NCBI RefSeq assembly: GCF_003002915.1
Contig: NZ_PVTG01000006.1
Coordinates: 1 to 64,000, forward strand
Length of the DNA: 64,000 nt
DNA from: Geodermatophilus tzadiensis
GTDB taxonomy: Bacteria; Actinomycetota; Actinomycetes; Mycobacteriales; Geodermatophilaceae
Reading direction: 5' to 3'
Made by a program: the position numbers and the translations under genes. Positions 1 to 64,000 of the stretch are shown one piece after another. Under the pieces are notes generated by a model. The model worked only from the letters and a program-made list of their open reading frames with translations, ran no database searches and was not told the origin of the DNA. The stretch's first letter is position 1, and each line of letters begins with the position of its first letter.

Positions 1-1005
1 CGCGCGCTGCTCGCTGCCCTCACCGGTGCCGCCGTTCCCGATCCGGAGCCGGGTGCTGCCGTCGACCCGGGCGCACCCGATCTCGGCTGGGAGGCGCGGG
101 AGCAGCGAGAGCTGGAGCGCTGGTGGGCGGAGTGCGAACGCCGCCTGCTGGCCGGGGAGCACGAGCCCGATCCCGATCCGGTCCCCGACCTGGTGAGCGA
201 CGAGGAGCTGCTGCGGTGGTTCACCGTGGACGGCCCGGCACCCGACGAGGGGTTTGACGACCCGCCGCCGATCCGCACCCCGGGCGTCGATGACAGCCCG
301 CCGCCACGCGTCAACGGATCGGCTGGTGCCGACGAGGGCTGGTGGGCGCGGGCCGATCGCGCCGTCGCCGACGCCGGGACCGCGCTGCTGGCCGCCCAGC
401 AGGCGATCGGGCACGCCGGTCGGCTGGTCGCCACCGCCGAGCGCGCCGACACCGCCGAGGAGACCACCTGGCAGCACACCCCGGCCGGGCGGGCCACCGC
501 CGCCGCCGACGCGCTCGCCGCACTGTCCGCCGCCACCGGCGAGCACCGCGCGGCACTGGCCGCCCTGCTGGACCGCACCGGCGGCGGCGGACTGGTCGAC
601 CGGCCCCGCGTCGCCGTCACCGACGCGCTCACCGGCGCCCTGCTCGCCCTCACCGACCTGCCCGCGCTGCGCCGCACCGCCCGCACCGGCACCGGCCTGC
701 AGACACCACCGACGACCGCCGGCTACCGCCCGGCCGCCGCCCTCGACCGGCACGTGCGCGCCCGCGACCGCCGCTGCCGCTTCCCCGGCTGCCGCCGCCA
801 CGTCCCACACGGCGGCGAACTCGACCACGCCGTCCCCTGGCCCGAGGGGGAGACGTCGGCCGCCAACCTGGCCGGCTTCTGCACCCGCCACCACCGCGGC
901 AAGCACCAGGCGCCCGGCTGGACCCACCGGTTTGCCCCCGACGGCACGCTGACCGTCACCACCCCCACCGGGCTGACCGCCACGACCACCCCACCGCCCT
1001 ACTGA
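1..1005 (+). CDS. DUF222/HNH endonuclease domain protein (5' end outside window)
   Basis: The frame is open from base 1, so the gene starts upstream and only its C-terminal 334 codons are seen. The last 100 residues carry an HNH-type nuclease module: RDRRCRFPGCRR, then ELDHAVPWPEGE, then NLAGFCTRHHRGKH. The paired Cys and His positions fit a metal-binding HNH fold. The middle is Ala-rich and helical, as in DUF222 proteins (13E12-repeat family), which are multicopy in mycobacteria and Geodermatophilaceae. Known for the family: mobile-like, poorly characterised nucleases. Inferred: DNA cleavage activity. It ends 23 bp before the stop of the convergent SMR gene. Confidence 0.85.
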   Translation, partial: RALLAALTGAAVPDPEPGAAVDPGAPDLGWEAREQRELERWWAECERRLLAGEHEPDPDPVPDLVSDEELLRWFTVDGPAPDEGFDDPPPIRTPGVDDSPPPRVNGSAGADEGWWARADRAVADAGTALLAAQQAIGHAGRLVATAERADTAEETTWQHTPAGRATAAADALAALSAATGEHRAALAALLDRTGGGGLVDRPRVAVTDALTGALLALTDLPALRRTARTGTGLQTPPTTAGYRPAAALDRHVRARDRRCRFPGCRRHVPHGGELDHAVPWPEGETSAANLAGFCTRHHRGKHQAPGWTHRFAPDGTLTVTTPTGLTATTTPPPY

Positions 1006-1028
1006 GAGCCGCCGGGCCGGTCGTCGGG

Positions 1029-1343
1029 TCAGTGGGTGAGCTTGAGCCCGATGACGCAGCCGATGATGCCGAGCAGCAGGAAGATGCGCACCGCCGACAC
1101 CGGCTCGTCGCCCGACCACATGGCGTAGCCGGCGGTCAGCGCGGCGCCGATGCCCACCCACACCGCGTACGCGGTGCCCACCGGCAGGCTGCGCATGGCG
1201 TAAGCGAGCCCGAGCATGCTGGCGACGATCGCGACCAGGAACACCACCGTCGGCGTCACGCGCGAGAAGCCCTCGGTGCGGCCGAGGGCGGTCGCCCACA
1301 CGGCCTCGAGGACACCGGAGAACACGAGCACGATCCAGGACAC
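1029..1343 (-). CDS. Small multidrug resistance (SMR) efflux protein, SugE/QacE type
   Basis: This 104-residue protein has four hydrophobic helices, the usual size of SMR exporters, which work as dimers in the cytoplasmic membrane and exchange protons for cationic compounds. The N-terminus MSWIVLVFSGVLEAVW contains the conserved membrane Glu of helix 1 (residue 14). The segment GTAYAVWVGIGA matches the family signature of helix 3. GTG at 1343 is preferred over upstream codons because SMR proteins start directly with helix 1 and GGGAG lies just upstream. It is downstream of the helicase gene on the same strand but separated from it by a strong hairpin, so it probably has its own promoter. The substrate cannot be read from sequence. 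Confidence 0.88.
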   Translation of the reverse strand: MSWIVLVFSGVLEAVWATALGRTEGFSRVTPTVVFLVAIVASMLGLAYAMRSLPVGTAYAVWVGIGAALTAGYAMWSGDEPVSAVRIFLLLGIIGCVIGLKLTH

Positions 1344-1442
1344 GAGGACTCCCGAGGTCGCCGTCTTGTCGCTGTCCGGGTACGGCGCCGCTCGTCCGGA
1401 GGCCCCACCGCGGGACCCACTCCCACGGTCGCACACCGGAGC

Positions 1443-1475
1443 GGTCCCGTCCCGGGCGCCACCCGGGACGGGACC
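1443..1475 (-). terminator. Perfect 14-bp hairpin after the XPB-type helicase gene
   Basis: Arms GGTCCCGTCCCGGG (1443-1456) and CCCGGGACGGGACC (1462-1475) are exact complements around a five-base loop. The hairpin starts four bases past the helicase stop codon and precedes the SMR gene, as expected of an intrinsic terminator. There is no clear U-tract, which is usual in GC-rich actinobacteria. Confidence 0.7.
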
Positions 1476-1479
1476 TCCG

Positions 1480-3165
1480 TCAGTCGGCGGGCTCGTCCAC
1501 CCAGTCCGGGCCGTTGACCTCGCCGGGGCCGGCCAGGTCGGCGGCGTCGACGATCGTGTACGCGTAGCCCTGCTCGGCGAGGAAGCGCTGCCGGTGGGCG
1601 GCGTACTCGGCGTCGAGGGTGTCACGGCTGACCACCGTGTAGAAGTGCGCCTGCCGGCCGTCGGCCTTGGGCCGCAGCACCCGGCCCAGCCGCTGCGCCT
1701 CCTCCTGCCGGGAGCCGAACGTCCCCGACACCTGCACGGCGACCGCGGCCTCGGGCAGGTCGATGGAGAAGTTGGCCACCTTGGAGACGACGAGGGTGTC
1801 GACCTCACCGCGCCGGAAGGCGTCGAACAGCTTCTCCCGCTCGCGGTTGGTGGTCGAGCCCTGGATGACCGGGGCGTCCAGCACCTGCCCGAGCTCCTCG
1901 AGCTGGTCGAGGTAGGCGCCGATCACCAGCTTCTGCTCGCCGGGGTGCCGCTCGAGCACCCGCCGGATGACCGGCAGCTTCGACGACGCCGTCGCCGCGA
2001 TCCGGTAGCGCTCCTCGGGCTCGGCGACCGCGTAGGTCATCCGCTCCTCGTCGTCGAGGGCCACCCGCACCTCGGTGCACTCCGCCGGCGCGATGTAGCC
2101 CTGCGACTCGATGTCCTTCCACGGGGCGTCGTAGCGCTTGGGCCCGATGAGCGAGAACACGTCGTCCTCCCGCCCGTCCTCCCGCACCAGCGTCGCGGTG
2201 AGGCCCAGCCGGCGGCGCGACTGCAGGTCGGCGGTGAGCCGGAAGATCGGCGCAGGCAGCAGATGCACCTCGTCGTAGACGATCAGGCCCCAGTCCTGCG
2301 CGTCGAAGAGGTCCAGGTGGCGGTACTCGCCCTTCCGGCGGGTGGTCATCACCTGGTAGGTCGCGATGGTGACCGGGCGGATCTCCTTGCGCTCGCCCGA
2401 GTACTCGCCGATCTCCTCCTCGGTGAGCGACGTGCGCGCGATCAGCTCGCGCTTCCACTGCCGCCCCGAGACGGTGTTGGTCACCAGGATCAGCGTGGTC
2501 GCCTTGGCCTCGGCCATCGCCGCGGCGCCGACCAGCGTCTTGCCCGCCCCGCACGGCAGGACGACGACGCCCGACCCGCCCGCCCAGAAGCCGTCGACGG
2601 CCTCCTGCTGGTAGTCGCGCAGGTGCCAGTTCTCCTGGGCCAGCTCGATCGGGTGTGCCTGCCCGTCGACGTAGCCGGCGAGGTCCTCGGCCGGCCAGCC
2701 CACCTTGAGCAGCGCCTGCTTGAGCCGGCCGCGCTCCGAGGGGTGGACGACGACGGTGTCGGGGTCGATGCGTGCGCCCAGCATCGGCGCCACCCGCTTG
2801 GAGCGGATGACCTCCTCGAGCACCGCCCGGTCGGTCGTGGACAGCACCAGCCCGTGCACCGGGTGGTTGACCAGCGTCAGCCGGCCGAAGCGGTCCATGG
2901 TGTCGGCCACGTCGACCAGCAGCGCGTGCGGCACCGGGTAGCGCGAGTAGCGCACCAGCGCGTCGACGACCTGCTCGGCGTCGTGCCCGGCGGCGCGCGC
3001 GTTCCACAGCGCCAGCGGGGTGACCCGGTAGGTGTGCACGTGCTCGGGCGAGCGCTCGAGCTCGGCGAACGGCGCGATGGCCGCCCGGCAGTCCCGCGCC
3101 TGCGGGTGGTCGACCTCGAGCAGCAGGGTCTTGTCCGACTGGACGATGAGGGGTCCGTCGTTCAC
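1480..3165 (-). CDS. XPB/ERCC3-type DNA helicase
   Basis: The 561-residue protein is a superfamily 2 DNA helicase of the bacterial XPB group, an ATP-driven 3'-5' unwinding enzyme linked to DNA repair. It has an N-terminal damage-recognition-like region (1-180) and Walker A PCGAGKT near 204-210. The motif II variant YDEVH is near 297-301, the RED motif typical of XPB (LVREDGRED) near 326-333, and motif VI QRLGRVLRPK in the second RecA lobe. GTG at 3165 gives the family start MNDGPLIVQSDKTLLLEV; reading further upstream adds 32 low-complexity residues. A hairpin follows the stop. The gene for a helicase-C-domain protein lies 106 bp upstream on the same strand, suggesting related roles. Confidence 0.93.
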   Translation of the reverse strand: MNDGPLIVQSDKTLLLEVDHPQARDCRAAIAPFAELERSPEHVHTYRVTPLALWNARAAGHDAEQVVDALVRYSRYPVPHALLVDVADTMDRFGRLTLVNHPVHGLVLSTTDRAVLEEVIRSKRVAPMLGARIDPDTVVVHPSERGRLKQALLKVGWPAEDLAGYVDGQAHPIELAQENWHLRDYQQEAVDGFWAGGSGVVVLPCGAGKTLVGAAAMAEAKATTLILVTNTVSGRQWKRELIARTSLTEEEIGEYSGERKEIRPVTIATYQVMTTRRKGEYRHLDLFDAQDWGLIVYDEVHLLPAPIFRLTADLQSRRRLGLTATLVREDGREDDVFSLIGPKRYDAPWKDIESQGYIAPAECTEVRVALDDEERMTYAVAEPEERYRIAATASSKLPVIRRVLERHPGEQKLVIGAYLDQLEELGQVLDAPVIQGSTTNREREKLFDAFRRGEVDTLVVSKVANFSIDLPEAAVAVQVSGTFGSRQEEAQRLGRVLRPKADGRQAHFYTVVSRDTLDAEYAAHRQRFLAEQGYAYTIVDAADLAGPGEVNGPDWVDEPAD

Positions 3166-3271
3166 GGGGATGGTGTCTCTCTCCGTCGCTGGGAGGTGCG
3201 GGGGCACACGGGGGCACCCGGTCCGCTGAAGGTAACGCCGGGCGGGGACAGGTCCTTCCACCCTGACGGGC

Positions 3272-5524
3272 TCAGCCGGCGACGTCCTCCGCGTCGACCA
3301 GCGCGACCGAGGTGATCCGGTGCACCGCGAAGGTCCGGTTCTCCTGGCGTCGCTCGTCCCAGCCCTGCAGGAAGCCGCCGGCCAGGGACACCGGCTGCAC
3401 CACGCGCTGGCTGCCGCTGCCCTGCGCGTCGACGTACCCCAGCCACACCGGCACGCCCTCGCGGATGGCGCGGGACAGCAGCTCCAGCGTGCCCGCGGTG
3501 GTCACCCCGGGCACCTGGCGCACCGGCGCGGCCGGCCGGGCGGCCAGCGCGGCGTCACCGGCGCGGATCTCGCGCACCGTCGCCTCGGTCTCGGCCGGGG
3601 TGAGCGGCCGCCCGGCCGGCGAGGGCGGCGGGCCGGGACGCCGGCCGGCGGCGCGGGGCCGCGCCGGCGGGCGGGTGAGCACCGCCCCGCCGGGCGACTC
3701 GCCGGCCGGGGCGTACCCCGCGGACCGCAGCACGGTGAGCACCTCGTCGGCGCCCAGCCCGCTGACCAGCACCCCCGGCGCCAGCCGGCGCAGCTCCGCC
3801 GACGCCGTCCGCCGGTCGCCGAGCACCTGGGACAGCAGGCCGTGGTCGTCGGAGCGGACGTAGCTCTCGATCGAGCCCACCCGCAGCCGGCCGTGCTGGC
3901 GGGCGACGTCGGCGACGAGGTAGTCCAGCGCCTGCGGCACCGGCGTCCGCGAGGCGCGGGCGAAGAGGTCGTGCAGGTCGGTGGCCGACCAGCCGGCGTC
4001 CAGGGCGCGGCGCACCGAGGACTCCGACACCCGGAACACCGTCGCGCCGCCCGAGGACTCGACGTCGGCGACCACCGAGAGCGTGTCGGCCAGGCCGGCC
4101 ACCAGCGGTCCCGGCGCCACCAGCGTCAGGTCGGGCTGGGCGAGCACGTGGTCGACCGGCTCGGGCAGCAGGCCGGCCATCCCGTCGGCCGCGCCCTCCT
4201 CGCCCCGGGTGAGTAGCCCGCGCCCGCCCGAGGACAGCACCCCGCCGACCAGGACGCCGATCCGCGCGGCCTCGGCCAGCATGTCGGGCACCGGCGCCAG
4301 CCGGTCCCCCCGCCGCGGCGTGCGCCAGCGCAGCAGGGTGACCAGCTCGTCGGGCGCCAGCCCGCGGCCGGGCGGGGAGTCGGCGAGCACTGCCAGCGCC
4401 GAGCGCCGGATCGCCGGGGCGGTGTGCCGCACCAGGTCGGGGGAGAGCGCGTTGACCGCCTTGCCCGCGACGTCGCGCTGGCCCACCAGCGAGGGCAGCC
4501 GGGTGCTGTCCAGCCAGCCGGCGGCCAGCGCCGCCCACCGGTCGGGCAGCGGCTGTTCGCGCCACAGGTCGTAGCCGCGGGTGGGCAGCCACTCGTCGCG
4601 GTGCGCGCCGCCGACGTCGAGCAACCCGGCGGCGAAGGCCAGCTCCAGCAGCCAGCCGGCGCCGTCCTCGGCCACCGACAGCGCCCGTGCCAGCCGCTTG
4701 CGGTCCCGGACGGCGACCCCGCCGCTGCGCAGCAGCCCGGCCGGCTCCTCCTCCAGCACCGCGAGCAGCTCGCCCACCCGGCCCACCGCCTCCAGCGCCG
4801 CGCCGGCTGCCTGCCGGTCGACGACGGCCGGGTCGCGCTCCACGACGACGGGCTCGGGCCGCAGCCGCGGCGGGCCGTAGGGCAGGTCGCCGCGCAGCAG
4901 CAGTCCGATCTCGCGCGGCAGCTCCACGTTGAGCGCGTCGATCCGGGCCAGCAGGCCGGCCTGCAGCAGCCGCCGGGCGGGGGAGGCCGCGCCGCCGCCG
5001 GTCTCCGGCAGGTGGCCCACCGGCCGGTCGCCGGAGAGCCGCTCGAGGACCTCCCGCTCGGCCGGCGCGAGCGCCCCGACGGCGGCCGGCAGGTCGGCGG
5101 GCAGGGTCACCCGCAGGTCGGCGGCGCGGCGGCCCAGCCCGGCCGGGTGGCGGACAGCGCGGCGCACCTGGTCGGGGGCGTGCAGCACGTCGTCGCCCCA
5201 CAGCAGCGCCCGGGTGGTCAGCCGCTCGACCGCGGCGTCGAGGACGTCGTCGGGCAGGCCCGGCAGCTCGCCGGCGAGGTCGCCGACCTCGACGCCGTCG
5301 GCGGGCGAGAGCAGGACGACGTCGAGCACCTGCAGGGTGGCCGCGTCGAGCTCGTCGAGCGCGCGGTCCACCGACACCGGCACCGCCAGCCGCCCGGCGA
5401 GGGCGACGACGTCCGAGGGCGCGGGCCGGGCGACGTCGGGGCGCGCCGCGAGCAGCGCCGCGAGCTGGGCGTCGCTGCGGGTGCGCAGCCACGCGGCCAG
5501 CGTGGCGGGGCGGTCGGCAGGCAT
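3272..5524 (-). CDS. Helicase-associated C-terminal domain protein (Helicase_C_3 type)
   Basis: This 750-residue protein has no Walker A or B motif. The N-terminus (MPADRPATLAAWLRTRSDAQ) and the middle are helical winged-helix-like repeats. The C-terminal third, with DLFARASRTPVPQALDYLV, LVSGLGADEVLTVLRSAGY and VWLGYVDAQGSGSQRVVQP, matches the large actinobacterial DNA-binding proteins carrying a helicase XPB/Ssl2 N-terminal-like (Helicase_C_3) domain and a WYL-like end. It is encoded directly upstream of the XPB-type helicase on the same strand, a common pairing that suggests a repair partnership (inferred). ATG at 5524 was chosen because it is where the family similarity begins; the frame stays open upstream without coding character. 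Function is unproven. Confidence 0.8.
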   Translation of the reverse strand: MPADRPATLAAWLRTRSDAQLAALLAARPDVARPAPSDVVALAGRLAVPVSVDRALDELDAATLQVLDVVLLSPADGVEVGDLAGELPGLPDDVLDAAVERLTTRALLWGDDVLHAPDQVRRAVRHPAGLGRRAADLRVTLPADLPAAVGALAPAEREVLERLSGDRPVGHLPETGGGAASPARRLLQAGLLARIDALNVELPREIGLLLRGDLPYGPPRLRPEPVVVERDPAVVDRQAAGAALEAVGRVGELLAVLEEEPAGLLRSGGVAVRDRKRLARALSVAEDGAGWLLELAFAAGLLDVGGAHRDEWLPTRGYDLWREQPLPDRWAALAAGWLDSTRLPSLVGQRDVAGKAVNALSPDLVRHTAPAIRRSALAVLADSPPGRGLAPDELVTLLRWRTPRRGDRLAPVPDMLAEAARIGVLVGGVLSSGGRGLLTRGEEGAADGMAGLLPEPVDHVLAQPDLTLVAPGPLVAGLADTLSVVADVESSGGATVFRVSESSVRRALDAGWSATDLHDLFARASRTPVPQALDYLVADVARQHGRLRVGSIESYVRSDDHGLLSQVLGDRRTASAELRRLAPGVLVSGLGADEVLTVLRSAGYAPAGESPGGAVLTRPPARPRAAGRRPGPPPSPAGRPLTPAETEATVREIRAGDAALAARPAAPVRQVPGVTTAGTLELLSRAIREGVPVWLGYVDAQGSGSQRVVQPVSLAGGFLQGWDERRQENRTFAVHRITSVALVDAEDVAG

Positions 5525-5593
5525 CCGGTCAACGCTACGTCGCCCCCGCTCCGCGCGCCGCCGCCGTCCCCGGCGGCCTGCCAGCATGGAGGC

Positions 5594-6124
5594 GTGCACC
5601 CGGCCGCCGACGACCCGCACACCCGGACCGCGCTCGAGGGCTACCGGGCCGGCGCGGTGCGGTGGCTGGCCGGCGGGGTCATCGCCGTCGTCCTCGCGGT
5701 CCTGCTCGGCGCGGTCGCCGTCAGCCTCGCCGAGGACCGCGGCCGCCCGCTGCCGCTGGCCGGGATGGTCGTCGTCGTGCTGGTCGTCGGCGGGGTCGTG
5801 GCCGCGGCCGCGGGGCTCGGCGCGCTGCTGCGGGCGCTGCGCTGGCACCGGGCGCTGACCGCCGTCCCGTGGCAGCGGGGCCTGCTGCGCATCGCCGGCC
5901 CGGTGATCGTCGCCTTCGAGCCCGAGGGCTACGACGAGTGGGACCCCGACGACGAGCCGGTCCGGCTGCGCCTGGTGAGCACCTCCGTGTGGCGCACCCG
6001 CCAGGTGCAGGAGCTCGACGGCGGCGAGGTCCGCGCGGCGCCGGTCGGCCCGGGCCGGTGGGTGCTCACCGCCGAGGGCCTGCCCACCCTCTACGGCGCG
6101 CGCGCCGCCCGCCGTCCCCGCTGA
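5594..6124 (+). CDS. Membrane protein with two transmembrane helices, PH-like soluble tail
   Basis: A 176-residue protein with two strong hydrophobic segments, VRWLAGGVIAVVLAVLLGAV (about 18-37) and LAGMVVVVLVVGGVVAAAAG (about 51-70). They are followed by a soluble tail that carries FEPEGYDEWDPDDEPVRLRL. This is the layout of many actinobacterial membrane proteins of unknown role; I do not recognise a named family. The GTG start is weakly supported: GGAGG lies only one base upstream, so a later GTG is possible. It is divergent from the helicase-C-domain gene, with 69 bp between the two starts. Confidence 0.65.
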   Translation: MHPAADDPHTRTALEGYRAGAVRWLAGGVIAVVLAVLLGAVAVSLAEDRGRPLPLAGMVVVVLVVGGVVAAAAGLGALLRALRWHRALTAVPWQRGLLRIAGPVIVAFEPEGYDEWDPDDEPVRLRLVSTSVWRTRQVQELDGGEVRAAPVGPGRWVLTAEGLPTLYGARAARRPR

Positions 6125-6220
6125 CGCCGTGTCGCACGGGGCCTCGTGCGGGTAGGGCACCCGGCGCGGGAGGATGGCACCCGACGCGCACCCCGGGGTG
6201 CGCCCGAGCACGGAGGCGAG

Positions 6221-6448
6221 ATGGCCAAGCGCAAGGAGAAGCACGCCCACCTGGTGGAGCCCACCTGGGGCCAGTCGGAGGACGCCGGGCCGCCGGTGAC
6301 CGAGTTCCTCGGCGAGGTGGCCGGGCCGCTGTCGCCCTTCGGCGAGGACCACAGCTTCCCGCTGCCGGCCGACCGGATCCGCTACGCGCACCCCACGGAC
6401 AAGCCCAACCGGGCCGGGGTGCAGCTCCCCGAGAACCGGCGCCGCTGA
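6221..6448 (+). CDS. Small conserved hypothetical protein
   Basis: A 75-residue hydrophilic protein beginning MAKRKEKHAHLVEPTWGQSE. The ATG has a good ribosome binding site (GGAGGCGAG directly before it), which is the main reason to accept it. There is no signal peptide, membrane helix or recognised motif. The C-terminus is basic (ENRRR). A strong bidirectional hairpin follows the stop. Function unknown. Confidence 0.65.
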   Translation: MAKRKEKHAHLVEPTWGQSEDAGPPVTEFLGEVAGPLSPFGEDHSFPLPADRIRYAHPTDKPNRAGVQLPENRRR

Positions 6449-6453
6449 GCACA

Positions 6454-6487
6454 CCGCGCCGCCGTCCGGACCCGGACGGCGGCGCGG
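6454..6487. terminator. Bidirectional 16-bp perfect hairpin
   Basis: CCGCGCCGCCGTCCGG (6454-6469) and its exact complement (6472-6487) are separated by two bases. It lies between two convergent genes whose stops are at 6448 and 6500, so it can end transcription from both sides. Confidence 0.75.
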
Positions 6488-6499
6488 ACCCCGGACCGC

Positions 6500-7267
6500 T
6501 CAGGCGGGACCGCAGGGGACGACGAGCGCCCGGTGGTCCGACAGCGGCAGCCGCACCGCCTCCGCCTCGCCGGTGGCCACCACCTGCCCGCGCGCCAGCA
6601 CGTGGTCGAGCTGCCGCGTGGGCTCGCCGGCCGGGAAGGTCGCGCCCGAGGCCAGTGACCGCAGCCCGCTGACCCGCTGCGCCTGCCGCGACTCCATGTT
6701 CAGGTCGCCGAGCACCAGCAGCGGCTCGCGAGTGCCGGCCAGCGAGCGCACCAGCCGGCGCAGCTGCACCGAGTTCCAGCCCGGCACGAACGACAGGTGC
6801 GTGGAGGCCACGGTGAACTGGCCGTCGGGGCCGTCGAGCACCGCGGCGACGGCGACCCGCGGCTCGTCGCCGACCAGCTTCGGCGCCCGGGCACCGCGGA
6901 ACCACACCGGCACCCGCCCGCGCAGCGCCGGCAGCCGCACCACCCGCCAGGACACCACCGGGAAGCGCGACAGCAGGGCGATGCCGTAGCTCGCCGAACC
7001 CGGCTGCTCGTCGCCGGTGGCCGCCATCCACGTGCCGCCGGGGGTGCCGGCCAGCGCGGCGACGAACTGGGAGTCGACGGCGCCCATCGCCTCGGCGGCC
7101 ACCGCGGTGAGGTCGGCGTTCATCGACCGGGGCTGGTCGCGGTCGACCTCCTGCAGCGCCAGGACGTCGGCGTCCAGCGTCTTCACCGCGGTGGCCAGCC
7201 GGTCGACGTCGACCCGGTCGTCCTCCGGCGAGCGCCCGTGCAGGATGTTGAAGGTCGCGATGCGCAC
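6500..7267 (-). CDS. Endonuclease/exonuclease/phosphatase family protein
   Basis: A 255-residue member of the DNase I-like superfamily of metal-dependent phosphodiesterases. Family landmarks are all visible: MRIATFNILHG (Asn), DVLALQEVD (catalytic Glu), VASTHLSF (His), LVLGDLNM (Asp-x-Asn) and the C-terminal LSDHRALVV (Asp-His). No signal peptide is seen, so it is probably cytoplasmic. The substrate (DNA, phospholipid or another phosphoester) cannot be told from sequence. GTG at 7267 gives the exact family N-terminus. Its neighbours do not indicate a pathway. Confidence 0.88.
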   Translation of the reverse strand: MRIATFNILHGRSPEDDRVDVDRLATAVKTLDADVLALQEVDRDQPRSMNADLTAVAAEAMGAVDSQFVAALAGTPGGTWMAATGDEQPGSASYGIALLSRFPVVSWRVVRLPALRGRVPVWFRGARAPKLVGDEPRVAVAAVLDGPDGQFTVASTHLSFVPGWNSVQLRRLVRSLAGTREPLLVLGDLNMESRQAQRVSGLRSLASGATFPAGEPTRQLDHVLARGQVVATGEAEAVRLPLSDHRALVVPCGPA

Positions 7268-7339
7268 GACGCCCTGCGTGCCCCGCCGGCCGCCGGTTCA
7301 CCCGTGCGTGACCGGCACGGGCCGGGGTAGGGGCGCTCC

Positions 7340-7906
7340 GTGCTGCCCGACGACCGCGACGAGATCCGCGACCTGCTCAAGCGCACCGCCGTGGCCCTCA
7401 AGGAGGGCGGTGTCCCGTTCGCGCTGTGCGGCGGGTACGCCGCCTGGGTGCGCGGGGCGCCCGAGCCCGACCACGACGCCGACTTCCTCGTCCCCGCCGC
7501 CGAGTCCGAGCGGGCGGTCAAGGTGCTGCACGACGCCGGGCTGACGGTCGAGGACCCCGCCGAGGACTGGCTGACCAAGGTCGTGCAGGGCAACTCGTTC
7601 GTCGACGTCCTGTGGCGCACCTGCGGGCACCCGGTGGAGAGCGACCTCATCGAGCGGGCCGAGGACAAGCCGGTGCTCTCGGTGCACATGCCCGTGCTCG
7701 CGGCCACCGACATCCTGACCACCAAGCTCATGGCGCTCGACGAGCACTACTGCGACTTCTCCCGGCTGCTGCCGGTGGCGCGGGCGCTGCGCGAGCAGGT
7801 CGACTGGGACACCGTCCGGCGCGAGGTCGCCGGGAACGACTTCGCCGTCGTCTTCCTCGACCTGCTGGGCCGCCTGGGCATCGTCGAGCCGCCGGTCAGC
7901 GACTGA
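7340..7906 (+). CDS. Nucleotidyltransferase-fold protein
   Basis: A 188-residue protein with the minimal nucleotidyltransferase signature: CGGYAAWVRG (the GG motif) followed by the acidic pair in PDHDADFLV. Similar proteins act as stand-alone nucleotidyltransferases or as the toxin half of AbiEii-like systems, but no antitoxin partner is next to it here. GTG at 7340 is the first start and gives a compact N-terminus (MLPDDRDEIRDLLKRT). Its 3' end overlaps the convergent DUF202 gene by 11 bp. Function inferred only at fold level. Confidence 0.78.
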   Translation: MLPDDRDEIRDLLKRTAVALKEGGVPFALCGGYAAWVRGAPEPDHDADFLVPAAESERAVKVLHDAGLTVEDPAEDWLTKVVQGNSFVDVLWRTCGHPVESDLIERAEDKPVLSVHMPVLAATDILTTKLMALDEHYCDFSRLLPVARALREQVDWDTVRREVAGNDFAVVFLDLLGRLGIVEPPVSD

Positions 7907-8195
7907 CCACCACCACCGCGGCCGCCACCGCGGTCAGCACGACGGCCCCGGTGGCCAGGGCGGCCGCGGCCGGTGCCGACGCCGGCGCCCGCGTCAGCGC
8001 GCGCGCCCGCCGCGGCGCCAGGACGCCGAGGACGGCCAGCCCGGTCAGCGCCACGACGGCGGCCAGCGCGAGCGACCGCACCCGGCCCGACAGCGCCGCC
8101 CGGTGGGCCAGCAGCGCGGCCACGCCGAGCAGCCCCAGGCCGGTGCGCTGCCAGGACAGCGCGGTGCGCTCCGGCTGGGTCTCCGCCCCGCTCAC
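7896..8195 (-). CDS. DUF202 family membrane protein (second of a pair)
   Basis: A 99-residue protein starting VSGAETQPERTALSWQRTGL, the DUF202 signature (ERTxLSWxRT), followed by three hydrophobic helices ending VVLTAVAAAVVVVSR. The GTG start overlaps the TGA of the ancestral frame of the upstream DUF202 gene (GTGA), so the two were translationally coupled. Because of the 136-bp duplication upstream, this gene is now also in frame with the 5' part of its neighbour, making one open frame of 260 codons from 8678. Whether a fusion is made is unknown. DUF202 proteins are small membrane proteins without an established role. Confidence 0.8.
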   Translation of the reverse strand: MSGAETQPERTALSWQRTGLGLLGVAALLAHRAALSGRVRSLALAAVVALTGLAVLGVLAPRRARALTRAPASAPAAAALATGAVVLTAVAAAVVVVSR

Positions 8196-8678
8196 CGGCC
8201 GGCCACCTCGAGCACGAGCAGCACGGCGACCAGCAGCACGACCACGGTGAGCGCCGCGACGAGCCCGGTCACGGTCCGGGCGGCGGGCAGCGGCCGGTCG
8301 GCGGCGATGGCCCGTTCGTTGCGCCGCCACCGGGCGTGCCCGGCCAGCGCCGTCCCCAGACCGGTCGCCACCAGCGCCAGGCCCACCGCGCCGCCGCCCC
8401 AGGGGACGCCGACGGGCGGCGGGCAGCGGCCGGTCGGCGGCGATGGCCCGTTCGTTGCGCCGCCACCGGGCGTGCCCGGCCAGCGCCGTCCCCAGACCGG
8501 TCGCCACCAGCGCCAGGCCCACCGCGCCGCCGCCCCAGGGGACGCCGAGCCGCGGCACGTAGGAGGCCACCGCCACCCCGCCGGCGACCAGTGCCAGGCC
8601 GGTGCGCAGCCACGCGAGCAGGGTGCGCTCGTTGGCCAGGGTGAACCGGTAGTCCGGGTGCCCGGGCCGGTCGTCCAC
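8192..8678 (-). pseudogene. DUF202 (YidH-like) membrane protein disrupted by a 136-bp tandem duplication
   Basis: From GTG at 8678 the product begins MDDRPGHPDYRFTLANERTL and continues as a normal DUF202 protein with ERTLLAWLRTGLALVAGGVA (helix 1) and a second helix. After RRNERAIAADRPLPAA it enters the second copy of an exact 136-bp duplication in a shifted frame, because 136 is not a multiple of three. The original third helix (VTGLVAALTVVVLLVAVLLV) and stop survive in another frame ending at 8192. Removing one copy restores a single complete gene of about 116 residues. The disruption may be real or an assembly error. Confidence 0.75.
8277..8548. repeat. Exact tandem duplication, 2 x 136 bp
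   Basis: Bases 8277-8412 and 8413-8548 are identical and directly adjacent; identity ends at both outer borders. The unit lies wholly inside a DUF202 gene and shifts its frame. Confidence 0.95.
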
Positions 8679-8817
8679 GGGACCGATCCTCCCGGAAACC
8701 GCTCCGCGGGGATCACGGCGGTGACTAACCTGGGGGAGACAGCGGCCGACGGCTGCCGCACCCGTCCCCCGGCCGCGCGCCGGGGCCGCCCACGGACGAC
8801 GACTGAGGGATCAACAC

Positions 8818-9213
8818 GTGCCCACCGGCAAGGTCAAGTGGTTCAACCCCGAGAAGGGCTTCGGCTTCCTCTCGCGCGAGGACGGTCCCGACGTCTTCGT
8901 GCACAAGGACGCGCTGCCGTCGGGCACCACCGAGCTCAAGCCGGGCCAGCGGGTCGAGTTCGGCATCGTCGCCGGTCGCCGCGGCGACCAGGCGCTGCAG
9001 GTCCGCGTGCTCGACCCGCTGCCCTCGGTGGCGGCCAAGGTCGCCGAGCGGCACCGCAAGAAGCCCGACGAACTGGTCCCGATCATCGAGGACCTCATCA
9101 AGCTGCTCGACGACGTCTCCACCTCCCTGCGCCGCGGCCGGCACCCCGACCGCGCCGAGTCGCGCAAGGTCGCGGCGGTGCTGCGGGCGGTCGCCGCCGA
9201 CCTCGAGGCCTGA
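8818..9213 (+). CDS. Cold-shock domain protein with C-terminal extension
   Basis: The first 65 residues are a cold-shock (CSD) fold that binds single-stranded RNA or [22 protein letters not shown] carries RNP1 (KGFGFL) and DVFVHKDAL carries RNP2. The protein is 131 residues against about 67 for a plain Csp. The extra part ([20 protein letters not shown] onward) is helical and basic, as in the long cold-shock proteins of actinobacteria. GTG at 8818 gives the standard N-terminus. It stands beside the DUF2771-like and MFS genes, a linkage shared with other actinobacteria. Role: RNA chaperone, probably also in normal growth (inferred). Confidence 0.92.
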
Positions 9214-9222
9214 GCCGGTAGC

Positions 9223-9729
9223 TCAGCCGGCCGGGCCGGCGGGGGCCGACGTCGGCGTGGGCTCGGTGCCCAGGTCGCCGCCGGCCCGCAGGAAGCCGAT
9301 CGGCCAGGAGCCGGTGAGCAGGCACTCGCCGTGCCGGTCCTCGACGACGACGAGGTAGAACGCGGTCGGGACGACGTCGGAGCTGTTGATCCCCTCGAAC
9401 GTGGTCGTGCCGCGCTCGACGTCGACCTCGCCGATCCGCTGCTCGAGGCGCTCGTCGTAGACCTGCACGCCCCAGCCGTGCTGCGCGACCTCCTCGGGCA
9501 CGGTCAGCGCGATCGGGGTGTCGGGGGAGACCTCGACGACCGGCGGGGTGACCGAGTAGCGCTGCCCCTGGCCCTCGCCGCAGTACTGGGTGGGGCGGGC
9601 GGTGACCTCCTGCGGCCCGGCGGTCACCGTCACCTCCGGCGGCTCGGCCGACGCGGCGTCCCCGCACCCGGCCAGCGCGGCCGTCAGCACCCCGGCCAGC
9701 AGCGCGCCGGCGGTCCTCGTCGTCCTCAC
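9223..9729 (-). CDS. Lipoprotein, DUF2771-like
   Basis: A 168-residue exported lipoprotein. The N-terminus MRTTRTAGALLAGVLTAALA has a basic start and hydrophobic core, and the lipobox LAGC puts the lipid-bearing Cys near residue 22. The mature part is soluble and rich in beta strands, with two further Cys (in QYCGEGQ and GECLLTG) that could form a disulfide. The context (cold-shock gene on one side, MFS upstream, DUF3027 beyond) matches DUF2771 proteins in actinobacteria, and the sequence is compatible. The GTG start overlaps the stop of the MFS gene (GTGA), so the two are coupled. No function is known. Confidence 0.75.
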   Translation of the reverse strand: MRTTRTAGALLAGVLTAALAGCGDAASAEPPEVTVTAGPQEVTARPTQYCGEGQGQRYSVTPPVVEVSPDTPIALTVPEEVAQHGWGVQVYDERLEQRIGEVDVERGTTTFEGINSSDVVPTAFYLVVVEDRHGECLLTGSWPIGFLRAGGDLGTEPTPTSAPAGPAG

Positions 9730-11288
9730 GGGCGGCGGACCTCCGGCACGGTCGGGGCCTCGGGAAACGGGACGGCGTCGGGCACCGTCGGCGCGGCCGG
9801 GTCCACCGGCACCCAGGCGCGGCGGCGCGGCGTCCACAGCACCAGGCCGACGGCGAGGACCAGCAGCGAGGCGGCGACGGTGAAGCCCAGCCAGCCGATC
9901 GGCGGCAGCGCGATGCCGACGGCACCGCCGAGCACCCAGGCCAGCTGCAGCACCGTCTCGGAGCGGGCGAACGCCGAGGCGCGCAGGCTCTCGGGCACCT
10001 CCCGCTGGATGATCGCGTCGAGCGCGGACTTGCCCAGCGCGTTGGCGACCGCGGCCACGCCGGCCACCGCGGCGGCCGTCGCCAGGCCGAAGAAGACCGC
10101 CGCCAGCACGGTGACCGCCGCGGCGGCGCCGGCCGACCAGACGACGACCCGGTCGGGGTCGGCCGCGTGCAGCCGCGAGCCGATGCCGGTGCCCAGCACG
10201 CTGCCGGCCCCGGCGGCCCCCGCGATCGCGCCGAGGGCCAGCGTGGCCTCCCACCCGGTGACGGTCGCCTGCACGAGGAACGCGGAGAAGATGGTGAGGA
10301 ACCCGCCGAGCCCGCGCAGCGCGGCGTTGGCCCGCAGCGCGAGCACGACGTGCGGGTTGACCGGCCGGCGCCGGCGGCCGGCCCGGGGGAGCGGTCCGGT
10401 GCCGAGGACGTCGGCCGGCTGCTCACCGGTGGGGACGTCGACGTGGCGGGGCAGCCGCACCGCGCACACCCCGGTGACGACGAAGACGGCGGCCGTGGCC
10501 CACAGCAGCCCGCGGAAGCCGGACGCCCAGGCGACGCCGGCGGCGAGGGCGCCGAAGACACCCGCGGTGACCAGGCCGAAGACCGACAGCCGGGCGTTGG
10601 CCGAGGTCAGCGACATGGCGCCCGGCAGCACCCGGGGGACCACCGCCGCGCGCAGCACGTTGTGTGCCTTGGACAGCACCAGCACGCCGAGGGCCGCCGG
10701 GTAGAGCCACAGGTCGTCGACGTGCGCGGCCATGACCAGCGCCAGGCCGGCGCGGCCGAACGACGCCGCGCCCAGCGCCCAGCGGCGGCCGCGCTGCAGC
10801 CGGTCGAGCAGCGGGCCGACGACCGGCGCCACCACCGCGAACGGCGCCATGGTGACCAGCAGGTAGAGCGCCACGTTGCCGCGCTGGGCGTCGGTGGTGG
10901 CGGCGAAGAAGAGGGTGCCGGCCAGCGAGACGGCGATCATCGCGTCGCCGGCCATGTGCAGGGCGTTGACCCACAGCAGGTGGGTCAACCCGCTCTCCCC
11001 GGCGCCGTCGGCCCGGCTCGCGGCGCGGATCCGGGCGACCGTGGCGCCGGTCAGCTCGCGGCTGCGCGCGACGGCGACCCGGGTGACGGTCACCTTGCGC
11101 GGGGGCGGCGGTGCGGCGGTCACCGGCCGGGTGCCGGGCTGCGCCGGGTCGCCGGGCCGGTCGAGGGGGGTGGTGTCCGCGCGGTCGGGGGTGCCCGCGC
11201 CCGGCGGCGCGGTGACGGGTCCCCGGCGCAGCGGTCCCCGGCGGGACCCGGGGGGACGCGAGGACGGCACGCACCCATCGTGCCGCAC
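9726..11288 (-). CDS. MFS transporter
   Basis: A protein of up to 520 residues with about 12 transmembrane helices in two bundles, split by a basic cytoplasmic loop near the middle (GPLPRAGRRRRPVNPH). The first bundle contains VGPLLDRLQRGRRWALG, the loop 2-3 signature of the major facilitator superfamily. The 85 residues before the first helix are hydrophilic and Pro/Arg-rich, so the true start is uncertain: GTG at 11288 or GTG at 11270 are the main options and neither has a clear ribosome binding site. It overlaps the lipoprotein gene downstream and is divergent from the DUF3027 gene. Substrate unknown. Confidence 0.85.
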   Translation of the reverse strand: MRHDGCVPSSRPPGSRRGPLRRGPVTAPPGAGTPDRADTTPLDRPGDPAQPGTRPVTAAPPPPRKVTVTRVAVARSRELTGATVARIRAASRADGAGESGLTHLLWVNALHMAGDAMIAVSLAGTLFFAATTDAQRGNVALYLLVTMAPFAVVAPVVGPLLDRLQRGRRWALGAASFGRAGLALVMAAHVDDLWLYPAALGVLVLSKAHNVLRAAVVPRVLPGAMSLTSANARLSVFGLVTAGVFGALAAGVAWASGFRGLLWATAAVFVVTGVCAVRLPRHVDVPTGEQPADVLGTGPLPRAGRRRRPVNPHVVLALRANAALRGLGGFLTIFSAFLVQATVTGWEATLALGAIAGAAGAGSVLGTGIGSRLHAADPDRVVVWSAGAAAAVTVLAAVFFGLATAAAVAGVAAVANALGKSALDAIIQREVPESLRASAFARSETVLQLAWVLGGAVGIALPPIGWLGFTVAASLLVLAVGLVLWTPRRRAWVPVDPAAPTVPDAVPFPEAPTVPEVRRP

Positions 11289-11350
11289 CGCCCTGGGCGC
11301 GGGTGCCGCCCGCGGTCCCGGCCGCCGCGGGCATCGGCGACAATGGCCGC

Positions 11351-12145
11351 GTGCACCCCGACTCCGCCGACGGCGACGTGCTGCCCGCCGCGGTCGACCT
11401 CGCCCGCGCCGCGGCCGAGGAGACCGCGGGCGACCCCACCCTGGTCGGCGAGCACCTCGGTGCCACCGCCGAGCCGCTCGGCGCCGCCGCCGGGGACGTG
11501 CCGGCCGAGGCGCTCGGTCAGGTGCTCACCCACTCCTTCGCCAGCCGGCTGCCCGGCTACGTCGGCTGGTACTGGGCGGTGACCGTCGCCCGCGTCCCCG
11601 GCTCCGACGAGGTCACCGTCGACGAGGTCGTGCTGCTGCCCGGGGACGCCGCGCTGCTGGCCCCGGCCTGGGTGCCGTGGCACGAGCGGCTGCGGCCCGG
11701 CGACCTCTCGGTCGGCGACGTCCTGCCCGCCACCGAGGACGACCCGCGGCTGGTGCCGGCCTACACCACCGAGGACGACGCCGCGGCCGACCCGGAGGCG
11801 CAGGCCCTGGCCACCGAGCTGGGGCTGGGCCGCGAGCGGGTGATGTCCTCGGAGGGCCGCGCCGCCGCGGCCGCGCGCTGGCTGGCCGGCGACCACGGGC
11901 CGCGCTCGGCCATGGCCCGCCAGGCACCCGGCCCGTGCGGCACCTGCGGCTTCTTCCTGCCGCTGGCCGGGTCGCTGCGCAGCCTGCTCGGCGCCTGCGG
12001 CAACGAGTACTCCCCGGCCGACGGCCGCGTCGTCGCCGTCGACTACGGCTGCGGGGCGCACAGCCAGGCCACCCTCGCCGCCGGGGAGCCGGCCGAGGTC
12101 GTGACGTCGGCCCGCTACGACACCGCGGACTTCGACGTCCTCTAG
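11351..12145 (+). CDS. DUF3027 family protein
   Basis: A 264-residue soluble protein with the DUF3027 hallmarks: an N-terminal helix region (AVDLARAAAEETAG), the block SFASRLPGYVGWYWAVTVAR, and VDEVVLLPGDAALLAPAWVPW leading to RLRPGDLSVGD. A Cys cluster (GPCGTCGFF and LGACGNEYSPADG) with a further Cys in DYGCGAHSQA could bind zinc or a cluster. The family is restricted to actinobacteria and has no known function. GTG at 11351 was chosen as the nearest start to the conserved part. Its stop lies in the first of three 14-bp repeats shared with the convergent DUF2530 gene. Confidence 0.88.
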   Translation: MHPDSADGDVLPAAVDLARAAAEETAGDPTLVGEHLGATAEPLGAAAGDVPAEALGQVLTHSFASRLPGYVGWYWAVTVARVPGSDEVTVDEVVLLPGDAALLAPAWVPWHERLRPGDLSVGDVLPATEDDPRLVPAYTTEDDAAADPEAQALATELGLGRERVMSSEGRAAAAARWLAGDHGPRSAMARQAPGPCGTCGFFLPLAGSLRSLLGACGNEYSPADGRVVAVDYGCGAHSQATLAAGEPAEVVTSARYDTADFDVL

Positions 12146-12174
12146 TTCCGGTCCTCTAGTCCCGGTCCTCTAGT
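12137..12174. repeat. Three copies of a 10-bp motif at 14-bp spacing containing CTAG stops
   Basis: GTCCTCTAGT occurs at 12137, 12151 and 12165, with near-identical spacers. The first copy holds the TAG stop of the DUF3027 gene and the third holds the TAG stop, on the other strand, of the DUF2530 gene. Confidence 0.9.
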
Positions 12175-12391
12175 CCCGCCGGCCGAGCTGGCCCTGCGCG
12201 CGCATGATGCCGAGCCCGACGAAGGGCAGGAGGACGCCGGCGACGCAGGTCCAGGTCCACACCCGGTCCACCCGGTCGCCGAGCAGCAGGACGACGACCA
12301 GCGCCAGCACCCACAGCGCGGTGCCGGCCAGGACCACGCGCACGGTGTCGACCCGCAGCGGGGGCGGGGCCTGCTTGAGCGGGGCGGGCAC
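12170..12391 (-). CDS. DUF2530 family membrane protein
   Basis: A 73-residue protein with two transmembrane helices (VVLAGTALWVLALVVVLLLG and VWTWTCVAGVLLPFVGLGI) preceded by the conserved block PPPLRVDTVR. This matches DUF2530, a short actinobacterial membrane family with no known role. GTG at 12391 is the only reasonable start. The gene converges with DUF3027, and its stop lies in the third copy of a 14-bp repeat. In related genomes it belongs to the same neighbourhood. Confidence 0.85.
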   Translation of the reverse strand: MPAPLKQAPPPLRVDTVRVVLAGTALWVLALVVVLLLGDRVDRVWTWTCVAGVLLPFVGLGIMRAQGQLGRRD

Positions 12392-12498
12392 GGGCCGACC
12401 CTAGGCGCACCTGTCGCACGAACGGCACGGGGCCGACACGCGGGTGTGGCACGCTGTCGCCGCTCGTCGCCCGGTTGCAGCAGTCCGCAGGAGCCCCC

Positions 12499-14019
12499 AT
12501 GCCCGAGAAGTCCCGTCCCTCCGGCGGTGCGCGCGCCGCCGCCCGCGCCGGCGACACGCCCGCCGACGTCGCCGCGGCGTCCGCCCCGCCGCGGCGCAGC
12601 GAGGGCCCGCGGGTCAAGCCGCGCAACGGCCTGGACCGCTACTTCTCGATCTCGGCGCGCCGCAGCACCGTCGGCCGCGAGGTGCGCGGTGGCCTGACCA
12701 CCTTCTTCACGATGGCCTACATCGTGGTGCTCAACCCGATCATCCTGTCGGGCGCCGACATCACCGGGGCCACGCTGCCCTTCGCCGGCGTCGCCGCCGT
12801 GACCGCCCTGGTGGCCGGCGCGCTGACCGTCCTCATGGGCGTGGTGGGCCGCTACCCGTTCGCGCTGGCCACCGGGCTGGGCATCAACGCGATCGTCGCC
12901 GTCTTCGCGGCCACCCAGCTGTCCTGGCCCGAGATCATGGGCCTGGTCGTGCTCGAGGGCCTGCTGATCACCGTGCTGGTGCTCACCGGCTTCCGGCGCG
13001 CGGTGTTCGAGGCCATCCCGCCGCAGCTGAAGACGGCGATCGCCGTCGGCATCGGCTTCTTCCTCACCATCATCGGCCTGGCCGACGCAGGGGTCGTCCG
13101 CCCGGGTGTGCCGCTGATCAGCTTCGGCGTCAACGGCCAGCTCGCCGGGTGGCCGCTGCTGGTGTTCGTCGTCGGGCTGCTGCTGACCGCCGTCCTCGTC
13201 GTCCGCCGGGTCCGCGGCGCGCTGCTGATCGGCATCGTGGTGACCACGGTGCTGGCGATCGTGGTCGAGGAGATCGCCGACGTCGGCGTCCGCGTCGGCG
13301 AGGACAACCCGCGCGGCTGGGCGCTGCAGCTGCCCCGCTGGCCGGACGAGGTGGTCAGCGCCCCCGACCTGTCGATCATCGGACAGTTCTCGCTGTTCGG
13401 CGGGTTCGAGCGGATCGGCGTGGTCGCCGCGCTGCTGATCGTCTTCTCGATCATGATCGCCGACTTCTTCGACACGATCGGCACGGTCACCGCCGTCGGC
13501 GCCGAGGGCGACCTGCTCGACGAGAAGCGCAACCTGCCCGGCTCGCAGCCGGTGCTGCTGGTCGACTCGGTGGCCGCGGCCGCCGGCGGCGCGGCCAGCG
13601 TCTCGTCGAACACCACCTACATCGAGTCGGCCTCGGGCGTGGCCGACGGCGCCCGCACCGGGCTGGCCAGCGTGGTCACCGGCGTGCTGTTCCTGCTGGC
13701 GATGTTCTTCACCCCGCTCGTGCAGATCGTGCCGTCGGAGGCCGCCGCGCCCGCGCTGGTGATCGTCGGCGCGCTGATGATCAGCCAGATCCGCACGCTG
13801 GAGTGGGACGACATGTCCCTGGTCATCCCGGCCTTCCTGACGATCGCGCTGATGCCGTTCACCTACTCGATCACCAACGGCATCGGCGCCGGCGTCGTCA
13901 GCTACGTCCTGCTGCGGACGGCGGTCGGCCGGGTCCGCGAGGTGCACCCGCTGATGTGGGTCATCGCGGCTGCCTTCGTCGTCTACTTCGCCCTGGAGCC
14001 GCTCCAGCAACTGTTCTGA
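12499..14019 (+). CDS. NCS2/AzgA-type purine permease
   Basis: A 506-residue permease with about 12-14 membrane helices. FFTMAYIVVLNPIILSGADI near the start, ATGLGINAIVAVFAA, and IMIADFFDTIGTVTAVGAEG and VSSNTTYIESASGVADGARTG later are signatures of the AzgA/PbuG branch of proton-coupled guanine, hypoxanthine and adenine uptake systems. The first 45 residues are hydrophilic and poorly conserved. ATG at 12499 has CAGGAG nine bases upstream and is preferred to an in-frame start at 12475. A MarR-MFS pair follows on the same strand after a 32-bp gap and may share its transcript. Confidence 0.92.
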   Translation: MPEKSRPSGGARAAARAGDTPADVAAASAPPRRSEGPRVKPRNGLDRYFSISARRSTVGREVRGGLTTFFTMAYIVVLNPIILSGADITGATLPFAGVAAVTALVAGALTVLMGVVGRYPFALATGLGINAIVAVFAATQLSWPEIMGLVVLEGLLITVLVLTGFRRAVFEAIPPQLKTAIAVGIGFFLTIIGLADAGVVRPGVPLISFGVNGQLAGWPLLVFVVGLLLTAVLVVRRVRGALLIGIVVTTVLAIVVEEIADVGVRVGEDNPRGWALQLPRWPDEVVSAPDLSIIGQFSLFGGFERIGVVAALLIVFSIMIADFFDTIGTVTAVGAEGDLLDEKRNLPGSQPVLLVDSVAAAAGGAASVSSNTTYIESASGVADGARTGLASVVTGVLFLLAMFFTPLVQIVPSEAAAPALVIVGALMISQIRTLEWDDMSLVIPAFLTIALMPFTYSITNGIGAGVVSYVLLRTAVGRVREVHPLMWVIAAAFVVYFALEPLQQLF

Positions 14020-14051
14020 GGACGGCTAACGGTCCGGGTACGCTCCCCGCC

Positions 14052-14486
14052 GTGACCCGCTCGACGCTGGACACCGCGGCGCTGGCGCACGACCTCCGGC
14101 TGGCGGTCATGCGGTTCTCCCGGCGGCTGCGCAACCAGCGGGTCGACACCTCGGTCACGCTCACCCACCTGGCCGCGCTGTCCACGCTCCGGCGGCACGG
14201 CGCGATGAGCCCGGGGGAGCTGGCCGCCCACGAGCGGGTGCAGCCGCCGTCGATGACCCGCGTCGTCGTCGCGCTCGAGGGGATGGGCCTGGTCACCCGC
14301 AGCCCGCACCCGACAGACGGCCGGCAGGTGGTCATCGAGCTGACCGCCGCGGCCGAGGACCTGCTCGCCGAGGAGGCCCGGGCGCGCGAGGCGTGGCTGT
14401 CCGGCCAGCTGCAGCGGCTCACGCCCGAGCAGCGGGCCACCCTCCGCGAGGCCGCGGAGATCATGGAGGAGCTCGCCGGTGGGTGA
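14052..14486 (+). CDS. MarR family transcriptional regulator
   Basis: A 144-residue winged-helix regulator. The recognition region is MSPGELAAHERVQPPSMTRV and the wing carries LVTRSPHPTDGRQVVIELT, with the DxR motif typical of MarR proteins. The N- and C-terminal helices form the dimer interface. It ends on GTGA, overlapping the start of an MFS exporter, the classic layout of a ligand-sensing repressor with the pump it controls (inferred). GTG at 14052 is the natural start, 32 bp after the permease gene. Confidence 0.92.
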   Translation: MTRSTLDTAALAHDLRLAVMRFSRRLRNQRVDTSVTLTHLAALSTLRRHGAMSPGELAAHERVQPPSMTRVVVALEGMGLVTRSPHPTDGRQVVIELTAAAEDLLAEEARAREAWLSGQLQRLTPEQRATLREAAEIMEELAGG

Positions 14487-15757
14487 CGGCCACGGCCGCT
14501 GAGACCACCCCCGCCGCCACCGCGCCGGCCCCGGCGGACCGCGGGCCGTTCCGGTCGCTGCGGGTGCACAACTTCCGGCTCTACGCCTCGGCCAACCTGG
14601 TCAGCCTCACCGGCACCTGGATGCAGCGCATCGGCCAGGACTGGCTGGTGCTGCAGCTCTCCGGCGACAGCGGGGTCGCCCTCGGCGTGACCACCGCGCT
14701 GCAGTTCGGCCCGACGCTGCTGCTCGGCATGTACGGCGGGGTGCTCGCCGACCGGTACGACAAGCGCCGCCTGCTCGTGGCCACCCAGGTGCTCATGGGG
14801 CTGCTGGCCGTGGTGCTCGGCGTCCTGGTGGCCACCGGCGGCGTCGCGCTGTGGCACGTCTTCCTCCTGGCCGCGGGGCTGGGCTCGGTGTCGGCGATCG
14901 ACGCCCCCGTGCGGCAGGTGTTCGTCTCGGAGATGGTCGGCGGTGACCTGCTGCCCAACGCCGTCGGGCTGAACTCGACGATCTTCAACGGCGCCCGGCT
15001 GGTCGGGCCGTCGCTGGCCGGGCTGCTCATCGGCGCCTCCGGCGGGGACACCGCCCCGGCCTTCTTCGTCAACGCCGCCAGCTTCGCCTTCACCATCGGC
15101 GCGCTGCTGCTCATGCGGCCCGGCGAGCTCGACCGCAGCACCCCGGTGGCCCGCGGGCGCGGTCAGCTGCGGGCGGGCCTGGCCTACACCTGGGCGCACC
15201 CCGACCTGGTGCTGGCGATGGTGCTCGCCTTCGTCATCGGCACCTTCGGCTTCAACTACCAGGTGACCATCGCGCTCATGGCCCGCGAGGTGTTCGACCT
15301 GGGCGCGGAGGCCTTCGGCCTGCTGTCGACGGCGTTCGCCATCGGCTCGCTCACCGGCGCGTTCCTGTCCACCCGGCGCAGCGTCCGGCCGCGGCAGCGC
15401 TTCCTCGTCGGCTCGGCGGTGGTCTTCGGCCTGCTCACGATCGCCTGCGGGCTGGCGCCCGGGTACGCCGCCTTCGCCGTCCTGTTGGTGCCCGCGGGCG
15501 CGGCCGCGCTCGTGTTCAGCGTGGCCAACAACAGCTTCGTGCAGCTGGGCACCGACCCGCAGGTGCGCGGGCGGGTGATGGCGCTCTACTTCACCTGCTT
15601 CATGGGCGGCACCCCGCTGGGCGCGCCGCTGATCGGCTGGGTGTCCGAGCACCTGGGCGCCCCGTGGGGGCTCATCCTGGGCGGGCTGGTCGTCGTGCTG
15701 GCCGCGCTCGCCGCCGGGCTGGTGCTGGCCCGCCGGCGGGTCCCCGCCCGGTCCTGA
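14483..15757 (+). CDS. MFS exporter (MFS_3/EntS type)
   Basis: A 424-residue protein with about 12 transmembrane helices. It starts after a short Ala/Pro-rich leader with FRSLRVHNFRLYASANLVSL and WMQRIGQDWLVLQLSGDS, typical of the MFS_3 branch that includes enterobactin and macrolide exporters. The MFS loop signature is GVLADRYDKRRLLV and the middle has DAPVRQVFVSEMV. Coupling to the upstream MarR gene through GTGA suggests drug or metabolite efflux under MarR control. The substrate is unknown. Confidence 0.92.
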   Translation: MTATAAETTPAATAPAPADRGPFRSLRVHNFRLYASANLVSLTGTWMQRIGQDWLVLQLSGDSGVALGVTTALQFGPTLLLGMYGGVLADRYDKRRLLVATQVLMGLLAVVLGVLVATGGVALWHVFLLAAGLGSVSAIDAPVRQVFVSEMVGGDLLPNAVGLNSTIFNGARLVGPSLAGLLIGASGGDTAPAFFVNAASFAFTIGALLLMRPGELDRSTPVARGRGQLRAGLAYTWAHPDLVLAMVLAFVIGTFGFNYQVTIALMAREVFDLGAEAFGLLSTAFAIGSLTGAFLSTRRSVRPRQRFLVGSAVVFGLLTIACGLAPGYAAFAVLLVPAGAAALVFSVANNSFVQLGTDPQVRGRVMALYFTCFMGGTPLGAPLIGWVSEHLGAPWGLILGGLVVVLAALAAGLVLARRRVPARS

Positions 15758-15831
15758 CCCGGGCACCTGGCGGACGGCGCCTGCCCGACGTACCGTCGCG
15801 GCCACCGTCCCCCATGGCTCGACGGAGCGCC

Positions 15832-16239
15832 ATGACCGAGGCACTGCTGCACCTGCTCGCGATCACCGCCATGCTCGTGGGCAGCTTCGCCGCGATGGGC
15901 GCGGCCTTCCGGCTGTTCTCCGGCCAGCTGCGGATGGACCTGCGCGCCCGCCGGCGGGCGCGCGGGCTCGACCAGCCGCCCGAGCCGGTGCACCGCCCCG
16001 TCGAGCAGGTCGCCGCCGACCTGCGCCGCCTGGCCCGCGAGCTCGACCGGGTCCCGGCCGGCTCGCCCGCGGTGCGCCGGCGCGGGTTCCAGGCCGCCTA
16101 CGACGACGTGCTCACCGAGGCGGCCGGCCAGCTCGCCGTCCCGCACGCGCTGGCCGGCCTGCCGCCGGGCCCGGCGCGCGACGTCGAACGGCTGCGGGTG
16201 GAGACCGCCCTGGTCGAGGCCGGCCTGGTGGTGCGCTGA
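15832..16239 (+). CDS. Single-pass membrane-anchored hypothetical protein
   Basis: A 135-residue protein with one N-terminal membrane helix (LLHLLAITAMLVGSFAAMGA) and a long basic, helical soluble part (ARRRARGLDQPPEPVHRPVE; QVAADLRRLARELDRVP). Many actinobacteria encode similar proteins of unknown role. ATG at 15832 was chosen because it begins just before the helix; ATG at 15814 is also in frame. The stop overlaps the apparent CTG start of the following phosphodiesterase gene (CTGA). Confidence 0.72.
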   Translation: MTEALLHLLAITAMLVGSFAAMGAAFRLFSGQLRMDLRARRRARGLDQPPEPVHRPVEQVAADLRRLARELDRVPAGSPAVRRRGFQAAYDDVLTEAAGQLAVPHALAGLPPGPARDVERLRVETALVEAGLVVR

Positions 16240-16793
16240 GCGAGCCCGCGGCACTGCGGCTGTTCGTGTCGGTGGTGCCGCCCGGGGAGGCGCGCGCTCA
16301 CCTCGCCGCCGCCCTGGCCCCGCTCCGGGACGCCGCGGGTGCGCCCCGCTGGGGCGATCCGGCCCGCTGGCACCTGACGCTGCTGTTCCTCGGCGCCGTC
16401 CCGCCGGGGCTGCTGCCCGACCTCACCGCGGCGGTGGGGGAGGCGGCCGGCCGGACGCCGCCGGCGGTGCTGCGGCTGGCCGGGGCCGGGCGGTTCGGCT
16501 CCCGGCGGCGTCCGCAGGTGTGCTGGGCCGGGCTCGACGGCGACGTCGCCGTCCTCGCCGCGCTGGCCGACCGGCTGGCCGCCGCCGCCCGGGCGCTGGG
16601 CCTGCCGGTGGAGGACCGTCCGTTCCGGGCGCACCTCACGCTGGGCCGCTGGCTGCCCCGCCGGCCGGCCGACGGCGACCTGCCCGACCGGCTGGCCGGC
16701 TACCGGGGGCCGGCGTGGCCGCTGCGCGAGGTGTCCCTCGTGCGCAGCTCCGCCGGCCGCCACGACCCCCTCGGCACGTGGCCGGTGGGCTGA
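16236..16793 (+). CDS. thpR: RNA 2',3'-cyclic phosphodiesterase (ThpR/LigT family)
   Basis: A 185-residue 2H phosphoesterase that opens 2',3'-cyclic phosphates to 2'-phosphates. Both catalytic His-x-Thr motifs are present: WHLTLLFLG and AHLTLGRW, placed as in the family. The conserved first strand RLFVSVVPP lies upstream of the first ordinary start codon (GTG 16266). Going upstream in this frame there is no ATG, GTG or TTG before the strand, only CTG codons. CTG at 16236 overlaps the stop of the previous gene as CTGA and gives MSEPAALRLFVSVVPP. The start is therefore inferred as CTG; GTG 16266 would lose strand 1. Confidence 0.82.
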   Translation: MSEPAALRLFVSVVPPGEARAHLAAALAPLRDAAGAPRWGDPARWHLTLLFLGAVPPGLLPDLTAAVGEAAGRTPPAVLRLAGAGRFGSRRRPQVCWAGLDGDVAVLAALADRLAAAARALGLPVEDRPFRAHLTLGRWLPRRPADGDLPDRLAGYRGPAWPLREVSLVRSSAGRHDPLGTWPVG

Positions 16794-16812
16794 GCCCCGT
16801 CCGGCCGCGGGC

Positions 16813-18507
16813 TCAGGGGACGGCCGGCTCCGGCTCGGCCTCGTCGTCGGGCTCGGGCAGGTCCTCCTCCGGCAGCTCGTCCTCGGGCAGCTCGTCCTCG
16901 GGGAGCTCCTCCTCGGGCTGCTCGGTCGCCCGCGGGTCGATGGCGTCGGCCCAGAGCAGGAAGGACCCGAAGCCGTAGCCCGCCCCGGGGTCGAGGTCCG
17001 GGTTCGCCGTGAAGTACGAGGTGGGATCGCAGGCCATCAGCCCGAGGAGCACCTCGGCGACGATCGTGCCGCCGACCGGCCCCAGCCGGGTGCCGCCGAG
17101 CAGCTCGGCCTCCTTGAGCACGTAGAACCACAGGGGCGCCTTGCCCTGCCAGCGCGGGTCGGTCAGGCCCAGCTGCGCGTTGGTCAGCGGGGTCAGCCCC
17201 ATGGCGACCGCGACGTCCTGGCCGGCCGGCAGCCCCAGCCGCTTGCCGCGCAGCAGGTTGCGCTCGGCCAGGGACACGATGGCCCCGGCGATCGGCGCGA
17301 CGACGGTCGACGGCAGCCGGGACAGCGGCAGCGACAGCTGGGTGTCGATCGTGCGGGCCGTGTTGCGGTCGTCGGGCGTGCTCATCCCGGGGATCTCGAA
17401 GAAGTAGTTCCAGTCGATCCACAGGTCGCCGGGGACCGGGCGGTTGCCGCGCAGGTCGGGGTGGCCGTCGGCGCCGAAGATCGGCACGGTGAGCTGGTCG
17501 TGCACCTCGTACTCGGCGCGGATCGTGCTGTGCCCGAAGCGGTAGGCCGCGCCGGAGAACTCGACGGGCATGTACGGCTTGCGCGGGTTGCGGGGCTTGT
17601 AGAACCGGCCGAGGAACTCGATCGGCCTGCCGCGGCGGCGGCGCAGGAGGCGGTCGACGACGTCGCGGCCGACGATGCGCGGCAGGTAGTCGTTGACGAT
17701 CAGCCACTGGTAGTGCCAGCGGACCTGCTGCTGCGCCTGCTCGAAGCTGCTGCCCTCGTCGCGCAGCCGGTTGTGCAGGCGCAGGAAGACCGCGTGCAGC
17801 TGGGCGACGATCAGGTTCTCGTCGTTGCGCGGGTCGCCGAGCCAGGCCGCGCCGTCCTCGTCGCGCGGCAGGTCGCGGACGCCGTCGTGGTCGTTGCACA
17901 GCAGGTAGCCCGGGCGGGCCGGGTCGTAGAGCTCGGGACTGCCGGCCGGCCCGCGGCCGTAGACGCTCGCCAGGTCGAAGCGGGGCGAGTCGTAGTTGAC
18001 CGTCCCCTTGGGGTCCTGCTGCTGCAGGGTCAGCGGCGTCCGGTCCAGCGTCATGTCGTGGTCGATGAACTGGCCGAGGTAGATGTAGCCCGCCGGCATC
18101 CCCGGGTTGTCGAAGGCGACGTCGGAGTCGGCGACGTCGGACAGCGGCCGCTTGCCGTCGTTCATCGACACCGCCAGCGCGGTGAGCAGCGCGTCCGGGG
18201 GTTCGAAGGCCGGCAGCTGCTTGAACATCAGCCCGAAGCGGGCCTCGCTGCCCCGGCCGCTGCGCACCGCGACGTCGCTGCCGCGCGGGTCACCGACCGC
18301 GTGCGACGCCCGCGGGGCCCGGCGCGGCGGCGCGGCCGGCCGCGAGGGCGCGGGGGCCGGGGGTGCGGCCTGCGCCGTGCCGCCCAGGACGGGCAGCACG
18401 GTCAGCGCGGCCAGCCCGGCCAGGACCGAGCGCCGCGACACCCGGGCGGGACCCGGCGCCGCCGCCCCGCTGAACGGACACCCGGCCTGCTCCTCGTGAC
18501 CCCGCAC
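16813..18507 (-). CDS. Secreted haem peroxidase (animal peroxidase-like) with acidic C-terminal repeat
   Basis: A 564-residue protein with a twin-arginine signal: SRRSVLAGLAALTVLPVLGG, then AQAA, so it is probably exported folded by Tat. The body matches the animal-type haem peroxidase superfamily: YLGQFIDHDMTLDRTP holds the distal His region, NDENLIVAQLHAVFLRLHNR the next conserved block, and YRFGHSTIRAEYEV the proximal His helix. The last 35 residues are a Glu/Asp/Pro repeat (period of five: LPEDE) absent from typical members; it may act as a flexible or metal-binding tail. GTG at 18507 is used. It is downstream of an aldo/keto reductase gene, with a gap of 179 bp. Confidence 0.88.
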   Translation of the reverse strand: MRGHEEQAGCPFSGAAAPGPARVSRRSVLAGLAALTVLPVLGGTAQAAPPAPAPSRPAAPPRRAPRASHAVGDPRGSDVAVRSGRGSEARFGLMFKQLPAFEPPDALLTALAVSMNDGKRPLSDVADSDVAFDNPGMPAGYIYLGQFIDHDMTLDRTPLTLQQQDPKGTVNYDSPRFDLASVYGRGPAGSPELYDPARPGYLLCNDHDGVRDLPRDEDGAAWLGDPRNDENLIVAQLHAVFLRLHNRLRDEGSSFEQAQQQVRWHYQWLIVNDYLPRIVGRDVVDRLLRRRRGRPIEFLGRFYKPRNPRKPYMPVEFSGAAYRFGHSTIRAEYEVHDQLTVPIFGADGHPDLRGNRPVPGDLWIDWNYFFEIPGMSTPDDRNTARTIDTQLSLPLSRLPSTVVAPIAGAIVSLAERNLLRGKRLGLPAGQDVAVAMGLTPLTNAQLGLTDPRWQGKAPLWFYVLKEAELLGGTRLGPVGGTIVAEVLLGLMACDPTSYFTANPDLDPGAGYGFGSFLLWADAIDPRATEQPEEELPEDELPEDELPEEDLPEPDDEAEPEPAVP

Positions 18508-18603
18508 GGCACCGCCCCCGGTCCTGGCGAGCGGGCTCCCCGTCGGCCGCTCGCGTCCCGGCGAGGGTCACAGCGCCGCGGCGGGCGGCACATCCACGGC
18601 CGA

Positions 18604-18631
18604 GGGGGTCCCCCACCCCCAGTTCTGGGGG
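18604..18631 (-). terminator. Possible G/C hairpin after the aldo/keto reductase gene
   Basis: GGGGGTCCCCC followed by CCCCC-AGTTCT-GGGGG can form short stacked hairpins. It lies 56 bp past the aldo/keto reductase stop on the minus strand and before the peroxidase gene. Arms are short, so it is only a candidate. Confidence 0.3.
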
Positions 18632-18686
18632 CCGGACGACGGCGCGTCGCGCTGGGTGGTGGAGGCGTCACCCGTTGTCTACCGCC

Positions 18687-19655
18687 TCACCACGCGTACT
18701 CCTCCGGCGCGGTGCGGTAGCCGGGGAAGACCTCGTCGAGCCGGTCGAGCTGCGCCTGCTCCAGACGCACGTCCAGCGCCGACAGCGACCCCTCGAACTG
18801 CTCGAGCGTGCGCGGGCCGACGATCGGCGCGGTCACGCCGTCCTGGTGCAGCAGCCAGGCCAGGGCGACGTCGGCCGGTGCCAGGCCCCAGTCGCGGCAG
18901 GCGTCCTCGAAGGCCTGCAGCGCCGGGCGGTGCCGCTCGATGCGCTCCCGGTTGCGGTCGGCGTGCCGGCGGTCGCCCTCCTGGTCGCCGAGCACGCCGG
19001 CGAGCAGGCCCTGCGCCAGCGGGCTCCACGGGATCACCCCGATGCCGTAGCGCCGCGCCGCGGGCAGCACCTCGAGCTCCACGTGCCGGGTGAGCAGGTT
19101 GTAGTGCGACTGCTCGCTGACCAGGCCGAGGAACCCCCGGCGGGCGGCGGCCTCGTTGGCGGCGACCAGGTGCCAGGCGGCGTGGTTGGAGGACCCGACG
19201 TAGAGCACCTTGCCCTGGGCGACCAGCGTCTCGCAGGCCTGCCAGACCTCGTCCCAGGGTGTGGCGAGGTCGACGTGGTGGAACTGGTAGAGGTCGATCC
19301 AGTCGGTCTGCAGGCGGCGCAGCGACGCGTCGGCCGAGCGGACCAGGTTGCGGGCGGACAGGAACGTGTCGTTGGGCCAGTCGCTCATCGAGCCGTAGAC
19401 CTTGGTGGCCAGCACGGTCCGCTCCCGGCGCTCACCGCCCTGGGCGAACCAGGTGCCGAGCACCTCCTCGGTGCGGCCCTTGCCGGCCTCGAAGCCGTAG
19501 ACGTTGGCGGTGTCGAAGAAGGTGACGCCCGCTTCGTGCGCCCGGTCCATGACCGCGTGGGCGTCGGCCTCCGCGGTCCGCCAGCCGAAGTTCATGGTCC
19601 CGAGGCACAGCCGGGAGACCGACAGGCCGCTGCGTCCGAGGTGTGTGTACTCCAC
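18687..19655 (-). CDS. Aldo/keto reductase
   Basis: A 322-residue NADPH-dependent oxidoreductase with a TIM-barrel fold. The catalytic tetrad is visible: Asp in FFDTANVYG, Tyr in the same stretch, Lys in VLATKVYG and His in LYQFHHVD. The cofactor-binding end has IVGPRTLEQFEGSLSAL. The start MEYTHLGRSGLSVSRLCLG (GTG at 19655) is the family norm; longer readings upstream are noise. The substrate is unknown. It is divergent from a thioesterase-like gene, with 28 bp between starts, so the promoters must overlap. Confidence 0.92.
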   Translation of the reverse strand: MEYTHLGRSGLSVSRLCLGTMNFGWRTAEADAHAVMDRAHEAGVTFFDTANVYGFEAGKGRTEEVLGTWFAQGGERRERTVLATKVYGSMSDWPNDTFLSARNLVRSADASLRRLQTDWIDLYQFHHVDLATPWDEVWQACETLVAQGKVLYVGSSNHAAWHLVAANEAAARRGFLGLVSEQSHYNLLTRHVELEVLPAARRYGIGVIPWSPLAQGLLAGVLGDQEGDRRHADRNRERIERHRPALQAFEDACRDWGLAPADVALAWLLHQDGVTAPIVGPRTLEQFEGSLSALDVRLEQAQLDRLDEVFPGYRTAPEEYAW

Positions 19656-19683
19656 GTCCGGCCACCCTGGCACCCTGGCCGCC

Positions 19684-20535
19684 GTGCCGCAGAACGACAC
19701 CGGACGGTCCGCCTTCGACCGCGCCACCGCCGTCACCCGGACCGAGGGTGGCGGCCTCCGGGCCGACCTGGACCCGGGCTGGGACGTCGGCAACGGCGTG
19801 CTCAACGGCGGCTACCTGCTCGCCGTCGTCGCGCGGGCGGCGCTGGCCGACAGCCCCCACCCGCACCCGGTGGCGCTGTCGGCCAGCTACCTGCGCGCCA
19901 CCCCGGGCGGGCCGGCCGACCTGGCGGTCACGGCGGGTCCGGCGGGGCGGACGCTCGCGCACTCCTCGGTCCTGCTCGCCGGCGCGGCCGGCCCCACGCT
20001 GTCGGTCCAGGTGACGACGGCGACGCTGGGCAGCGACCCGGCCGACTACACGGTCAACCCCGCGCCGCCGCTGCCCGCCCCCGACGCGTGCGTGGCCACC
20101 CGCACCGCCGAGGGCGGTCCGGCCGTCGGCCTGGCCCGTCAGCTCGACACCCGGCTGGACCCCGCGACCGCGGGCTGGGTGGCCGGCCGGCCCTCGGACC
20201 GGCGGCTGCTGCGCGCGTGGATCCGGCTGGCCGACGGCCGCGACCCCGACCCGCTCGCGCTGCTGCTGTTCGCCGACGCGCTGCCGCCCACCGCGTTCGC
20301 GGTCGGCGAGCCCGGCTGGGCGCCCACCGTGCAGCTGCAGGTACTGGTGCGCGCGCTGCCCGCGCGGGGCTGGTGCCTGGTCGAGTCGCGGTCGACCGAG
20401 GTGACCGGCGGCTGGTCGGACGAGGAGTGCCGGATCTGGGACTCCGCCGGCCGGCTGGTCGCCCAGGCCCGCCAGCTGGCCCGGGTCGCCCGTCAGTCGC
20501 GCCGGCCCGGCAGGGCGACGTCGCCGGTGAGGTAG
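19684..20535 (+). CDS. Acyl-CoA thioesterase-like protein (double hotdog)
   Basis: A 283-residue protein with two hotdog-like halves. The first half contains LDPGWDVGNGVLNGGYLLAV, the segment around the hotdog helix in TesB-like thioesterases, followed by HPVALSASYLRATPGGPADL. The second half has FAVGEPGWAPTVQLQVLVRA and WCLVESRSTEVTGGWSDEEC. Predicted to hydrolyse acyl-CoA esters in the cytoplasm; chain-length preference cannot be read. GTG at 19684 is the nearest start to the conserved part. Its end overlaps the convergent TetR gene by 43 bp. Confidence 0.82.
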   Translation: MPQNDTGRSAFDRATAVTRTEGGGLRADLDPGWDVGNGVLNGGYLLAVVARAALADSPHPHPVALSASYLRATPGGPADLAVTAGPAGRTLAHSSVLLAGAAGPTLSVQVTTATLGSDPADYTVNPAPPLPAPDACVATRTAEGGPAVGLARQLDTRLDPATAGWVAGRPSDRRLLRAWIRLADGRDPDPLALLLFADALPPTAFAVGEPGWAPTVQLQVLVRALPARGWCLVESRSTEVTGGWSDEECRIWDSAGRLVAQARQLARVARQSRRPGRATSPVR

Positions 20536-21110
20536 CGCTGCACGGTCGGGCCCACCGCTGCCGCCACCTCGTCGGGGGAGGCCGACGCCAGCGGTTCCAG
20601 CCGCAGCACGTAGCGCATCATGACCAGCCCGGCGACCTGCGAGGCCACCAGCGCGCCGCGTGCCTCCCGCTCCTCGCGGGGCATCTCCACCGAGCCCACG
20701 ACCCGCCGGACGATCTTCGCCAGGACGAACTCGCGCAGGAGCCTCGCCGACCACTCGTGGTTGACCGCGGAGCGGACCAGGGCCAGCACGGCCGGCCGGC
20801 CGGGGCCGTCCCACACGTGCAGCACCATGCGCACGACCGCGGTGCCGCGCTCCTCCGGCGGCGCGGCGAGCACCTCGGGCAGGAAGTCGTCCGGGTCGAC
20901 CGGCGCCTGCACCGCCGCCACGAACAGGGCGTCCTTCGTGCCGAAGTAGTGGTGCACGAGCGCGGGGTCCACCCCCGCGGCGGTGGCGATCCCCCGGATC
21001 GAGGCGCCGTCGTACCCGCGGTCGGCGAAGGCGGTGCGGGCCGCAGCCAGCACCGCCTCCCGGGTGTCGGGGTTGCCGGGGCGCCGTCCCGGGCGCCGGG
21101 CTGCCGTCAG
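20493..21110 (-). CDS. TetR family regulator of the adjacent ABC exporter operon
   Basis: A 205-residue regulator. The N-terminal helix-turn-helix reads REAVLAAARTAFADRGYDGA, then SIRGIATAAGVDPALVHHYF and GTKDALF, a textbook TetR DNA-binding domain; the rest is the ligand-binding helical bundle. No ATG, GTG or TTG lies between the upstream permease coding region and the HTH in this frame. CTG at 21110 has GGAGGA four bases upstream and overlaps the permease stop (CTGA), so CTG is the likely start. It is the third gene of an ATPase-permease-TetR operon whose promoter carries inverted repeats that it may bind. Confidence 0.88.
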   Translation of the reverse strand: MTAARRPGRRPGNPDTREAVLAAARTAFADRGYDGASIRGIATAAGVDPALVHHYFGTKDALFVAAVQAPVDPDDFLPEVLAAPPEERGTAVVRMVLHVWDGPGRPAVLALVRSAVNHEWSARLLREFVLAKIVRRVVGSVEMPREEREARGALVASQVAGLVMMRYVLRLEPLASASPDEVAAAVGPTVQRYLTGDVALPGRRD

Positions 21111-21883
21111 CTGGTCCTCCTCCGCAGGGTCGCCGCCGCCAGGGCGAGGGCGAGCACGGCCGCGCCGGCCACGATGCCGACGTCGGTCCACATCGTGCCG
21201 GTCTCCGCGGCCGACCGCCCGACCTCCTGCAGGGCCTCCACGGCGTAGGTCAGCGGCAGCACGTCGCTGATCGCCTGCAGCCAGCCGGCCATCTGCTCGC
21301 GCGGCACCAGCAGCCCGCAGAGGAAGAACTGCGGCAGCACGATCACCGGCATGAACTGCACCGCCTGGAACTCGCTGCGGGCGAACGCGCTGGCCAGCAG
21401 CCCCAGGGCCACGCCGAGGACGGCGTTGGCGACCGCGATGAGGACGACCAGCCAGACCGACCCGGCGATCTGCAGGTCGTAGACCGTCGTCGCCACGGTC
21501 ACCGTCACCACCGCCTGCGCCGCCGCGGCCAGGCCGAAGGCGGCGCCGTAGCCGAGCAGCAGGTCCAGCCGGGACAGCGGGGTGGTGAGCAGCCGCTCGA
21601 GCGTGCCGGAGGTGCGCTCCCGCAGCATCGCGATGCTGGTGACCAGGAACATCACCACGAACGGGAAGATGCCCAGCATCGTCAGCCCGACCCGGTCGAA
21701 GGTGCTCGGCTGCCCGGGCAGGCTCGGCACGTCCTTCCACAGCAGGTACAGCAGCCCGAGCAACAGGCTCGGCAGCAGCACCATCATCGCGATGGTCCGG
21801 TGGTCGTGGCGCAGCTGCCGCAGCACCCGGGCGGTGGTGGCGCCGGTGAGCCGGGGGCTCAGCACGGTGGTCGCGGTGCTCAC
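21107..21883 (-). CDS. ABC-2 type transporter permease
   Basis: A 258-residue membrane protein with six helices, of the ABC-2 permease type used for drug or polyketide export. Landmarks are LRHDHRTIAMMVLLPSLLLG near the start, IAMLRERTSGTLERLLTTPL (the conserved coupling region) and FFLCGLLVPREQMAGWLQAI toward the end. GTG at 21883 overlaps the stop of the ATPase gene (GTGA), and its own stop overlaps the TetR start, so all three are translationally coupled. Confidence 0.92.
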   Translation of the reverse strand: MSTATTVLSPRLTGATTARVLRQLRHDHRTIAMMVLLPSLLLGLLYLLWKDVPSLPGQPSTFDRVGLTMLGIFPFVVMFLVTSIAMLRERTSGTLERLLTTPLSRLDLLLGYGAAFGLAAAAQAVVTVTVATTVYDLQIAGSVWLVVLIAVANAVLGVALGLLASAFARSEFQAVQFMPVIVLPQFFLCGLLVPREQMAGWLQAISDVLPLTYAVEALQEVGRSAAETGTMWTDVGIVAGAAVLALALAAATLRRRTS

Positions 21884-22605
21884 GCCGCCACCTCCTGCTG
21901 CTGGGCCCGCACCAGGCGGAGGAAGGACTCCTCGAGGTCGTCGGTGCCGGAGTCGGCGCGCAGCTGTGCGGGGGTGGAGTCGGCCAGCAGCCGGCCCTCC
22001 CGCAGCAGCAGCAGCCGGTCGCAGCGGCCGGCCTCGTCCATGACGTGGCTGGACACCACCAGCGTGGTGCCGGCCACGGCCAGCGCGTGGAAGCGCTCCC
22101 ACAGCTCCACCCGCAGCACCGGGTCCAGGCCCACCGTCGGCTCGTCGAGGACGAGCAGCTCGGGCTCGCCCACCAGCGCGCAGGCCAGCGAGGCCCGGCC
22201 GCGCTGGCCGCCGGAGAGGTCGGCGACCAGCTGCCCGGCGGCGTCGGTCAGGCCCACGGCCTCCAGGGCGTCGTCGGCCGCCCGGGCGCCGCGGCCGTAC
22301 AGCGCGGCGAAGTGGCGGGCGTTCTCCCGCACGGTGAGGTCGGGGTAGACGCTCGGCGCCTGGGTCACGTAGCCCACGCGCGAGCGCAGCCCGGGGCTGC
22401 CCGCCGGCTCGCCGAGCACGGTGACCGTGCCCGAGCGGACCTGCTGCACGCCCACCAGCGCGCGCATCAGGGTCGTCTTCCCGCTGCCGCTGGGCCCGAG
22501 CAGGCCGGTGACCCGGCCCGCCGGCACGGCGCAGGACAACCCGGGGATCACCCGGCGGTGCCCCCGGTCGACGACCAGGTCGGTGACGGTGACGGCGTCG
22601 GTCAT
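21880..22605 (-). CDS. ABC transporter ATP-binding protein (drug-export type)
   Basis: A 241-residue ATPase. Walker A is GPSGSGKTT, the Q-loop VGYVTQAPSVYPDLTVRENA, the signature LSGGQRGRASLACALVGEPE, Walker B LLVLDEPTVGLDP and the switch His is in VVSSHVMDEA. It energises the permease encoded next. ATG at 22605 has GGGAGG seven bases upstream and is preferred over the in-frame start at 22632. The leader region upstream holds a near-consensus -35 box and inverted repeats. Confidence 0.94.
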   Translation of the reverse strand: MTDAVTVTDLVVDRGHRRVIPGLSCAVPAGRVTGLLGPSGSGKTTLMRALVGVQQVRSGTVTVLGEPAGSPGLRSRVGYVTQAPSVYPDLTVRENARHFAALYGRGARAADDALEAVGLTDAAGQLVADLSGGQRGRASLACALVGEPELLVLDEPTVGLDPVLRVELWERFHALAVAGTTLVVSSHVMDEAGRCDRLLLLREGRLLADSTPAQLRADSGTDDLEESFLRLVRAQQQEVAA

Positions 22606-22624
22606 GGTGGCCTCCCGAGGACGA

Positions 22625-22666
22625 GAACTCAACGCCTGATGAACTCAACGGTAGATGAGTTGTCAA
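22625..22666 (-). promoter_or_regulatory. Promoter and candidate TetR operator of the ABC-TetR operon
   Basis: On the minus strand TTGACA (22666-22661) is a perfect -35 box. Overlapping it, AACTCA (22642-22647) and TGAGTT (22656-22661) form an inverted repeat with an eight-base spacer, and a third AACTCA half-site lies at 22627-22632 as part of a ten-base direct repeat (GAACTCAACG at 22625 and 22641). The position, 20-60 bp before the ATPase start, suits autoregulation by the operon's own TetR protein. Confidence 0.6.
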
Positions 22667-22704
22667 CGGAGCCCTTGGTCCCTGCCGGTGGGCCCTGCCC
22701 GCGG

Positions 22705-23736
22705 TCAGCCGCGGCGGCGGGTGACGGCGTCGAGGACGGCGATGACGAGGAAGGGCACCCCCGCCCAGAGCGCCAGGACGACGACGGCGCGCAGCGCTCC
22801 GCCGCCGGTGAAGTAGACGGCGTCGCGCAGCCCCTGGACGGCCACGCCCGAGGGCAGGACCGAGGCCAGTGGCGCCGCCCACCCCGGCAGGTACTCCGCC
22901 GGGTCGCTCCCGGTGCTGGTCGCCGCGCCGAGGATGAGCAGCACCGCGGTGGCCGCGAAGGTGCCCACGCCGCCGAGCAGCCGCAGGGTCAGCGCCGCGA
23001 AGGCGCCGGACGCCAGCGCCAGCAGGGCCACCAGCCCGCCGATGGTCCAGGCCGACCCCGGCACCGCGTCGAAGACCGCCCGGCTGAGCAGGGCCCCGGT
23101 GGCACCGGCGGCGACCGCGAACAGCCCGGAGCTGGCCAGGCGCAGCCGCAGCGCGAGCTGGGGCGCCACCTGGTAGCTGGTGATCCCGAACAGGAAGCCG
23201 CCGAGCACCACGGCGAAGGCGGTGTGGTCGAGGGCCCGCCCACGGGCGTCCTGCGCCACCAGGGGGGCCACGTCGGTGACCGCGAGCTGCTGCCCGGCCT
23301 GCTGGGCGACCGGGGTGAAGGCGCCGGTGAGCGTCTCGGTGACCCCCTGGCCGTGGGCGCCGGCGGTCAGCAGCTGCGGTGCGGGCCCGTCGAGCACCAG
23401 GGCGCCGCGGACCTCGTCGCGGCGCACCGCCTGCTCGGCCGCGGCGGCGTCCGGCAGCGCGACCAGCCGCAGGGCACCGGGCTGGGCCTGCTCCACCTGG
23501 GCCCGGACCCGGTCGACCTGCTCGGCGCTGCCGACCACGCCGACCGGCAGGTCGCGCGGTGTCGAGGTGGTCGAGACGGACAGCTGGACGGCCAGGTACA
23601 GGCAGCCGACCAGCACCGCGACCACGGCGGGCAGGACAATGCCGCGCAGGCCCGCCTTCGCCGGCGAGCCCGCGGAGCGCTCCTCCTCGGCCGTCTGGTC
23701 GGCCGGGCCCGGGGGAGGCGCGAGCCCGCCCGGCAT
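22705..23736 (-). CDS. Membrane protein, ABC-2/YhgE-like
   Basis: A 343-residue protein. One membrane helix near residue 35 (IVLPAVVAVLVGCLYLAVQL) is followed by an extracytoplasmic domain of about 130 residues (DLPVGVVGSAEQVDRVRAQV onward) and then five or six helices. This is the layout of the YhgE/Pip and ABC-2 permease-like families, which are exporters or phage-receptor-like proteins of unclear function. No ATPase gene is directly paired with it. ATG at 23736 overlaps the stop of the FAD-dependent oxidoreductase gene (ATGA), so they are coupled, yet no functional link is evident. Confidence 0.75.
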   Translation of the reverse strand: MPGGLAPPPGPADQTAEEERSAGSPAKAGLRGIVLPAVVAVLVGCLYLAVQLSVSTTSTPRDLPVGVVGSAEQVDRVRAQVEQAQPGALRLVALPDAAAAEQAVRRDEVRGALVLDGPAPQLLTAGAHGQGVTETLTGAFTPVAQQAGQQLAVTDVAPLVAQDARGRALDHTAFAVVLGGFLFGITSYQVAPQLALRLRLASSGLFAVAAGATGALLSRAVFDAVPGSAWTIGGLVALLALASGAFAALTLRLLGGVGTFAATAVLLILGAATSTGSDPAEYLPGWAAPLASVLPSGVAVQGLRDAVYFTGGGALRAVVVLALWAGVPFLVIAVLDAVTRRRG

Positions 23737-24704
23737 CAGCGGCTCCCCGGCTCGGCGCCGAGCTCGGTGCCGAGCTCGGTGCCGAGCAGGTGACCGGAGG
23801 TCCAGGCGCTCTCCACCTTCGACGGCGCCCGCCAGCCGTCGCCGCACGCGGCGATCCCGTCGACGCGGCCGAAGGGTTCCTCCCGCGGGTCCGCCGGCCG
23901 GGCGAACGACCAGCGGTGCACGTGCGTCCAGGACGGCGGCGCGTCGATGCCGAGCACCCGCCGCACGGCCTCGGCGACCGCGGGCGCGGCGGCGTCGGGG
24001 TCCTCGAGGTGCGCCGCGGCCGCGTCCCCCGTCGTGTGGGCCACCAGGACGGGCGCGCCGTCGCCCCGCCGGTCGCCGTCGTCGGCCACCCACTCCAGCA
24101 CCGGGTCGTCGTGCACGAAGGCGCCGTGCAGGTCGGCCGGCCAGCGCCGCTCGTCCCAGCCCAGGGCGACGGAGAGGCTCGGCCGCCACTCGCGCTCGCC
24201 GAGCAGCCGGCCGGCGAGGTCGGCGGGCAGCAGCCGCCGCGCCTGCGGGTCGGGCAGGGCCAGGACGACGGCGGTCGCGTCCTCGCCGTCCACCCGCGGG
24301 CCGGGCTCCACCCGGCCGACCGTCCGCTCCTGGACGACGTCGAGGCCCTCGGCGAGGTCGGCGACCAGCGAGCGCAGCCCGCCGGGGGCGGCGTAGCGCA
24401 CGGGCCCGCTGGTGGTGCGCTCGACGCCGTCGGGGCCGGCGACGGCGAAGGTGTCGGTCCAGGGGCGGGCCAGGCCGCGGGACACCCAGTCGGCGACCAC
24501 GGCGGCGAACGGCGAGCCGTCGGCGGCGGTCAGGTAGGAGGCACCGAGGTCGGTGACCCGGCCGGAGAGGGTGCGGGAGGCCATCCGCCCACCGGGGCGG
24601 CGGCCGCGGTCGAGGACCTGCACGGGGACGCCGGCCGCGGCGAGCGCGCGGGCGCAGGCGGCACCGGCGATGCCGGCCCCGACGACGACTGAGTTGGGCA
24701 CCAC
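23736..24704 (-). CDS. FAD/NAD(P)-dependent oxidoreductase (renalase-like)
   Basis: A 322-residue flavoprotein. The N-terminal Rossmann fingerprint is VVVGAGIAGAACARALAAAG, then VQVLDRGRRPGGRMASR, which binds FAD as in the amine-oxidase/renalase group. A second conserved block near the C-terminus is FGRVDGIAACGDGWRAPSKV, the FAD-closing motif GD. The tail is a short repeat (TELGTELGAEPG) encoded by about three copies of a 12-bp unit. GTG at 24704 or the adjacent GTG at 24701 starts it. The substrate is unknown. Confidence 0.87.
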   Translation of the reverse strand: MVPNSVVVGAGIAGAACARALAAAGVPVQVLDRGRRPGGRMASRTLSGRVTDLGASYLTAADGSPFAAVVADWVSRGLARPWTDTFAVAGPDGVERTTSGPVRYAAPGGLRSLVADLAEGLDVVQERTVGRVEPGPRVDGEDATAVVLALPDPQARRLLPADLAGRLLGEREWRPSLSVALGWDERRWPADLHGAFVHDDPVLEWVADDGDRRGDGAPVLVAHTTGDAAAAHLEDPDAAAPAVAEAVRRVLGIDAPPSWTHVHRWSFARPADPREEPFGRVDGIAACGDGWRAPSKVESAWTSGHLLGTELGTELGAEPGSR

Positions 24705-24751
24705 TGGATCCTGCGGGCAGCGCGGCGGTGGCGCTCGGGGAGGATCGGGTC

Positions 24752-25561
24752 GTGCCCGCCGTCCCCGTGCCGATCGACGACCCCGCCGACCCGCGGGTCG
24801 CCGACTTCCGCGACCTGCACGCCGGCGACCGGCCGGCCGGGCGCGAGCGGGGCACCGGCCCGGTGATCGTCGAGGGCGTGCCGGCGGTGCAGCGGCTGCT
24901 GGCCTCGCCGTACCGGGTGCGTTCGGTGCTCGGCGTCCCGGGGCGGCTGGCCGAGCTGGACCTGCCGGAGGGTGTGGCCGCCTACGAGATGGACAAGTGG
25001 GTGCTCTCGGAGCTCATCGGGTTCCGGCTCACCCGCGGGGTGCTGGCCTCCGCCGACCGCCGTCCGGCGGACGACGTCGACGCGCTGCTGGCCGGCCCCG
25101 ACCCGGCCGCGCCGCGGCGGCTGGCGGTGCTCGAGGCGCTCAACGACGCCGAGAACCTGGGCTCGATCGCCCGCTCCGCGGTGGCCCTCGGCGTCGACGG
25201 GCTGCTGCTCGACCCGCGCTGCGCCGACCCCCTCTACCGGCGGGCGGTGCGGGTGTCGATGGGCCACGTGCTGGCGCTGCCGTTCGCCGTCCTGGCCGAC
25301 TGGCCCGGCGGGCTGGCGCGGCTGCACGACGCCGGCTACCTCACCGTCGCGCTCACCCCGGCCCCGGACGCGGTCGACCTGGCCGACGTCGACCCGCGCG
25401 CGCACCCGCGCACGGCGGTGCTGCTGGGCGCCGAGGGGCCGGGCCTCACGCCGGAGGCGCAGGCGGCGGCGCGGGTGCGCGCCCGGATCCCGATGCGGGC
25501 CGGCGTCGACTCGCTCGGGGTCGCCGCCGCGGCGGCGGTGGCCTTCGCGGCCCTGCGCTAG
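24752..25561 (+). CDS. TrmH/SpoU family RNA methyltransferase
   Basis: A 269-residue SPOUT methyltransferase. The three family motifs are present: ALNDAENLGSIARSAVALGV (motif 1), AVLLGAEGPGLTPEAQ (motif 2) and IPMRAGVDSLGVAAAAAVAF (motif 3, part of the trefoil knot that binds S-adenosylmethionine). The N-terminal 100 residues form the substrate-binding domain (PVIVEGVPAVQRLLAS). It methylates a ribose in tRNA or rRNA; the target cannot be told. GTG at 24752 has GGGAGG upstream; GTG 24728 is an alternative. Its TAG stop shares CTAG with the convergent gene. Confidence 0.92.
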   Translation: MPAVPVPIDDPADPRVADFRDLHAGDRPAGRERGTGPVIVEGVPAVQRLLASPYRVRSVLGVPGRLAELDLPEGVAAYEMDKWVLSELIGFRLTRGVLASADRRPADDVDALLAGPDPAAPRRLAVLEALNDAENLGSIARSAVALGVDGLLLDPRCADPLYRRAVRVSMGHVLALPFAVLADWPGGLARLHDAGYLTVALTPAPDAVDLADVDPRAHPRTAVLLGAEGPGLTPEAQAAARVRARIPMRAGVDSLGVAAAAAVAFAALR

Positions 25562-26031
25562 TTGCGCAGCGACCAGCGCGCCAGGATCTCCCGGGCCTGC
25601 TCGGCCTGCGGGGGAGCGCACATGACCTCGTACCGGCTGGCGACGACCTGCGAGACGCTGGTGAAGTCGCGCTGGCCGCGGGTGGCCGCGTAGCCCATCG
25701 CGCCGAACAGCGCGCCGAAGAGCAGACCGATCAGGAGACCGGTCAGGACCGAGCTGACCCAGCTCGTGCCGCTCGGCGCGAAGATGCCGAGCAGCAGGCC
25801 GACGAACAGACCCCACCAGGCGCCGCTGGCCGCGCCGGCGCCGATCGCCCGGCCCCAGGTCAGCCGGCCGGTCACCCGCTCGACCATCCGCAGGTCCGAC
25901 CCGATGATCGTGACGTTCTCGACCGGGAACTTCTCGTCGGAGAGGTGGTCCACCGCGGCCTGGGCCTGCTGGTAGCTCTGGTAGGTCCCCACCTGGACGC
26001 CGCCCAGCGGCATCGACACCGACATCGACAT
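25558..26031 (-). CDS. General stress protein 17M-like membrane protein
   Basis: A 157-residue protein. The first 55 residues (VGTYQSYQQAQAAVDHLSDE, then KFPVENVTIIGSDLRMVERV) match the general stress protein 17M-like domain. Two membrane helices follow (GAASGAWWGLFVGLLLGIFA and VSSVLTGLLIGLLFGALFGA) with a Gly-rich loop. ATG at 26031 has GGAG seven bases upstream; two later ATGs are also in frame. The gene shares one CTAG with the convergent TrmH gene for both stop codons. Role unknown; homologues are often stress-induced. Confidence 0.82.
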   Translation of the reverse strand: MSMSVSMPLGGVQVGTYQSYQQAQAAVDHLSDEKFPVENVTIIGSDLRMVERVTGRLTWGRAIGAGAASGAWWGLFVGLLLGIFAPSGTSWVSSVLTGLLIGLLFGALFGAMGYAATRGQRDFTSVSQVVASRYEVMCAPPQAEQAREILARWSLRN

Positions 26032-26124
26032 GACTCGCTCCACTCCCGCGCGTGCTCGTGCGTGCAAGAAGGAGCTACCCGCGCAATCCGGTCGGACACG
26101 TCCGGTCGGTCACACCGCCGTCGG

Positions 26125-27009
26125 TCAGTGGTTGCGGCGCACCCCGAAGACGATGTCCTCCCACGCCGGGACCCGGGCGCGCGGGTCCTCGTCCTCGCGG
26201 TCGGTCTCCCCGGGCCGCAGCACGACGGTGTCGTGCTCGGAGACGTCCTCGTCGTCGGGGACGCCGGCGCCCCGGGCGGCGGCCGGCCCGGCGGGCGGCG
26301 CGGCCCGCTCGGGGGCGGGTGCCCGCTCGGGGACGGGGCGCTCGGGCGCCGCGGCCCGTTCCGGGACGGCGGCGCTGCGGTGCAGCGGCAGGGCCGGGCG
26401 CTCCGCCGGCACGCCGGGGACCACGCGCACCAGGCGGGTGCCCTCGGCGAAGTCCCGGGTCGCCGCGTCGAGCGGGCTGACCGTGCGGGCCGGCAGGTCG
26501 TAGGCCCAGGAGGTGGTGCCCTCCTTGGCGCCGGCCCGCCAGGCGGCGCTGACCACCCAGGTGCCGTCGTCGGCCCGGGCGGCGTCCCAGCGGACGGCGT
26601 CGAGGTCGGCGCCGAGCAGCCGCAGCCGCTCGGCGAGGAACTGCTGCAGGGCGACGCCGGGCGTGCCCTCCGACAGCCGCACCCGGGCCTCGCGCGCCTG
26701 CTCGGCGATGCGCGAGCGCTCCTGCAGCACCGGGTGGGCGAAGCGCATGATCCGCTCGACCCGGGTGCCCGAGGCCGCGGCCACCTGCTCGGGCGTCTCG
26801 CCGGCGCGGATGCGCTGCTGGATGGTGCGGGGCGACAGCGCGCTGTCGACCTCGATCTGGCCCAGCCGGCGGGTGTCGCCGCGGGCGGCCGCGCGGAGCC
26901 GGTCGTCGACCGGCAGCGCGAAGCGCTCCTCCTCGCCGTCGGCGTTCTCGAGGGCGAGCAGCAGGCTCCGGCCGTCGTCGGACAGGCCCACGAGGCGCAG
27001 GGTGCGCAC
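26125..27009 (-). CDS. sepH: Septation protein SepH
   Basis: A 294-residue protein matching SepH (DUF3071), which binds FtsZ and promotes its assembly in actinobacteria. The conserved N-terminus MRTLRLVGLSDDGRSLLLAL leads to a helix-turn-helix: LSPRTIQQRIRAGETPEQVA and SGTRVERIMRFAHPVLQERS. The second half is a low-complexity Pro/Ala/Glu linker ending in the conserved acidic patch and WEDIVFGVRRNH. GTG at 27009 has GAGGAGG six bases upstream. It is divergent from the M42 peptidase gene, with 172 bp between the starts. Confidence 0.93.
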   Translation of the reverse strand: MRTLRLVGLSDDGRSLLLALENADGEEERFALPVDDRLRAAARGDTRRLGQIEVDSALSPRTIQQRIRAGETPEQVAAASGTRVERIMRFAHPVLQERSRIAEQAREARVRLSEGTPGVALQQFLAERLRLLGADLDAVRWDAARADDGTWVVSAAWRAGAKEGTTSWAYDLPARTVSPLDAATRDFAEGTRLVRVVPGVPAERPALPLHRSAAVPERAAAPERPVPERAPAPERAAPPAGPAAARGAGVPDDEDVSEHDTVVLRPGETDREDEDPRARVPAWEDIVFGVRRNH

Positions 27010-27181
27010 GGCGACCTCCTCGGACGGCGGCGGGACGGGACCGGCCGCGGGGACACCGGGCCACGCGCGAGGCTATCCGCGCGCACGGGGGGCGCGCTGC
27101 ACGTCGTGCGGCGTGGCGGCCGGGAAGGGGCCCCCGGGGGCAGCCCGGGAACCGCGGCGGGCGCTCCTAGACTCGGCGTCC

Positions 27182-28428
27182 ATGCTGACCGGTCCCCGGG
27201 ACGACGGCCTCGTCCGCGACGACACCCTCGACGACGTCGAGCGCAACGAGCGCTTCCTGCCCTCCCCGGTCGACGCGGGCCAGAAGCGCCTGCCCATCGA
27301 CATGGACTACGTCCAGCGCGTGATGATGGAGCTGCTCACCATCCCCAGCCCCTCGGGCCGCACCGACCACGTCATGCAGCTCATCGGCGGCGAGCTGCGC
27401 GACCTGGGCCTGGACTTCGAGGTGACCCGCCGCGGGGCGCTGATCGCCGAGCTGCCCAGCCGCTCGCCGGGCGCCGACCGCACCGTGGTCGTGCACGCCG
27501 ACACGATCGGCTGCATGGTCAGCCAGCTCAAGGACAACGGCCGGCTGGCCATCGTGCCGGTGGGCACGCACAGCGCCCGCTTCGCCGAGGGCGCGCGGGT
27601 GACGATCTTCAGCGACGACGTCTCCGGCGACTACTGGCACACCGGCACGATCCTGCCGATCAAGGCCAGCGGGCACCGCTACGGCGACGAGGTCGACGAG
27701 CAGGGCGTGGGCTGGGACTTCGTGGAGGTCCGCGTCGACGAGGTGGTGCACAGCCGGGCCGACCTGGAGCGCCGCGGCATCCAGGTGGGCGACTTCGTCG
27801 CGATCGACGCCCAGCCGGTGATCACCGGCAGCGGGTTCGTCAACTCGCGGCACCTCGACGACAAGGCCGGCATCGCGGCCGCGCTGGGCGCGTTCAAGGC
27901 GATCGTCGACCACGGCGTCGAGGTGCCGGTGACCGCGCACCTGCTGGTGACCATCGCCGAGGAGGTGGGCCTGGGGGCCAGCCACGGCCTGGACGCCGAC
28001 GTCGCCGAGCTCGTCTCGATCGACACCTCGGTGGTCGCGCCGGGCCAGGCGTCCTCCGAGCAGTGCGTCAACATCGCGATGCAGGACTCGACCGGGCCCT
28101 TCGACTACCACCTGACCCGGCACCTGATCGACCTGTGCCGGGTGCACGAGGTGCCGCACCGCCGGGACGTCTACAAGTACTACCGCTCCGACGCGGCGTC
28201 GGCGCTCGAGGCCGGGGCCAACACCCGCGCCGCGCTGATCGGCTTCGGCATCGACGGCAGCCACGGCAACGAGCGCACCCACCTCGACGGCATCCGCAGC
28301 ACCGCGGAGCTGGTGGCGCTCTACCTGCAGACCGACCTCACGTTCCGCAGCTGGGACCGCCGTCCCACCGGCGACCTGAGCGACTTCCCGAGCACCGCGG
28401 TGCAGCCCGCCGACGGCGAGCAGGCCCG

Positions 28429-28432
<4 letters not shown>
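27182..28432 (+). CDS. M42 family metallopeptidase
   Basis: A 416-residue metallo-aminopeptidase. Residues 45-60 (MMELLTIPSPSGRTDHVMQL) open the catalytic domain. The metal ligands are visible in order: His in VVVHADTIG, Asp in HLDDKAGIAA, the catalytic pair Glu-Glu in TIAEEVGLGA, Asp in VSIDTSVV and the late His in DGSHGNERTHL. An inserted domain follows the first ligand. It resembles the M42 branch annotated with the NAGGN osmoprotectant cluster, but none of the other cluster genes is in the window, so only M42 membership is claimed. Its stop sits inside a palindrome shared with serC. Confidence 0.9.
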
Positions 28433-30913
<2,481 letters not shown>

Positions 30914-31006
30914 CTAGGCCGTGGCGGCCCCCCCGGGACAGGCGGGGCTCCCGGCCGGCGGGAGCCGTCCCGGGGCCCCTCGCCGGCGGTGGTGCAGCAT
31001 GGTCGG

Positions 31007-31654
31007 GTGCCCGACCTCTCCCGCATGCGCAGGGACTACGACCGACCGGGCCTGCGCGAGGAGGACCTCGCCCCGACCTGGCTCGAGCAGTTCGACCGCT
31101 GGTTCCGCGACGTCGTCGCCGCCGACCTGCCCGACCCCAACGCGGTCGTGGTCGCCACCGCCGACGCCGACGGCGCCCCCGACGCGCGCATCGTGCTGCT
31201 CAAGGGCTACGACGAGGCGGGCTTCGTCTTCGGCACCAGCTACGCCTCGACCAAGGGTGCCCAGCTGGCGGCGAACCCGCGGGCGGCACTGGTCTTCCCG
31301 TGGCACGCGCTGCAGCGCCAGGTGCGGGTCACCGGCCGGGTCGAGCGCATCGGCGACGGCGCCTCCGACGGCCTGTGGGACCCCCGCCCGCGCGAGGCCC
31401 AGCTCGCCGCGGTCGCCTCGGTGCAGTCGACCGTCGTCGACTCCCGCGAGGAGCTGACCGACCGGGTGCGGCTGCTCGACGAGGCGACGACGACGGAGAA
31501 GGTGCCGCGGCCGCCGACCTGGGGCGGCTACCGGGTCGTGCCCGCGAGCGTCGAGTTCTGGCAGGGCGGCCCGGGCCGGCTGCACGACCGCCTGCGGTTC
31601 GTCCGCGACGACGAGGAGGGCGGCGGCTGGGTGCTGCAGCGGCTGGCCCCGTGA
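31007..31654 (+). CDS. pdxH: Pyridoxamine 5'-phosphate oxidase
   Basis: A 215-residue FMN enzyme that oxidises pyridoxamine or pyridoxine phosphate to pyridoxal phosphate. Family blocks in order: MRRDYDRPGLREEDL, PDARIVLLKGYDEAGFVFGT (FMN and substrate contacts), ALVFPWHALQRQVRVTGRVE, and the C-terminal signature VEFWQGGPGRLHDRLRF with the active-site Arg and His. GTG at 31007 gives the usual N-terminus. The stop overlaps the start of an MFS gene (GTGA). Its closeness to serC, a PLP enzyme that can feed PLP synthesis, is consistent with linked roles. Confidence 0.95.
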   Translation: MPDLSRMRRDYDRPGLREEDLAPTWLEQFDRWFRDVVAADLPDPNAVVVATADADGAPDARIVLLKGYDEAGFVFGTSYASTKGAQLAANPRAALVFPWHALQRQVRVTGRVERIGDGASDGLWDPRPREAQLAAVASVQSTVVDSREELTDRVRLLDEATTTEKVPRPPTWGGYRVVPASVEFWQGGPGRLHDRLRFVRDDEEGGGWVLQRLAP

Positions 31655-32979
31655 CGGCGGACCCGCCCGGCGAACCGCTGCCGGCCGACCCGGTCGAGGG
31701 TGCCGGGAAGACCGCCGAGCCGGCACCGGTGCGCCGCCGCGCCTGGGCCCTCGACACCAGCCCGCTGCGCAACCCGGGCTACCGGCGGCTGTTCTGGGGC
31801 CTGACGGCCACGATGATCGGCCAGCAGATGACGCTGGTCGCCGTTCCGTTCCAGGTGTACGCGCTCACCCGCGACTCGCTGCTGGTCGGCGTCACCTCCG
31901 TCGTGGCGCTGGTGCCCCTGGTGGTCTTCGGCCTGCTCGGCGGCGCCATCGCCGACGCCATGGACCGGCGGCGGCTGATGCTGGTCACCGGCGTCGGGTC
32001 GGCGGTGACCAGCGGGCTGCTGGCGCTGCAGGCGCTGCTGCCCGGGGGCGGCAACCTGTGGCTGCTGTGGCTGCTGACCGCCGCCGTCTCGGGGCTCACC
32101 GCGGTCAACCAGCCCGCCCGCAGCGCGGTGATCCCCGCGCTGGTGGGGATCGAGGGGGTGCCGGCGGCCAACGCGCTGGCCATGACCGTGCGGCAGGCCG
32201 GCGTCATCGTCGGTCCGCTGCTGGCCGGCGTGCTCATCGGCGCGGGTGACCTGTTCCTCGCCTACGCCGTCGACGCGGTCACCCTCGCCTTCGCCGCGTA
32301 CGTGGTGGTCGGGCTGCCGCCGCTGCCGCCCGGCGGGCGCACCGGGCCGCTGCGGCTGGGGGCGGCGCTGCACGGGGTGGGGGAGGGCTTCGCCTTCCTG
32401 CGCACCCAGCCGGTGCTGCTGATGACCTTCGTCGTCGACGTCGTCGCGATGCTGTTCGCCTGGCCGCAGGCGGTCTTCCCCGAGCTCGCCGAGGGGCGGT
32501 ACGCGGAGTCGGCGAACAGCCTGGGCTGGCTCTACGCCGGCATCTCCATCGGCGCGCTGCTCATGGGCCTGACCTCGGGCTGGGTGTCGCGGGTCGACCG
32601 GCAGGGCGCGGTCGTGCTGGCCGCGATCGTCGTCTGGGGGGTGGCGATCATCGGCTTCGGGCTGGCGCCGAACCTGTGGCTGGCCGTCGCCTGCCTGGCG
32701 GTGGCCGGGGCCGGCGACATGGTCAGTGCGGTGCTGCGCTCGTCGATGCTGCAGACCGCCGCGCCCGACGAGATGCGCGGGCGGATGCAGGGGGTGTTCC
32801 TCGTCGTCGTCGCCGGGGGCCCGCGGCTGGGCGACCTGCGCGCCGGTGCGGTGGCCAGCGCCGCCGGCGTCAGCGCGGCGATGGTGTCCGGCGGTGTCGT
32901 GGTGGTGGTCGCGATGGGGGTCGTCGCGCTGGCCGTGCCGTCCTTCCTGCACTTCCGGGCGTCGCGCGCCCTCAGGTAG
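31651..32979 (+). CDS. MFS exporter (MFS_3 type)
   Basis: A 442-residue transporter with about 12 helices after a 40-residue hydrophilic leader. Landmarks are LRNPGYRRLFWGLTATMIGQ, the loop 2-3 signature GGAIADAMDRRRLMLV, and AVNQPARSAVIPALV, the MFS_3 block shared with the other exporter in the window. It is coupled to pdxH by GTGA, but no functional tie is obvious. The 3' end overlaps the convergent ohr gene by eight bases. Substrate unknown. Confidence 0.92.
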   Translation: MTADPPGEPLPADPVEGAGKTAEPAPVRRRAWALDTSPLRNPGYRRLFWGLTATMIGQQMTLVAVPFQVYALTRDSLLVGVTSVVALVPLVVFGLLGGAIADAMDRRRLMLVTGVGSAVTSGLLALQALLPGGGNLWLLWLLTAAVSGLTAVNQPARSAVIPALVGIEGVPAANALAMTVRQAGVIVGPLLAGVLIGAGDLFLAYAVDAVTLAFAAYVVVGLPPLPPGGRTGPLRLGAALHGVGEGFAFLRTQPVLLMTFVVDVVAMLFAWPQAVFPELAEGRYAESANSLGWLYAGISIGALLMGLTSGWVSRVDRQGAVVLAAIVVWGVAIIGFGLAPNLWLAVACLAVAGAGDMVSAVLRSSMLQTAAPDEMRGRMQGVFLVVVAGGPRLGDLRAGAVASAAGVSAAMVSGGVVVVVAMGVVALAVPSFLHFRASRALR

Positions 32980-33406
32980 CCGGGGCGACGTGCAGGCCCA
33001 CCTCCACGTTGCCCATCGTGGCCCGGGAGTAGGGGCAGACGGTGTGCGTGCGCTCCATCAGCGCCCGCGCCTGCTCCTCGTCGAGCTGCGGCAGGTGGCC
33101 CGTGAGGTCGACGGCGAGGCCGAAGTCGCCGGGCTCGCCGCGCAGGAAGTGCACCTGGGCGGTGACCGACGAGCCCTCCAGCGCCGACCGGGACAGGCCC
33201 AGGGGCTCGAGCGAGAAGCGCATGGCGCTGTGGAAGCAGGCCGCGAACCCGGCGGCGAACAGCTGCTCGGGGTTGGTGCCCGGGCCGCCGTCGCCGGCCA
33301 TCTCGGCGGGGCGGGACAGCTGCACGTCCAGCCGCCCGTCGGAGGAGGCGACGTGTCCGGTGCGGGCGCCGGTGGCGGTGGCCTCGGCGGTGTAGAGACG
33401 GTCCAC
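32972..33406 (-). CDS. ohr: Organic hydroperoxide resistance protein (Ohr/OsmC)
   Basis: A 144-residue thiol peroxidase that reduces organic hydroperoxides. Both redox cysteines are present: FAAGFAACFHSAM and THTVCPYSRATMGN, the Ohr rather than OsmC pattern. MDRLYTAEATATGARTGHV and NPEQLFAAGFAACF fix the family. GTG at 33406. The enzyme works in the cytoplasm, usually with lipoyl-based reductants. The neighbouring udgX gene is on the same strand, ten bases upstream, so they may be co-transcribed. No adjacent OhrR is seen. Confidence 0.94.
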   Translation of the reverse strand: MDRLYTAEATATGARTGHVASSDGRLDVQLSRPAEMAGDGGPGTNPEQLFAAGFAACFHSAMRFSLEPLGLSRSALEGSSVTAQVHFLRGEPGDFGLAVDLTGHLPQLDEEQARALMERTHTVCPYSRATMGNVEVGLHVAPAT

Positions 33407-33416
33407 GGTCGTCCCC

Positions 33417-34094
33417 TCAGGCCAGGGCGCCGGCGACCACGCGCAGGTCGGCGACCAGCGCGTCGTAGGCCTTCGGGCGGTCCTCGTCGGGTACCCGCAG
33501 CACCGCCGAGGGGTGCGCGGTGGCGAGCATCCAGGTCTGCGCCGGCTCGTCCTCCTCCGGCTCGTCGACGCCGACCGCGGCGCGGGCCACGCCCGGCGGT
33601 GTCCACGGCATGAGCGTGCCGCGCTCCTTGGTGATCCGGAACGACGGGGAGATGAGCGCCTTGGCCGCCGTCGCCCCCAGGCAGACGACCACCTCGGGCT
33701 TGAGCACCTCGAACTCCGCCTCCAGCCACGGCCGGCAGGCGCGGATGTGCTCTGCGCCCGGCGACTGGTGGATGCGCCGCTTGGGCGTCGGGGTGAAGCG
33801 GAAGTGCTTGACGGCGTTGGTCACGTACGCGTCGCGGCGCTCGATGCCCGCGTCGGCCAGCGCCCGGTCCAGCAGCCGCCCGGCGGGGCCGACGAACGGC
33901 TCGCCCCTGCGGTCCTCCTGGTCGCCGGGCTGCTCGCCGACGAACACGATCCGCGCCGTCTCCGGGCCCTCGCCGAACACCGTCTGGGTGGCCGGCTCCC
34001 ACAGCTCGCAGGCCCGGCACCCGGCCGCGGCGGCGCGCAGCCCCTCGAGCCCCACGCCCGAGGGCGGGTCGGCGGGGGAGTTCTCCTGGCTCAT
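33417..34094 (-). CDS. udgX: UdgX-type uracil-DNA glycosylase
   Basis: A 225-residue member of uracil-DNA glycosylase superfamily. Four Fe-S cysteines fit CRACELW (near 26-29), with later Cys in IRACRPW and VVCLGA. The active-site block is VGEQPGDQEDRRGEPFVGPA. The loop KHFRFTPTPKRRIHQSPGAE contains KRRIHQ, the insertion that defines UdgX, whose His forms a covalent bond with the abasic sugar after removing uracil. A final catalytic-like motif is ATAHPSAVLR. ATG at 34094 gives the family N-terminus. The protein therefore probably ends up irreversibly bound to its substrate (known of the family). Confidence 0.92.
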   Translation of the reverse strand: MSQENSPADPPSGVGLEGLRAAAAGCRACELWEPATQTVFGEGPETARIVFVGEQPGDQEDRRGEPFVGPAGRLLDRALADAGIERRDAYVTNAVKHFRFTPTPKRRIHQSPGAEHIRACRPWLEAEFEVLKPEVVVCLGATAAKALISPSFRITKERGTLMPWTPPGVARAAVGVDEPEEDEPAQTWMLATAHPSAVLRVPDEDRPKAYDALVADLRVVAGALA

Positions 34095-34263
34095 GTCCCG
34101 ATGACACCGCAGCTCGGCCGGGTGCGCGAGGCGGGGCCGTGAGCGGACCCGGTACCCGGAGATCCACGTCTCGTTCCGGTCCCGTTCCGGCTCGGATCCT
34201 GTCGGTCCCACCGCCCGCGCCGATAGCGTCGGGCGCGCACGGGGACATCCGGACGGAGGAGCA

Positions 34264-35190
34264 GTGCTCGAGTTCGACGGGCTCCACAAGAGCTACGGCG
34301 ACCACCACGTGCTGGAGGGCGTCGGCTTCACCGTCGCCCCCGGCTCGATGTTCGGCTTCTGCGGCGCGAACGGCGCCGGGAAGACGACGACCATGCGCAT
34401 CGCGATGGGCCTGGCCCGCCCCGACGCCGGCGAGGTCCGCTGGCGCGGCCGGCCGCTGGACGAGGAGGGACGCCGCCGGATCGGCTACATGCCGGAGGAG
34501 CGCGGGCTCTACCCGAAGATGCGGGTCGGCGAGCAGCTGACTTACTTCGCCCGCCTGCACGGCCTGGACGCCGCGGCCGCCGCGCGCGCCGCCGAGGAGT
34601 GGGCCGGCCGGCTCGGCCTGGGCGAGCGCCGCCGCTCCCGCGTCGAGGAGCTGTCCCTGGGCAACCAGCAGCGGGTGCAGCTGGCCGCCGCCCTGGTCAG
34701 CCGCCCCGAGGTGCTCATCCTCGATGAGCCGTTCTCCGGGCTGGACCCCGTCGGCGTCGACGCGCTCGCCGAGGCGCTGCTCGAGCAGTGCCGCGGCGGG
34801 GTGCCGGTCGTCTTCTCCAGCCACCAGCTGGACCTCGTCGAGCGGCTGTGCGACTCCGTCGGCATCCTCGCCCGCGGCCGGATGGTCGCCAGCGGCACGG
34901 TCGAGGAGCTGCGCCGCCGCGAGGCCGGCCGCCTGCTGCGGGTGGTCGCCCCCGACGCCGCCCCGGGCTGGGCCGGCGCCGTCCCCGGCGTGCGGGTGGT
35001 GTCCGAGCGGGCCGGCGACACGCTGCTGGAGCTCACCGACGGCGCCGACGACCAGGCGGTGCTCGCCGCGGCGCTGCGCACCGGCCGGGTCACCCACTTC
35101 GCCTGGCGCGAGGCCACGCTGGTGGAGCTGTTCCGCGAGGTCGTCGCCGACCCGGCGCAGCGGCCCGCCCGCGAGGAGGTGGCCGCGTGA
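34264..35190 (+). CDS. ABC transporter ATP-binding protein (NatA-like)
   Basis: A 308-residue ATPase with Walker A GANGAGKTT, the Q-loop around RIGYMPEERGLYPKM, signature LSLGNQQRVQLAAALVSRPE, Walker B LILDEPFSGLDP and the switch His SSHQLDLVE. The extra 80-residue C-terminal domain (RRREAGRLLRVVAP onward) is typical of NatA-type exporters. GTG at 34264 has GGAGGAG just upstream. It is coupled to the permease gene by GTGA. A role in ion or drug export is inferred from the pair. Confidence 0.93.
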   Translation: MLEFDGLHKSYGDHHVLEGVGFTVAPGSMFGFCGANGAGKTTTMRIAMGLARPDAGEVRWRGRPLDEEGRRRIGYMPEERGLYPKMRVGEQLTYFARLHGLDAAAAARAAEEWAGRLGLGERRRSRVEELSLGNQQRVQLAAALVSRPEVLILDEPFSGLDPVGVDALAEALLEQCRGGVPVVFSSHQLDLVERLCDSVGILARGRMVASGTVEELRRREAGRLLRVVAPDAAPGWAGAVPGVRVVSERAGDTLLELTDGADDQAVLAAALRTGRVTHFAWREATLVELFREVVADPAQRPAREEVAA

Positions 35191-36398
35191 CCGGGCTCGC
35201 GAGGTCACGGAGCGCGCCCAGCGGCTCCCCGGGCAGCGGTGCGCTGATCCGCCTGGTCGCCGCCCGGGAGGTCTCCACCCGGCTGCGCGACAAGACCTTC
35301 CTCATCAGCTCCGCGGTGATGCTGCTGATCATCCTCGGCGTCCTGGTCTTCCAGGTCGTCCTCGGCTCCGGCAGCGACGAGCGCCGCATCGGCGTGACCG
35401 GCGGCTCCGCCGCGCTGGGCCCGGCGCTGGAGGCGCAGGGCGACGTCCTCGGTCTCGACGTCACCGTCGTCGACCTGGCCGACGACGACGCCGCCCGCAC
35501 CGCCGTCGAGACCGAGGACGTCGACGCCGCGGTGCTCGACGGCACCGGACCCGACCCCGAGCTCGTGGTGCGCGAGTCCGACTCGACGCTGGAGGCGCTC
35601 GTCTCCGGCGCGGTCTCGTCGCTGGCGCTGGGCCGGGTGCTGGCCGAGGCCGGCGTCGCCCCCGGCGACCTGCCGCAGGTGACCGTCACCGCGCTGGACC
35701 AGACCTCGGCGGCCGACCAGCAGCGCACCGTCGTCGCCATCGTCGGCGTGGTGCTGCTGTACAGCCTGATCATCCTGTTCGGCCAGTTCGTCGCCCAGGG
35801 TGTGGTCGAGGAGAAGTCCAGCCGCGTGGTGGAGCTGCTGCTGGCCACCGTGCGGCCCTGGCAGCTGTTGGCCGGCAAGATCTTCGGCCTCGGGGCGCTC
35901 GGCCTGGCGCAGATCGCGCTCATCGCGGTGATCGGCGTGGGCGGGGCGCTGGCCTTCGACGTCGTCGACGTCCCCGGCGACCTGATCGGCACGGTCGGCT
36001 GGGTGCTGTTCTGGTACCTCCTCGGCTACGCCCTCTTCGCCTCGCTGTTCGCCGTCGCCGCCTCGCTGGTGAGCCGGCAGGAGGACCTCGCCAGCGTGGT
36101 CACCCCCGCGTCGCTGGTGCTCTTCGTCGGCTTCTTCATCGCGATCCAGGCGGCGACGAACCCGTCGGGGACGCTGGCCGTGGTCACGTCCTTCGTGCCG
36201 GGGCTCTCGCCGATGGTCATGCCGGTGCGGCAGGCGGCCGGCGAGGTGGCGGCCTGGGAGGTGGGCCTCGCCGTCGTCCTGATGCTCGTGGCCACCGCGC
36301 TGGTGGTGCGGCTCGGCGGGCGGGTCTACTCCGGCGCGCTGCTGCGCACCAGCGGCAGGACGAAGATCAGGGAGGCGCTGCGGGCGGGGCGCGCCTGA
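35187..36398 (+). CDS. ABC transporter permease (NatB-like)
   Basis: A 403-residue membrane protein. Helix 1 (FLISSAVMLLIILGVLVFQV) is followed by a large external domain of about 150 residues (RRIGVTGGSAALGPALEAQG onward) and then five helices. VAQGVVEEKSSRVVELLLAT is the NatB/ABC-2 coupling motif, and LLAGKIFGLGALGLAQI follows it. Together with the ATPase encoded upstream it forms an exporter; NatAB systems expel sodium or drugs. The GTG start overlaps the ATPase stop. Confidence 0.92.
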   Translation: MTGLARSRSAPSGSPGSGALIRLVAAREVSTRLRDKTFLISSAVMLLIILGVLVFQVVLGSGSDERRIGVTGGSAALGPALEAQGDVLGLDVTVVDLADDDAARTAVETEDVDAAVLDGTGPDPELVVRESDSTLEALVSGAVSSLALGRVLAEAGVAPGDLPQVTVTALDQTSAADQQRTVVAIVGVVLLYSLIILFGQFVAQGVVEEKSSRVVELLLATVRPWQLLAGKIFGLGALGLAQIALIAVIGVGGALAFDVVDVPGDLIGTVGWVLFWYLLGYALFASLFAVAASLVSRQEDLASVVTPASLVLFVGFFIAIQAATNPSGTLAVVTSFVPGLSPMVMPVRQAAGEVAAWEVGLAVVLMLVATALVVRLGGRVYSGALLRTSGRTKIREALRAGRA

Positions 36399-36465
36399 GC
36401 GGGGGACACCCGCGCGGAGCAGCACCGGACACGTTGGGGTGACCTCACCCCGACGGAGGGCGTGC

Positions 36466-37356
36466 GTGCAGGTCAGGGCCGACATCATCGGCGCCATGAC
36501 GGAGGACCTGGACGCGCGCCTCTGGCGGCTGCAGGCCTCCGAGGACGCCGACGAGCTCATCGAGCTGGGCTGCGACCTGGCCGACGCCGGCCGGCAGACC
36601 GACGCCGAGTGGTGCTTCCGCCGGGCCGCCGCGCTCGGTGACGCCACCGGCTACTACGACCTGGGCAACAGCCTGGCCGCGCAGCAGCGCTGGACCGAGG
36701 CCGCCGAGGCCTACGAGGTCGCGCTGGCCGGCGGCGAACCCGACGCCTGGCGCAACCTCGGGCTGGTGCTCGAGCAGCTCGGCGACCTGGCCGGGGCCAT
36801 GGCCGCCTACCGCGGCGCCGCCGAGGTCGGCGACACCGAGGGCGGGCTGCAGCTGGCGTTCCTGCTGCGCGAGCAGGGGGAGCGGGAGGAGGCGCTGGCC
36901 GTCGCCGAGGAGCTGGCCGCCGCCGGGGACGCCGAGGCCGACGCCGTGGCCGCCTGCTGGCAGTGGTGCGCCACGCTCGACCCCGCGCTGGAGCCGCGGC
37001 TGCGGACCGGTGCCGGCCACTTCCCCGCCGCCCGCGCCGACCTCGCCGCGCTGCTGCTGCAGACCGGCCGGGAGAGGGAGGCCCGCGCGGTGCTCGAGCG
37101 CGGCGCCAAGCTGGGCGAGCAGGTGGCCTGGCTGCCGCTGGGCAACCTCTACCGCGAGCAGCTCGGCGACGACGAGGCCGCCGAGGAGGCCTACCGGGCC
37201 GGCATCCAGGCCGGCGACGTCTACTGCCACCACAACCTCGGCGTGCTGCTCGCCGACCGCGGTGACCTCACCGGTGCCGCCGAGGAGTTCGAGCGGGGCG
37301 CGGCGGCCGGCGACCAGCTCGCCGCCGCCGCGCTGGAGCTGCTCCAGGAGCGCTAG
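36466..37356 (+). CDS. TPR/Sel1-like repeat protein
   Basis: A 296-residue all-helical protein. Repeats of about 34-36 residues are visible: EWCFRRAAALGDATGYYDLG, WTEAAEAYEVALAGGEPDAW, LAGAMAAYRGAAEVGDTEGG and AAEEAYRAGIQAGDVYCHHN, each with the small and aromatic residues of TPR/Sel1 units. Such proteins act as scaffolds; the partner is unknown. GTG at 36466 has GGAGGG five bases upstream; ATG at 36496 is the main alternative and an earlier GTG at 36439 is less likely. The final TAG is shared as CTAG with the convergent lactonase gene. Confidence 0.82.
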   Translation: MQVRADIIGAMTEDLDARLWRLQASEDADELIELGCDLADAGRQTDAEWCFRRAAALGDATGYYDLGNSLAAQQRWTEAAEAYEVALAGGEPDAWRNLGLVLEQLGDLAGAMAAYRGAAEVGDTEGGLQLAFLLREQGEREEALAVAEELAAAGDAEADAVAACWQWCATLDPALEPRLRTGAGHFPAARADLAALLLQTGREREARAVLERGAKLGEQVAWLPLGNLYREQLGDDEAAEEAYRAGIQAGDVYCHHNLGVLLADRGDLTGAAEEFERGAAAGDQLAAAALELLQER

Positions 37357-38255
37357 CCCCGCTGCCGGACCCCGGTGAGCGGGCCACGGTAGGGGTTGGC
37401 CGGTGGGCCGGAGACGCCCGGCCGCACGGTGAACAGCCGTCCGGCGTCGGGTTCGTCGTCGCCGCCCCCGCGGGCGGTGCTGACGACGAGCAGGTCGCCG
37501 GCGAAGGCGCAGCTCGACGTGTGCGCCACCGGCACCTCGACGACGGCCAGCAGCTCGCCCTCGGGTGACCAGCGGCGCACCTGCCCGCCGCCCCACATCG
37601 CCGTCCAGAGGCAGCCCTCGTCGTCGACGGTGAGCCCGTCGGCGACGCCGTCGGGGCCGCCGGTCTCCAGCAGCACCCGCCCCTCGGTGAAGGTGCCGGC
37701 GGCCGGGTCGTAGGCGAAGGCGTGCACCAGCCCGGGGCCGGAGTCGGCCAGGTAGACGGTGCGCTCGTCGGGCGACCAGCCGATGCCGTTGGAGACGGTG
37801 AGCCCGTCGAGCACGGTGGTCACGGTGCCGTCGGTGTCCAGCCGGTAGAGGGTGCCGGCGCCGGGGCGCTCGTCGAAGGCCATGGTGCCGGCGAAGAAGC
37901 GGCCCGCGCGGTCGCAGGCGCCGTCGTTCATCCGGGTGCCGCCGTCGGCCTCGCTGCCGCCCTCACCGGCCAGGTCCACCAGCACGCGGGCGGTCCCGTC
38001 GGCGGCGAGGTGGGTGAACCCGCCGCCCGCGCCGGTCAGCCAGCCGCCGGCCGCGGCCGGGACGACGACGCCCACGGTGTCCCCGGCCCGCGCGGCGCCG
38101 GTCTCGGTCAGCCGGTCGCCGTCGAGCGCGGCCCGCCGGACCAGGCCGGCGCCGATGTCGACCCACAGCAGCTCGGCACGCCCGGCGTCCCAGGTGGGGC
38201 CCTCGCCGTGGCCGGCGGGCTCGGGGGCGGCGGGGGTGGCGCGCAGCGTCAGCAC
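37353..38255 (-). CDS. SMP-30/gluconolactonase family protein
   Basis: A 300-residue six-bladed beta-propeller hydrolase. The metal-binding landmarks are [17 protein letters not shown] (Glu), [17 protein letters not shown] (Asn-Asp), [19 protein letters not shown] (Asn) and [20 protein letters not shown] (Asp), in the order expected for SMP-30. They hydrolyse sugar lactones in the cytoplasm; the exact substrate is unknown. GTG at 38255 begins the protein. The promoter region is shared with the divergent ppc gene, 56 bp away. Confidence 0.92.
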
Positions 38256-38311
38256 GCGGAGGGCTGTGCCCGTGTCACCTGCGCGTCACACGAGCGGTCG
38301 ATACTGCGGCC

Positions 38312-41119
38312 GTGTCCGAAGCCACCGTCGACGTCGCCGACCTGCGCCTGCCCGGGCGCGACCCCGAGCGGGACGGTCGTGCCGACGACGCCCCGCTGCG
38401 CGAGGACATCCGGCTGCTGGGCCGGGTGCTGGGCGAGGTGATCGCCGAGCAGAGCGGGGCCGACGTCCTGGACCTGGTCGAGGCCACCCGCGTGCAGGCC
38501 TTCGCCGTCCGCCGGTCGGAGTCCGACCGCGCCGGGCTGGCCGCGCGGCTGGCCGACCTCGACGTGCGCGCGGCCAACCACGTCATCCGCGCGTTCAGCC
38601 ACTTCTCGCTGCTGGCCAACCTCGCCGAGGACCTGCACCACGAGCGCCGCCGCCGGCACCACCGCCGCGCCGGGTCCCCGCCCCAGCCGGGGAGCCTGGC
38701 GGCGACCTTCGCGCTGCTCGACCGGGCCGGCCTCGACCCCGACGCCGTGGCCGGGGAGCTGGCCGGGGCGCTCGTGGTCCCGGTGGTCACCGCGCACCCC
38801 ACCGAGGTGCGGCGCACGACGGTCTCGCAGGTGCAGCGGCAGGTGACCGACCTGATCCGCGAGCGCGACCGGTCGGCGCCGGGAGAGGTGGACGAGGCCG
38901 CGTGGGAGGCCGCGCTGCACCGGTCGGTGCTCACGCTGTGGCAGACGGCGCTCCTGCGGCTGCGGCGGCTGCGGCTGGCCGACGAGATCGACGAGGCGCT
39001 GCGCTACTACGACCTGTCGCTGTTCCGGGTGGTGCCGGCGATCAACGCCGAGCTGCGCCGGTCGTTGCAGCAGCGCTGGCCCGGCAGCGGGCTGCCCACC
39101 CAGCCGGTCCTGCAGCCGGGCTCCTGGATCGGCGGGGACCGCGACGGCAACCCGTTCGTCACCGCCGACGCCGTCCGTCGGGCCAGCAGCCGGCAGGCCG
39201 AGACCGCGCTGGGCCACCACCTCGCCGAGCTGACCGGGCTCTACCGCGAGCTGTCGATGTCCGACCGGCTGGTGACGCCGACGCCGCCGCTGCGCGCGCT
39301 GGCCGAGGCCTCCCGCGACGACTCGCCGTTCCGCGCCGACGAGCCCTACCGCCGGGCGCTGCTCGGGGTGCACGCGCGGCTGGCGGCCACCGCCCGGCGG
39401 GTCCTGGGGCACGTGCCGGGCACCCCGCCGCACGCCGAGCTCGAGCCCTACGGCGCCCCCGGCGAGCTGCTCGCCGACCTCGCCGTCGTCGACACCTCGT
39501 TGCGCAGCCACGGCGCGGGCGCCCTCGCCGACGACCGGCTGGCCCGGCTGCGCGACGCCGTCGACGTGTTCGGCTTCCACCTCGCCGGGCTCGACATGCG
39601 GCAGAACTCGGCCGTCCACGAGGAGGTCGTCGGCGAGCTGCTGGCCTGGGCCGGGGTGTGCGCCGACTACGCCGCCCTCGGCGAGGCCGACCGCGTCGAG
39701 CTGCTCGCCGGGGAGCTGCGGGTGCGCCGGCCGCTGGTCCGCCCGGGCGCGGAGCTGTCGGAGCTGGCCCGCGGGGAGCTCGACCTGCTGGAGGCCGCCG
39801 CCGGGCAGGTCGCGCTGCTCGGGCCGCGGGCGGTGCCCAACTACGTGATCAGCATGTGCGAGTCGGTCAGCGACGTCCTCGAGGTCGCCGTCCTGCTCAA
39901 GGAGGTCGGCCTGCTCGACCCCGACGGCGAGGACGGCCCGACCTGCCCGGTGGGCATCTCGCCGCTGTTCGAGACCATCGGCGACCTGCAGGCCGCCGGC
40001 GACACGATGACCGCCGTCCTGGCGCAGCCGGTGTACCGGGCGCTGGTCGCCGACCGCGGTGACCAGCAGGAGGTCATGCTCGGCTACTCCGACAGCAACA
40101 AGGACGGCGGCTACCTCGCGGCCAACTGGGCGCTGTATCGCGCCGAGCTCGCGCTGGTGGAGGTCGCCCGGCGGGAGGGCGTGCGGCTGCGGCTGTTCCA
40201 CGGCCGCGGCGGCACGGTGGGCCGCGGCGGCGGGCCCAGCTACGAGGCGATCCGAGCCCAGCCGCCCGGCGCGGTCGCGGGCGCGCTGCGGATCACCGAG
40301 CAGGGCGAGGTGATCGCGGCCAAGTACGGCGAGCCCGGCCTGGCCCGCCGCAACCTCGAGGCGCTCGTCGCGGCCACGCTGGAGGCCACCCTGCTCGACG
40401 TCGAGGGCCTCGGGGACGACGCCGAGGAGGCCTACGCGCTGCTCGACGACCTCGCCGGCCGGGCGCAGGCCGCCTACCGGGAGCTGGTGCACGAGACACC
40501 GGGCTTCGTCGACTGGTTCCGCGCCGCGACGCCGATCCGCGAGCTGGCCGAGCTCAACATCGGCAGCCGGCCGCCGTCGCGCAAGGCCGGCGACCGGATC
40601 GCCGACCTGCGCGCCATCCCGTGGGTGTTCAGCTGGTCGCAGGCGCGGATCATGCTGCCCGGCTGGTACGGCACCGGCACGGCGCTGGAGTCCTGGCTCG
40701 GCGACGACCCCGCCCGCCTGGCCCGGCTGCGGGAGCTGCACCGGCGCTGGCCGTTCCTGCGCACGGTGCTGTCCAACATGGGCATGGTGCTGGCCAAGAC
40801 CGACCTCGACCTGGCCGCCCGCTACGCCGAGCTGGTGCCCGACCCCGAGCTGCGGGCGCGGGTGTTCGACCGGATCCGGGAGGAGCACGAGCGCACCTGC
40901 CGGGTGCTGCTCGCGGTCACCGGCGACGACCACCTGCTGGCCGACAACCCGTCGCTGGCACGGTCGATCCGCAACCGGTTCCCCTACCTCGAGCCGCTGC
41001 ACCACCTGCAGGTGGAGATGCTGCGCCGCCGCCGCACCGGGGACGACGACGAGCTGGTCCGGCGCAACATCCAGCTGACGATCAACGGAGTCGCGACGGC
41101 GCTGCGCAACTCGGGCTGA
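38312..41119 (+). CDS. ppc: Phosphoenolpyruvate carboxylase
   Basis: A 935-residue enzyme that makes oxaloacetate from phosphoenolpyruvate and bicarbonate, feeding the TCA cycle. The catalytic His lies in [14 protein letters not shown] near 170. The second catalytic block is [14 protein letters not shown] with [20 protein letters not shown], which carries the mobile Gly-rich loop. [17 protein letters not shown] and the very C-terminal [11 protein letters not shown] are also family features. GTG at 38312 is the start that gives the full N-terminus. Its 3' end overlaps a convergent glycosyltransferase gene by 38 bp. Confidence 0.97.
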
Positions 41120-42029
41120 GGACCGCCCCGTGCCGCTGCAGCCAGGCGGCCAGGCGAGCGCCGTCCCAGGGCCGGCGCCGGCGGGCGGCGGCGAGCAGCA
41201 GCCCGCGCGGCAGCTCGAGGGCGGCCAGCGCGATGCCGGCCGCCCCGGGCAGGTCGCCGTCGCGCAGGTGGGCCAGGACGGCCCGCGGGCGCCCGGCGAG
41301 GAGGGCCGCCGTCGCGCGGACCGGCCGGGGCGCGTGCTGCGGCACCAGCACCTGCACGGTGCGGGCGTAGTGCCACTCGCGCAGGAACACCCCGCGCGCC
41401 GTGCGGCCGCCCTTGCCGTGCCGGAAGCGGACGTCGGGCACGCGCAGCAGCAGGTGCCCGGCGGCGCGCAGCCGGCGGGAGGCGTCGCGGTCCTCGTTGT
41501 AGAAGAAGTAGAGGGGGTCGAAGCCGCCCGCGGCCAGGAACTCCGCCCGCCGCACCAGCAGCGCGGTGCCGCCGAGCTCCTCGGCCGGGAACGGCGGGCC
41601 GGGCGGGTCGTCGTCCTCCCCGGGGCCGTGCACGGCCGGGGCCGCCCACATGGCGCGCGGCTCGTCGTCGAGGACCTCTGCCAGCCGGCGCAGCATCCCG
41701 GGCTCCGGCTCGCCGTCGGAGTTGACCAGGAGCGCGTACCGGCCGGTGCAGGCGGCCAGCGCCAGGTCCATGGCGCGGGCGAAGCCGAGGTTGCGCGACG
41801 AGCGCAGCACCCGCTTCCCGGCGTCCGGGTAGCAGGCGGCCAGCTCGGTGCGGGCGGCCGCGGAGGTCGCCGGCGCGGCGGCGTTCTCCACCAGCAACGC
41901 CCGGCCGCGCCAGCCCGGTCCGGTCGTCGCCGCGACCGCGGCGTGGTGGCGGGCCAGCAGGGCGGGCGGCTCGCGGTGGACGAGGAGGACGACGTCGACG
42001 TCGTCGAGGCCGGCGCGGGGTTCGGGCAC
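41082..42029 (-). CDS. Glycosyltransferase family 2 protein
   Basis: A 315-residue GT-A-fold protein. The N-terminal strand [16 protein letters not shown] binds the nucleotide sugar; [29 protein letters not shown] and [12 protein letters not shown] (a SDG variant of the DxD metal site) follow as in rhamnosyltransferase-like family 2 enzymes. The second half has [20 protein letters not shown], the acceptor-side ED motif. No membrane helix is evident. It may add sugars to cell-envelope glycans (inferred). GTG at 42029. Confidence 0.85.
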
Positions 42030-42089
42030 CGCGGCGCCCTACCCCGGCCGGTGCCCTACCTTGCGGGGAGGACGGCGGGAGGCGGGACC

Positions 42090-43169
42090 GTGGGCGAGAC
42101 GGGCACGATGCGGGTCGCCGCGTCCGGGGAGGACCTGCGGGCCGCCGTCGAGCTGCTCGGCGTCAGCCCGGCGGCGCTGGCCCCCGAGCTGCTCGACCCG
42201 GGCGCCCGGCTGCTGGTCGGCGGCGGCGCGGCGGCGCACCTGCGGCGGCGCTGGACCCCCGAGGGCACCACCGAGGCGGTCGTGCTGCACCGCTCCACCC
42301 ACGTCACCGGCCGCGACGGGCTGCTCGCCGTCGCCTCGGCCTGGGGCTGCTCGCAGGTGCGCGACGCCGGCACCGGCCGCGTCCTCGAGGTGGCGCCGCC
42401 GCCGGCCGGCGCGCCGCTGACCGAGCGGTTCGCCCACCTCGCCGCGCTGGCCGCGACCCGGGTCGAGGTGGCCGTGGCGCTGGCCCGCGACAGCGGCCGC
42501 GACCGGCTCAAGGCCGACGGCAGTTGGTCGCTGGCCGCCGACGAGGCCGCGCACGCCGCCGCGGCCGAGTGCATGGCCCCGCTCGGGGTCACCGTGCTGT
42601 CGGAGGAGCGCGCCGACGCCGCCGTCCCCGACGACGAGCCGTGGGTGGTGCTCGACCCGCTCGACGGCACCGGCAACTTCCGCGCGGGCCTCCCGCCCTG
42701 GGCGTTCTCCGCGGCGCTGGTGGAGCACGGCCGGGCGGTGGCCGGGCTGGTGGTCGACCTGTCGTCCGGACGGCGGTGGGCGGGGACCGAGGGCGCCGGT
42801 GCCTGGCGGGACGGCGTCCCGGCGCACGTGCGGCCGGGGACCACGCTGGTCGCCCCCACCGCGCCCACCGGGCACGGGGTGCTGGTGCCCGCGACGGCGC
42901 GGCGGGTGCGGGTGACCGGCTGCACCGCCGTCGACGTCTGCCTGGTCGCCGACGGGTCGGCCGGCGCGTGGCACAACCTCGACCGCGGCGGCACCCACGT
43001 GCACGACGTCGCCGGTGGCCTGGCCGTGCTGGCCGGCGCCGGCGGGGTGGCGCTCACCCGCGACGGCGCGCCGCTGCGGCTGGTGCCCGACACCGAGGTG
43101 CTCATCCGGTTCGCCGCGGCCGCCACCCCGGACGCCGCCCGCGAGCTGATCGCCGCGGTGCCGGTCTAG
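42090..43169 (+). CDS. Inositol monophosphatase family protein with N-terminal extra domain
   Basis: A 359-residue protein. From about residue 120 it matches the IMPase fold: KADGSWSLAADEAAHAAAAE, LSEERADAA (metal Glu), WVVLDPLDGTGNFRAGLPPW (the Asp-x-x-Asp-Gly core) and TAVDVCLVADGSAGAW (late metal region). The first 115 residues (RVAASGEDLRAAVELLGVSP onward) are not part of usual IMPases, which are about 260 residues; I do not recognise that domain. Such enzymes dephosphorylate inositol phosphate, histidinol phosphate or 3'-phosphoadenosine phosphates. The GTG has GGGAGG upstream. The stop shares CTAG with fprA. Confidence 0.82.
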   Translation: MGETGTMRVAASGEDLRAAVELLGVSPAALAPELLDPGARLLVGGGAAAHLRRRWTPEGTTEAVVLHRSTHVTGRDGLLAVASAWGCSQVRDAGTGRVLEVAPPPAGAPLTERFAHLAALAATRVEVAVALARDSGRDRLKADGSWSLAADEAAHAAAAECMAPLGVTVLSEERADAAVPDDEPWVVLDPLDGTGNFRAGLPPWAFSAALVEHGRAVAGLVVDLSSGRRWAGTEGAGAWRDGVPAHVRPGTTLVAPTAPTGHGVLVPATARRVRVTGCTAVDVCLVADGSAGAWHNLDRGGTHVHDVAGGLAVLAGAGGVALTRDGAPLRLVPDTEVLIRFAAAATPDAARELIAAVPV

Positions 43170-44554
43170 CGGCCGGCCGCCGCCCGGACCGCGGCGAGCA
43201 GCGACTCCCGCTCGTGCATCGTCGTGCGCGCCCGGCCGCGGGTGGCGCCCAGCGCGACCTCGGCGGCGTCGATGGCCCGCCAGTCCTCCAGCAGCACCGG
43301 CTCGGCGCCACGGGCGCGCAGCGTCTGCACCAGGTCGTCGCGGTCGCCGTGGGGGGCGATGACGCCGGCCTCGGCGTCGGCGAGCAGGGCGGCGACGGTC
43401 TCCCGGGCGTCGTGCTTGTTGGTGCCGACGACGCCGGTGGGCCCGCGCTTGATCCACCCGGCCACGTACTCGCCGGCCGACGGGGCGCCGTCGCGCAGCA
43501 CCCGGCCGTCCTCGTTGGGCACGGTGCCGCTGCGCTGGTCGACCGGCAGCCCGGGCAGGCCCTGCCCGCGGTAGCCGACCGAGCGGACGACGAGGTCGGT
43601 GGGCAGCACCTCGTACTCGCCGGTGCCCACGGCGCGGCCCTCGGCGTCGACCGTCGTCCGCTCCACCTCCAGGCCGGTGACCCGGTCGGCGCCGAGCAGC
43701 CGCACCGGCCGCCGGTAGAAGCGCAGCCGCACGCGGGTGCGGCCGGGCTCGGCGGTGTGCGTCGCGTACTCCCGCAGCACGTCGACGTTGCGGGCGACCA
43801 GCCGGTCGGCCGGCGGGGGCTCGTCCTCCCCGGGCAGGTCGGCGGGGTCGACCAGCACGGTGGCGTCGGCCAGCTCGGCGAGCTCGTCGAGCTCCTTGGT
43901 GGTGAACGACGCCTGCGCCGGGCCGCGCCGGCCGAGCACGGTCACCTCCTCGACCCGCTTGGCGGCCAGGCCGTCGAGGACGTGCTGCGGCATGTCGGTG
44001 GGCTCGAGCTCCTCCGGGGTGCGGGCCAGCACCCGGGCGACGTCGAGGGCGACGTTGCCGACGCCGACGACGACCGCCCGCCGGACCCCGGCCAGCGCCG
44101 CCTCCACGCGGGCGCGGTCGGCGTCGGGGTGGCCGCAGTACCAGGCGACCAGGTCGGTGGCCGCCAGGCTGCCGGTCAGGTCCTCCCCGTCGATCGACAG
44201 CGGCCGGTCCAGCGCCGCGCCGTAGGTGTAGACGACGGCGTCGACGTGGGCGCGCAGGTCCTCGAGGGTGATGTCGGTGCCCACCTCGACGTTGCCGACG
44301 AACCGCACGCCCGGGTCGTCCAGGGCCCGGTGCAGCGTCTCGCGGATGGCCCGCATCTTGAGGTGGTCGGGGGCGATGCCGTGCCGGACCAGGCCGAACG
44401 GGGTGGGCAGCCGGTCGATCAGGTCGACGGTCACCGGCACCGGCGCGCGCCGGGTGAGCGCCTCGGCGGTGTAGATGCCGGCCGGGCCGGCGCCGACGAC
44501 GGCGACCCGCAGTGGCCGGCCGCCGTCCGCGGCGGAGGGACTGTCGTCGGGCAC
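43166..44554 (-). CDS. fprA: Ferredoxin--NADP reductase (adrenodoxin reductase type)
   Basis: A 462-residue flavoprotein like mycobacterial FprA, which passes electrons between NADPH and ferredoxin. The FAD fingerprint is VAVVGAGPAGIYTAEAL near residue 17, followed by TPFGLVRHGIAPDHLKMRAI, a hallmark of this group. The NADP site is AVVVGVGNVALDVARVLART, and the later block GEYVAGWIKRGPTGVVGTNK is conserved. GTG at 44554. It may support cytochrome P450 or Fe-S enzymes; none is in the window. Confidence 0.95.
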   Translation of the reverse strand: MPDDSPSAADGGRPLRVAVVGAGPAGIYTAEALTRRAPVPVTVDLIDRLPTPFGLVRHGIAPDHLKMRAIRETLHRALDDPGVRFVGNVEVGTDITLEDLRAHVDAVVYTYGAALDRPLSIDGEDLTGSLAATDLVAWYCGHPDADRARVEAALAGVRRAVVVGVGNVALDVARVLARTPEELEPTDMPQHVLDGLAAKRVEEVTVLGRRGPAQASFTTKELDELAELADATVLVDPADLPGEDEPPPADRLVARNVDVLREYATHTAEPGRTRVRLRFYRRPVRLLGADRVTGLEVERTTVDAEGRAVGTGEYEVLPTDLVVRSVGYRGQGLPGLPVDQRSGTVPNEDGRVLRDGAPSAGEYVAGWIKRGPTGVVGTNKHDARETVAALLADAEAGVIAPHGDRDDLVQTLRARGAEPVLLEDWRAIDAAEVALGATRGRARTTMHERESLLAAVRAAAGR

Positions 44555-44635
44555 GACTGGGATCCTGGCCCCGCGGGGTAGTGGTGCGCCAGATCACCGC
44601 CCACAACCGGACCACCGCAGCAGAGGGGACCGCCC

Positions 44636-44947
44636 GTGTCCGTCGTCGTCATCGCCACCATCAGCCCGCAGCCCGAGCACGCCGAGGAGGTCCGCCAGGC
44701 GGTGCTCGACACGGTGCCCCGGGTGCACGAGGAGCCCGGGTGCGAGCGCTACTCGCTGCACCAGGGGCGCGACGGTGCGCTGGTGATGGTGGAGAAGTGG
44801 GAGAGCCCCGAGGCGCTGGCCACCCACGGCAAGGCCGACGCGCTGAGCTCGCTGTCGGGCCGCCTCGAGGGCAAGCTCACCGGGGCCCCGACGGTCACCG
44901 TGCTCGACGCGCTGCCCGCCGGCGACGCGGGCAAGGGCGCGCTGTAG
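44636..44947 (+). CDS. Antibiotic biosynthesis monooxygenase-fold (quinol monooxygenase-like) protein
   Basis: A 103-residue ferredoxin-like dimeric barrel protein: VVVIATISPQPEHAEEVRQA, then EEPGCERYSLHQGRDGALVM and VEKWESPEALATHGKADAL. These are the ABM-domain signatures (PGC, WES, H). Such proteins oxidise quinols or handle small aromatics without cofactor, though many have unknown substrates. GTG at 44636 is well placed. Directly after the stop comes a 28-bp perfect inverted repeat that separates it from the convergent nei gene. Confidence 0.88.
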   Translation: MSVVVIATISPQPEHAEEVRQAVLDTVPRVHEEPGCERYSLHQGRDGALVMVEKWESPEALATHGKADALSSLSGRLEGKLTGAPTVTVLDALPAGDAGKGAL

Positions 44948-44952
44948 GCACC

Positions 44953-45015
44953 CCCGCGAGATCTGCGGTCTCGTGGCCATCGGCGGCTGATGGCCACGAG
45001 ACCGCAGATCTCGCG
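44953..45015. terminator. 28-bp perfect inverted repeat with 7-base loop
   Basis: The left arm (44953-44980, starting CCGCGAGATCTGCGGTCTCG) is the exact complement of the right arm (44988-45015); loop GGCGGCT. It lies six bases after one stop and six before the convergent nei stop. It is far longer than needed for a terminator and may be a mobile palindromic repeat that doubles as a bidirectional terminator. Confidence 0.8.
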
Positions 45016-45021
45016 GCGTCG

Positions 45022-45831
45022 TCAGACCGCCTGGCAGACGGGGCACCAGTAGAGGTTGCGGCCGACCATCTCCTCGGTGCGCACCTCGGTGCCGCATATC
45101 CGGCAGGGCAGGCCGGTGCGTCGGTAGACGTAGTGCGCGTCCTCGCGGCGCACCGCGCCCGAGCGGCGGGACCGGTCGGCCGGGTGCGTCGTCACGATCC
45201 GGCCCATCCGGACGCCGGCGCGCATGAGCACCACCAGGTCGTCCCACAGCGCCTGCCACTCGGCCGCGCCGACGTCGCGGCCGGGCCGGAACGGCGACAC
45301 CCGCTGCCGGAAGAGGATCTCGGCGCGGTAGACGTTGCCGACGCCGGCCAGCACCGACTGGTCCATGAGCAGCGCGCCGACCGCCGTTCGGCTGCGGCCC
45401 ACCCGCGCGTGGGACAGCGGGCCGCCGCGGCGGGTGCGCAGCGGGTCGGGGCCGAGCCGGTCGAGGATCGCGTCGACCTCGGGCTGGGTCAGGACGTCGC
45501 AGGCGGTGGCCCCGCGCAGGTCGGCCCACACGCCCTCGCCCTTCGGCCCGTCGGCGACCCACCGCATGCGCAGCGCGCCGCGCGGGGTCGGCGGGTCGCC
45601 GACGCCGGTCGTGTACGTGCCGTAGAGACCCAGGTGCACGTGCAGCACGTCGCCGCCGAAGTCAGCGAACAGGTGCTTGCCGTAGCTGGTGACCTCCTCG
45701 AGCACCCGGCCGTCGAGCAGCGCGGCACCGGCGGCGAAGCGGCCCTGCGGACTGGTGACGTGCACCGGCCGGCCGGCGAACAGCCCGCTCTGCTCCCGGG
45801 CCAGCCGGTAGAGGGTGTGGCCCTCAGGCAC
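45022..45831 (-). CDS. nei2: Endonuclease VIII-like DNA glycosylase (Nei2 type)
   Basis: A 269-residue Fpg/Nei family glycosylase/AP lyase that removes oxidised bases. MPEGHTLYRLA supplies the catalytic Pro2 and Glu3, SYGKHLFADF the conserved Lys, and GVGNVYRAEILFR the helix-two-turn-helix. The C-terminal zinc finger is CRICGTEV followed by WCPVC. It is encoded in the same operon as photolyase, overlapping it by eight bases. GTG at 45831. The early cleavage motifs fit the mycobacterial Nei2 type rather than Fpg (which has PELPE). It ends just before a strong palindrome. Confidence 0.93.
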   Translation of the reverse strand: MPEGHTLYRLAREQSGLFAGRPVHVTSPQGRFAAGAALLDGRVLEEVTSYGKHLFADFGGDVLHVHLGLYGTYTTGVGDPPTPRGALRMRWVADGPKGEGVWADLRGATACDVLTQPEVDAILDRLGPDPLRTRRGGPLSHARVGRSRTAVGALLMDQSVLAGVGNVYRAEILFRQRVSPFRPGRDVGAAEWQALWDDLVVLMRAGVRMGRIVTTHPADRSRRSGAVRREDAHYVYRRTGLPCRICGTEVRTEEMVGRNLYWCPVCQAV

Positions 45832-47197
45832 CCCGCACCTCCTGGTAGCGGGCCAGCGCCACCTGGCGCTCCTCGGCGTGGTCCACGACCGGCGCGGGAT
45901 AGCCCTCCGGAGGGCCGCCGGGCAGGGTCCACGGCTCGTGCACGGAGCGGTCGGGGACGTCGCGCAGCTCGGGCACCCAGCGCCGCACGTAGGCGCCGTC
46001 GGGGTCGAACTGCTGGCCCTGCCGCGTCGGGTTGAACACCCGGTAGTACGGCGAGGGGTCGGTGCCGGTGCCGGCCACCCACTGCCAGCCGTGCTGGTTG
46101 CTGGCCAGGTCGCCGTCGACGAGGTGGTCGAAGAAGTAGCGGGCGCCGCGCCGCCAGTCGATGTGCAGGTCCTTGACCAGGAACGACGCCACGATCATCC
46201 GCACCCGGTTGTGCACGTAGGCCTCGCCGTGCAGCTGCCGCATCCCGGCGTCGACGATCGGGTAGCCGGTGCGGCCCTCGGCCCAGGCGGCGAAGTGCTC
46301 GTCGGCCTCCGGCCCGGTGTCGTACCGCATGGCCCGCATCTGCGGCGTGAACGGCTCCCGGGCGGTCTCGGGGCGGTGCCAGAGGACGTCGGCGTAGAAG
46401 TCGCGCCACACCAGCTCGCCGACGAACTTGTCGACCGCGTCGGCGTGGTCCCCGGCCAGCTGCTCGGCCTCGGCGTAAAGCGTGCGCGGGTGCACGGTGC
46501 CGTACTTCAGGTGCGCCGACAGCCGGCTGGTCCCGTCGGTGCCCGGGGTGTTGCGCGAGGTCGCGTAGCCGAGCAGCCGCTGGTCGCGGAACTGCGCCCA
46601 GGCGTCGAGCCCCGCCCGTTCGCCGGCCGGCGGCAGCACCGTGCCGCCGAGGTCCTGCGCCGGGGGCAGGTCCCCGGCGGGCAGGCCCTCGGCCCACCGG
46701 ACGTCGCCGGGCCGCTCGGCGGGCGCGTGCACGCCCCGCGCCCGCCAGGCCCGGGCGAAGGGGGAGTAGACGCGGAACGGCGTCCCGTCGTCCTTGAGCA
46801 GCCGTCCGGGCGTGACGCCGTAGGGCGAGCCCGTCCGCACGAGCGGCACCCCACCGAGCGCCCGCTCGACGGCGGCGTCGCGCTCGCGGCCGTAGACGCC
46901 GGCGTCGGCCGAGACGTGCACGCTCCCCGCCCCGGTCTCGCGGACCAGGTCGGGGAGCACGCGCGCGGGGTCGCCGGAGCGGATCACCAGCGCGCCGCCG
47001 GTCTGCTCCCGCAGGTCGGCCAGGCACTCGCGCAGGAACTGGCGGCGCGGTCGGCCGGAGGGCTCCCACAGCCGCGGGTCGACGACGAAGACCGGCAGCA
47101 CCGCGCCACCGTCGCCGGCGGCCTCGACGGCGGCCAGCAGCGCCGGGTGGTCGCTGAGCCGGAGGTCCCGGCGGAACCAGAGGAGGGCGGTCGGCAC
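45824..47197 (-). CDS. phr: Deoxyribodipyrimidine photo-lyase (class I)
   Basis: A 457-residue FAD enzyme that uses blue light to repair cyclobutane pyrimidine dimers. The antenna domain begins TALLWFRRDLRLSDHPALL. The FAD-binding half has TSRLSAHLKYGTVHPRTLYA, FVGELVWRDFYADVLWHRPE, GYPIVDAGMRQLHGEAYVHN and LVDGDLASNQHGWQWVAGTG, all intact, including the Trp and Asn residues that define photolyase over cryptochrome. GTG at 47197 gives the usual N-terminus; a TTG at 47215 is also in frame. It overlaps nei2 by eight bases, pairing two base- and dimer-repair functions. Confidence 0.95.
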   Translation of the reverse strand: MPTALLWFRRDLRLSDHPALLAAVEAAGDGGAVLPVFVVDPRLWEPSGRPRRQFLRECLADLREQTGGALVIRSGDPARVLPDLVRETGAGSVHVSADAGVYGRERDAAVERALGGVPLVRTGSPYGVTPGRLLKDDGTPFRVYSPFARAWRARGVHAPAERPGDVRWAEGLPAGDLPPAQDLGGTVLPPAGERAGLDAWAQFRDQRLLGYATSRNTPGTDGTSRLSAHLKYGTVHPRTLYAEAEQLAGDHADAVDKFVGELVWRDFYADVLWHRPETAREPFTPQMRAMRYDTGPEADEHFAAWAEGRTGYPIVDAGMRQLHGEAYVHNRVRMIVASFLVKDLHIDWRRGARYFFDHLVDGDLASNQHGWQWVAGTGTDPSPYYRVFNPTRQGQQFDPDGAYVRRWVPELRDVPDRSVHEPWTLPGGPPEGYPAPVVDHAEERQVALARYQEVRGA

Positions 47198-47248
47198 CAG
47201 CGCCACGGTAGGCAACGCCGCGCGGCCCCGCAGGTCAGCGCACCCGGC

Positions 47249-47262
47249 ACCCGGCGCCGGGT
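47249..47262 (-). terminator. Short G/C palindrome after the acetyltransferase gene
   Basis: ACCCGGCGCCGGGT is a perfect 14-bp palindrome 11 bases past the stop on the minus strand, before the photolyase gene. It is short and has no separate loop; a weak terminator candidate. Confidence 0.3.
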
Positions 47263-47272
47263 CAGCAGCCGG

Positions 47273-47593
47273 TCAGCGGTCGGCGGTGGCCAGGCCGAAG
47301 TGCGGCTTGTCGTCGTCGGCGACCAGGTCCAGCGTCTCGGGGTGCTGCTGGATGTAGTGGCGCACGAAGGAGCAGTAGGGGAGGACGGTCAGGCCGCGCT
47401 CGCGGGCGGCGTCGAGGACGCCGCTCACCAGGGCCTTGCCGATGCCGCGGCCGCCCAGGCTCGGGTCGACCTCGGTGTGCGGCAGCGCCATGGTGCCGCC
47501 CTCGACGTGGTAGCTCGCCAGGCCGACGACACGGTCGCCGACCCGGATCTCGAAGCGCCCCCGTTCGGGGACGTCGACCACCGTGGTCTCCAT
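47273..47593 (-). CDS. GNAT-like N-acetyltransferase (YjdJ/NATD1 type)
   Basis: A 106-residue minimal acetyltransferase. The fold is shown by FEIRVGDRVVGLASYHVEGG, TMALPHTEVDPSLGGRGIGK (acetyl-CoA loop, the R/Q-x-x-G-x-G/A region as GGRGIGKAL) and CSFVRHYIQQHPE. Members of this short family are widespread, with unknown substrates. The first start is ATG at 47593. It stands alone, upstream of photolyase on the same strand, with a 75-bp gap. Confidence 0.88.
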   Translation of the reverse strand: METTVVDVPERGRFEIRVGDRVVGLASYHVEGGTMALPHTEVDPSLGGRGIGKALVSGVLDAARERGLTVLPYCSFVRHYIQQHPETLDLVADDDKPHFGLATADR

Positions 47594-47753
47594 CGTTGCG
47601 TTCCCACCTCCGCAGGTCCCGCGGCGCCGTTGCCGCGGGGTACGACGTGCTCCTCAGACGGTAACGCCTCGCGGCGCCAGGGGTTTCCCACGCGCCGGGG
47701 ATGTCACCCGGAGGTCGCGGTCGCCCAGGCGTCGCGGACGGTCGCGCAAGGGG

Positions 47754-48665
47754 TCACGCCGACACCCGGGGCGGAGTGCGCTGGGCGAGGAGGACCGTGC
47801 CCAGCGCCAGGGCGGTGCCGGCCAGCTGCAGGGGCGTGAGGGACTCGCCCAGCAGCACCCAGCCGGCGGTCGCGGCGACCACGGGGGAGAGCAGCCCGAG
47901 GAAGGTGACCCGGCCGGTGGGCAGCAGGCCGACCCCGCGCAGCCACAGCACGTAGGCCAGGGCCGTGTTGACCGTGGCGAGGTAGAGCAGTCCGCCGACC
48001 TGGCCGGCGGTCGGCGTGGCCGGCAGGCCCTCGAGGGCCAGGGCGAGCGGGAGGAGCACCAGGCCGCCGGCGGCCAGCTGCCAGCCGGTGAACGCGAGCA
48101 CCGGGACCGGCCGGCCCCACCGCTTGGTGAGGACGACGCCGGTGCCCATGCAGGCGGTCCCGGCCAGCCCGGCGAGGAGCCCGACGGGGTCGAGCGCGAC
48201 GGGCCCGGTGACGACGATGAGCGCCACCCCGGCCACCCCGAGCAGGCCCAGCAGCAGGGTCCGGCCGCGCAACCGCTCGCCCAGCAGCGGCACGGCGAGC
48301 ACCGCGACGAGCAGCGGCTGGGCCGCCCCGAGCACGGCCGCGACGCCGCCGGGCAGGCGGTAGGCGGCGACGAAGAGCAGGGCGAAGAACGCCCCGATGT
48401 TGAGGACGCCGAGGACGGCCGCCTTCCCCCACCACGCGCCGTGCGGCAGGCGCCGGCCGACGGCGACGAGGAGCAGCCCGGCGGGCAGGGCCCGCACCGT
48501 GGCGGCCAGCAGCGGGCGGTCGGGCGGCAGCCACTCGGTGGTGACCACGTAGGTGGTGCCCCACGTCGCGGGCGCGACGGCGGTGGCGAGCGTCAGCAGC
48601 CCCAGTCGGCGGGGGGCCGGAGAGGCGGTGCCGGGTGCGGGGAGGGTGAGGGTCACGACCGTCAT
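47754..48665 (-). CDS. EamA/DMT superfamily transporter
   Basis: A 303-residue membrane protein with ten helices made of two EamA repeats: the first begins around LATAVAPATWGTTYVVTTEW and RALPAGLLLVAVGRRLP, the second around GLAGTACMGTGVVLTKRWG. Members export amino acids or small metabolites. It is divergent from a MarR regulator gene, with the operator in the 79 bp between, so it is probably controlled by that protein. ATG at 48665 is the first start. Substrate unknown. Confidence 0.92.
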   Translation of the reverse strand: MTVVTLTLPAPGTASPAPRRLGLLTLATAVAPATWGTTYVVTTEWLPPDRPLLAATVRALPAGLLLVAVGRRLPHGAWWGKAAVLGVLNIGAFFALLFVAAYRLPGGVAAVLGAAQPLLVAVLAVPLLGERLRGRTLLLGLLGVAGVALIVVTGPVALDPVGLLAGLAGTACMGTGVVLTKRWGRPVPVLAFTGWQLAAGGLVLLPLALALEGLPATPTAGQVGGLLYLATVNTALAYVLWLRGVGLLPTGRVTFLGLLSPVVAATAGWVLLGESLTPLQLAGTALALGTVLLAQRTPPRVSA

Positions 48666-48675
48666 CGTTCGCCGT

Positions 48676-48701
48676 CAAGTATCTCGATGTCAAGATGCTT
48701 G
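48676..48701. promoter_or_regulatory. Candidate MarR operator between the EamA and marR genes
   Basis: CAAGTATCT (48676-48684) and AGATGCTTG (48693-48701) form an inverted repeat with one mismatch. The centre, ATCTCGATGTCAAGAT (48681-48696), is close to the general MarR-type box TATCTTGA-TCAAGATA. It is 11 bases before the EamA start and 44 bases before the MarR start, ideal for repressing both. Confidence 0.65.
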
Positions 48702-48744
48702 GTGCCGTGCATCTCGCGGCCGTTCGATGTGGCAGGCTGGGGCC

Positions 48745-49263
48745 GTGACCGAGCGGGACGGCGTCGACGAGATCCGCGAGCAGTGGGCCGTGCAGCGGCC
48801 CGACCTCGACACGGAGGCCATGGCGGTGTTCGGGCGGATCTACCGGGCGGCGCGGCTGGCCGGCGACGTGCAGGAGCGCTGCTACGCCCGCTTCGGCATC
48901 ACCCGCGCCGACTTCGACGTCCTGGCGACCCTGCGGCGCGCGGCCGGGCCCGACGGGCTCTCCCCGGGGCGGCTGACGGCGGCACTGATGCTCAGCACCG
49001 GCGGGACGACCAGCCGGCTCGACCGGCTGGAGCGGGCCGGGCACCTCGTCCGCGTCCCCGATCCGGCCGACCGGCGGGCGCTGCTGGTCCGGCTGACCGA
49101 CAGCGGACGGGCGCTCGTCGACGAGGCGGTCACCGCCGGGCTCGCCGAGCAGCAGCGGATGCTCGCGGGCCTGCCTGCCGCCCGCCTGCGCCGGCTGGAC
49201 GACGACCTGCGCGACCTGCTCGCCTCGGTCGAGCGGCACGCGACCGAGAGCCGGGAGGACTGA
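48745..49263 (+). CDS. MarR family transcriptional regulator
   Basis: A 172-residue winged-helix regulator. Helical dimer region VFGRIYRAARLAGDVQERCY, recognition helices LSPGRLTAALMLSTGGTTSR, and wing with LVRVPDPADRRALLVRLTDS, including the DRR motif. A Cys (VQERCYARFG) occurs in the N-terminal helix, but no second redox pair is obvious. GTG at 48745 gives MTERDGVDEIREQWAVQRPD. The divergent EamA transporter and shared palindrome indicate it represses that exporter and itself (inferred). Methionine aminopeptidase follows at 8 bp. Confidence 0.92.
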   Translation: MTERDGVDEIREQWAVQRPDLDTEAMAVFGRIYRAARLAGDVQERCYARFGITRADFDVLATLRRAAGPDGLSPGRLTAALMLSTGGTTSRLDRLERAGHLVRVPDPADRRALLVRLTDSGRALVDEAVTAGLAEQQRMLAGLPAARLRRLDDDLRDLLASVERHATESRED

Positions 49264-49270
49264 GGCCACC

Positions 49271-50041
49271 GTGATCGAACTGCGCACACCGGGGGAGCTC
49301 GACGCCATGCGCGCGGCCGGGGCGGTGGTGGCCGACGTGCTCGCCGCCGTCCGGGCCGCGGCCGCCCCGGGTGTGCGGCTCAGCCAGCTCGACGGGGTGG
49401 CCCGGGACGTGCTGGCGGCCGCGGGGGCGACGTCCCCGTTCCTCGGCTACGCCCCGCTGCCGACCACCCCGCCGTTCCCCGGCGTGGTCTGCCTGTCGGT
49501 CAACGACGTCGCGCTGCACGGCATCCCCACCCCGCAGGTGCTCGAGGACGGCGACCTGCTCAGCGTGGACGCCGGCGCGACCCTCGACGGCTGGGTGGGC
49601 GACTCGGCGACCACCTTCGCCGTGGGCACCCCGAGCCCGGAGGACCTGCGGCTGGTGGACACCACGCAGCGGGCGCTGGAGGCGGGGATCGCCGCGGCCG
49701 TCGTCGGCAACCGGGTGGGCGACGTGTCGGCCGCGATCGCGGCGGTCGGCCGGGCCGGCGGGTGCGGCATCAACACCGACCAGGGCGGGCACGGCGTCGG
49801 CCGGTCGATGCACGAGCCGCCGAGCGTGCCCAACGAGGGGCGCGCCGGGCGCGGGGTGCCGCTGCGGGCCGGGCTGGTGATCGCGATCGAGCCGTGGTTC
49901 CTCGCCGGCGGCTCCGACGACTACCGGGTCGACGCCGACGGGTGGACCCTGCGCAGCGCCGACGGGAGCCGGGCCGCGCACGTCGAGCACACGGTCGCCG
50001 TCACCGAGGACGGCCCGCGCGTCCTGACCGCCCCGCGCTGA
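49271..50041 (+). CDS. map: Type I methionine aminopeptidase
   Basis: A 256-residue metalloprotease that removes the first Met from new proteins. The five metal ligands are in place: Asp in LLSVDAGATLDGW, Asp in GDSATTFAV, His in GGHGVGRSMHEPP, Glu in VIAIEPWFLAGGS and Glu in AAHVEHTVAV. VCLSVNDVALHGIPTPQVL contains the catalytic His. There is no N-terminal zinc-finger linker. GTG at 49271. It lies close behind the MarR gene on the same strand, possibly on the same transcript, though the functions are unrelated. A second copy elsewhere in the genome is likely, as in related species. Confidence 0.93.
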   Translation: MIELRTPGELDAMRAAGAVVADVLAAVRAAAAPGVRLSQLDGVARDVLAAAGATSPFLGYAPLPTTPPFPGVVCLSVNDVALHGIPTPQVLEDGDLLSVDAGATLDGWVGDSATTFAVGTPSPEDLRLVDTTQRALEAGIAAAVVGNRVGDVSAAIAAVGRAGGCGINTDQGGHGVGRSMHEPPSVPNEGRAGRGVPLRAGLVIAIEPWFLAGGSDDYRVDADGWTLRSADGSRAAHVEHTVAVTEDGPRVLTAPR

Positions 50042-50054
50042 CGCTGCGAGGCGG

Positions 50055-50537
50055 TCAGTCGCCGCGGGGTGCGGCCCGGTAGGCGCCTGCCGTCCCCCGC
50101 CAACCCGCCGGGCGGTGGGCGCGCGCCTGCTCGAGCTTCTCCTGGCGGCGCGCGAAGAGGACCGTGCCCACGAGGAAGAGTCCGGAGAGGATGAGCACGA
50201 CGGCGGTGAACGCGTTTACGAACGGCAGGTCCACCCCGAGCAGGGCCAGCACGCCGAGCGCGATCAGCACCAGGGCGGCCAGGACCGCCCCGGCCGCGCG
50301 CCACGGGCTCTTGGCGACCTCCTGCACCCCCTCCTGCGCCTTGTCCTTGGCGTAGTCGAGCGGTTTCCTCGCCCAGGAGAACCGGGTCGCCAGGACCGCC
50401 AGGCCGGCGGCGACCAGCACGAAGCCGGGGCCGGGCAGCACGAGCAGCGCGATGCCGGCGAGGGTCAGCAGGCCGCCGAGGACGGCGACGGCAACGGTCT
50501 TCACCGTGGGGTGGTGCCCACCCGGTGGGGGCGGCAT
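50055..50537 (-). CDS. PGPGW-motif membrane protein (TIGR02611-like)
   Basis: A 160-residue protein with two pairs of membrane helices: VAVAVLGGLLTLAGIALLVL around a PGPGF motif (near 35-39), then a basic amphipathic linker (RFSWARKPLDYAKDKAQEGV), and AVLAALVLIALGVLALLGVD plus FTAVVLILSGLFLVGTVLF. This is the PGPGW transmembrane family of actinobacteria, of unknown role. ATG at 50537 is the start; a GTG at 50504 right before helix 1 is possible. Convergent with map, with 13 bp between the stops. Confidence 0.82.
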   Translation of the reverse strand: MPPPPGGHHPTVKTVAVAVLGGLLTLAGIALLVLPGPGFVLVAAGLAVLATRFSWARKPLDYAKDKAQEGVQEVAKSPWRAAGAVLAALVLIALGVLALLGVDLPFVNAFTAVVLILSGLFLVGTVLFARRQEKLEQARAHRPAGWRGTAGAYRAAPRGD

Positions 50538-50627
50538 GCCGCAGGTGCCGTGCGGGCGGACGGTGCCGCTGTCCCCGGGTGCTGCGAGGCTGCGCCGGTG
50601 ACCCGACGCGGCGGACAGGAGGTCGAG

Positions 50628-51290
50628 GTGGGCGAGACGCCCCTGGCCGAGGTGGTGGCCGAACTGGCCGCGCTCGAGGACCCGCGGATGCGCGCGGTGA
50701 ACGAGCGGCACGGCGACGACCACGGGGTGAACCTCGGCCAGCTCCGCGGGCTCGCGAAGCGGCTCACGGCCCAGCAGGGGCTCGCTCGGCAGCTGTGGGC
50801 GACGGGCGACACCGCGGCGAGGCTGCTGGCGCTGCTGGTCTGCCGCCCGAAGCAGTTCGAGCGCGAGGAGCTGGACGCCATGCTGCGCGAGGCGCGGGCA
50901 CCCAAGGTGCACGACTGGCTCGTGAACTACGTGGTGAGGAAGAACCCGCACGCCGAGGCGCTCCGCCTGCTGTGGTCCGCCGACCCGGATCCCGTGGTCG
51001 CCAGTGCCGGCTGGGCGTTGACCACCGACCGGGTGGCGAGGAGGCCCGAGGGCCTCGACCTCGCAGGACTGCTCGACGTCATCGAGGCGGAGATGAAGGA
51101 CGCCCCGGAGCGCCTGCAGTGGGCGATGAACCACTGCCTGGCCCAGATCGGGATCGAGCACGCCGAGCACCGTGCACGGGCCATCGCCATCGGCGAACGC
51201 CTCGAGGTCCTGAAGGACCACCCGACCCCGCCCCACTGCACGTCCCCGTTCGCACCCGTCTGGATCACCGAGATCGTGCGCCGCCGGTAG
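50628..51290 (+). CDS. AlkD-like DNA alkylation repair protein
   Basis: A 220-residue all-helical protein of HEAT-like repeats: MRAVNERHGDDHGVNLGQLR, LAKRLTAQQGLARQLWATGD and DWLVNYVVRKNPHAEALRLL. These are the signatures of the AlkD/DNA alkylation repair family, which binds DNA and can remove bulky or charged alkyl adducts; the conserved Trp and Asp region is present as WLVNYVVRKNP. GTG at 50628 has AGGAGG five bases upstream and is preferred over GTG at 50598. It is the last core gene before the genomic island, 54 bp from the left att repeat. Confidence 0.85.
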   Translation: MGETPLAEVVAELAALEDPRMRAVNERHGDDHGVNLGQLRGLAKRLTAQQGLARQLWATGDTAARLLALLVCRPKQFEREELDAMLREARAPKVHDWLVNYVVRKNPHAEALRLLWSADPDPVVASAGWALTTDRVARRPEGLDLAGLLDVIEAEMKDAPERLQWAMNHCLAQIGIEHAEHRARAIAIGERLEVLKDHPTPPHCTSPFAPVWITEIVRRR

Positions 51291-51344
51291 GCGGTCTGAC
51301 GCTCACGTCCGGTCTGCGGGTGCGCGGGGACAGGCAGTGCCACG

Positions 51345-51379
51345 GGTGCCCCCGGCAGGATTCGAACCTGCGACACACG
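51345..51379. repeat. Left attachment site (partial tRNA-Arg 3' end)
   Basis: Bases are identical to the 3' part (T-arm, acceptor strand) of tRNA-Arg(CCT) at 60454-60488. Similarity continues with mismatches to about 51392 through the anticodon region, where the loop reads GGATTCCTGAAGC instead of the intact GGTTTCCTAAACC. Confidence 0.9.
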
Positions 51380-51763
51380 CTTCAGGAATCCGTATCAGGG
51401 CCTTGCCGAGCGTGCGCTCCTCAGCCCGATTGCGTCTCTGAGCTGCGAAGATGTTCGACAAGTGACGGTTGCCATCGGCGCTCAGCGGACGTTCTGCTGA
51501 CTGACTGACTGCTGACAGGAAGCCGCCGGAGGGCTCCGCGTCCCTGCGGGATGGGCCTTCGGCCCACCCTTCCCCCGGCCCGCTGCAGCCGGAGGGGGCC
51601 GGTTGTGGGGATCGAAGGGGAGTGCCGGCCCACGGGACCGGTCCGCTCCAGTAGGTCGAGCCCCTGCGGCCCGTCGAGGTCCTGATGGCTGTAGGTGGGG
51701 CTGCCTGGTCCCGCAGCGGAACCGGGCCGTCCTGTGCGGGCGCTCCGTCCCGACCCGAGCATC
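51380..51763. other. Left end of the island: no gene recognised
   Basis: No reading frame with coding character. A G/C-rich stretch around 51556-51600 includes GGGCCTTCGGCCC, a small hairpin. Stops occur in all frames. Confidence 0.5.
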
Positions 51764-51769
51764 AGCCCT

Positions 51770-52155
51770 CGTCTGACGAGCCCAGCGTCCTACTCGTCTG
51801 CGTGCACAGCGCCGGCCGGCCCAGATGGCCGCCGGTCGGCTGCGCCACCTCGCCGAAGACGCCGTCGAGGCCCGCTCAGCCGGCTTCATGCCTGCCGACG
51901 GGGTCACTTCCGCTGCTCTCAAGGCCACGGCCGACGTCGGTATCGACAACGCCGACCAGTGTCCCAAGATGCTCACCGCTGAAGCCGCCGAGACCTTCGA
52001 TGTCGTCATCACCATGCGCTGCGGCGACGCCTGCCTAGGAGTTTCCGGACGATCGCCACCCCAACTGAGCCCCTCGAGGACCCTGCCGGCAGAGAGGTCG
52101 AGGCCGTGCGCCCATCGGCGACGACCTCGAGCGCGGGATTCGCGGTCTGGCCGCC
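51770..52155 (+). pseudogene. Arsenate reductase (ArsC, low-molecular-weight phosphatase type) relic
   Basis: The pieces of a thioredoxin- or mycothiol-linked arsenate reductase are spread over three frames. PSVLLVCVHSAGR (P-loop, CxxNxxR-like) is followed, after a one-base deletion, by MAAGRLRHLAEDAVEARSAG, VGIDNADQCPKMLTAEAAET and FDVVITMRCGDAC. Then come EDPAGREVEAVRP in a second frame and DDLERGIRGLAAEW in a third. At least three frameshifts make it nonfunctional. Intact relatives are about 135 residues. It shows that the island once carried arsenic-resistance cargo. Confidence 0.85.
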
Positions 52156-52176
52156 GAGTGGTGCCCGTTCGGCAGC

Positions 52177-52560
52177 TCAGCGGATGACGCGGACCTCGAC
52201 GGCCAGGTCATCGGCCCAGTCCCGCCAGATGCGGTCGGTGGTGAATGCCGGGCTCGACAGGCTGCGCGCGAGGGCCAGGCAGACGCGATCCGCGAGGCTC
52301 AGCCCGGAGCGGTGCCGGTAGAAGGACGCCGCCAGGCGCGCATCGAGGCGCCCGAAGTGGCTCACCGTGATCCCCAGCGCGTCGAGTTCGCCGTCGACGT
52401 CTTCGGCTGGCACACCCAGGCGTGCTGCCTTCTGGAGGACTTCGGCGTAGTTGACCGAGCTGATGGTCGCGTCGTTGCTGGCCGCTTCGCGAGCGACGAC
52501 GTCCCAGCCGGGTTCGGTGTTGATCAGGGCCAGTAGGGCAGAGGCATCGAGGACGATCAC
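52177..52560 (-). CDS. vapC: PIN-domain toxin (VapC-like)
   Basis: A 127-residue PIN-domain ribonuclease. The acidic catalytic residues are at MIVLDASALLALINTEPGWD (Asp), ISSVNYAEVLQKAARLG (Glu), LSLADRVCLALARSL (Asp) and FTTDRIWRDW (Asp). Such toxins cleave tRNA or rRNA and block growth when freed from their antitoxin. GTG at 52560 overlaps the stop of the small antitoxin-like gene upstream (GTGA). This is among the few intact genes in the island and may help keep it in the chromosome. Confidence 0.92.
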   Translation of the reverse strand: MIVLDASALLALINTEPGWDVVAREAASNDATISSVNYAEVLQKAARLGVPAEDVDGELDALGITVSHFGRLDARLAASFYRHRSGLSLADRVCLALARSLSSPAFTTDRIWRDWADDLAVEVRVIR

Positions 52561-52742
52561 TCGCCGCTCGACTGAGAATCCTCGGCTGCTGCCTCGAGGC
52601 GCCGCTCAGCGACGAGGTCATCGGCCAGGCTCACGCGGTCGCCGCCGGCCTGCCCGAAGCGGCTCTGGAGGCGTTCGAGGGCAGCTCGACGGCGAGGGTC
52701 CCACCCGCGCAGGGGGTCCTCGACCGTGGTGCTCTCGCTCAC
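52557..52742 (-). CDS. vapB: VapB-like antitoxin
   Basis: A 61-residue protein directly upstream of and overlapping the toxin gene. It contains EDPLRGWDPRRRAALERLQS (basic, helical) and a C-terminal acidic region with SLADDLVAERRLEAAAEDSQ, the layout of VapB-like antitoxins: DNA-binding N-terminus, toxin-wrapping C-terminus. GTG at 52742 or 52748 can start it; a longer frame upstream lacks coding character. No family assignment is certain, so the call rests on position, size and overlap. Confidence 0.72.
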   Translation of the reverse strand: MSESTTVEDPLRGWDPRRRAALERLQSRFGQAGGDRVSLADDLVAERRLEAAAEDSQSSGE

Positions 52743-52748
52743 GATCAC

Positions 52749-53097
52749 CAGCGTAATGGCAGGTGAAGGAGGTGTGCCTTCACCTGTCGAAGGATCGGCG
52801 GCCGCAGGGTCTGATGCACCGCAGCCCGTTACTCCCCTCCGCGCCATGATGATCTGCTCGTTGGGGTCTGCGCCAAGGCACTACCGGCCGGCCTCAACCC
52901 CTTGCACACACGTCCGTCTTGAAGTACTGGACGCCGCGCACGCGGCCTGACCGCCTCTCCCAGCCGAAGTGCTCTGCGACCTGCGCGGATCCCGTCCCCG
53001 GCGGCGCAATGACGACGTCCCGCAAGGGATCCCCGTCGGTGACGGAGGCCCAAGGCCTTGTACCTGTCCCTGAAGGCGGCCTATGGGACACCTCACG
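52749..53097. other. Island gap with palindromic repeat, no gene recognised
   Basis: Short open frames exist on both strands, one on the minus strand reading RDVVIAPPGTGSAQVAEHFG and RVRGVQYFKTDV, which may be a relic, but I recognise no family. Copy 1 of the island palindrome lies at 53065-53090. Confidence 0.35.
53065..53090 (+). repeat. Island palindrome, copy 1
   Basis: TGTCCC and GGGACA arms flank TGAAGGCGGCCTAT. One of five related copies in the island. Confidence 0.8.
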
Positions 53098-53294
53098 GAT
53101 GAAGGGCTTGCTTGGTCCAGTCAACGCTGGTGGACAGCACGAGGGCGATGCCCTCGAGCACGTCCCGGTCGGAGGTGCGGGCCGTCTGGCGCGGCCAGCA
53201 CGGCCGGCTTGCGGGGTGGGATCAGCGGCTTGACCAGCGCCCAGAGCCCGTCACTAATCAGCCGCGGCGGCGGGGAAGACGCCGACGGAGACAT
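53098..53294 (-). pseudogene. IS5-type transposase N-terminal fragment
   Basis: Reading the minus strand from ATG at 53294 gives LISDGLWALVKPLIPPRKPA, the N-terminal signature of IS5-family transposases (DUF4096 region). After a frameshift, another frame continues RTSDRDVLEGIALVLSTSVD, as expected further along. The rest of the transposase and the terminal inverted repeats are missing. It marks past transposon activity in the island. Confidence 0.7.
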
Positions 53295-53478
53295 GCCCGG
53301 CCCCCTGCGCTCATGGCTCGGATGCCTACAGAGCCCGACGACCTACGTGCGCAACGTCTTGTGAGTCATGCCTGGAGGGATCACGTTCGGTGGCCTTCGT
53401 CCCTTCTGCCGGGTGGGTCGAGGTCGCACCCTTACCCGAGACAGTGTTCGTCCGCGTCACGGTTCGGAGGTTGGCATC

Positions 53479-53730
53479 ATGATCCGTCGTCTCGCGGCTG
53501 TTGCAGTTGGCGCAGCGTTCATCGCCTTATTGGCCACTCCCGCGATGGCCGCTCCTGACAGCGCCTCGTGTATCGGGCAGATCTCTTCCTCCCTCGCTCA
53601 GGACGGCAGAGAGTTCGGCCAGTTGGTGTCGAGTGAGGCTCAGGCACCTGAGACTGAAGCTGAGGGCGTCGGCGCATTCGTGTCCTCCGCTGCTCAGTAC
53701 ACCGGAGACTGCTCCGAGCTACTGGAGTGA
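53479..53730 (+). CDS. Small secreted protein with signal peptide
   Basis: An 83-residue protein. The signal peptide MIRRLAAVAVGAAFIALLAT ends at PAMAA-PDSA, a good signal peptidase I site (AMA). The mature part of about 57 residues has two Cys (SASCIGQ and GDCSELLE) that could form one disulfide, and is Ser/Glu/Gln-rich. ATG has GGAGG upstream (GGAGGTTGGCATCATG). No family is recognised; small Cys-pair secreted proteins like this are common in actinobacteria. Confidence 0.68.
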   Translation: MIRRLAAVAVGAAFIALLATPAMAAPDSASCIGQISSSLAQDGREFGQLVSSEAQAPETEAEGVGAFVSSAAQYTGDCSELLE

Positions 53731-53995
53731 CACCTCGCTGACCAGAGCATGGCATCTCACCGGCGCCGAGGCCGTACAGCCATCCCTCTCCGGTGACGGC
53801 GGACCGAGGTCTCCGAGCTGTCCCTGAAGGCGGCTCTAGGGACAGCCAGCGCCGTGGCTTTATGAACGGAACGGCCACGACGATGGCGATGACGACTGCA
53901 ATGCCCACAATGATGGTGACGGGATCCGAGGTGCTGCCCGAGCCGCCGTTACGGCTCGCAAGGAGCCCGGTCCCGGCCATGATCCCGCTTGTCAT
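53519..53995 (-). CDS. Doubtful small single-pass membrane protein
   Basis: From ATG at 53995 the frame encodes one clear membrane helix (VTIIVGIAVVIAIVVAVPFI) by residue 45 and a basic stop-transfer (KPRRW). The rest of the 158 residues runs through palindrome copy 2 and antisense to the secreted-protein gene, and lacks coding character. Likely a shorter gene whose true stop was lost when the repeat inserted, or chance. Confidence 0.28.
   Translation of the reverse strand: MTSGIMAGTGLLASRNGGSGSTSDPVTIIVGIAVVIAIVVAVPFIKPRRWLSLEPPSGTARRPRSAVTGEGWLYGLGAGEMPCSGQRGVTPVARSSLRCTEQRRTRMRRRPQLQSQVPEPHSTPTGRTLCRPERGRKRSARYTRRCQERPSREWPIRR
53819..53844 (+). repeat. Island palindrome, copy 2
   Basis: TGTCCC and GGGACA arms flank TGAAGGCGGCTCTA, differing from copy 1 at three positions of the spacer. 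Confidence 0.8.
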
Positions 53996-54033
53996 GGGCA
54001 GACACCGGGGCCGCGCGCCGTGAGACTGACGGG

Positions 54034-54927
54034 ATGGCCAGATCGTCCCCGCGCATCCCTGGGTTCTCCAGCGATGCCGCCCGCGCCCGGTTCCTGGCGG
54101 TGTACGACCGGGTCCTGCAACGGCTCTGGCCGGTACCGGTGCAGGCCGAGGACATCGCGACCAGCGCGGGCACCGTCCGCATCTACCGGGCCGGCCCCCA
54201 CGGGGAGGATCCGTACGTCCTGCTGCCGATGCTCGGTTGGAACGCGCTGGCCTGGCACCGGTGGATGGGGCGCTTCGGTGACCGTTCGGGCATCGCGGTG
54301 GACCCGTTCGGCGAACCCGGTCACTCGGTGCAGACCCGGCCGGTGACCAGCCGCGACGGGCAGGCCGGGTGGGTCGAGGAGCTGCTCGCCGGCATCGGCG
54401 CCCAGCGGGCGCACCTGGTGGGGGCGTCCTGGGGTGGCTACCTCGCCGTCGAGCACGAGTTGCGCCACCCCGGCCGGGTCGCGGCAATCACCCTCATCGA
54501 GCCGGCCGGGCTGAGAACACTGCCGTGGCGGTTCTGGCTGTGGCTGGTCCCCAGCGGCCTGGCCGCCCTGCTGCTACCGGCTCCGCTGCGCCGGTGGGCA
54601 GCCCGCCGGCTGCCCAACGCCACCCTGGCCGAGGATGAGCTCCTCACGGTGCTGCGCGCCTCGCTGAGGTACCGGCGCCCGGACAACCAGACGGTGGTCT
54701 TCACCGATCAGGAGCTGGCCGGCGTTCACGTGCCGGTGCAGGCGCTCTTCGGTAGCCGCAGCCCGCTGCGTCCCGTCGGCGTCGACCGGCTGCGCGCCGC
54801 GGTGCCGGGCTGGCGGGTCGAAGTCATCCCCGGTGCCGGTCACACCCTGGTCATGGATGCCGAGGACCAGGTGATCGACCGCGTCCTCGCCTTCCCCCCG
54901 CCAGCCCCCACCGGAGAGCGGTCCTGA
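54034..54927 (+). CDS. Alpha/beta hydrolase
   Basis: A 297-residue alpha/beta hydrolase. The nucleophile elbow is VGASWGGYLAVE (Ser in G-x-S-x-G), the oxyanion region YVLLPMLGWNALAWHRWMGR, and the catalytic His is in IPGAGHTLVMDAEDQ; an acidic residue sits in FGSRSPLRPVGVDRL. It lacks a signal peptide. The cap is helical. ATG at 54034 is preferred; a GTG at 53989 is in frame. The gene is intact and its composition resembles the core genome, unlike its surroundings. Confidence 0.88.
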   Translation: MARSSPRIPGFSSDAARARFLAVYDRVLQRLWPVPVQAEDIATSAGTVRIYRAGPHGEDPYVLLPMLGWNALAWHRWMGRFGDRSGIAVDPFGEPGHSVQTRPVTSRDGQAGWVEELLAGIGAQRAHLVGASWGGYLAVEHELRHPGRVAAITLIEPAGLRTLPWRFWLWLVPSGLAALLLPAPLRRWAARRLPNATLAEDELLTVLRASLRYRRPDNQTVVFTDQELAGVHVPVQALFGSRSPLRPVGVDRLRAAVPGWRVEVIPGAGHTLVMDAEDQVIDRVLAFPPPAPTGERS

Positions 54928-54998
54928 CCGCCCCCGAGCAGAGGTCCCACGCGCTCCCACAAGACGCCCGCCCGGGAGGGATGGTCCTCGTCAACACA

Positions 54999-55024
54999 TG
55001 GCCCTGAAGGGGGCCTATGGGTCA
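54999..55024 (+). repeat. Island palindrome, copy 3
   Basis: TGGCCC and GGGTCA arms flank TGAAGGGGGCCTAT. Less regular than copies 1 and 2, but the same length and spacer pattern. Confidence 0.65.
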
Positions 55025-55098
55025 CCGGCCGCGGCTCGCCGCCAGCTGCTCTGGCAGGCGCCACACCTGCTGGCTCCTACCGGCGCTTCGCCGAAAGC

Positions 55099-55158
55099 GG
55101 GTCGTCCGGAGTAGAACCGGAACGTATGGCTCGATCCTCTGCCGTTGAGCTACGACCC
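55099..55158 (-). pseudogene. tRNA-like sequence (truncated tRNA relic)
   Basis: On the minus strand a 7-bp acceptor-like stem (GGGTCGT/ACGACCC) encloses a D-arm-like AGCTCAACGGCAGAGG and a T-arm-like CCGGTTCTACTCCGG with loop TTCTACT. The whole is only 60 bases because the anticodon and variable arm are reduced to about 15 bases. It may be a defective tRNA of the element or another integration scar. Confidence 0.45.
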
Positions 55159-55168
55159 TCTTCCCTCG

Positions 55169-55318
55169 TCAGAGGGTGCGGTTGACTTCGACCGCCTTTC
55201 GCAACGCAATCAGCTCACCACGGACCTTTCCGGTTCCAAGTTGAACCGCGAGTGCGATGATGCCGACCTGCAGGGCCAGACCGATGAGGAGCAGGATGAG
55301 GAATCCGCCTGTGTTCAC
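55169..55318 (-). CDS. Small single-pass membrane protein (tentative)
   Basis: A 49-residue protein MNTGGFLILLLIGLALQVGI then IALAVQLGTGKVRGELIALR, ending AVEVNRTL: one membrane helix followed by a basic helix. GTG at 55318 has GGGAG 9-10 bases upstream. It looks like a genuine tiny membrane protein but has no recognised family; reading from 55366 adds 16 hydrophilic residues. Confidence 0.45.
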   Translation of the reverse strand: MNTGGFLILLLIGLALQVGIIALAVQLGTGKVRGELIALRKAVEVNRTL

Positions 55319-55529
55319 TTCTTCTGTTCTCCCTAAGTAACGGCGAGGGCGACTGTCCTGGGACACTTCGGTTGGCCGACGTCATCACTCAAGTCGAGAG
55401 ACAGGGTCAGCTTCGGTCCGATCGACGTGCGTACCCCCGGGGGCTTGGCCCCGGGTCGCTGACGTCCTTGACTGGCCGCCTCCTCGACCTTCAGACGGCA
55501 CATCCTCGGCCCTAGCCGTCCGCCTGGCG

Positions 55530-55556
55530 TGTCCCAATGTGGGCCGCTCTGCGACA
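55530..55556 (-). repeat. Island palindrome, copy 5
   Basis: TGTCCC and GCGACA arms flank AATGTGGGCCGCTCT on the + strand; in opposite orientation to copies 1-3. Confidence 0.65.
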
Positions 55557-55585
55557 CCGCCGGCACGTGGCGCTAGCGTCCGACG

Positions 55586-55980
55586 ATGCCCATGGACGAT
55601 GCCGCGCACGCCACTGCACTCGCCCAGGAGCTCCTCGGACAATTCTTCGACCAGCTCTGCGTAGGCGCGGGCGATGTCCAGCTCCGCTTCTCTCACGTGA
55701 CCGTCTCCCTCTGGTCGACGATCGGCGTCTCAACCGGCGATGACGCTCCCGTTCAGCCGTACAGCGTCAGCGGGGTAGCCCTGCTCCTGCCGCTGCTCAA
55801 CGGAGAAGTGACTGCAGCGGACATAGACCCCAGCGGGACGCTGACGATCACGCTGGGCGGCGTGACCATCTGCTGCGGGAGCGACCCGGCTACGAGTCGT
55901 GGTCCTACGACGGCCGTGATGGCGAGAAGGTCGTCTGCAGGCCGGGCGGCGACTTGGCCATCTGGAGCGCAGCCCGATAA
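55586..55980 (+). pseudogene. DUF6188-like protein, frameshifted
   Basis: From ATG at 55586 the frame encodes QELLGQFFDQLCVGAGDVQL, then LWSTIGVSTGDD, VALLLPLLNGEVTAADIDPS and GTLTITLGGVTI, typical of a small DUF6188-like actinobacterial protein. After about 55890 the conserved end, YESWSYDGRDGEKVVCRPGG and DLAIWSAAR with TAA at 55978-55980, is found in another frame. One base has been lost near GCGACCCGGCTAC. Family function unknown. Confidence 0.72.
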
Positions 55981-55984
55981 CAGG

Positions 55985-56011
55985 TGTCCCATAGTGGGCC
56001 GCTTAGAGACA
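55985..56011 (-). repeat. Island palindrome, copy 4
   Basis: TGTCCC and GAGACA arms flank ATAGTGGGCCGCTTA on the + strand; it lies five bases after the DUF6188-like stop. Confidence 0.75.
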
Positions 56012-56248
56012 GCAGCTACGCGCCGTGAGGACAACTGCAGGGCGGACCCATTCGGACTCAGTCGGCCGGTCGAACTCGGTCCACTTGACCCGACTGCCGT
56101 CGGACCCTGTGGACCCGATGCGGAGATCGCCGCCCTCGACGCTGTGGCGGGTGGGGACTCGATCAGATCGAGGCCCCGATCGCGGCCGCGGGTCACATCG
56201 CGCACGGATCCGTCGTGATGGCCCATCCGGGCCGGGCATCATGGCCCT
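56012..56248. other. Island gap, no gene recognised
   Basis: Stops in all frames; no motif beyond the end of palindrome copy 4. The 3' end lies next to the CheB-like fragment. Confidence 0.4.
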
Positions 56249-56518
56249 GTGGTTGCGCAGGACACGGCGAAGCCGTCGGCCGGGGACCGCTATCGCGCCC
56301 TGGTGGTCGGCACTTCGATGGGAGGGGTGGAGGCGCTCCAGGCGGTCCTGGGCAGCCTGCGGACTGAGAGCGGGGTGCCAGTTCTCGTCGCGCAGCACTC
56401 CGGGGCGAGTTCGTGGTGGCTGGACAAGGTGCTGGCTCGCACCTCGCCGCCCGACCGGTTCGCCGCCACCTACGGCGCCACGTTCGGCGTCCTGCCCAGC
56501 CACACCCTGCGCACCTGA
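56249..56518 (+). pseudogene. CheB-like fragment fused to an AraC C-terminal tail
   Basis: An 89-codon frame from GTG at 56249. Residues 15-70 (YRALVVGTSMGGVEALQAVL and VPVLVAQHSGASSWW) are the start of a CheB methylesterase catalytic domain with its Ser (GTSMGG) and His (QHSG). The last 20 residues (DRFAATYGATFGVLPSHTLR plus T) are instead the end of an AraC regulator, almost the same as the end of the next gene. A deletion or recombination has joined the two, so neither domain is complete. Confidence 0.75.
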
Positions 56519-56551
56519 GCGCCGGGGCACGAGCCATTGGAGGAACGCGTC

Positions 56552-57526
56552 ATGGCCCCTGGGACCCCCATCCCACCGCGGCGCTTCCGGTACGCCACGG
56601 CCGACCGGATGGAGGCCAGCGACTTCCTCGACCGCGCCTACGGGGCACGGCTGCGGCTGGGCGGCTTCCCTGACACCGGTCCGCTGGTGACCCTCGACCA
56701 GGTACAGGCCGGAGCGCTCACCCTCGTCGACTTCCGGCTGGCGTCCGATCTCGTCTTCGAGGCCACGGGCCAGGACGACGTCATGATCAACACCGTCCTC
56801 GACGGGAGCATGGTCTACGACAGCGGCAAGGCCGGCCACAGCTTCCGGCCCGGAGACGTCGGCATCGGCAACCACCCCCACATGAAGGACCTGGTGGCCC
56901 GGTCCCACGCCCTGCACCTGCACACCGTCGGCCTGCCGGCCTCCCTGCTCACCGAGGTGGCCGGCCGCGACCCCGCGCAGGACGGCTCGTCGTGGGAGCT
57001 GCTGTCCCTGCGGCCCGTCGACGGCGGCGACGGACGGTGGCGCCGGACCACCCGATTGGTCAACGACCTGCTCGCCGAGCCCGAGACCGCCGCGTCGCCG
57101 CTGCTGCTCGGGCCGGTCGCGCGACTGCTGGCCGCCACCGTCCTGACGATCTTCCCCAACACCGCCGTCGCCGAGCCGGCGGCCGCGGACAGCCTCGACG
57201 CCCACCCCGGCACGTTGCGGCGCGCAACCGACTTCATCGACTCGCATCCCGACCTCGACATCAGCGTCGCCGACATTGCCCGCGCCGCCTCCGTCACCCC
57301 GCGCGCGGTGCAAATGGCCTTCCGCCGGCACCTGGACACCACGCCGACCGCCTACCTCCGCCAGGTGCGGCTGGCGCAGGCGCACCGGCAGCTGTGCGAC
57401 GCCGCCCCCGGCGACGGGGTCACCGTGACCGCCGTCGCCGCCCGCTGGGGGTTCACCCCCAGCCGGTTCACCGAGCGCTACCGCGCCGCCTACGGCGTGC
57501 TGCCCAGCCACACCCTGCGCACCTGA
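56552..57526 (+). CDS. AraC family transcriptional regulator
   Basis: A 324-residue regulator. The N-terminal half (FDFR-like stretch LTLVDFRLASDLVFEATGQD, then SMVYDSGKAGHSFRPGDVGI) is the AraC-type binding domain found in aromatic-substance regulators. The C-terminal half has two helix-turn-helix motifs: DISVADIARAASVTPRAVQM with FRRHLDTTPTAYLRQVRLAQ, and VTVTAVAARWGFTPSRFTER. ATG at 56552 has GGAGGA upstream; a TTG at 56537 is also in frame. Its ligand and targets are unknown. Intact despite the surrounding decay. Confidence 0.88.
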   Translation: MAPGTPIPPRRFRYATADRMEASDFLDRAYGARLRLGGFPDTGPLVTLDQVQAGALTLVDFRLASDLVFEATGQDDVMINTVLDGSMVYDSGKAGHSFRPGDVGIGNHPHMKDLVARSHALHLHTVGLPASLLTEVAGRDPAQDGSSWELLSLRPVDGGDGRWRRTTRLVNDLLAEPETAASPLLLGPVARLLAATVLTIFPNTAVAEPAAADSLDAHPGTLRRATDFIDSHPDLDISVADIARAASVTPRAVQMAFRRHLDTTPTAYLRQVRLAQAHRQLCDAAPGDGVTVTAVAARWGFTPSRFTERYRAAYGVLPSHTLRT

Positions 57527-57860
57527 CCCGCCCTGTGCGGCCAGCAGCCGGCGGGCCTCCAGGCCCCGGCGCAGCTGCTCCACCCGCTGCCGGCCGGCGC
57601 GGGCCTCGACGACGCGCGGGGCCGCGGAGCGCCGGGCCGACTGGGCCGCCGCGGCGCGACGCGCCGCCACCTCGGCCCGGTCCCTGGGCGCCGCGCGCGG
57701 GGACCCCGCCCGCGCTCAGGGGCGCCCCGCCTGTCCGAGACGACCGACCGCGCGTGACCATCCGCCATCAGCGGACGCGCCGGCCGGGGGCGGCGCCGAT
57801 CGACCGGTCACAGGGCTGCGCATCGTGGAGGTGTCAGTCCGCCTGGCCGGGACCTGCCGG
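57527..57860. other. Island gap after the AraC gene, no gene recognised
   Basis: The minus strand has an Arg/Ala-rich stretch (ARRAAAAQSARRSAAPRVVE) that continues without a stop into antisense of the AraC gene, so it may be a truncated relic. Nothing can be supported. Confidence 0.35.
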
Positions 57861-58139
57861 TCAGTGCGTGGCGGAACCGGGCGCGGCAGCGCGCGTCCAC
57901 ATCTGCAGCGCCAGGCGGCGGTGGTCGTCGGCTCGCGCGCGCGCCCACGCCGCCCGGTCCCCGTACGGCGCGGGCGAGTCAGCGATGCCGACGACGGCGT
58001 CCGCGGCGGCAGCGATGCCGTCGTAGCTCAACGCCACGGCTGCGACGGTCGTGGCGGCCGCCCGGATCGCCTCGGCGGCCTGCTGGACAGCAGCGGCATG
58101 CCGCTGAGCAAGCAGCAATCGCTCCGGCGCCACCGTCAT
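57861..58139 (-). CDS. Small helical hypothetical protein
   Basis: A 92-residue Ala-rich helical protein beginning MTVAPERLLLAQRHAAAVQQ and ending WTRAAAPGSATH. It has no signal peptide or metal motif. ATG at 58139 starts it; the frame extends upstream to 58235 without coding character. No family recognised. It may be a real island gene, as codon use is regular. Confidence 0.45.
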   Translation of the reverse strand: MTVAPERLLLAQRHAAAVQQAAEAIRAAATTVAAVALSYDGIAAAADAVVGIADSPAPYGDRAAWARARADDHRRLALQMWTRAAAPGSATH

Positions 58140-58444
58140 GACCCGATCGTGAGCGGGGGACGAATGGTCGGCTAGCACCGCAGGCGAAGGCTGAGACGTG
58201 CGGATCCGCCCCCGCGCGAAGCGGCGCCCGTCCATCTCGGTCCTGCGGCGAGTGACATGCGGTGACAGCTCGCCCTGGGGCAGCTGGGCTCTCGGTCCCT
58301 CCTCCGGAGGTGCGCAGCGAGCACCCCCAGGATCTCGTCAGTTCAGGGGCGTCGCTCTCGGCCGCATCGAGTCGATCGTCGTCGCCGCTCAGCGACGCAC
58401 CCGAACAGTGTGCAGAGGCGGCTGGACGGCGGGACGCCGGCGGT
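58140..58444. other. Island gap, no gene recognised
   Basis: Short frames on both strands without coding character; no repeat or hairpin noticed. Confidence 0.35.
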
Positions 58445-58785
58445 ATGGCATCGAAGGACCGGCACGCTGGTGCGGACGGCCGGAGGAAGGACGACGTGCC
58501 TCGGGAAGCGTGGCGGCAGCGCCAGCTCGCTGCGGAGCTGGACGAGCGGCGAAAGCAGGTCGGCGAATCGCTCGCTGCGACCGCCGGCGACATCGCCGCA
58601 ACCGAGGGAGGATCGCGAACACGCTCGACGCGGTGGCGAGAACCCGACCGGACAGAGCTGCTCACCTCCATGAGCCGGCCGAACACGCGCGCGCAAGAGC
58701 ACATCGACACGTCGAACGCGGAGCGGCGTCACGAACGTGCCCCGTCCGACTGTCCGGAGCAGTAGCGCCGCTGCAAGCGCCATGA
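58445..58785 (+). pseudogene. Coiled-coil hypothetical protein, frameshifted
   Basis: From ATG at 58445 the frame reads MASKDRHAGADGRRKDDVPR, then EAWRQRQLAAELDERRKQVG and ESLAATAGDIAATE, a coiled-coil pattern. Near 58612 the pattern moves to another frame: RIANTLDAVARTRPDRAAHL, HEPAEHARARAHRHVERG. A single indel explains it. The original small coiled-coil protein has no assigned function. Confidence 0.5.
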
Positions 58786-59301
58786 GGAAAGAGAGCTGAG
58801 ACGCCGGGCTCTTCCTCCTCAGACGGGGACCGGGAGGAATGCAGTGCACGACGGCGACTGACCGCCCCTGCCGTGACCGTCCCAGAGGTCGCCTCGAGTG
58901 ACACGTCCGTCGGCGTTCGAGAGCCGTTGAGCTCACCGGCGGAGCACCGGAGAACCTCCAGGAGGCTCCTGTCTGTCCCTGGTGGTCGGGCCGGTCGAGC
59001 CGCCAGGGTCGGTCGCCGACATGGCCGGCATCGCCCACAGATCGGGCGGGACGCACCGGCCGCGCGGCCATGACGCGACCTGGCAGAGAGCGCGCCCGCA
59101 AGGCTGGAGAAGCACGGAAGAAGTGGCGTGTAGCTGGTCCTCGGGTCACAGCTGGGCTGCAGGCACGGCGCCGTCCACAGCTCCTCGGCCATCCATAGAT
59201 CTGGGCCGAAGCCGCTCACCTACCCAGTCGTCGTATCTCGTCGATCGGCTGTCGGACGTCGCCGACGGCTTCTACGAGCCTGGGAGCTGAGGTACTGCCA
59301 G
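58786..59301. other. Region before the integrase, no gene recognised
   Basis: About 500 bases without a convincing frame on either strand. It may hold the remnants of an excisionase or control gene, but none can be recognised. Confidence 0.4.
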
Positions 59302-60422
59302 ATGGCCACCATCCAGGACCGCTGGCACCGCAGGAACCGTCAGACGGGAGCCCTGGAGCGAACTGCGCTCTACGGCACGGGCAAGCGCTACGGAGTCCAC
59401 TTCCGCGACCCGTCCGGCCGGGAGGTCACCAAGGCCTTCGGTCGCAAGGTCGATGCCCAGCGGTGGCTCAACGAGCAGACGGTCGCGCTGGTCCTGGGGA
59501 CGTTCGTGCACCTTGGTTCACGGGCCGCTCGCACCTCGCGCCCAAGACGTTGGCCTGCTATCGCTCACTTCTCCGGGCGAGGGTGCTCCCTCGGTGGGAG
59601 AACGTCCCGGTCGGCCGAGTGGCGCACGGTGACGTGGTCGCGTGGGTGGCCGGCATGCGCGCCGACGGCCTATCCGCCAGCCGGACCCGCCAGGCGTACC
59701 ACCTCCTGACGTCGATGCCCGACGCCGCGGGCAAGGACGGCAGGCTGGCGCGCAACGCGGCCGCCGGCGTCGACCTCCCGCGTCTGCCGACCACCGATCG
59801 GCGGTACCTGCCCCACGGGCAGCTCGCCGACCTGGCCGACCACTGCGGGCGGCACCGCCTGCTCGTCCTGGTCCTCGGCTACAGCGGGCTCCGCTGGGGC
59901 GAGGCGGCCGCGCTGCGGGTCCGGCGGGTCGACCGGCTCCGCGGCCGCATCGAGGTGGCCGAGTCGGTGACCGAGGCCGAGGGGCGCTCGGTCTTCGGGC
60001 CGCCCAAGTCCCACGCGCGCCGCTGGGTGCCGGTGCGGCGGTTCCTGCGCCAGGACCTGGCCAGCCACCTGGCGGGACGGGACCCGGAGGAGTTCGTCTT
60101 CCCCTCGAGGACCGGCGGGCCGCTGCGGGTCGGCAACTTCCGACGCGACTGGTTCGACCGCGCGGCCGTCGTCGTGGGGCTGGCCGGCCTCGTGCCGCAC
60201 GAGCTCCGGCACACCGCGGCCTCGCTCGCCATCGCGTCCGGCGCCTCCATCAAGGGCGTCCAATCGATGCTCGGGCACGCATCGGCGGCGATGACTCTCG
60301 ACCGCTACGGCCACCTCTTCGGCGACGAGCTGGACGCCGTCGCGGAGCGGATGGACGCCGCTCGTGCGGACTGGATGCGGACTGAAGGCTCCGGCGGGGG
60401 CGACCGCCGGTCAGCGGACTGA
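59302..60422 (+). pseudogene. int: Tyrosine integrase, frameshifted
   Basis: Two frames make up one integrase. The first, from ATG at 59302 (MATIQDRWHRRNRQTGALER to LNEQTVALVLGTFVH), holds the arm-binding N-terminus. The second, which joins near 59513, holds the core-binding domain (HLAPKTLACYRSLLRARVLP) and the full catalytic domain: Arg in GYSGLRWGEAAALRV, Lys in GPPKSHARRW, HELRHTAASLAI, LGHASAAMTLDRYGHLF with the catalytic Tyr. A short segment after GTFVH also appears to be missing. The catalytic residues survive, but a complete protein cannot be made without a frameshift. Confidence 0.88.
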
Positions 60423-60453
60423 GCTGATCAGTGCGCTGACCAGCGGTTCCACT

Positions 60454-60488
60454 GGTGCCCCCGGCAGGATTCGAACCTGCGACACACG
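60454..60488. repeat. Right attachment site within tRNA-Arg(CCT)
   Basis: It covers the acceptor 3' strand, T-arm and part of the variable region of the intact tRNA and is identical to 51345-51379. It is the direct repeat that marks the integration event. Confidence 0.9.
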
Positions 60489-60528
60489 GTTTAGGAAACC
60501 GATGCTCTATCCCCTGAGCTACGGGGGC
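60456..60528 (-). tRNA. tRNA-Arg (anticodon CCT)
   Basis: A 73-base cloverleaf on the minus strand. Acceptor GCCCCCG pairs with CGGGGGC, D-arm GCTC...GAGC, anticodon loop TTCCTAA gives CCT, T-arm GCAGG-TTCGAAT-CCTGC, discriminator A. CCA is encoded next (60453-60455). It reads AGG codons. One T-T mismatch sits at the base of the anticodon stem. The 3' half is duplicated at the other end of the island. Confidence 0.96.
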
Positions 60529-60611
60529 TCGCCGGCCGCCGGCCGGGTGGGGACTGCCGGACGAGGTTAGCGGGGCTGCCCGCGGCGCCTCCGGCTGGCT
60601 ACCGTCGGTTC

Positions 60612-60977
60612 ATGGTGGTCCTGCTGGCCGAGCTGCTGGTCCTCCTGCTCCTGGCCGGCCTGCTGCTGTACGGGCTGGGCGTGTGGTCGGCCCGCCCCCC
60701 CGTCCCTCCGGGTGTCCGGCAGCCCGCGCGCCGGCAGCGCCGCTCCGGCGCCGTCCTGGCCCGGTGGGTGCCGGCGCACGACGAGGCCGACGGGCGGACG
60801 CGGGTGCTGCTGCGCCGCGCCTACCTCGGCCCGGACGGGCTGCCGGTCGTGCTCGAGGACCGGGTCTACACGGCCTTCGCGTCGGACGACCCGGCCTGGG
60901 AGGCGCGCTTCACCGAGGCGATGTCCGCCGCGCGGTTCCGCTGCTCGTACCTCAACGCCGAGGAGTCCGCGGGCTGA
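60612..60977 (+). CDS. Membrane-anchored hypothetical protein
   Basis: A 121-residue protein with one N-terminal hydrophobic helix (VVLLAELLVLLLLAGLLLYG) and a soluble domain (SGAVLARWVPAHDEADGRTR, then VLLRRAYLGPDGLPVVLEDR). ATG at 60612. No family recognised. Its last 112 bases are antisense to the end of the alpha/beta hydrolase gene. Confidence 0.72.
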   Translation: MVVLLAELLVLLLLAGLLLYGLGVWSARPPVPPGVRQPARRQRRSGAVLARWVPAHDEADGRTRVLLRRAYLGPDGLPVVLEDRVYTAFASDDPAWEARFTEAMSAARFRCSYLNAEESAG

Positions 60978-61762
60978 GCGGCCTGTGCCACCGTCTCCTC
61001 GACCAGCCGCACGATCGTCCGCGGCCGGTCCGACTGCGGCGCGTGCCCGGCCCACAGCAGTGGCACGAACCGTGAGCCGGGGACCAGCGGCAGGTAGCGC
61101 ACCGTCTGACCCGAGGAGATCCAGTCGGCCACGCCCTGCACGAGGGTGACCGGGCAGTCGATGCGGTCCAGGCCGCGCGGGACGTCGAGCAGCAGGCCCC
61201 ACAGCAGCGTGCGCCACCAGTCGCGGGCGTCGGCGAACCCCTCGCGGGCGCCGATCGCCTCCTCGGCGGAGGAGGCCCACGGGCGGGCCTTGAGCGGTGC
61301 CAGCAGCGCGGCCCGGCCCACCGCCGAGCGGGACAGCGGCCCGATCAGCGGCGCGCCGGTGCGCATGACCACCCGGGCGAGCGCCATGCCGGTGCCCTGC
61401 ACGACCCGCTCCGGCGGCACGTTGAGCCCCGACGGCGCGATCGCGACCACCGAGCGTGCGCGGCCGCGGCGCGCCAGCTCGATCGCCACCCGGGCGCCGA
61501 GGGAATTACCCAGGACGTGCACCCGGCCGACGCCCTCGCCGTCGAGGGTCCGCTCCACGGCGTCGGTGACCGCGGCGACGGTCGGCCGCTCCTCCAGGGC
61601 CGGCGAGCGGCCCACCCCGGGCAGGTCGACGTCGAGGACGTCGAAGCGCTCGGCCAGCGCGGGGAGGACCGCGGCGAAGTCGCGGCGCGAGCTGCCCCAG
61701 CCGTGCAGGAGCAGGAGGGCTTCGCCGGAGCCGGCTCGGGTGCAGGACAGCGTCTCGGTCAC
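60866..61762 (-). CDS. Alpha/beta hydrolase
   Basis: A 298-residue hydrolase. LLLLHGWGSSRRDFAAVL is the oxyanion region, VHVLGNSLGARVAIELA the nucleophile elbow (Ser in G-N-S-L-G), VQGVADWISSGQTV carries the acidic residue and LLWAGHAPQSDRP the His. It resembles esterases or C-C bond hydrolases; the substrate is unknown. GTG at 61762. The last 35 residues (LRYEQRNRAADIASVKRAS) lie antisense to the neighbouring gene and may be beyond the functional fold. Confidence 0.88.
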   Translation of the reverse strand: MTETLSCTRAGSGEALLLLHGWGSSRRDFAAVLPALAERFDVLDVDLPGVGRSPALEERPTVAAVTDAVERTLDGEGVGRVHVLGNSLGARVAIELARRGRARSVVAIAPSGLNVPPERVVQGTGMALARVVMRTGAPLIGPLSRSAVGRAALLAPLKARPWASSAEEAIGAREGFADARDWWRTLLWGLLLDVPRGLDRIDCPVTLVQGVADWISSGQTVRYLPLVPGSRFVPLLWAGHAPQSDRPRTIVRLVEETVAQAAQPADSSALRYEQRNRAADIASVKRASQAGSSDAKAV

Positions 61763-61915
61763 CTGATGGGGTTACCCCGGGGTGGCCGGGGCTCCCGGTG
61801 AGACGTGTCACGCCCCCGCGCCCACCTGTGGACGGGGCACCGCGGTGTGGACGGCCGCACGGGCGACGTCACCGGCTCTCCCGAGCCTGGCCTCCCACCG
61901 ATCGAGGAGGCACCC

Positions 61916-62230
61916 GTGGAGCTCAGCACACCCGACGAGCTCGAGCAGCACCTCGCCGCCGTGGCGGTGGCCCCCACAGCGCCGGGGCCGGCCGATGGCG
62001 CGACCTCCGGGTCCCCCGGGCCACCGGCATGGAGCGCCGGCCGGGGTCGCGCGGCGGTCACCGCGACTGCGAGGTGTTCCTCAAGGGTTGGCCGCTGCGC
62101 GAGGACCTGCACGTCGAGGACGACGACGGCGCCCTCGCCCGGCCGAGCACCCGCCGTGTGCCGGGGTCGGCCCCGGCTTCACCCGGCCCTGCGGCAACTG
62201 GCGGCCCTGGCGCCGGGACCGCTGGTGACG
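61916..62230 (+). pseudogene. Possible degraded gene with a strong ribosome binding site
   Basis: GTG at 61916 is preceded by GAGGAGG at ideal spacing and begins MELSTPDELEQHLAAVAVAP. After about 25 codons the frame becomes Arg/Ser-rich nonsense. A regular stretch (DCEVFLKGWPLREDLHVEDD) appears in another frame downstream. This looks like a short gene broken by an indel; the family is not recognised. Confidence 0.38.
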
Positions 62231-62247
62231 AGGGCAGGATGGAGGCC

Positions 62248-62694
62248 ATGGGACAGGTCGTGGCCACCGCCGAACGCGTCGTCGCAGCACCGGCAGACCG
62301 GGTGCGCGCCGGTCTCGCCGACTACCTGGGCACCCGCTCGCGCGTGCTGCCCGAGCAGTTCAGCGACTACCGGGTGGAGGCCGGCGGCACGGGCGCGGGC
62401 ACCCGCGTGCACTGGCGGTTCGCCGCGACGTCCAAGCGGGTCCGCGAGCAGGAGATCGAGGTGAGCGAACCCGAGGGGACGCTCGTCGAGCGCGACACCC
62501 GCTCGTCGATGGTCACCACCTGGACCGTCGTCCCGACCGGCGCCGACCGCAGCACCGTGCGGGTGCGCACCACCTGGGACGGTGCCGGGGGCGTCGGCGG
62601 CTTCTTCGAGCGGACCTTCGCGCCCAGGGGCCTGCGCCGGGTCTACGACGACCTGCTCGGCCGGCTCGAGCGGGAGCTGGCCACCGTCGTCTGA
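62248..62694 (+). CDS. SRPBCC/START-like protein
   Basis: A 148-residue protein. VVATAERVVAAPADRVRAGL opens the lipid- or ligand-binding SRPBCC fold; QFSDYRVEAGGTGAGTRVHW and VVPTGADRSTVRVRTTWDGA are the beta-strand core and ERTFAPRGLRRVYDDLLGRL the long C-terminal helix. The ligand is unknown. ATG at 62248 has GGAGG two bases before it; ATG at 62239 is the alternative. Confidence 0.82.
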   Translation: MGQVVATAERVVAAPADRVRAGLADYLGTRSRVLPEQFSDYRVEAGGTGAGTRVHWRFAATSKRVREQEIEVSEPEGTLVERDTRSSMVTTWTVVPTGADRSTVRVRTTWDGAGGVGGFFERTFAPRGLRRVYDDLLGRLERELATVV

Positions 62695-62734
62695 GGTCGC
62701 GGCGCCGGTCGCCGTCGCGGGGGACCATGGGCCG

Positions 62735-63601
62735 GTGAGCGCCGCCCTCCCCGCCGTCGAGCCGCCCCGGACCGCGGTCCCCGGTCTCGACGAGCTGGCC
62801 GACCTGGTCGCCGACGGCGACGTCCTCGTCCTGTCCGGCGCCGGCCTGTCCACCGACTCCGGCATCCCCGACTACCGGGGCGCGACCGGCTCGCTGCGCC
62901 GGCACACGCCGATGACCTGGCAGACCTTCCGCCGCGACCCGCGCGGCCGGCACCGCTACTGGGCGCGCAGCTACGTGGGCTGGCCGCAGATGGCCGCCGC
63001 GCGGCCCAACGCCGGCCACTCCGCCGTCGCCCGGCTGCAGCGGGCCGGCCTGCTCGGCGGGGTGGTGACGCAGAACGTCGACGGGCTGCACCAGGCCGCC
63101 GGCGCCCGGGACGTCGTCGAGCTGCACGGCGGGCTGGACCGCACCGTCTGCCTGGACTGCGGCGACGTCGCCGGGCGCGCCGAGCTGCACCGCCGGCTGC
63201 GGGCGGCCAACCCCGCGTTCGGACCGCGCGTGGACGAGGTGAACCCCGACGGTGACGCCGAGCTGCCCGACGAGGTGCTCGACGGCTTCGTGATGGTCGA
63301 CTGCACCGCGTGCGGCGGCGGTCCGCTCAAGCCCGACGTCGTCTTCTTCGGCGAGACGGTGCCGCGCGACCGGGTGGACGGCTGTTTCCGGCTGCTGGAG
63401 CACTCGGGCAGCCTGTTGGTCCTCGGCTCCTCGCTCACGGTCATGAGCGGCTACCGGTTTGTGCTGCGCGCCGCCGAGCTCGGCATCCCGGTCGGCGTGG
63501 TCAACCTCGGCCCCACCCGCGGCGACGCGAAGGTCGACGTGAAGGTCGACGCGCCGCTCGGCGAGGTGCTGCCGGAGCTGGCCCGCCGCTGCGGGGCGTG
63601 A
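62735..63601 (+). CDS. NAD-dependent deacetylase (sirtuin, Sir2 family)
   Basis: A 288-residue sirtuin that removes acyl groups from lysines using NAD. The NAD-binding motifs VLSGAGLSTDSGIPDYRG and TQNVDGLHQAAG (with catalytic His in ELHGGLDRTVC) are complete. The zinc site has two Cys pairs, CLDC and CTAC. GGPLKPDVVFFGETVP and LVLGSSLTVMSGYR complete the Rossmann fold. GTG at 62735. It overlaps the next gene by GTGA. Targets unknown. Confidence 0.94.
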   Translation: MSAALPAVEPPRTAVPGLDELADLVADGDVLVLSGAGLSTDSGIPDYRGATGSLRRHTPMTWQTFRRDPRGRHRYWARSYVGWPQMAAARPNAGHSAVARLQRAGLLGGVVTQNVDGLHQAAGARDVVELHGGLDRTVCLDCGDVAGRAELHRRLRAANPAFGPRVDEVNPDGDAELPDEVLDGFVMVDCTACGGGPLKPDVVFFGETVPRDRVDGCFRLLEHSGSLLVLGSSLTVMSGYRFVLRAAELGIPVGVVNLGPTRGDAKVDVKVDAPLGEVLPELARRCGA

Positions 63602-63963
63602 CCCGGCGGGAGCGGAAGGACCTCCCTGCCCCCCAGCGCTCGCAGGCTCGCGCCGGGCCCCCGCAGGGAGGCCGGCTCACCGACGACGGCCGCTGGCTGG
63701 TCGTCGACGGGCGGCGGTGGCGGGCGGCCGACCCGTCGCTGCCCGACGACGTCCGCGCCCGGCTGCTCTCGCACCTGGGCAGGGCCCGCTCGGCGGTGCG
63801 CACGGGCACCGACCCGGCCGCCGTGCGCGCCGCCCGCGACCGGGTGCAGCTGGCCAAGACCGGCCTCGGCGAGCGCGGCCCGGCCTGGTGGGACCAGGAC
63901 GACGACGCCCGCCGGGCCCGGTGGGAGGCGGCGCTGGCCGCCCTGGACGCGACCGGCGGTTGA
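63598..63963 (+). CDS. Conserved hypothetical protein of actinobacteria
   Basis: A 121-residue soluble protein. The conserved part runs from LTDDGRWLVVDGRRWRAADP through LPDDVRARLLSHLGRARSAV, to AKTGLGERGPAWWDQDDDA. This family is sometimes labelled as a biopolymer transporter Tol, which is not supported by sequence: there is no membrane helix. The first 25 residues are encoded by a palindromic repeat and are atypical. GTG at 63598 overlaps the sirtuin stop. Function unknown. Confidence 0.78.
   Translation: MTRRERKDLPAPQRSQARAGPPQGGRLTDDGRWLVVDGRRWRAADPSLPDDVRARLLSHLGRARSAVRTGTDPAAVRAARDRVQLAKTGLGERGPAWWDQDDDARRARWEAALAALDATGG
63621..63671. repeat. Palindromic intergenic-type element (REP-like), copy 2
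   Basis: CCTCCCTGC (63621-63629) and GCAGGGAGG (63663-63671) enclose a core that, reversed, is similar to that at 29661-29693 (GGGGCCC, GAGC, GCGAG, TGGGG). It lies within the 5' end of a coding frame. Confidence 0.55.
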
Positions 63964-63994
63964 CGCCCCGCCGCGACGGGCAGGAAGGCCCGCG

Positions 63995-64000
63995 ATGCAG
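63995..64000 (+). other. Possible start codon of the next gene, cut by the window end
   Basis: ATG preceded by CAGGAAGG nine bases earlier. Only two codons are visible, so nothing more can be said. Confidence 0.25.

Follow-up and report, generated by a model that had tools for sequence, protein, structure and literature searches.

A stretch of 64,000 nucleotides of the Geodermatophilus tzadiensis genome (hereafter, the window) contains an island of about 9 kb bounded by a tRNA-Arg(CCT) gene and a second copy of its 3' end, which raises the question of whether a single integrative element entered here and then decayed or whether the island has a more complex origin. As originally noted, the direct repeat of the tRNA 3' end is exact over 35 bp (Table 1), with imperfect likeness extending to about 50 bp. 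Because the longest other exact match of the tRNA within the window is only 11 bp, a chance origin of the repeat is excluded. The concern that the left repeat might come from an unrelated tRNA is contradicted by its best match elsewhere in the genome, which is the CCT tRNA (90% over 59 bp), followed by a different tRNA place (90% over 42 bp). Scored as a tRNA in Rfam, the left copy reaches 24.8 bits, below the gathering score of 29, and over positions 51000-61000 Rfam gave nothing above gathering score but the tRNA itself. The integrase expected beside the tRNA is present at a distance of 30 bp; thus, the island has the tRNA 3'-end repeats at both ends and the tRNA-adjoining integrase of an integrated tRNA-site element, and the same arrangement recurs in nine relatives.

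Table 1 Features of the island and its borders (window coordinates)
Feature	Position	Strand	Remarks
AlkD-like gene	50598..51290	+	Outside left att
Left att core	51345..51379	+	Exact 35-bp repeat; mismatched similarity on to about 51395
Left inner arm	51396..51520	+	66-68% identical to attL arms of TrwC-type elements
Cloverleaf-type folded element, damaged copy	51521..51585	+	Covariance model R1: 61 bits, E=8.2e-14 in window
Low-molecular-weight phosphotyrosine phosphatase fragment	51825..52187 (frame)	+	PF01451, profile 28-85 of 144
VapC-like PIN toxin gene	52177..52560	-	Pfam family match
VapB-like partner	52557..52742	-	No Pfam match
Possible IS4/5-family transposase remnant	53121..53294	-	Gene start; weak, PF13340 E=0.029
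Hydrolase segment	53912..55029	+	Alpha/beta hydrolase gene 54034-54927 (Pfam); 95% identical to other G. telluris locus
CheB fragment	56249..56518	+	Profile 2-48 of 174; in-frame fusion to copy of AraC gene's tail
AraC-type regulator, intact	56537..57526	+	Known family; purifying selection
Tyrosine integrase, broken	59302..60422	+	Two overlapping frames; groups with integrases beside tRNA-Arg(CCT)
tRNA-Arg(CCT), insertion target	60453..60528	-	Sole tRNA called in window; 3' end is right att copy
Right att core	60454..60488	+	Within tRNA; exact 35-bp repeat

tRNA-Arg(CCT) is an insertion hotspot of the genus: the adjoining homologous integrase is open in seven, broken in eight and undetected in 11 of 26 genomes. 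Insertion is documented by an empty and an occupied site, in that a 243-aa gene lying next to the tRNA in G004 is found beside the left att in G010. The comparison first proposed, a search of relatives for an uninterrupted tRNA-Arg(CCT) directly beside the AlkD-like gene, gave a negative answer, this gene being found next to the tRNA in none of 25 same-genus relatives. Excisionase-like genes are present in the loci of eight relatives, and tandem accretion was evident at three of the nine outer att sites examined (G006, G012 and G015; best z 12.8-13.5).

Single insertion is made doubtful by the two ends of the island, each of which is most like a different type of element. For the right arm, the closest counterparts are those of G. 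nigrescens, G. dictyosporus and G. telluris (z 51-64), with the remaining CCT elements at up to z 30. The left arm was compared in three versions (repeat included, about 100 bp and 125 bp). At 125 bp, it scored z 7.5-8.6 with the TrwC-type elements of G023, G024 and G015, weaker with G012, G010 and G006 (z 3.3-4.9), and z 4.1 and 3.3 with G. nigrescens and G. dictyosporus, respectively; at about 100 bp, the first three reached z 4.6-5.8, G. dictyosporus 4.0, and G. nigrescens and G012 0.4. The longer arm raised the scores of the TrwC type and of G. nigrescens alike (the latter from z 0.4 to 4.1). A second copy of the att is present in 10 genomes; of these, the window and the four with a relaxase gene, or what remains of one, at the locus (G012, G015, G023 and G024) carry the cloverleaf, and the other five (G003, G006, G010, G018 and G022) do not. 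The island itself has no relaxase gene of its own: neither the TrwC relaxase of G024 nor an excisionase has a match in the window at E<=1e-3, and the single PF08751 match of this genome lies on contig C14.

We consider it fairly likely that two or more integrative elements, each with the 3' end of tRNA-Arg(CCT) as its site, left the island behind as an immobile composite relic, and probably it is not a single simple insertion. Specifically, the left end (att copy, inner arm and cloverleaf) would derive from an integrative mobilizable element with a TrwC relaxase and the right end (integrase and tRNA-side arm) from a G. nigrescens-type element. The two elements most likely once stood in tandem, as in three relatives; the middle would then have been deleted, and with it the genes for the relaxase and for the excisionase (the latter located at the left end in the G. 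nigrescens type), and afterwards a 40-bp deletion would have broken the integrase, so that the island would no longer excise by its own means. The att pair, the unlike ends, the absence of the two genes, the damage to the integrase, the hotspot and the tandem arrays of relatives are observations; the sequence of these steps, a fusion through loss of the middle and the immobility are what we infer from them. The proposal that the island entered by site-specific recombination stands as to insertion at tRNA-Arg(CCT), while one single insertion is doubtful given that the ends resemble different types of element. Several observations speak against a composite: the left-arm contrast is a matter of degree, the island lacks an internal att copy, the sequence beyond the left att is only weakly integrase-end-like (best z 3.6), and the distance between the cloverleaf and the outer att end is 202 bp as opposed to 285-312 bp elsewhere. 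Moreover, the cloverleaf could be cargo-borne because extra copies sit in the cargo of other elements and the hotspot loci of G007 and G025 carry it without a listed relaxase.

Alternatively, one element inserted once, its left end merely diverged and its integrase broke later. The island does have one att pair and one integrase with no att copy in between, and the left arms of the TrwC and G. nigrescens types are themselves weakly alike, the arm in the window being weakly similar to both. However, G. nigrescens and G. dictyosporus share a left end of 1.3 kb at 89% identity, excisionase gene included, that has no match in the window beyond the att core, although the integrase frame of the window and its G. 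nigrescens counterpart are 91% identical; in addition, the cloverleaf was not found in the islands of these two species. On balance, we regard a single insertion as rather unlikely.

The integrase frame is broken, as had been predicted, by a 40-bp deletion after about position 59511 relative to the open 386-aa frame of G. nigrescens. Because the part of the frame past the deletion remains open and under constraint in comparison with G. nigrescens (dN/dS 0.23-0.24, P=4e-8), the break looks recent. In the integrase tree, a branch with an SH-aLRT of 99 sets the integrases beside tRNA-Arg(CCT) (11 rows) apart from those at tRNA-Ala(TGC) and tRNA-Met; three rows fall in no group, i.e. L147 (very long branch, the frame being wrong or partial), L140 (without a tRNA label) and L161 (the sole tRNA-Arg(CCG) row). 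Because both att copies persist, the island may be cis-mobilizable: although incapable of self-excision, it might be moved in trans by an integrase specific for tRNA-Arg(CCT) that arrives with another element. This reading is compatible with a composite origin, and the 35 bp are intact in both att cores while CCT-type integrase frames are open in the seven genomes mentioned above. Against it, the left att departs from the tRNA past 35 bp, whereas elements with an open integrase mostly match over 43-51 bp, and the only other integrase of this genome among the matches listed (E<=1e-60) sits at tRNA-Met; on balance, we find such mobility doubtful.

The decay of the island is borne out by its coding fraction of 0.38 versus 0.89-0.99 in 85 overlapping left-flank windows of the same length (0.80 in the short, 3.5 kb right flank), and its GC content is 70.8% versus 74.7-78.3% across these windows. 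It is highly improbable that the left repeat stems from an unrelated tRNA or a chance duplication and that the 9 kb are ordinary chromosome. Part of the 3' end is indeed common to other tRNA genes, but the left copy matches the CCT tRNA best, no other exact match exceeds 11 bp, the island falls outside the range of all 85 flank windows in both GC and coding fraction, and nine relatives share the arrangement. At least six broken genes had been proposed; the integrase, phosphatase and CheB fragments are supported and the transposase start weakly so, while the further frames have no Pfam support (no match for 10 frames at E<=1 and for five others at E<=0.1). Among the genes described as intact, VapC, the alpha/beta hydrolase and AraC belong to known families, whereas VapB and the small secreted protein lack a Pfam match, the latter also giving no tblastn hit at E<=1e-5 in the loci of relatives that were compared. 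The suggestion that these genes were kept for benefit holds for AraC, for which alone purifying selection is clear (dN/dS 0.34, P=0.0012); neutrality was not rejected for the hydrolase (0.51, P=0.065), VapC (0.47, or 0.57 under a second alignment; P=0.081) and VapB (0.33, P=0.089).

Parts of this cargo recur in relatives. A VapC/VapB-like pair about 94% identical in nucleotide sequence is likewise within the hotspot of G. dictyosporus, and 26-bp palindromes, intact or degenerate, lie near both ends of the hydrolase segment in the window and in G. telluris. In G. telluris, the tRNA-side segment 56148-58818 (about 95% identical) adjoins the same tRNA together with integrase remnants; because no second att copy was found at that hotspot, the segment there cannot leave by the att route. 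Its synonymous divergence is below that of the flanks (32/403 versus 358/2447 sites, Fisher P=1.6e-4), which suggests a later exchange but no more, because the dS range of the flank genes (0.075-0.212) takes in that of AraC (0.076). PADLOC on 10 cargo proteins (two from the window and eight from G022, G023 and G024) revealed no convincing defence system, the matches being of helicase type on the TrwC protein plus one weak LmuA match.

The cloverleaf at the left end consists of a closing stem and three short hairpins and is conserved and strand-oriented. The covariance model that scores the window copy (Table 1) was built without this copy. The element is listed at 63 places in 18 of 26 genomes; for 37 of these places, a TrwC relaxase gene is no more than 40 kb away, and 36 of the 37 are upstream of and on the same strand as that gene. 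The TrwC relaxase genes tied to its position and strand in Geodermatophilus are of the short class. The core, with compensatory changes, is also present on actinobacterial plasmids (11 matches, of which six were inspected and four from Cutibacterium and one from Nocardia farcinica left out); in three of the six, an annotated mobC or relaxase operon is 0.2 kb away. The core is near mobilization genes on plasmids of three other actinobacterial orders, and plasmids typed MOBP and MOBF both carry it; one environmental plasmid with the element is pVMKU of Micromonospora maris. Our tests covered fold, pair conservation and position; the folding energy of a single copy does not stand out for the 108-bp stretch in the window (z -0.26 and -0.32), so that it is the conservation of pairs that argues for the fold. 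Rfam gave nothing above gathering score for two copies.

From this pattern of sequence and position, the cloverleaf is plausibly a cis-acting conjugation site (a single-strand origin or promoter, or else part of an oriT), kept as a relic at the left end of the island and common to TrwC-type mobilizable elements of Geodermatophilus and to MOBP and MOBF plasmids of other actinobacterial orders. Single-strand promoters of the Frpo/ssi kind are described as folded DNA with -35 and -10 boxes recognized by RNA polymerase (PMC11541004). The cloverleaf resembles these and sso1 of ICEBs1 (PMC4595007) as oriented folded DNA on conjugative elements, but its fold is apparently unlike theirs. We also considered an attC-like cassette recombination site, because copies flank the same MFS gene at three loci and a G024 copy looks hybrid, and set it aside because the shared segment starts at no repeat and the copy near attL keeps a nearly fixed distance to it. 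A promoter of the next gene is inconsistent with several copies facing oppositely oriented genes, and an oriT of one relaxase type is less likely because MOBP- and MOBF-typed plasmids both have the core.

Compared with known systems, the island is similar to a CIME, or decayed element in tandem accretion, as outlined in a 2017 review (PMC5704250): att sites are kept, transfer genes are lost, and related elements occur in tandem at one tRNA. It differs in that its ends resemble unlike types of element and its integrase is broken, not absent. In Geodermatophilus, we describe mobilizable elements with a TrwC relaxase from G012, G015 and G024, the one in G024 having open integrase and relaxase frames. 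With these elements, the island shares the left-end att arm with cloverleaf and a CCT-group integrase at the tRNA, but it lacks their relaxase and excisionase and, judged from sequence, the functional integrase of an IME. Because section 3.1 of the review gives no canonical IME with a MobF relaxase, the intact TrwC-type relatives would be a new IME variant relative to that account. Features in common with AICEs, as described in PMC3218068, are the tRNA site, the tyrosine integrase, the excisionase of the relatives and tandem insertions in tRNA-Arg; in contrast, the island frames scanned have no Pfam match to the FtsK/TraB-type transfer protein or Rep-type replication initiator of AICEs.

On the composite reading, the island shows a tRNA hotspot turning mobile elements into fixed composite relics, and a single att pair is no proof of a single insertion. 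More importantly, its left end led to a folded DNA element linked to TrwC relaxase genes. This element offers a way to recognize mobilizable elements, or what is left of them, from sequence, and it could serve tests of the priming or expression of transferred single strands in actinobacteria.

The island occupies window positions 51345-60488 on a contig (C6) that begins with the window and is 213 kb long, in a genome of 4.87 Mb and 36 contigs. As the original prediction had it, the tRNA 3' end is directly repeated: the copy at 51345-51379 is exact over 35 bp, the next-longest exact match of tRNA-Arg(CCT) in the window being 11 bp. The integrase likewise adjoins the tRNA, with 30 bp from gene end to tRNA. 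The GC content of the island is 70.8%; 85 left-flank windows of equal length, overlapping each other, are at 74.7-78.3%. The island's coding fraction, based on codon-score gene calls made for the present analysis, is 0.38, compared with 0.89-0.99 in the same 85 windows and 0.80 in the short right flank. The proposed tally of at least six broken genes proved too high, as three wrecks are supported, plus one weak fourth. We conclude that the island is a real, decayed relic. To its left, window 47600-51345 is also variable between relatives; the AlkD-like gene there is unmatched in G. telluris (G002) and G. dictyosporus (G006), and ~1.2 kb between the photolyase region and the EamA transporter in these two genomes is missing from the window.

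The G. nigrescens (G010) integrase frame is open and 386 aa long; relative to it, the window integrase lacks 40 bp after about 59511. Downstream of this deletion the frame is still open and, in comparison with G. nigrescens, under constraint (dN/dS 0.23-0.24, P=4e-8), so that the break looks recent. The window also gave no match to the excisionase genes of its relatives, and the island is probably immobile. The G. dictyosporus integrase has lost its 5' end and carries a frameshift, and more than half of the gene is gone in G. telluris. An integrase tree with 29 rows placed all 11 tRNA-Arg(CCT) rows together on one side of a branch (SH-aLRT 99); 11 tRNA-Ala(TGC) rows (SH-aLRT 100) and four tRNA-Met rows (SH-aLRT 91) group apart, and the remaining three fall in no group.

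tRNA-Arg(CCT) was matched in all 26 genus genomes, the weakest match being that of G018 (92% over 77 bp). Based on tblastn and open frames within stretches retrieved around the tRNA, a homologous integrase next to it is open in seven genomes (G003, G005, G010, G012, G015, G023, and G024), broken or a remnant in eight (the window, G001, G002, G006, G013, G016, G022, and G025), and undetected by tblastn at E<=1e-5 in 11. Among these 11, the integrase end can still be recognized in G008 by nucleotide similarity, and in G018 a distant match to the integrase (29%) lies farther from the tRNA. Ten of the 26 genomes have a second att copy on the same contig as the tRNA, a count that leaves out G025 with its shorter match (37 bp, 92%). 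One gene pair shows both an empty and an occupied site: a 243-aa gene, 77% identical, adjoins the tRNA in G004 and the left att in G. nigrescens. The AlkD-like gene, expected to lie directly at the tRNA in related genomes, does so in none of the 25 relatives. G025 holds a similar small relic (locus L101, about 16795-18370), in which a weak copy (42 bits) of the cloverleaf element lies ~180 bp inside the partial att and an integrase fragment of 62 residues lies next to the tRNA. We found no literature on this tRNA hotspot in Geodermatophilus, as judged mostly from titles.

The two ends of the island have different closest relatives. The arm at the tRNA is closest to G. nigrescens (z 64), ahead of G. 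telluris and G. dictyosporus (z 51-52). Scores of z 9-30 were reached by most of the remaining CCT-type loci, and G018 and G025 show no similarity. The left arm, taken up to the cloverleaf, is closest to G023, G024, and G. poikilotrophus (G015; z 7.5-8.6, 66-68% identity), followed by G012 (z 4.9), G025 (4.2), G. nigrescens (4.1), and G. dictyosporus (3.3), and is unlike G022, G003, and G018 (z 0.7-2.3). A shorter left arm gave a similar, weaker order, with G012 and G. nigrescens down to z 0.4. At their left ends, G. nigrescens and G. dictyosporus share 89% identity over 1.3 kb, of which the window shows the att core alone. Among the ten genomes with a second att, the cloverleaf is present in G012, G015, G023, G024, and the window and absent from G003, G006, G010, G018, and G022; it also occurs in the stretches that cover the hotspot in G007 and G025, with no relaxase listed at either. 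At three of nine outer att sites checked (G006, G012, and G015), the flank consists of a remnant integrase end (best z 12.8-13.5), compared with a best z of 3.6 for the window. On these grounds we read the island, with moderate confidence, as a fusion of two elements.

The cargo has several counterparts elsewhere in the genus. The tRNA-side segment (window 56148-58818) is common to G. telluris at about 95%, adjoining the same tRNA, and the hydrolase segment (window 53912-55029) is 95% identical to a different G. telluris locus. In both genomes the hydrolase segment ends, as judged by eye, near 26-bp palindromes, intact or degenerate; two of the five window palindromes lie near its ends, and the G. 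telluris locus is flanked by similar degenerate repeats. These palindromes (type TGTCCC...GGGACA, some degenerate) are confined to the island within the window, and the first type occurs at 30 places in 14 of the 26 genomes, allowing three mismatches. The VapBC pair is ~94% identical in G. dictyosporus, where it lies in the outer part of the hotspot. Values of dN/dS were 0.34 for AraC (P=0.0012), 0.51 for the hydrolase (P=0.065), 0.47 for VapC (0.57 with a second alignment; P=0.081), and 0.33 for VapB (P=0.089). The AraC gene tail is duplicated (56450-56518 and 57458-57526, 83% identical), the copy being fused in frame to a CheB fragment.

Positions of the tRNA, the palindromes, and the regions in which cloverleaf copies enclose an MFS transporter gene
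Feature	Sequence	Position	Strand
tRNA-Arg(CCT)	window	60453-60528	minus
Palindrome, 26-27 bp	window	53065-53090	
Palindrome, 26-27 bp	window	53819-53844	
Palindrome, 26-27 bp	window	54999-55024	
Palindrome, 26-27 bp	window	55530-55556	
Palindrome, 26-27 bp	window	55985-56011	
MFS gene between cloverleaf copies	locus L090	4799-7232	
MFS gene between cloverleaf copies	locus L110	10823-13254	
MFS gene between cloverleaf copies	locus L126	5195-8096	

The cloverleaf is a folded element that lies in the window at 51521-51585, at the left end of the island. By DNA search, it occurs in 18 of the 26 genomes, at 63 places among the matches listed, the window's included; because four genomes show exactly seven listed places, these counts may be lower bounds. 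A TrwC match lies within 40 kb on the same contig at 37 of the 63 places, and in 36 of these 37 the cloverleaf is upstream of TrwC on the same strand; the other 26, several of them on short contigs, have no TrwC within 40 kb. The 57 TrwC rows, reduced to 56 places by merging two pieces of a single gene, were divided by E-value into 13 of a long class (E under 1e-80) and 43 others, including fragments. Copies were assigned to 24 of the 43 others and to none of the 13; copies within one element are not independent, but as many as 24 distinct TrwC places are represented. In both strand and position, the cloverleaf is linked to TrwC relaxase genes of the short class. Of 11 loci checked for a tRNA and second att, five had no tRNA in the stretch, one had tRNA-Met and no second att copy, and five had tRNA-Ala, four of these with a second att copy of 41-43 bp and the cloverleaf core 285-297 bp inside. 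In the tRNA-Arg elements of G015, G023, and G024 the distance is 310-312 bp, compared with 202 bp in the window. A covariance model (R1) built with the window copy left out scored that copy at 61 bits (E=8.2e-14); its 5' half is damaged. The source genome carries another element at tRNA-Met(CAT) (contig C14, about 4400-16830; locus L201). It includes matches to a TrwC relaxase and to a related integrase as well as a copy of the cloverleaf; a search for a second att copy at this locus was negative. In three loci, one MFS transporter gene (>98% identity) lies between two cloverleaf copies, and one G024 copy resembles a hybrid of two types.

The fold was supported by covariation. Among 26 copies, 93.3% of cells were paired, compared with at most 51% with partners slid, a figure biased in favour of the fold, which was taken from one of the copies. 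The covariation score was 0.093 compared with 0.056 in shuffles (0/500 as high), and further pair types were not unusual (160/500 shuffles). With six plasmid copies added, 97.1% of cells were paired over the inner 20 pairs, covariation was 0.132 compared with 0.035 (0/500 as high), and pairs changed on both sides numbered 4 compared with 2.6 (40/500). Folding energy by itself was not unusual, and Rfam gave no match above a gathering score.

Plasmid records also match the core: 11 do so at E<=0.01, all from actinobacterial genera, and six of them were inspected. Three Micromonospora-type plasmids have the core 0.2 kb upstream of, and on the opposite strand to, a mobC-like/relaxase operon; MobC is annotated in pVMKU, and the second operon gene is annotated as a relaxase in the other two. 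A Rhodococcus antarcticus plasmid typed as non-mobilizable has a similarly laid-out operon of hypothetical proteins there. In Arthrobacter p3132-53 a small gene separates the core from mobC, 0.8 kb away, and in Glutamicibacter, as in the chromosomal elements, the relaxase gene follows the core on the same strand (mobF, 7.9 kb downstream). Phage records gave no match to the core, and the exact 24-base core was absent from viral contigs.

In the intact relatives (G024, G015, and G012), the TrwC relaxase-helicase frame is 1190-1208 aa long and the integrase frame 368-370 aa; in G023 the end of the relaxase alone remains. Excisionase-like genes adjoin the integrase in G012, G015, G023, and G024 (HTH_17 (Pfam) in three), in G. 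nigrescens and G. dictyosporus they are on the other strand, 230-420 bp inward from the left att, and G003 and G005 have weaker relatives (33-38%). The coupling-protein domain TraG-D_C, the sole transfer-apparatus family searched, with part of the island frames scanned, was found in two of six genomes (G012 and G024), far from the island in both; therefore, the TrwC-type elements of relatives look mobilizable rather than self-transmissible. According to section 3.1 of a 2017 review (PMC5704250), no known canonical integrative mobilizable element encodes a MobF relaxase.

A literature search judged mostly from titles found nothing specific to the cloverleaf. The island, which is probably composite, is ordinary in kind, yet richer than the first reading had it, and the cloverleaf, a putative conjugation cis-site, is the more novel result.
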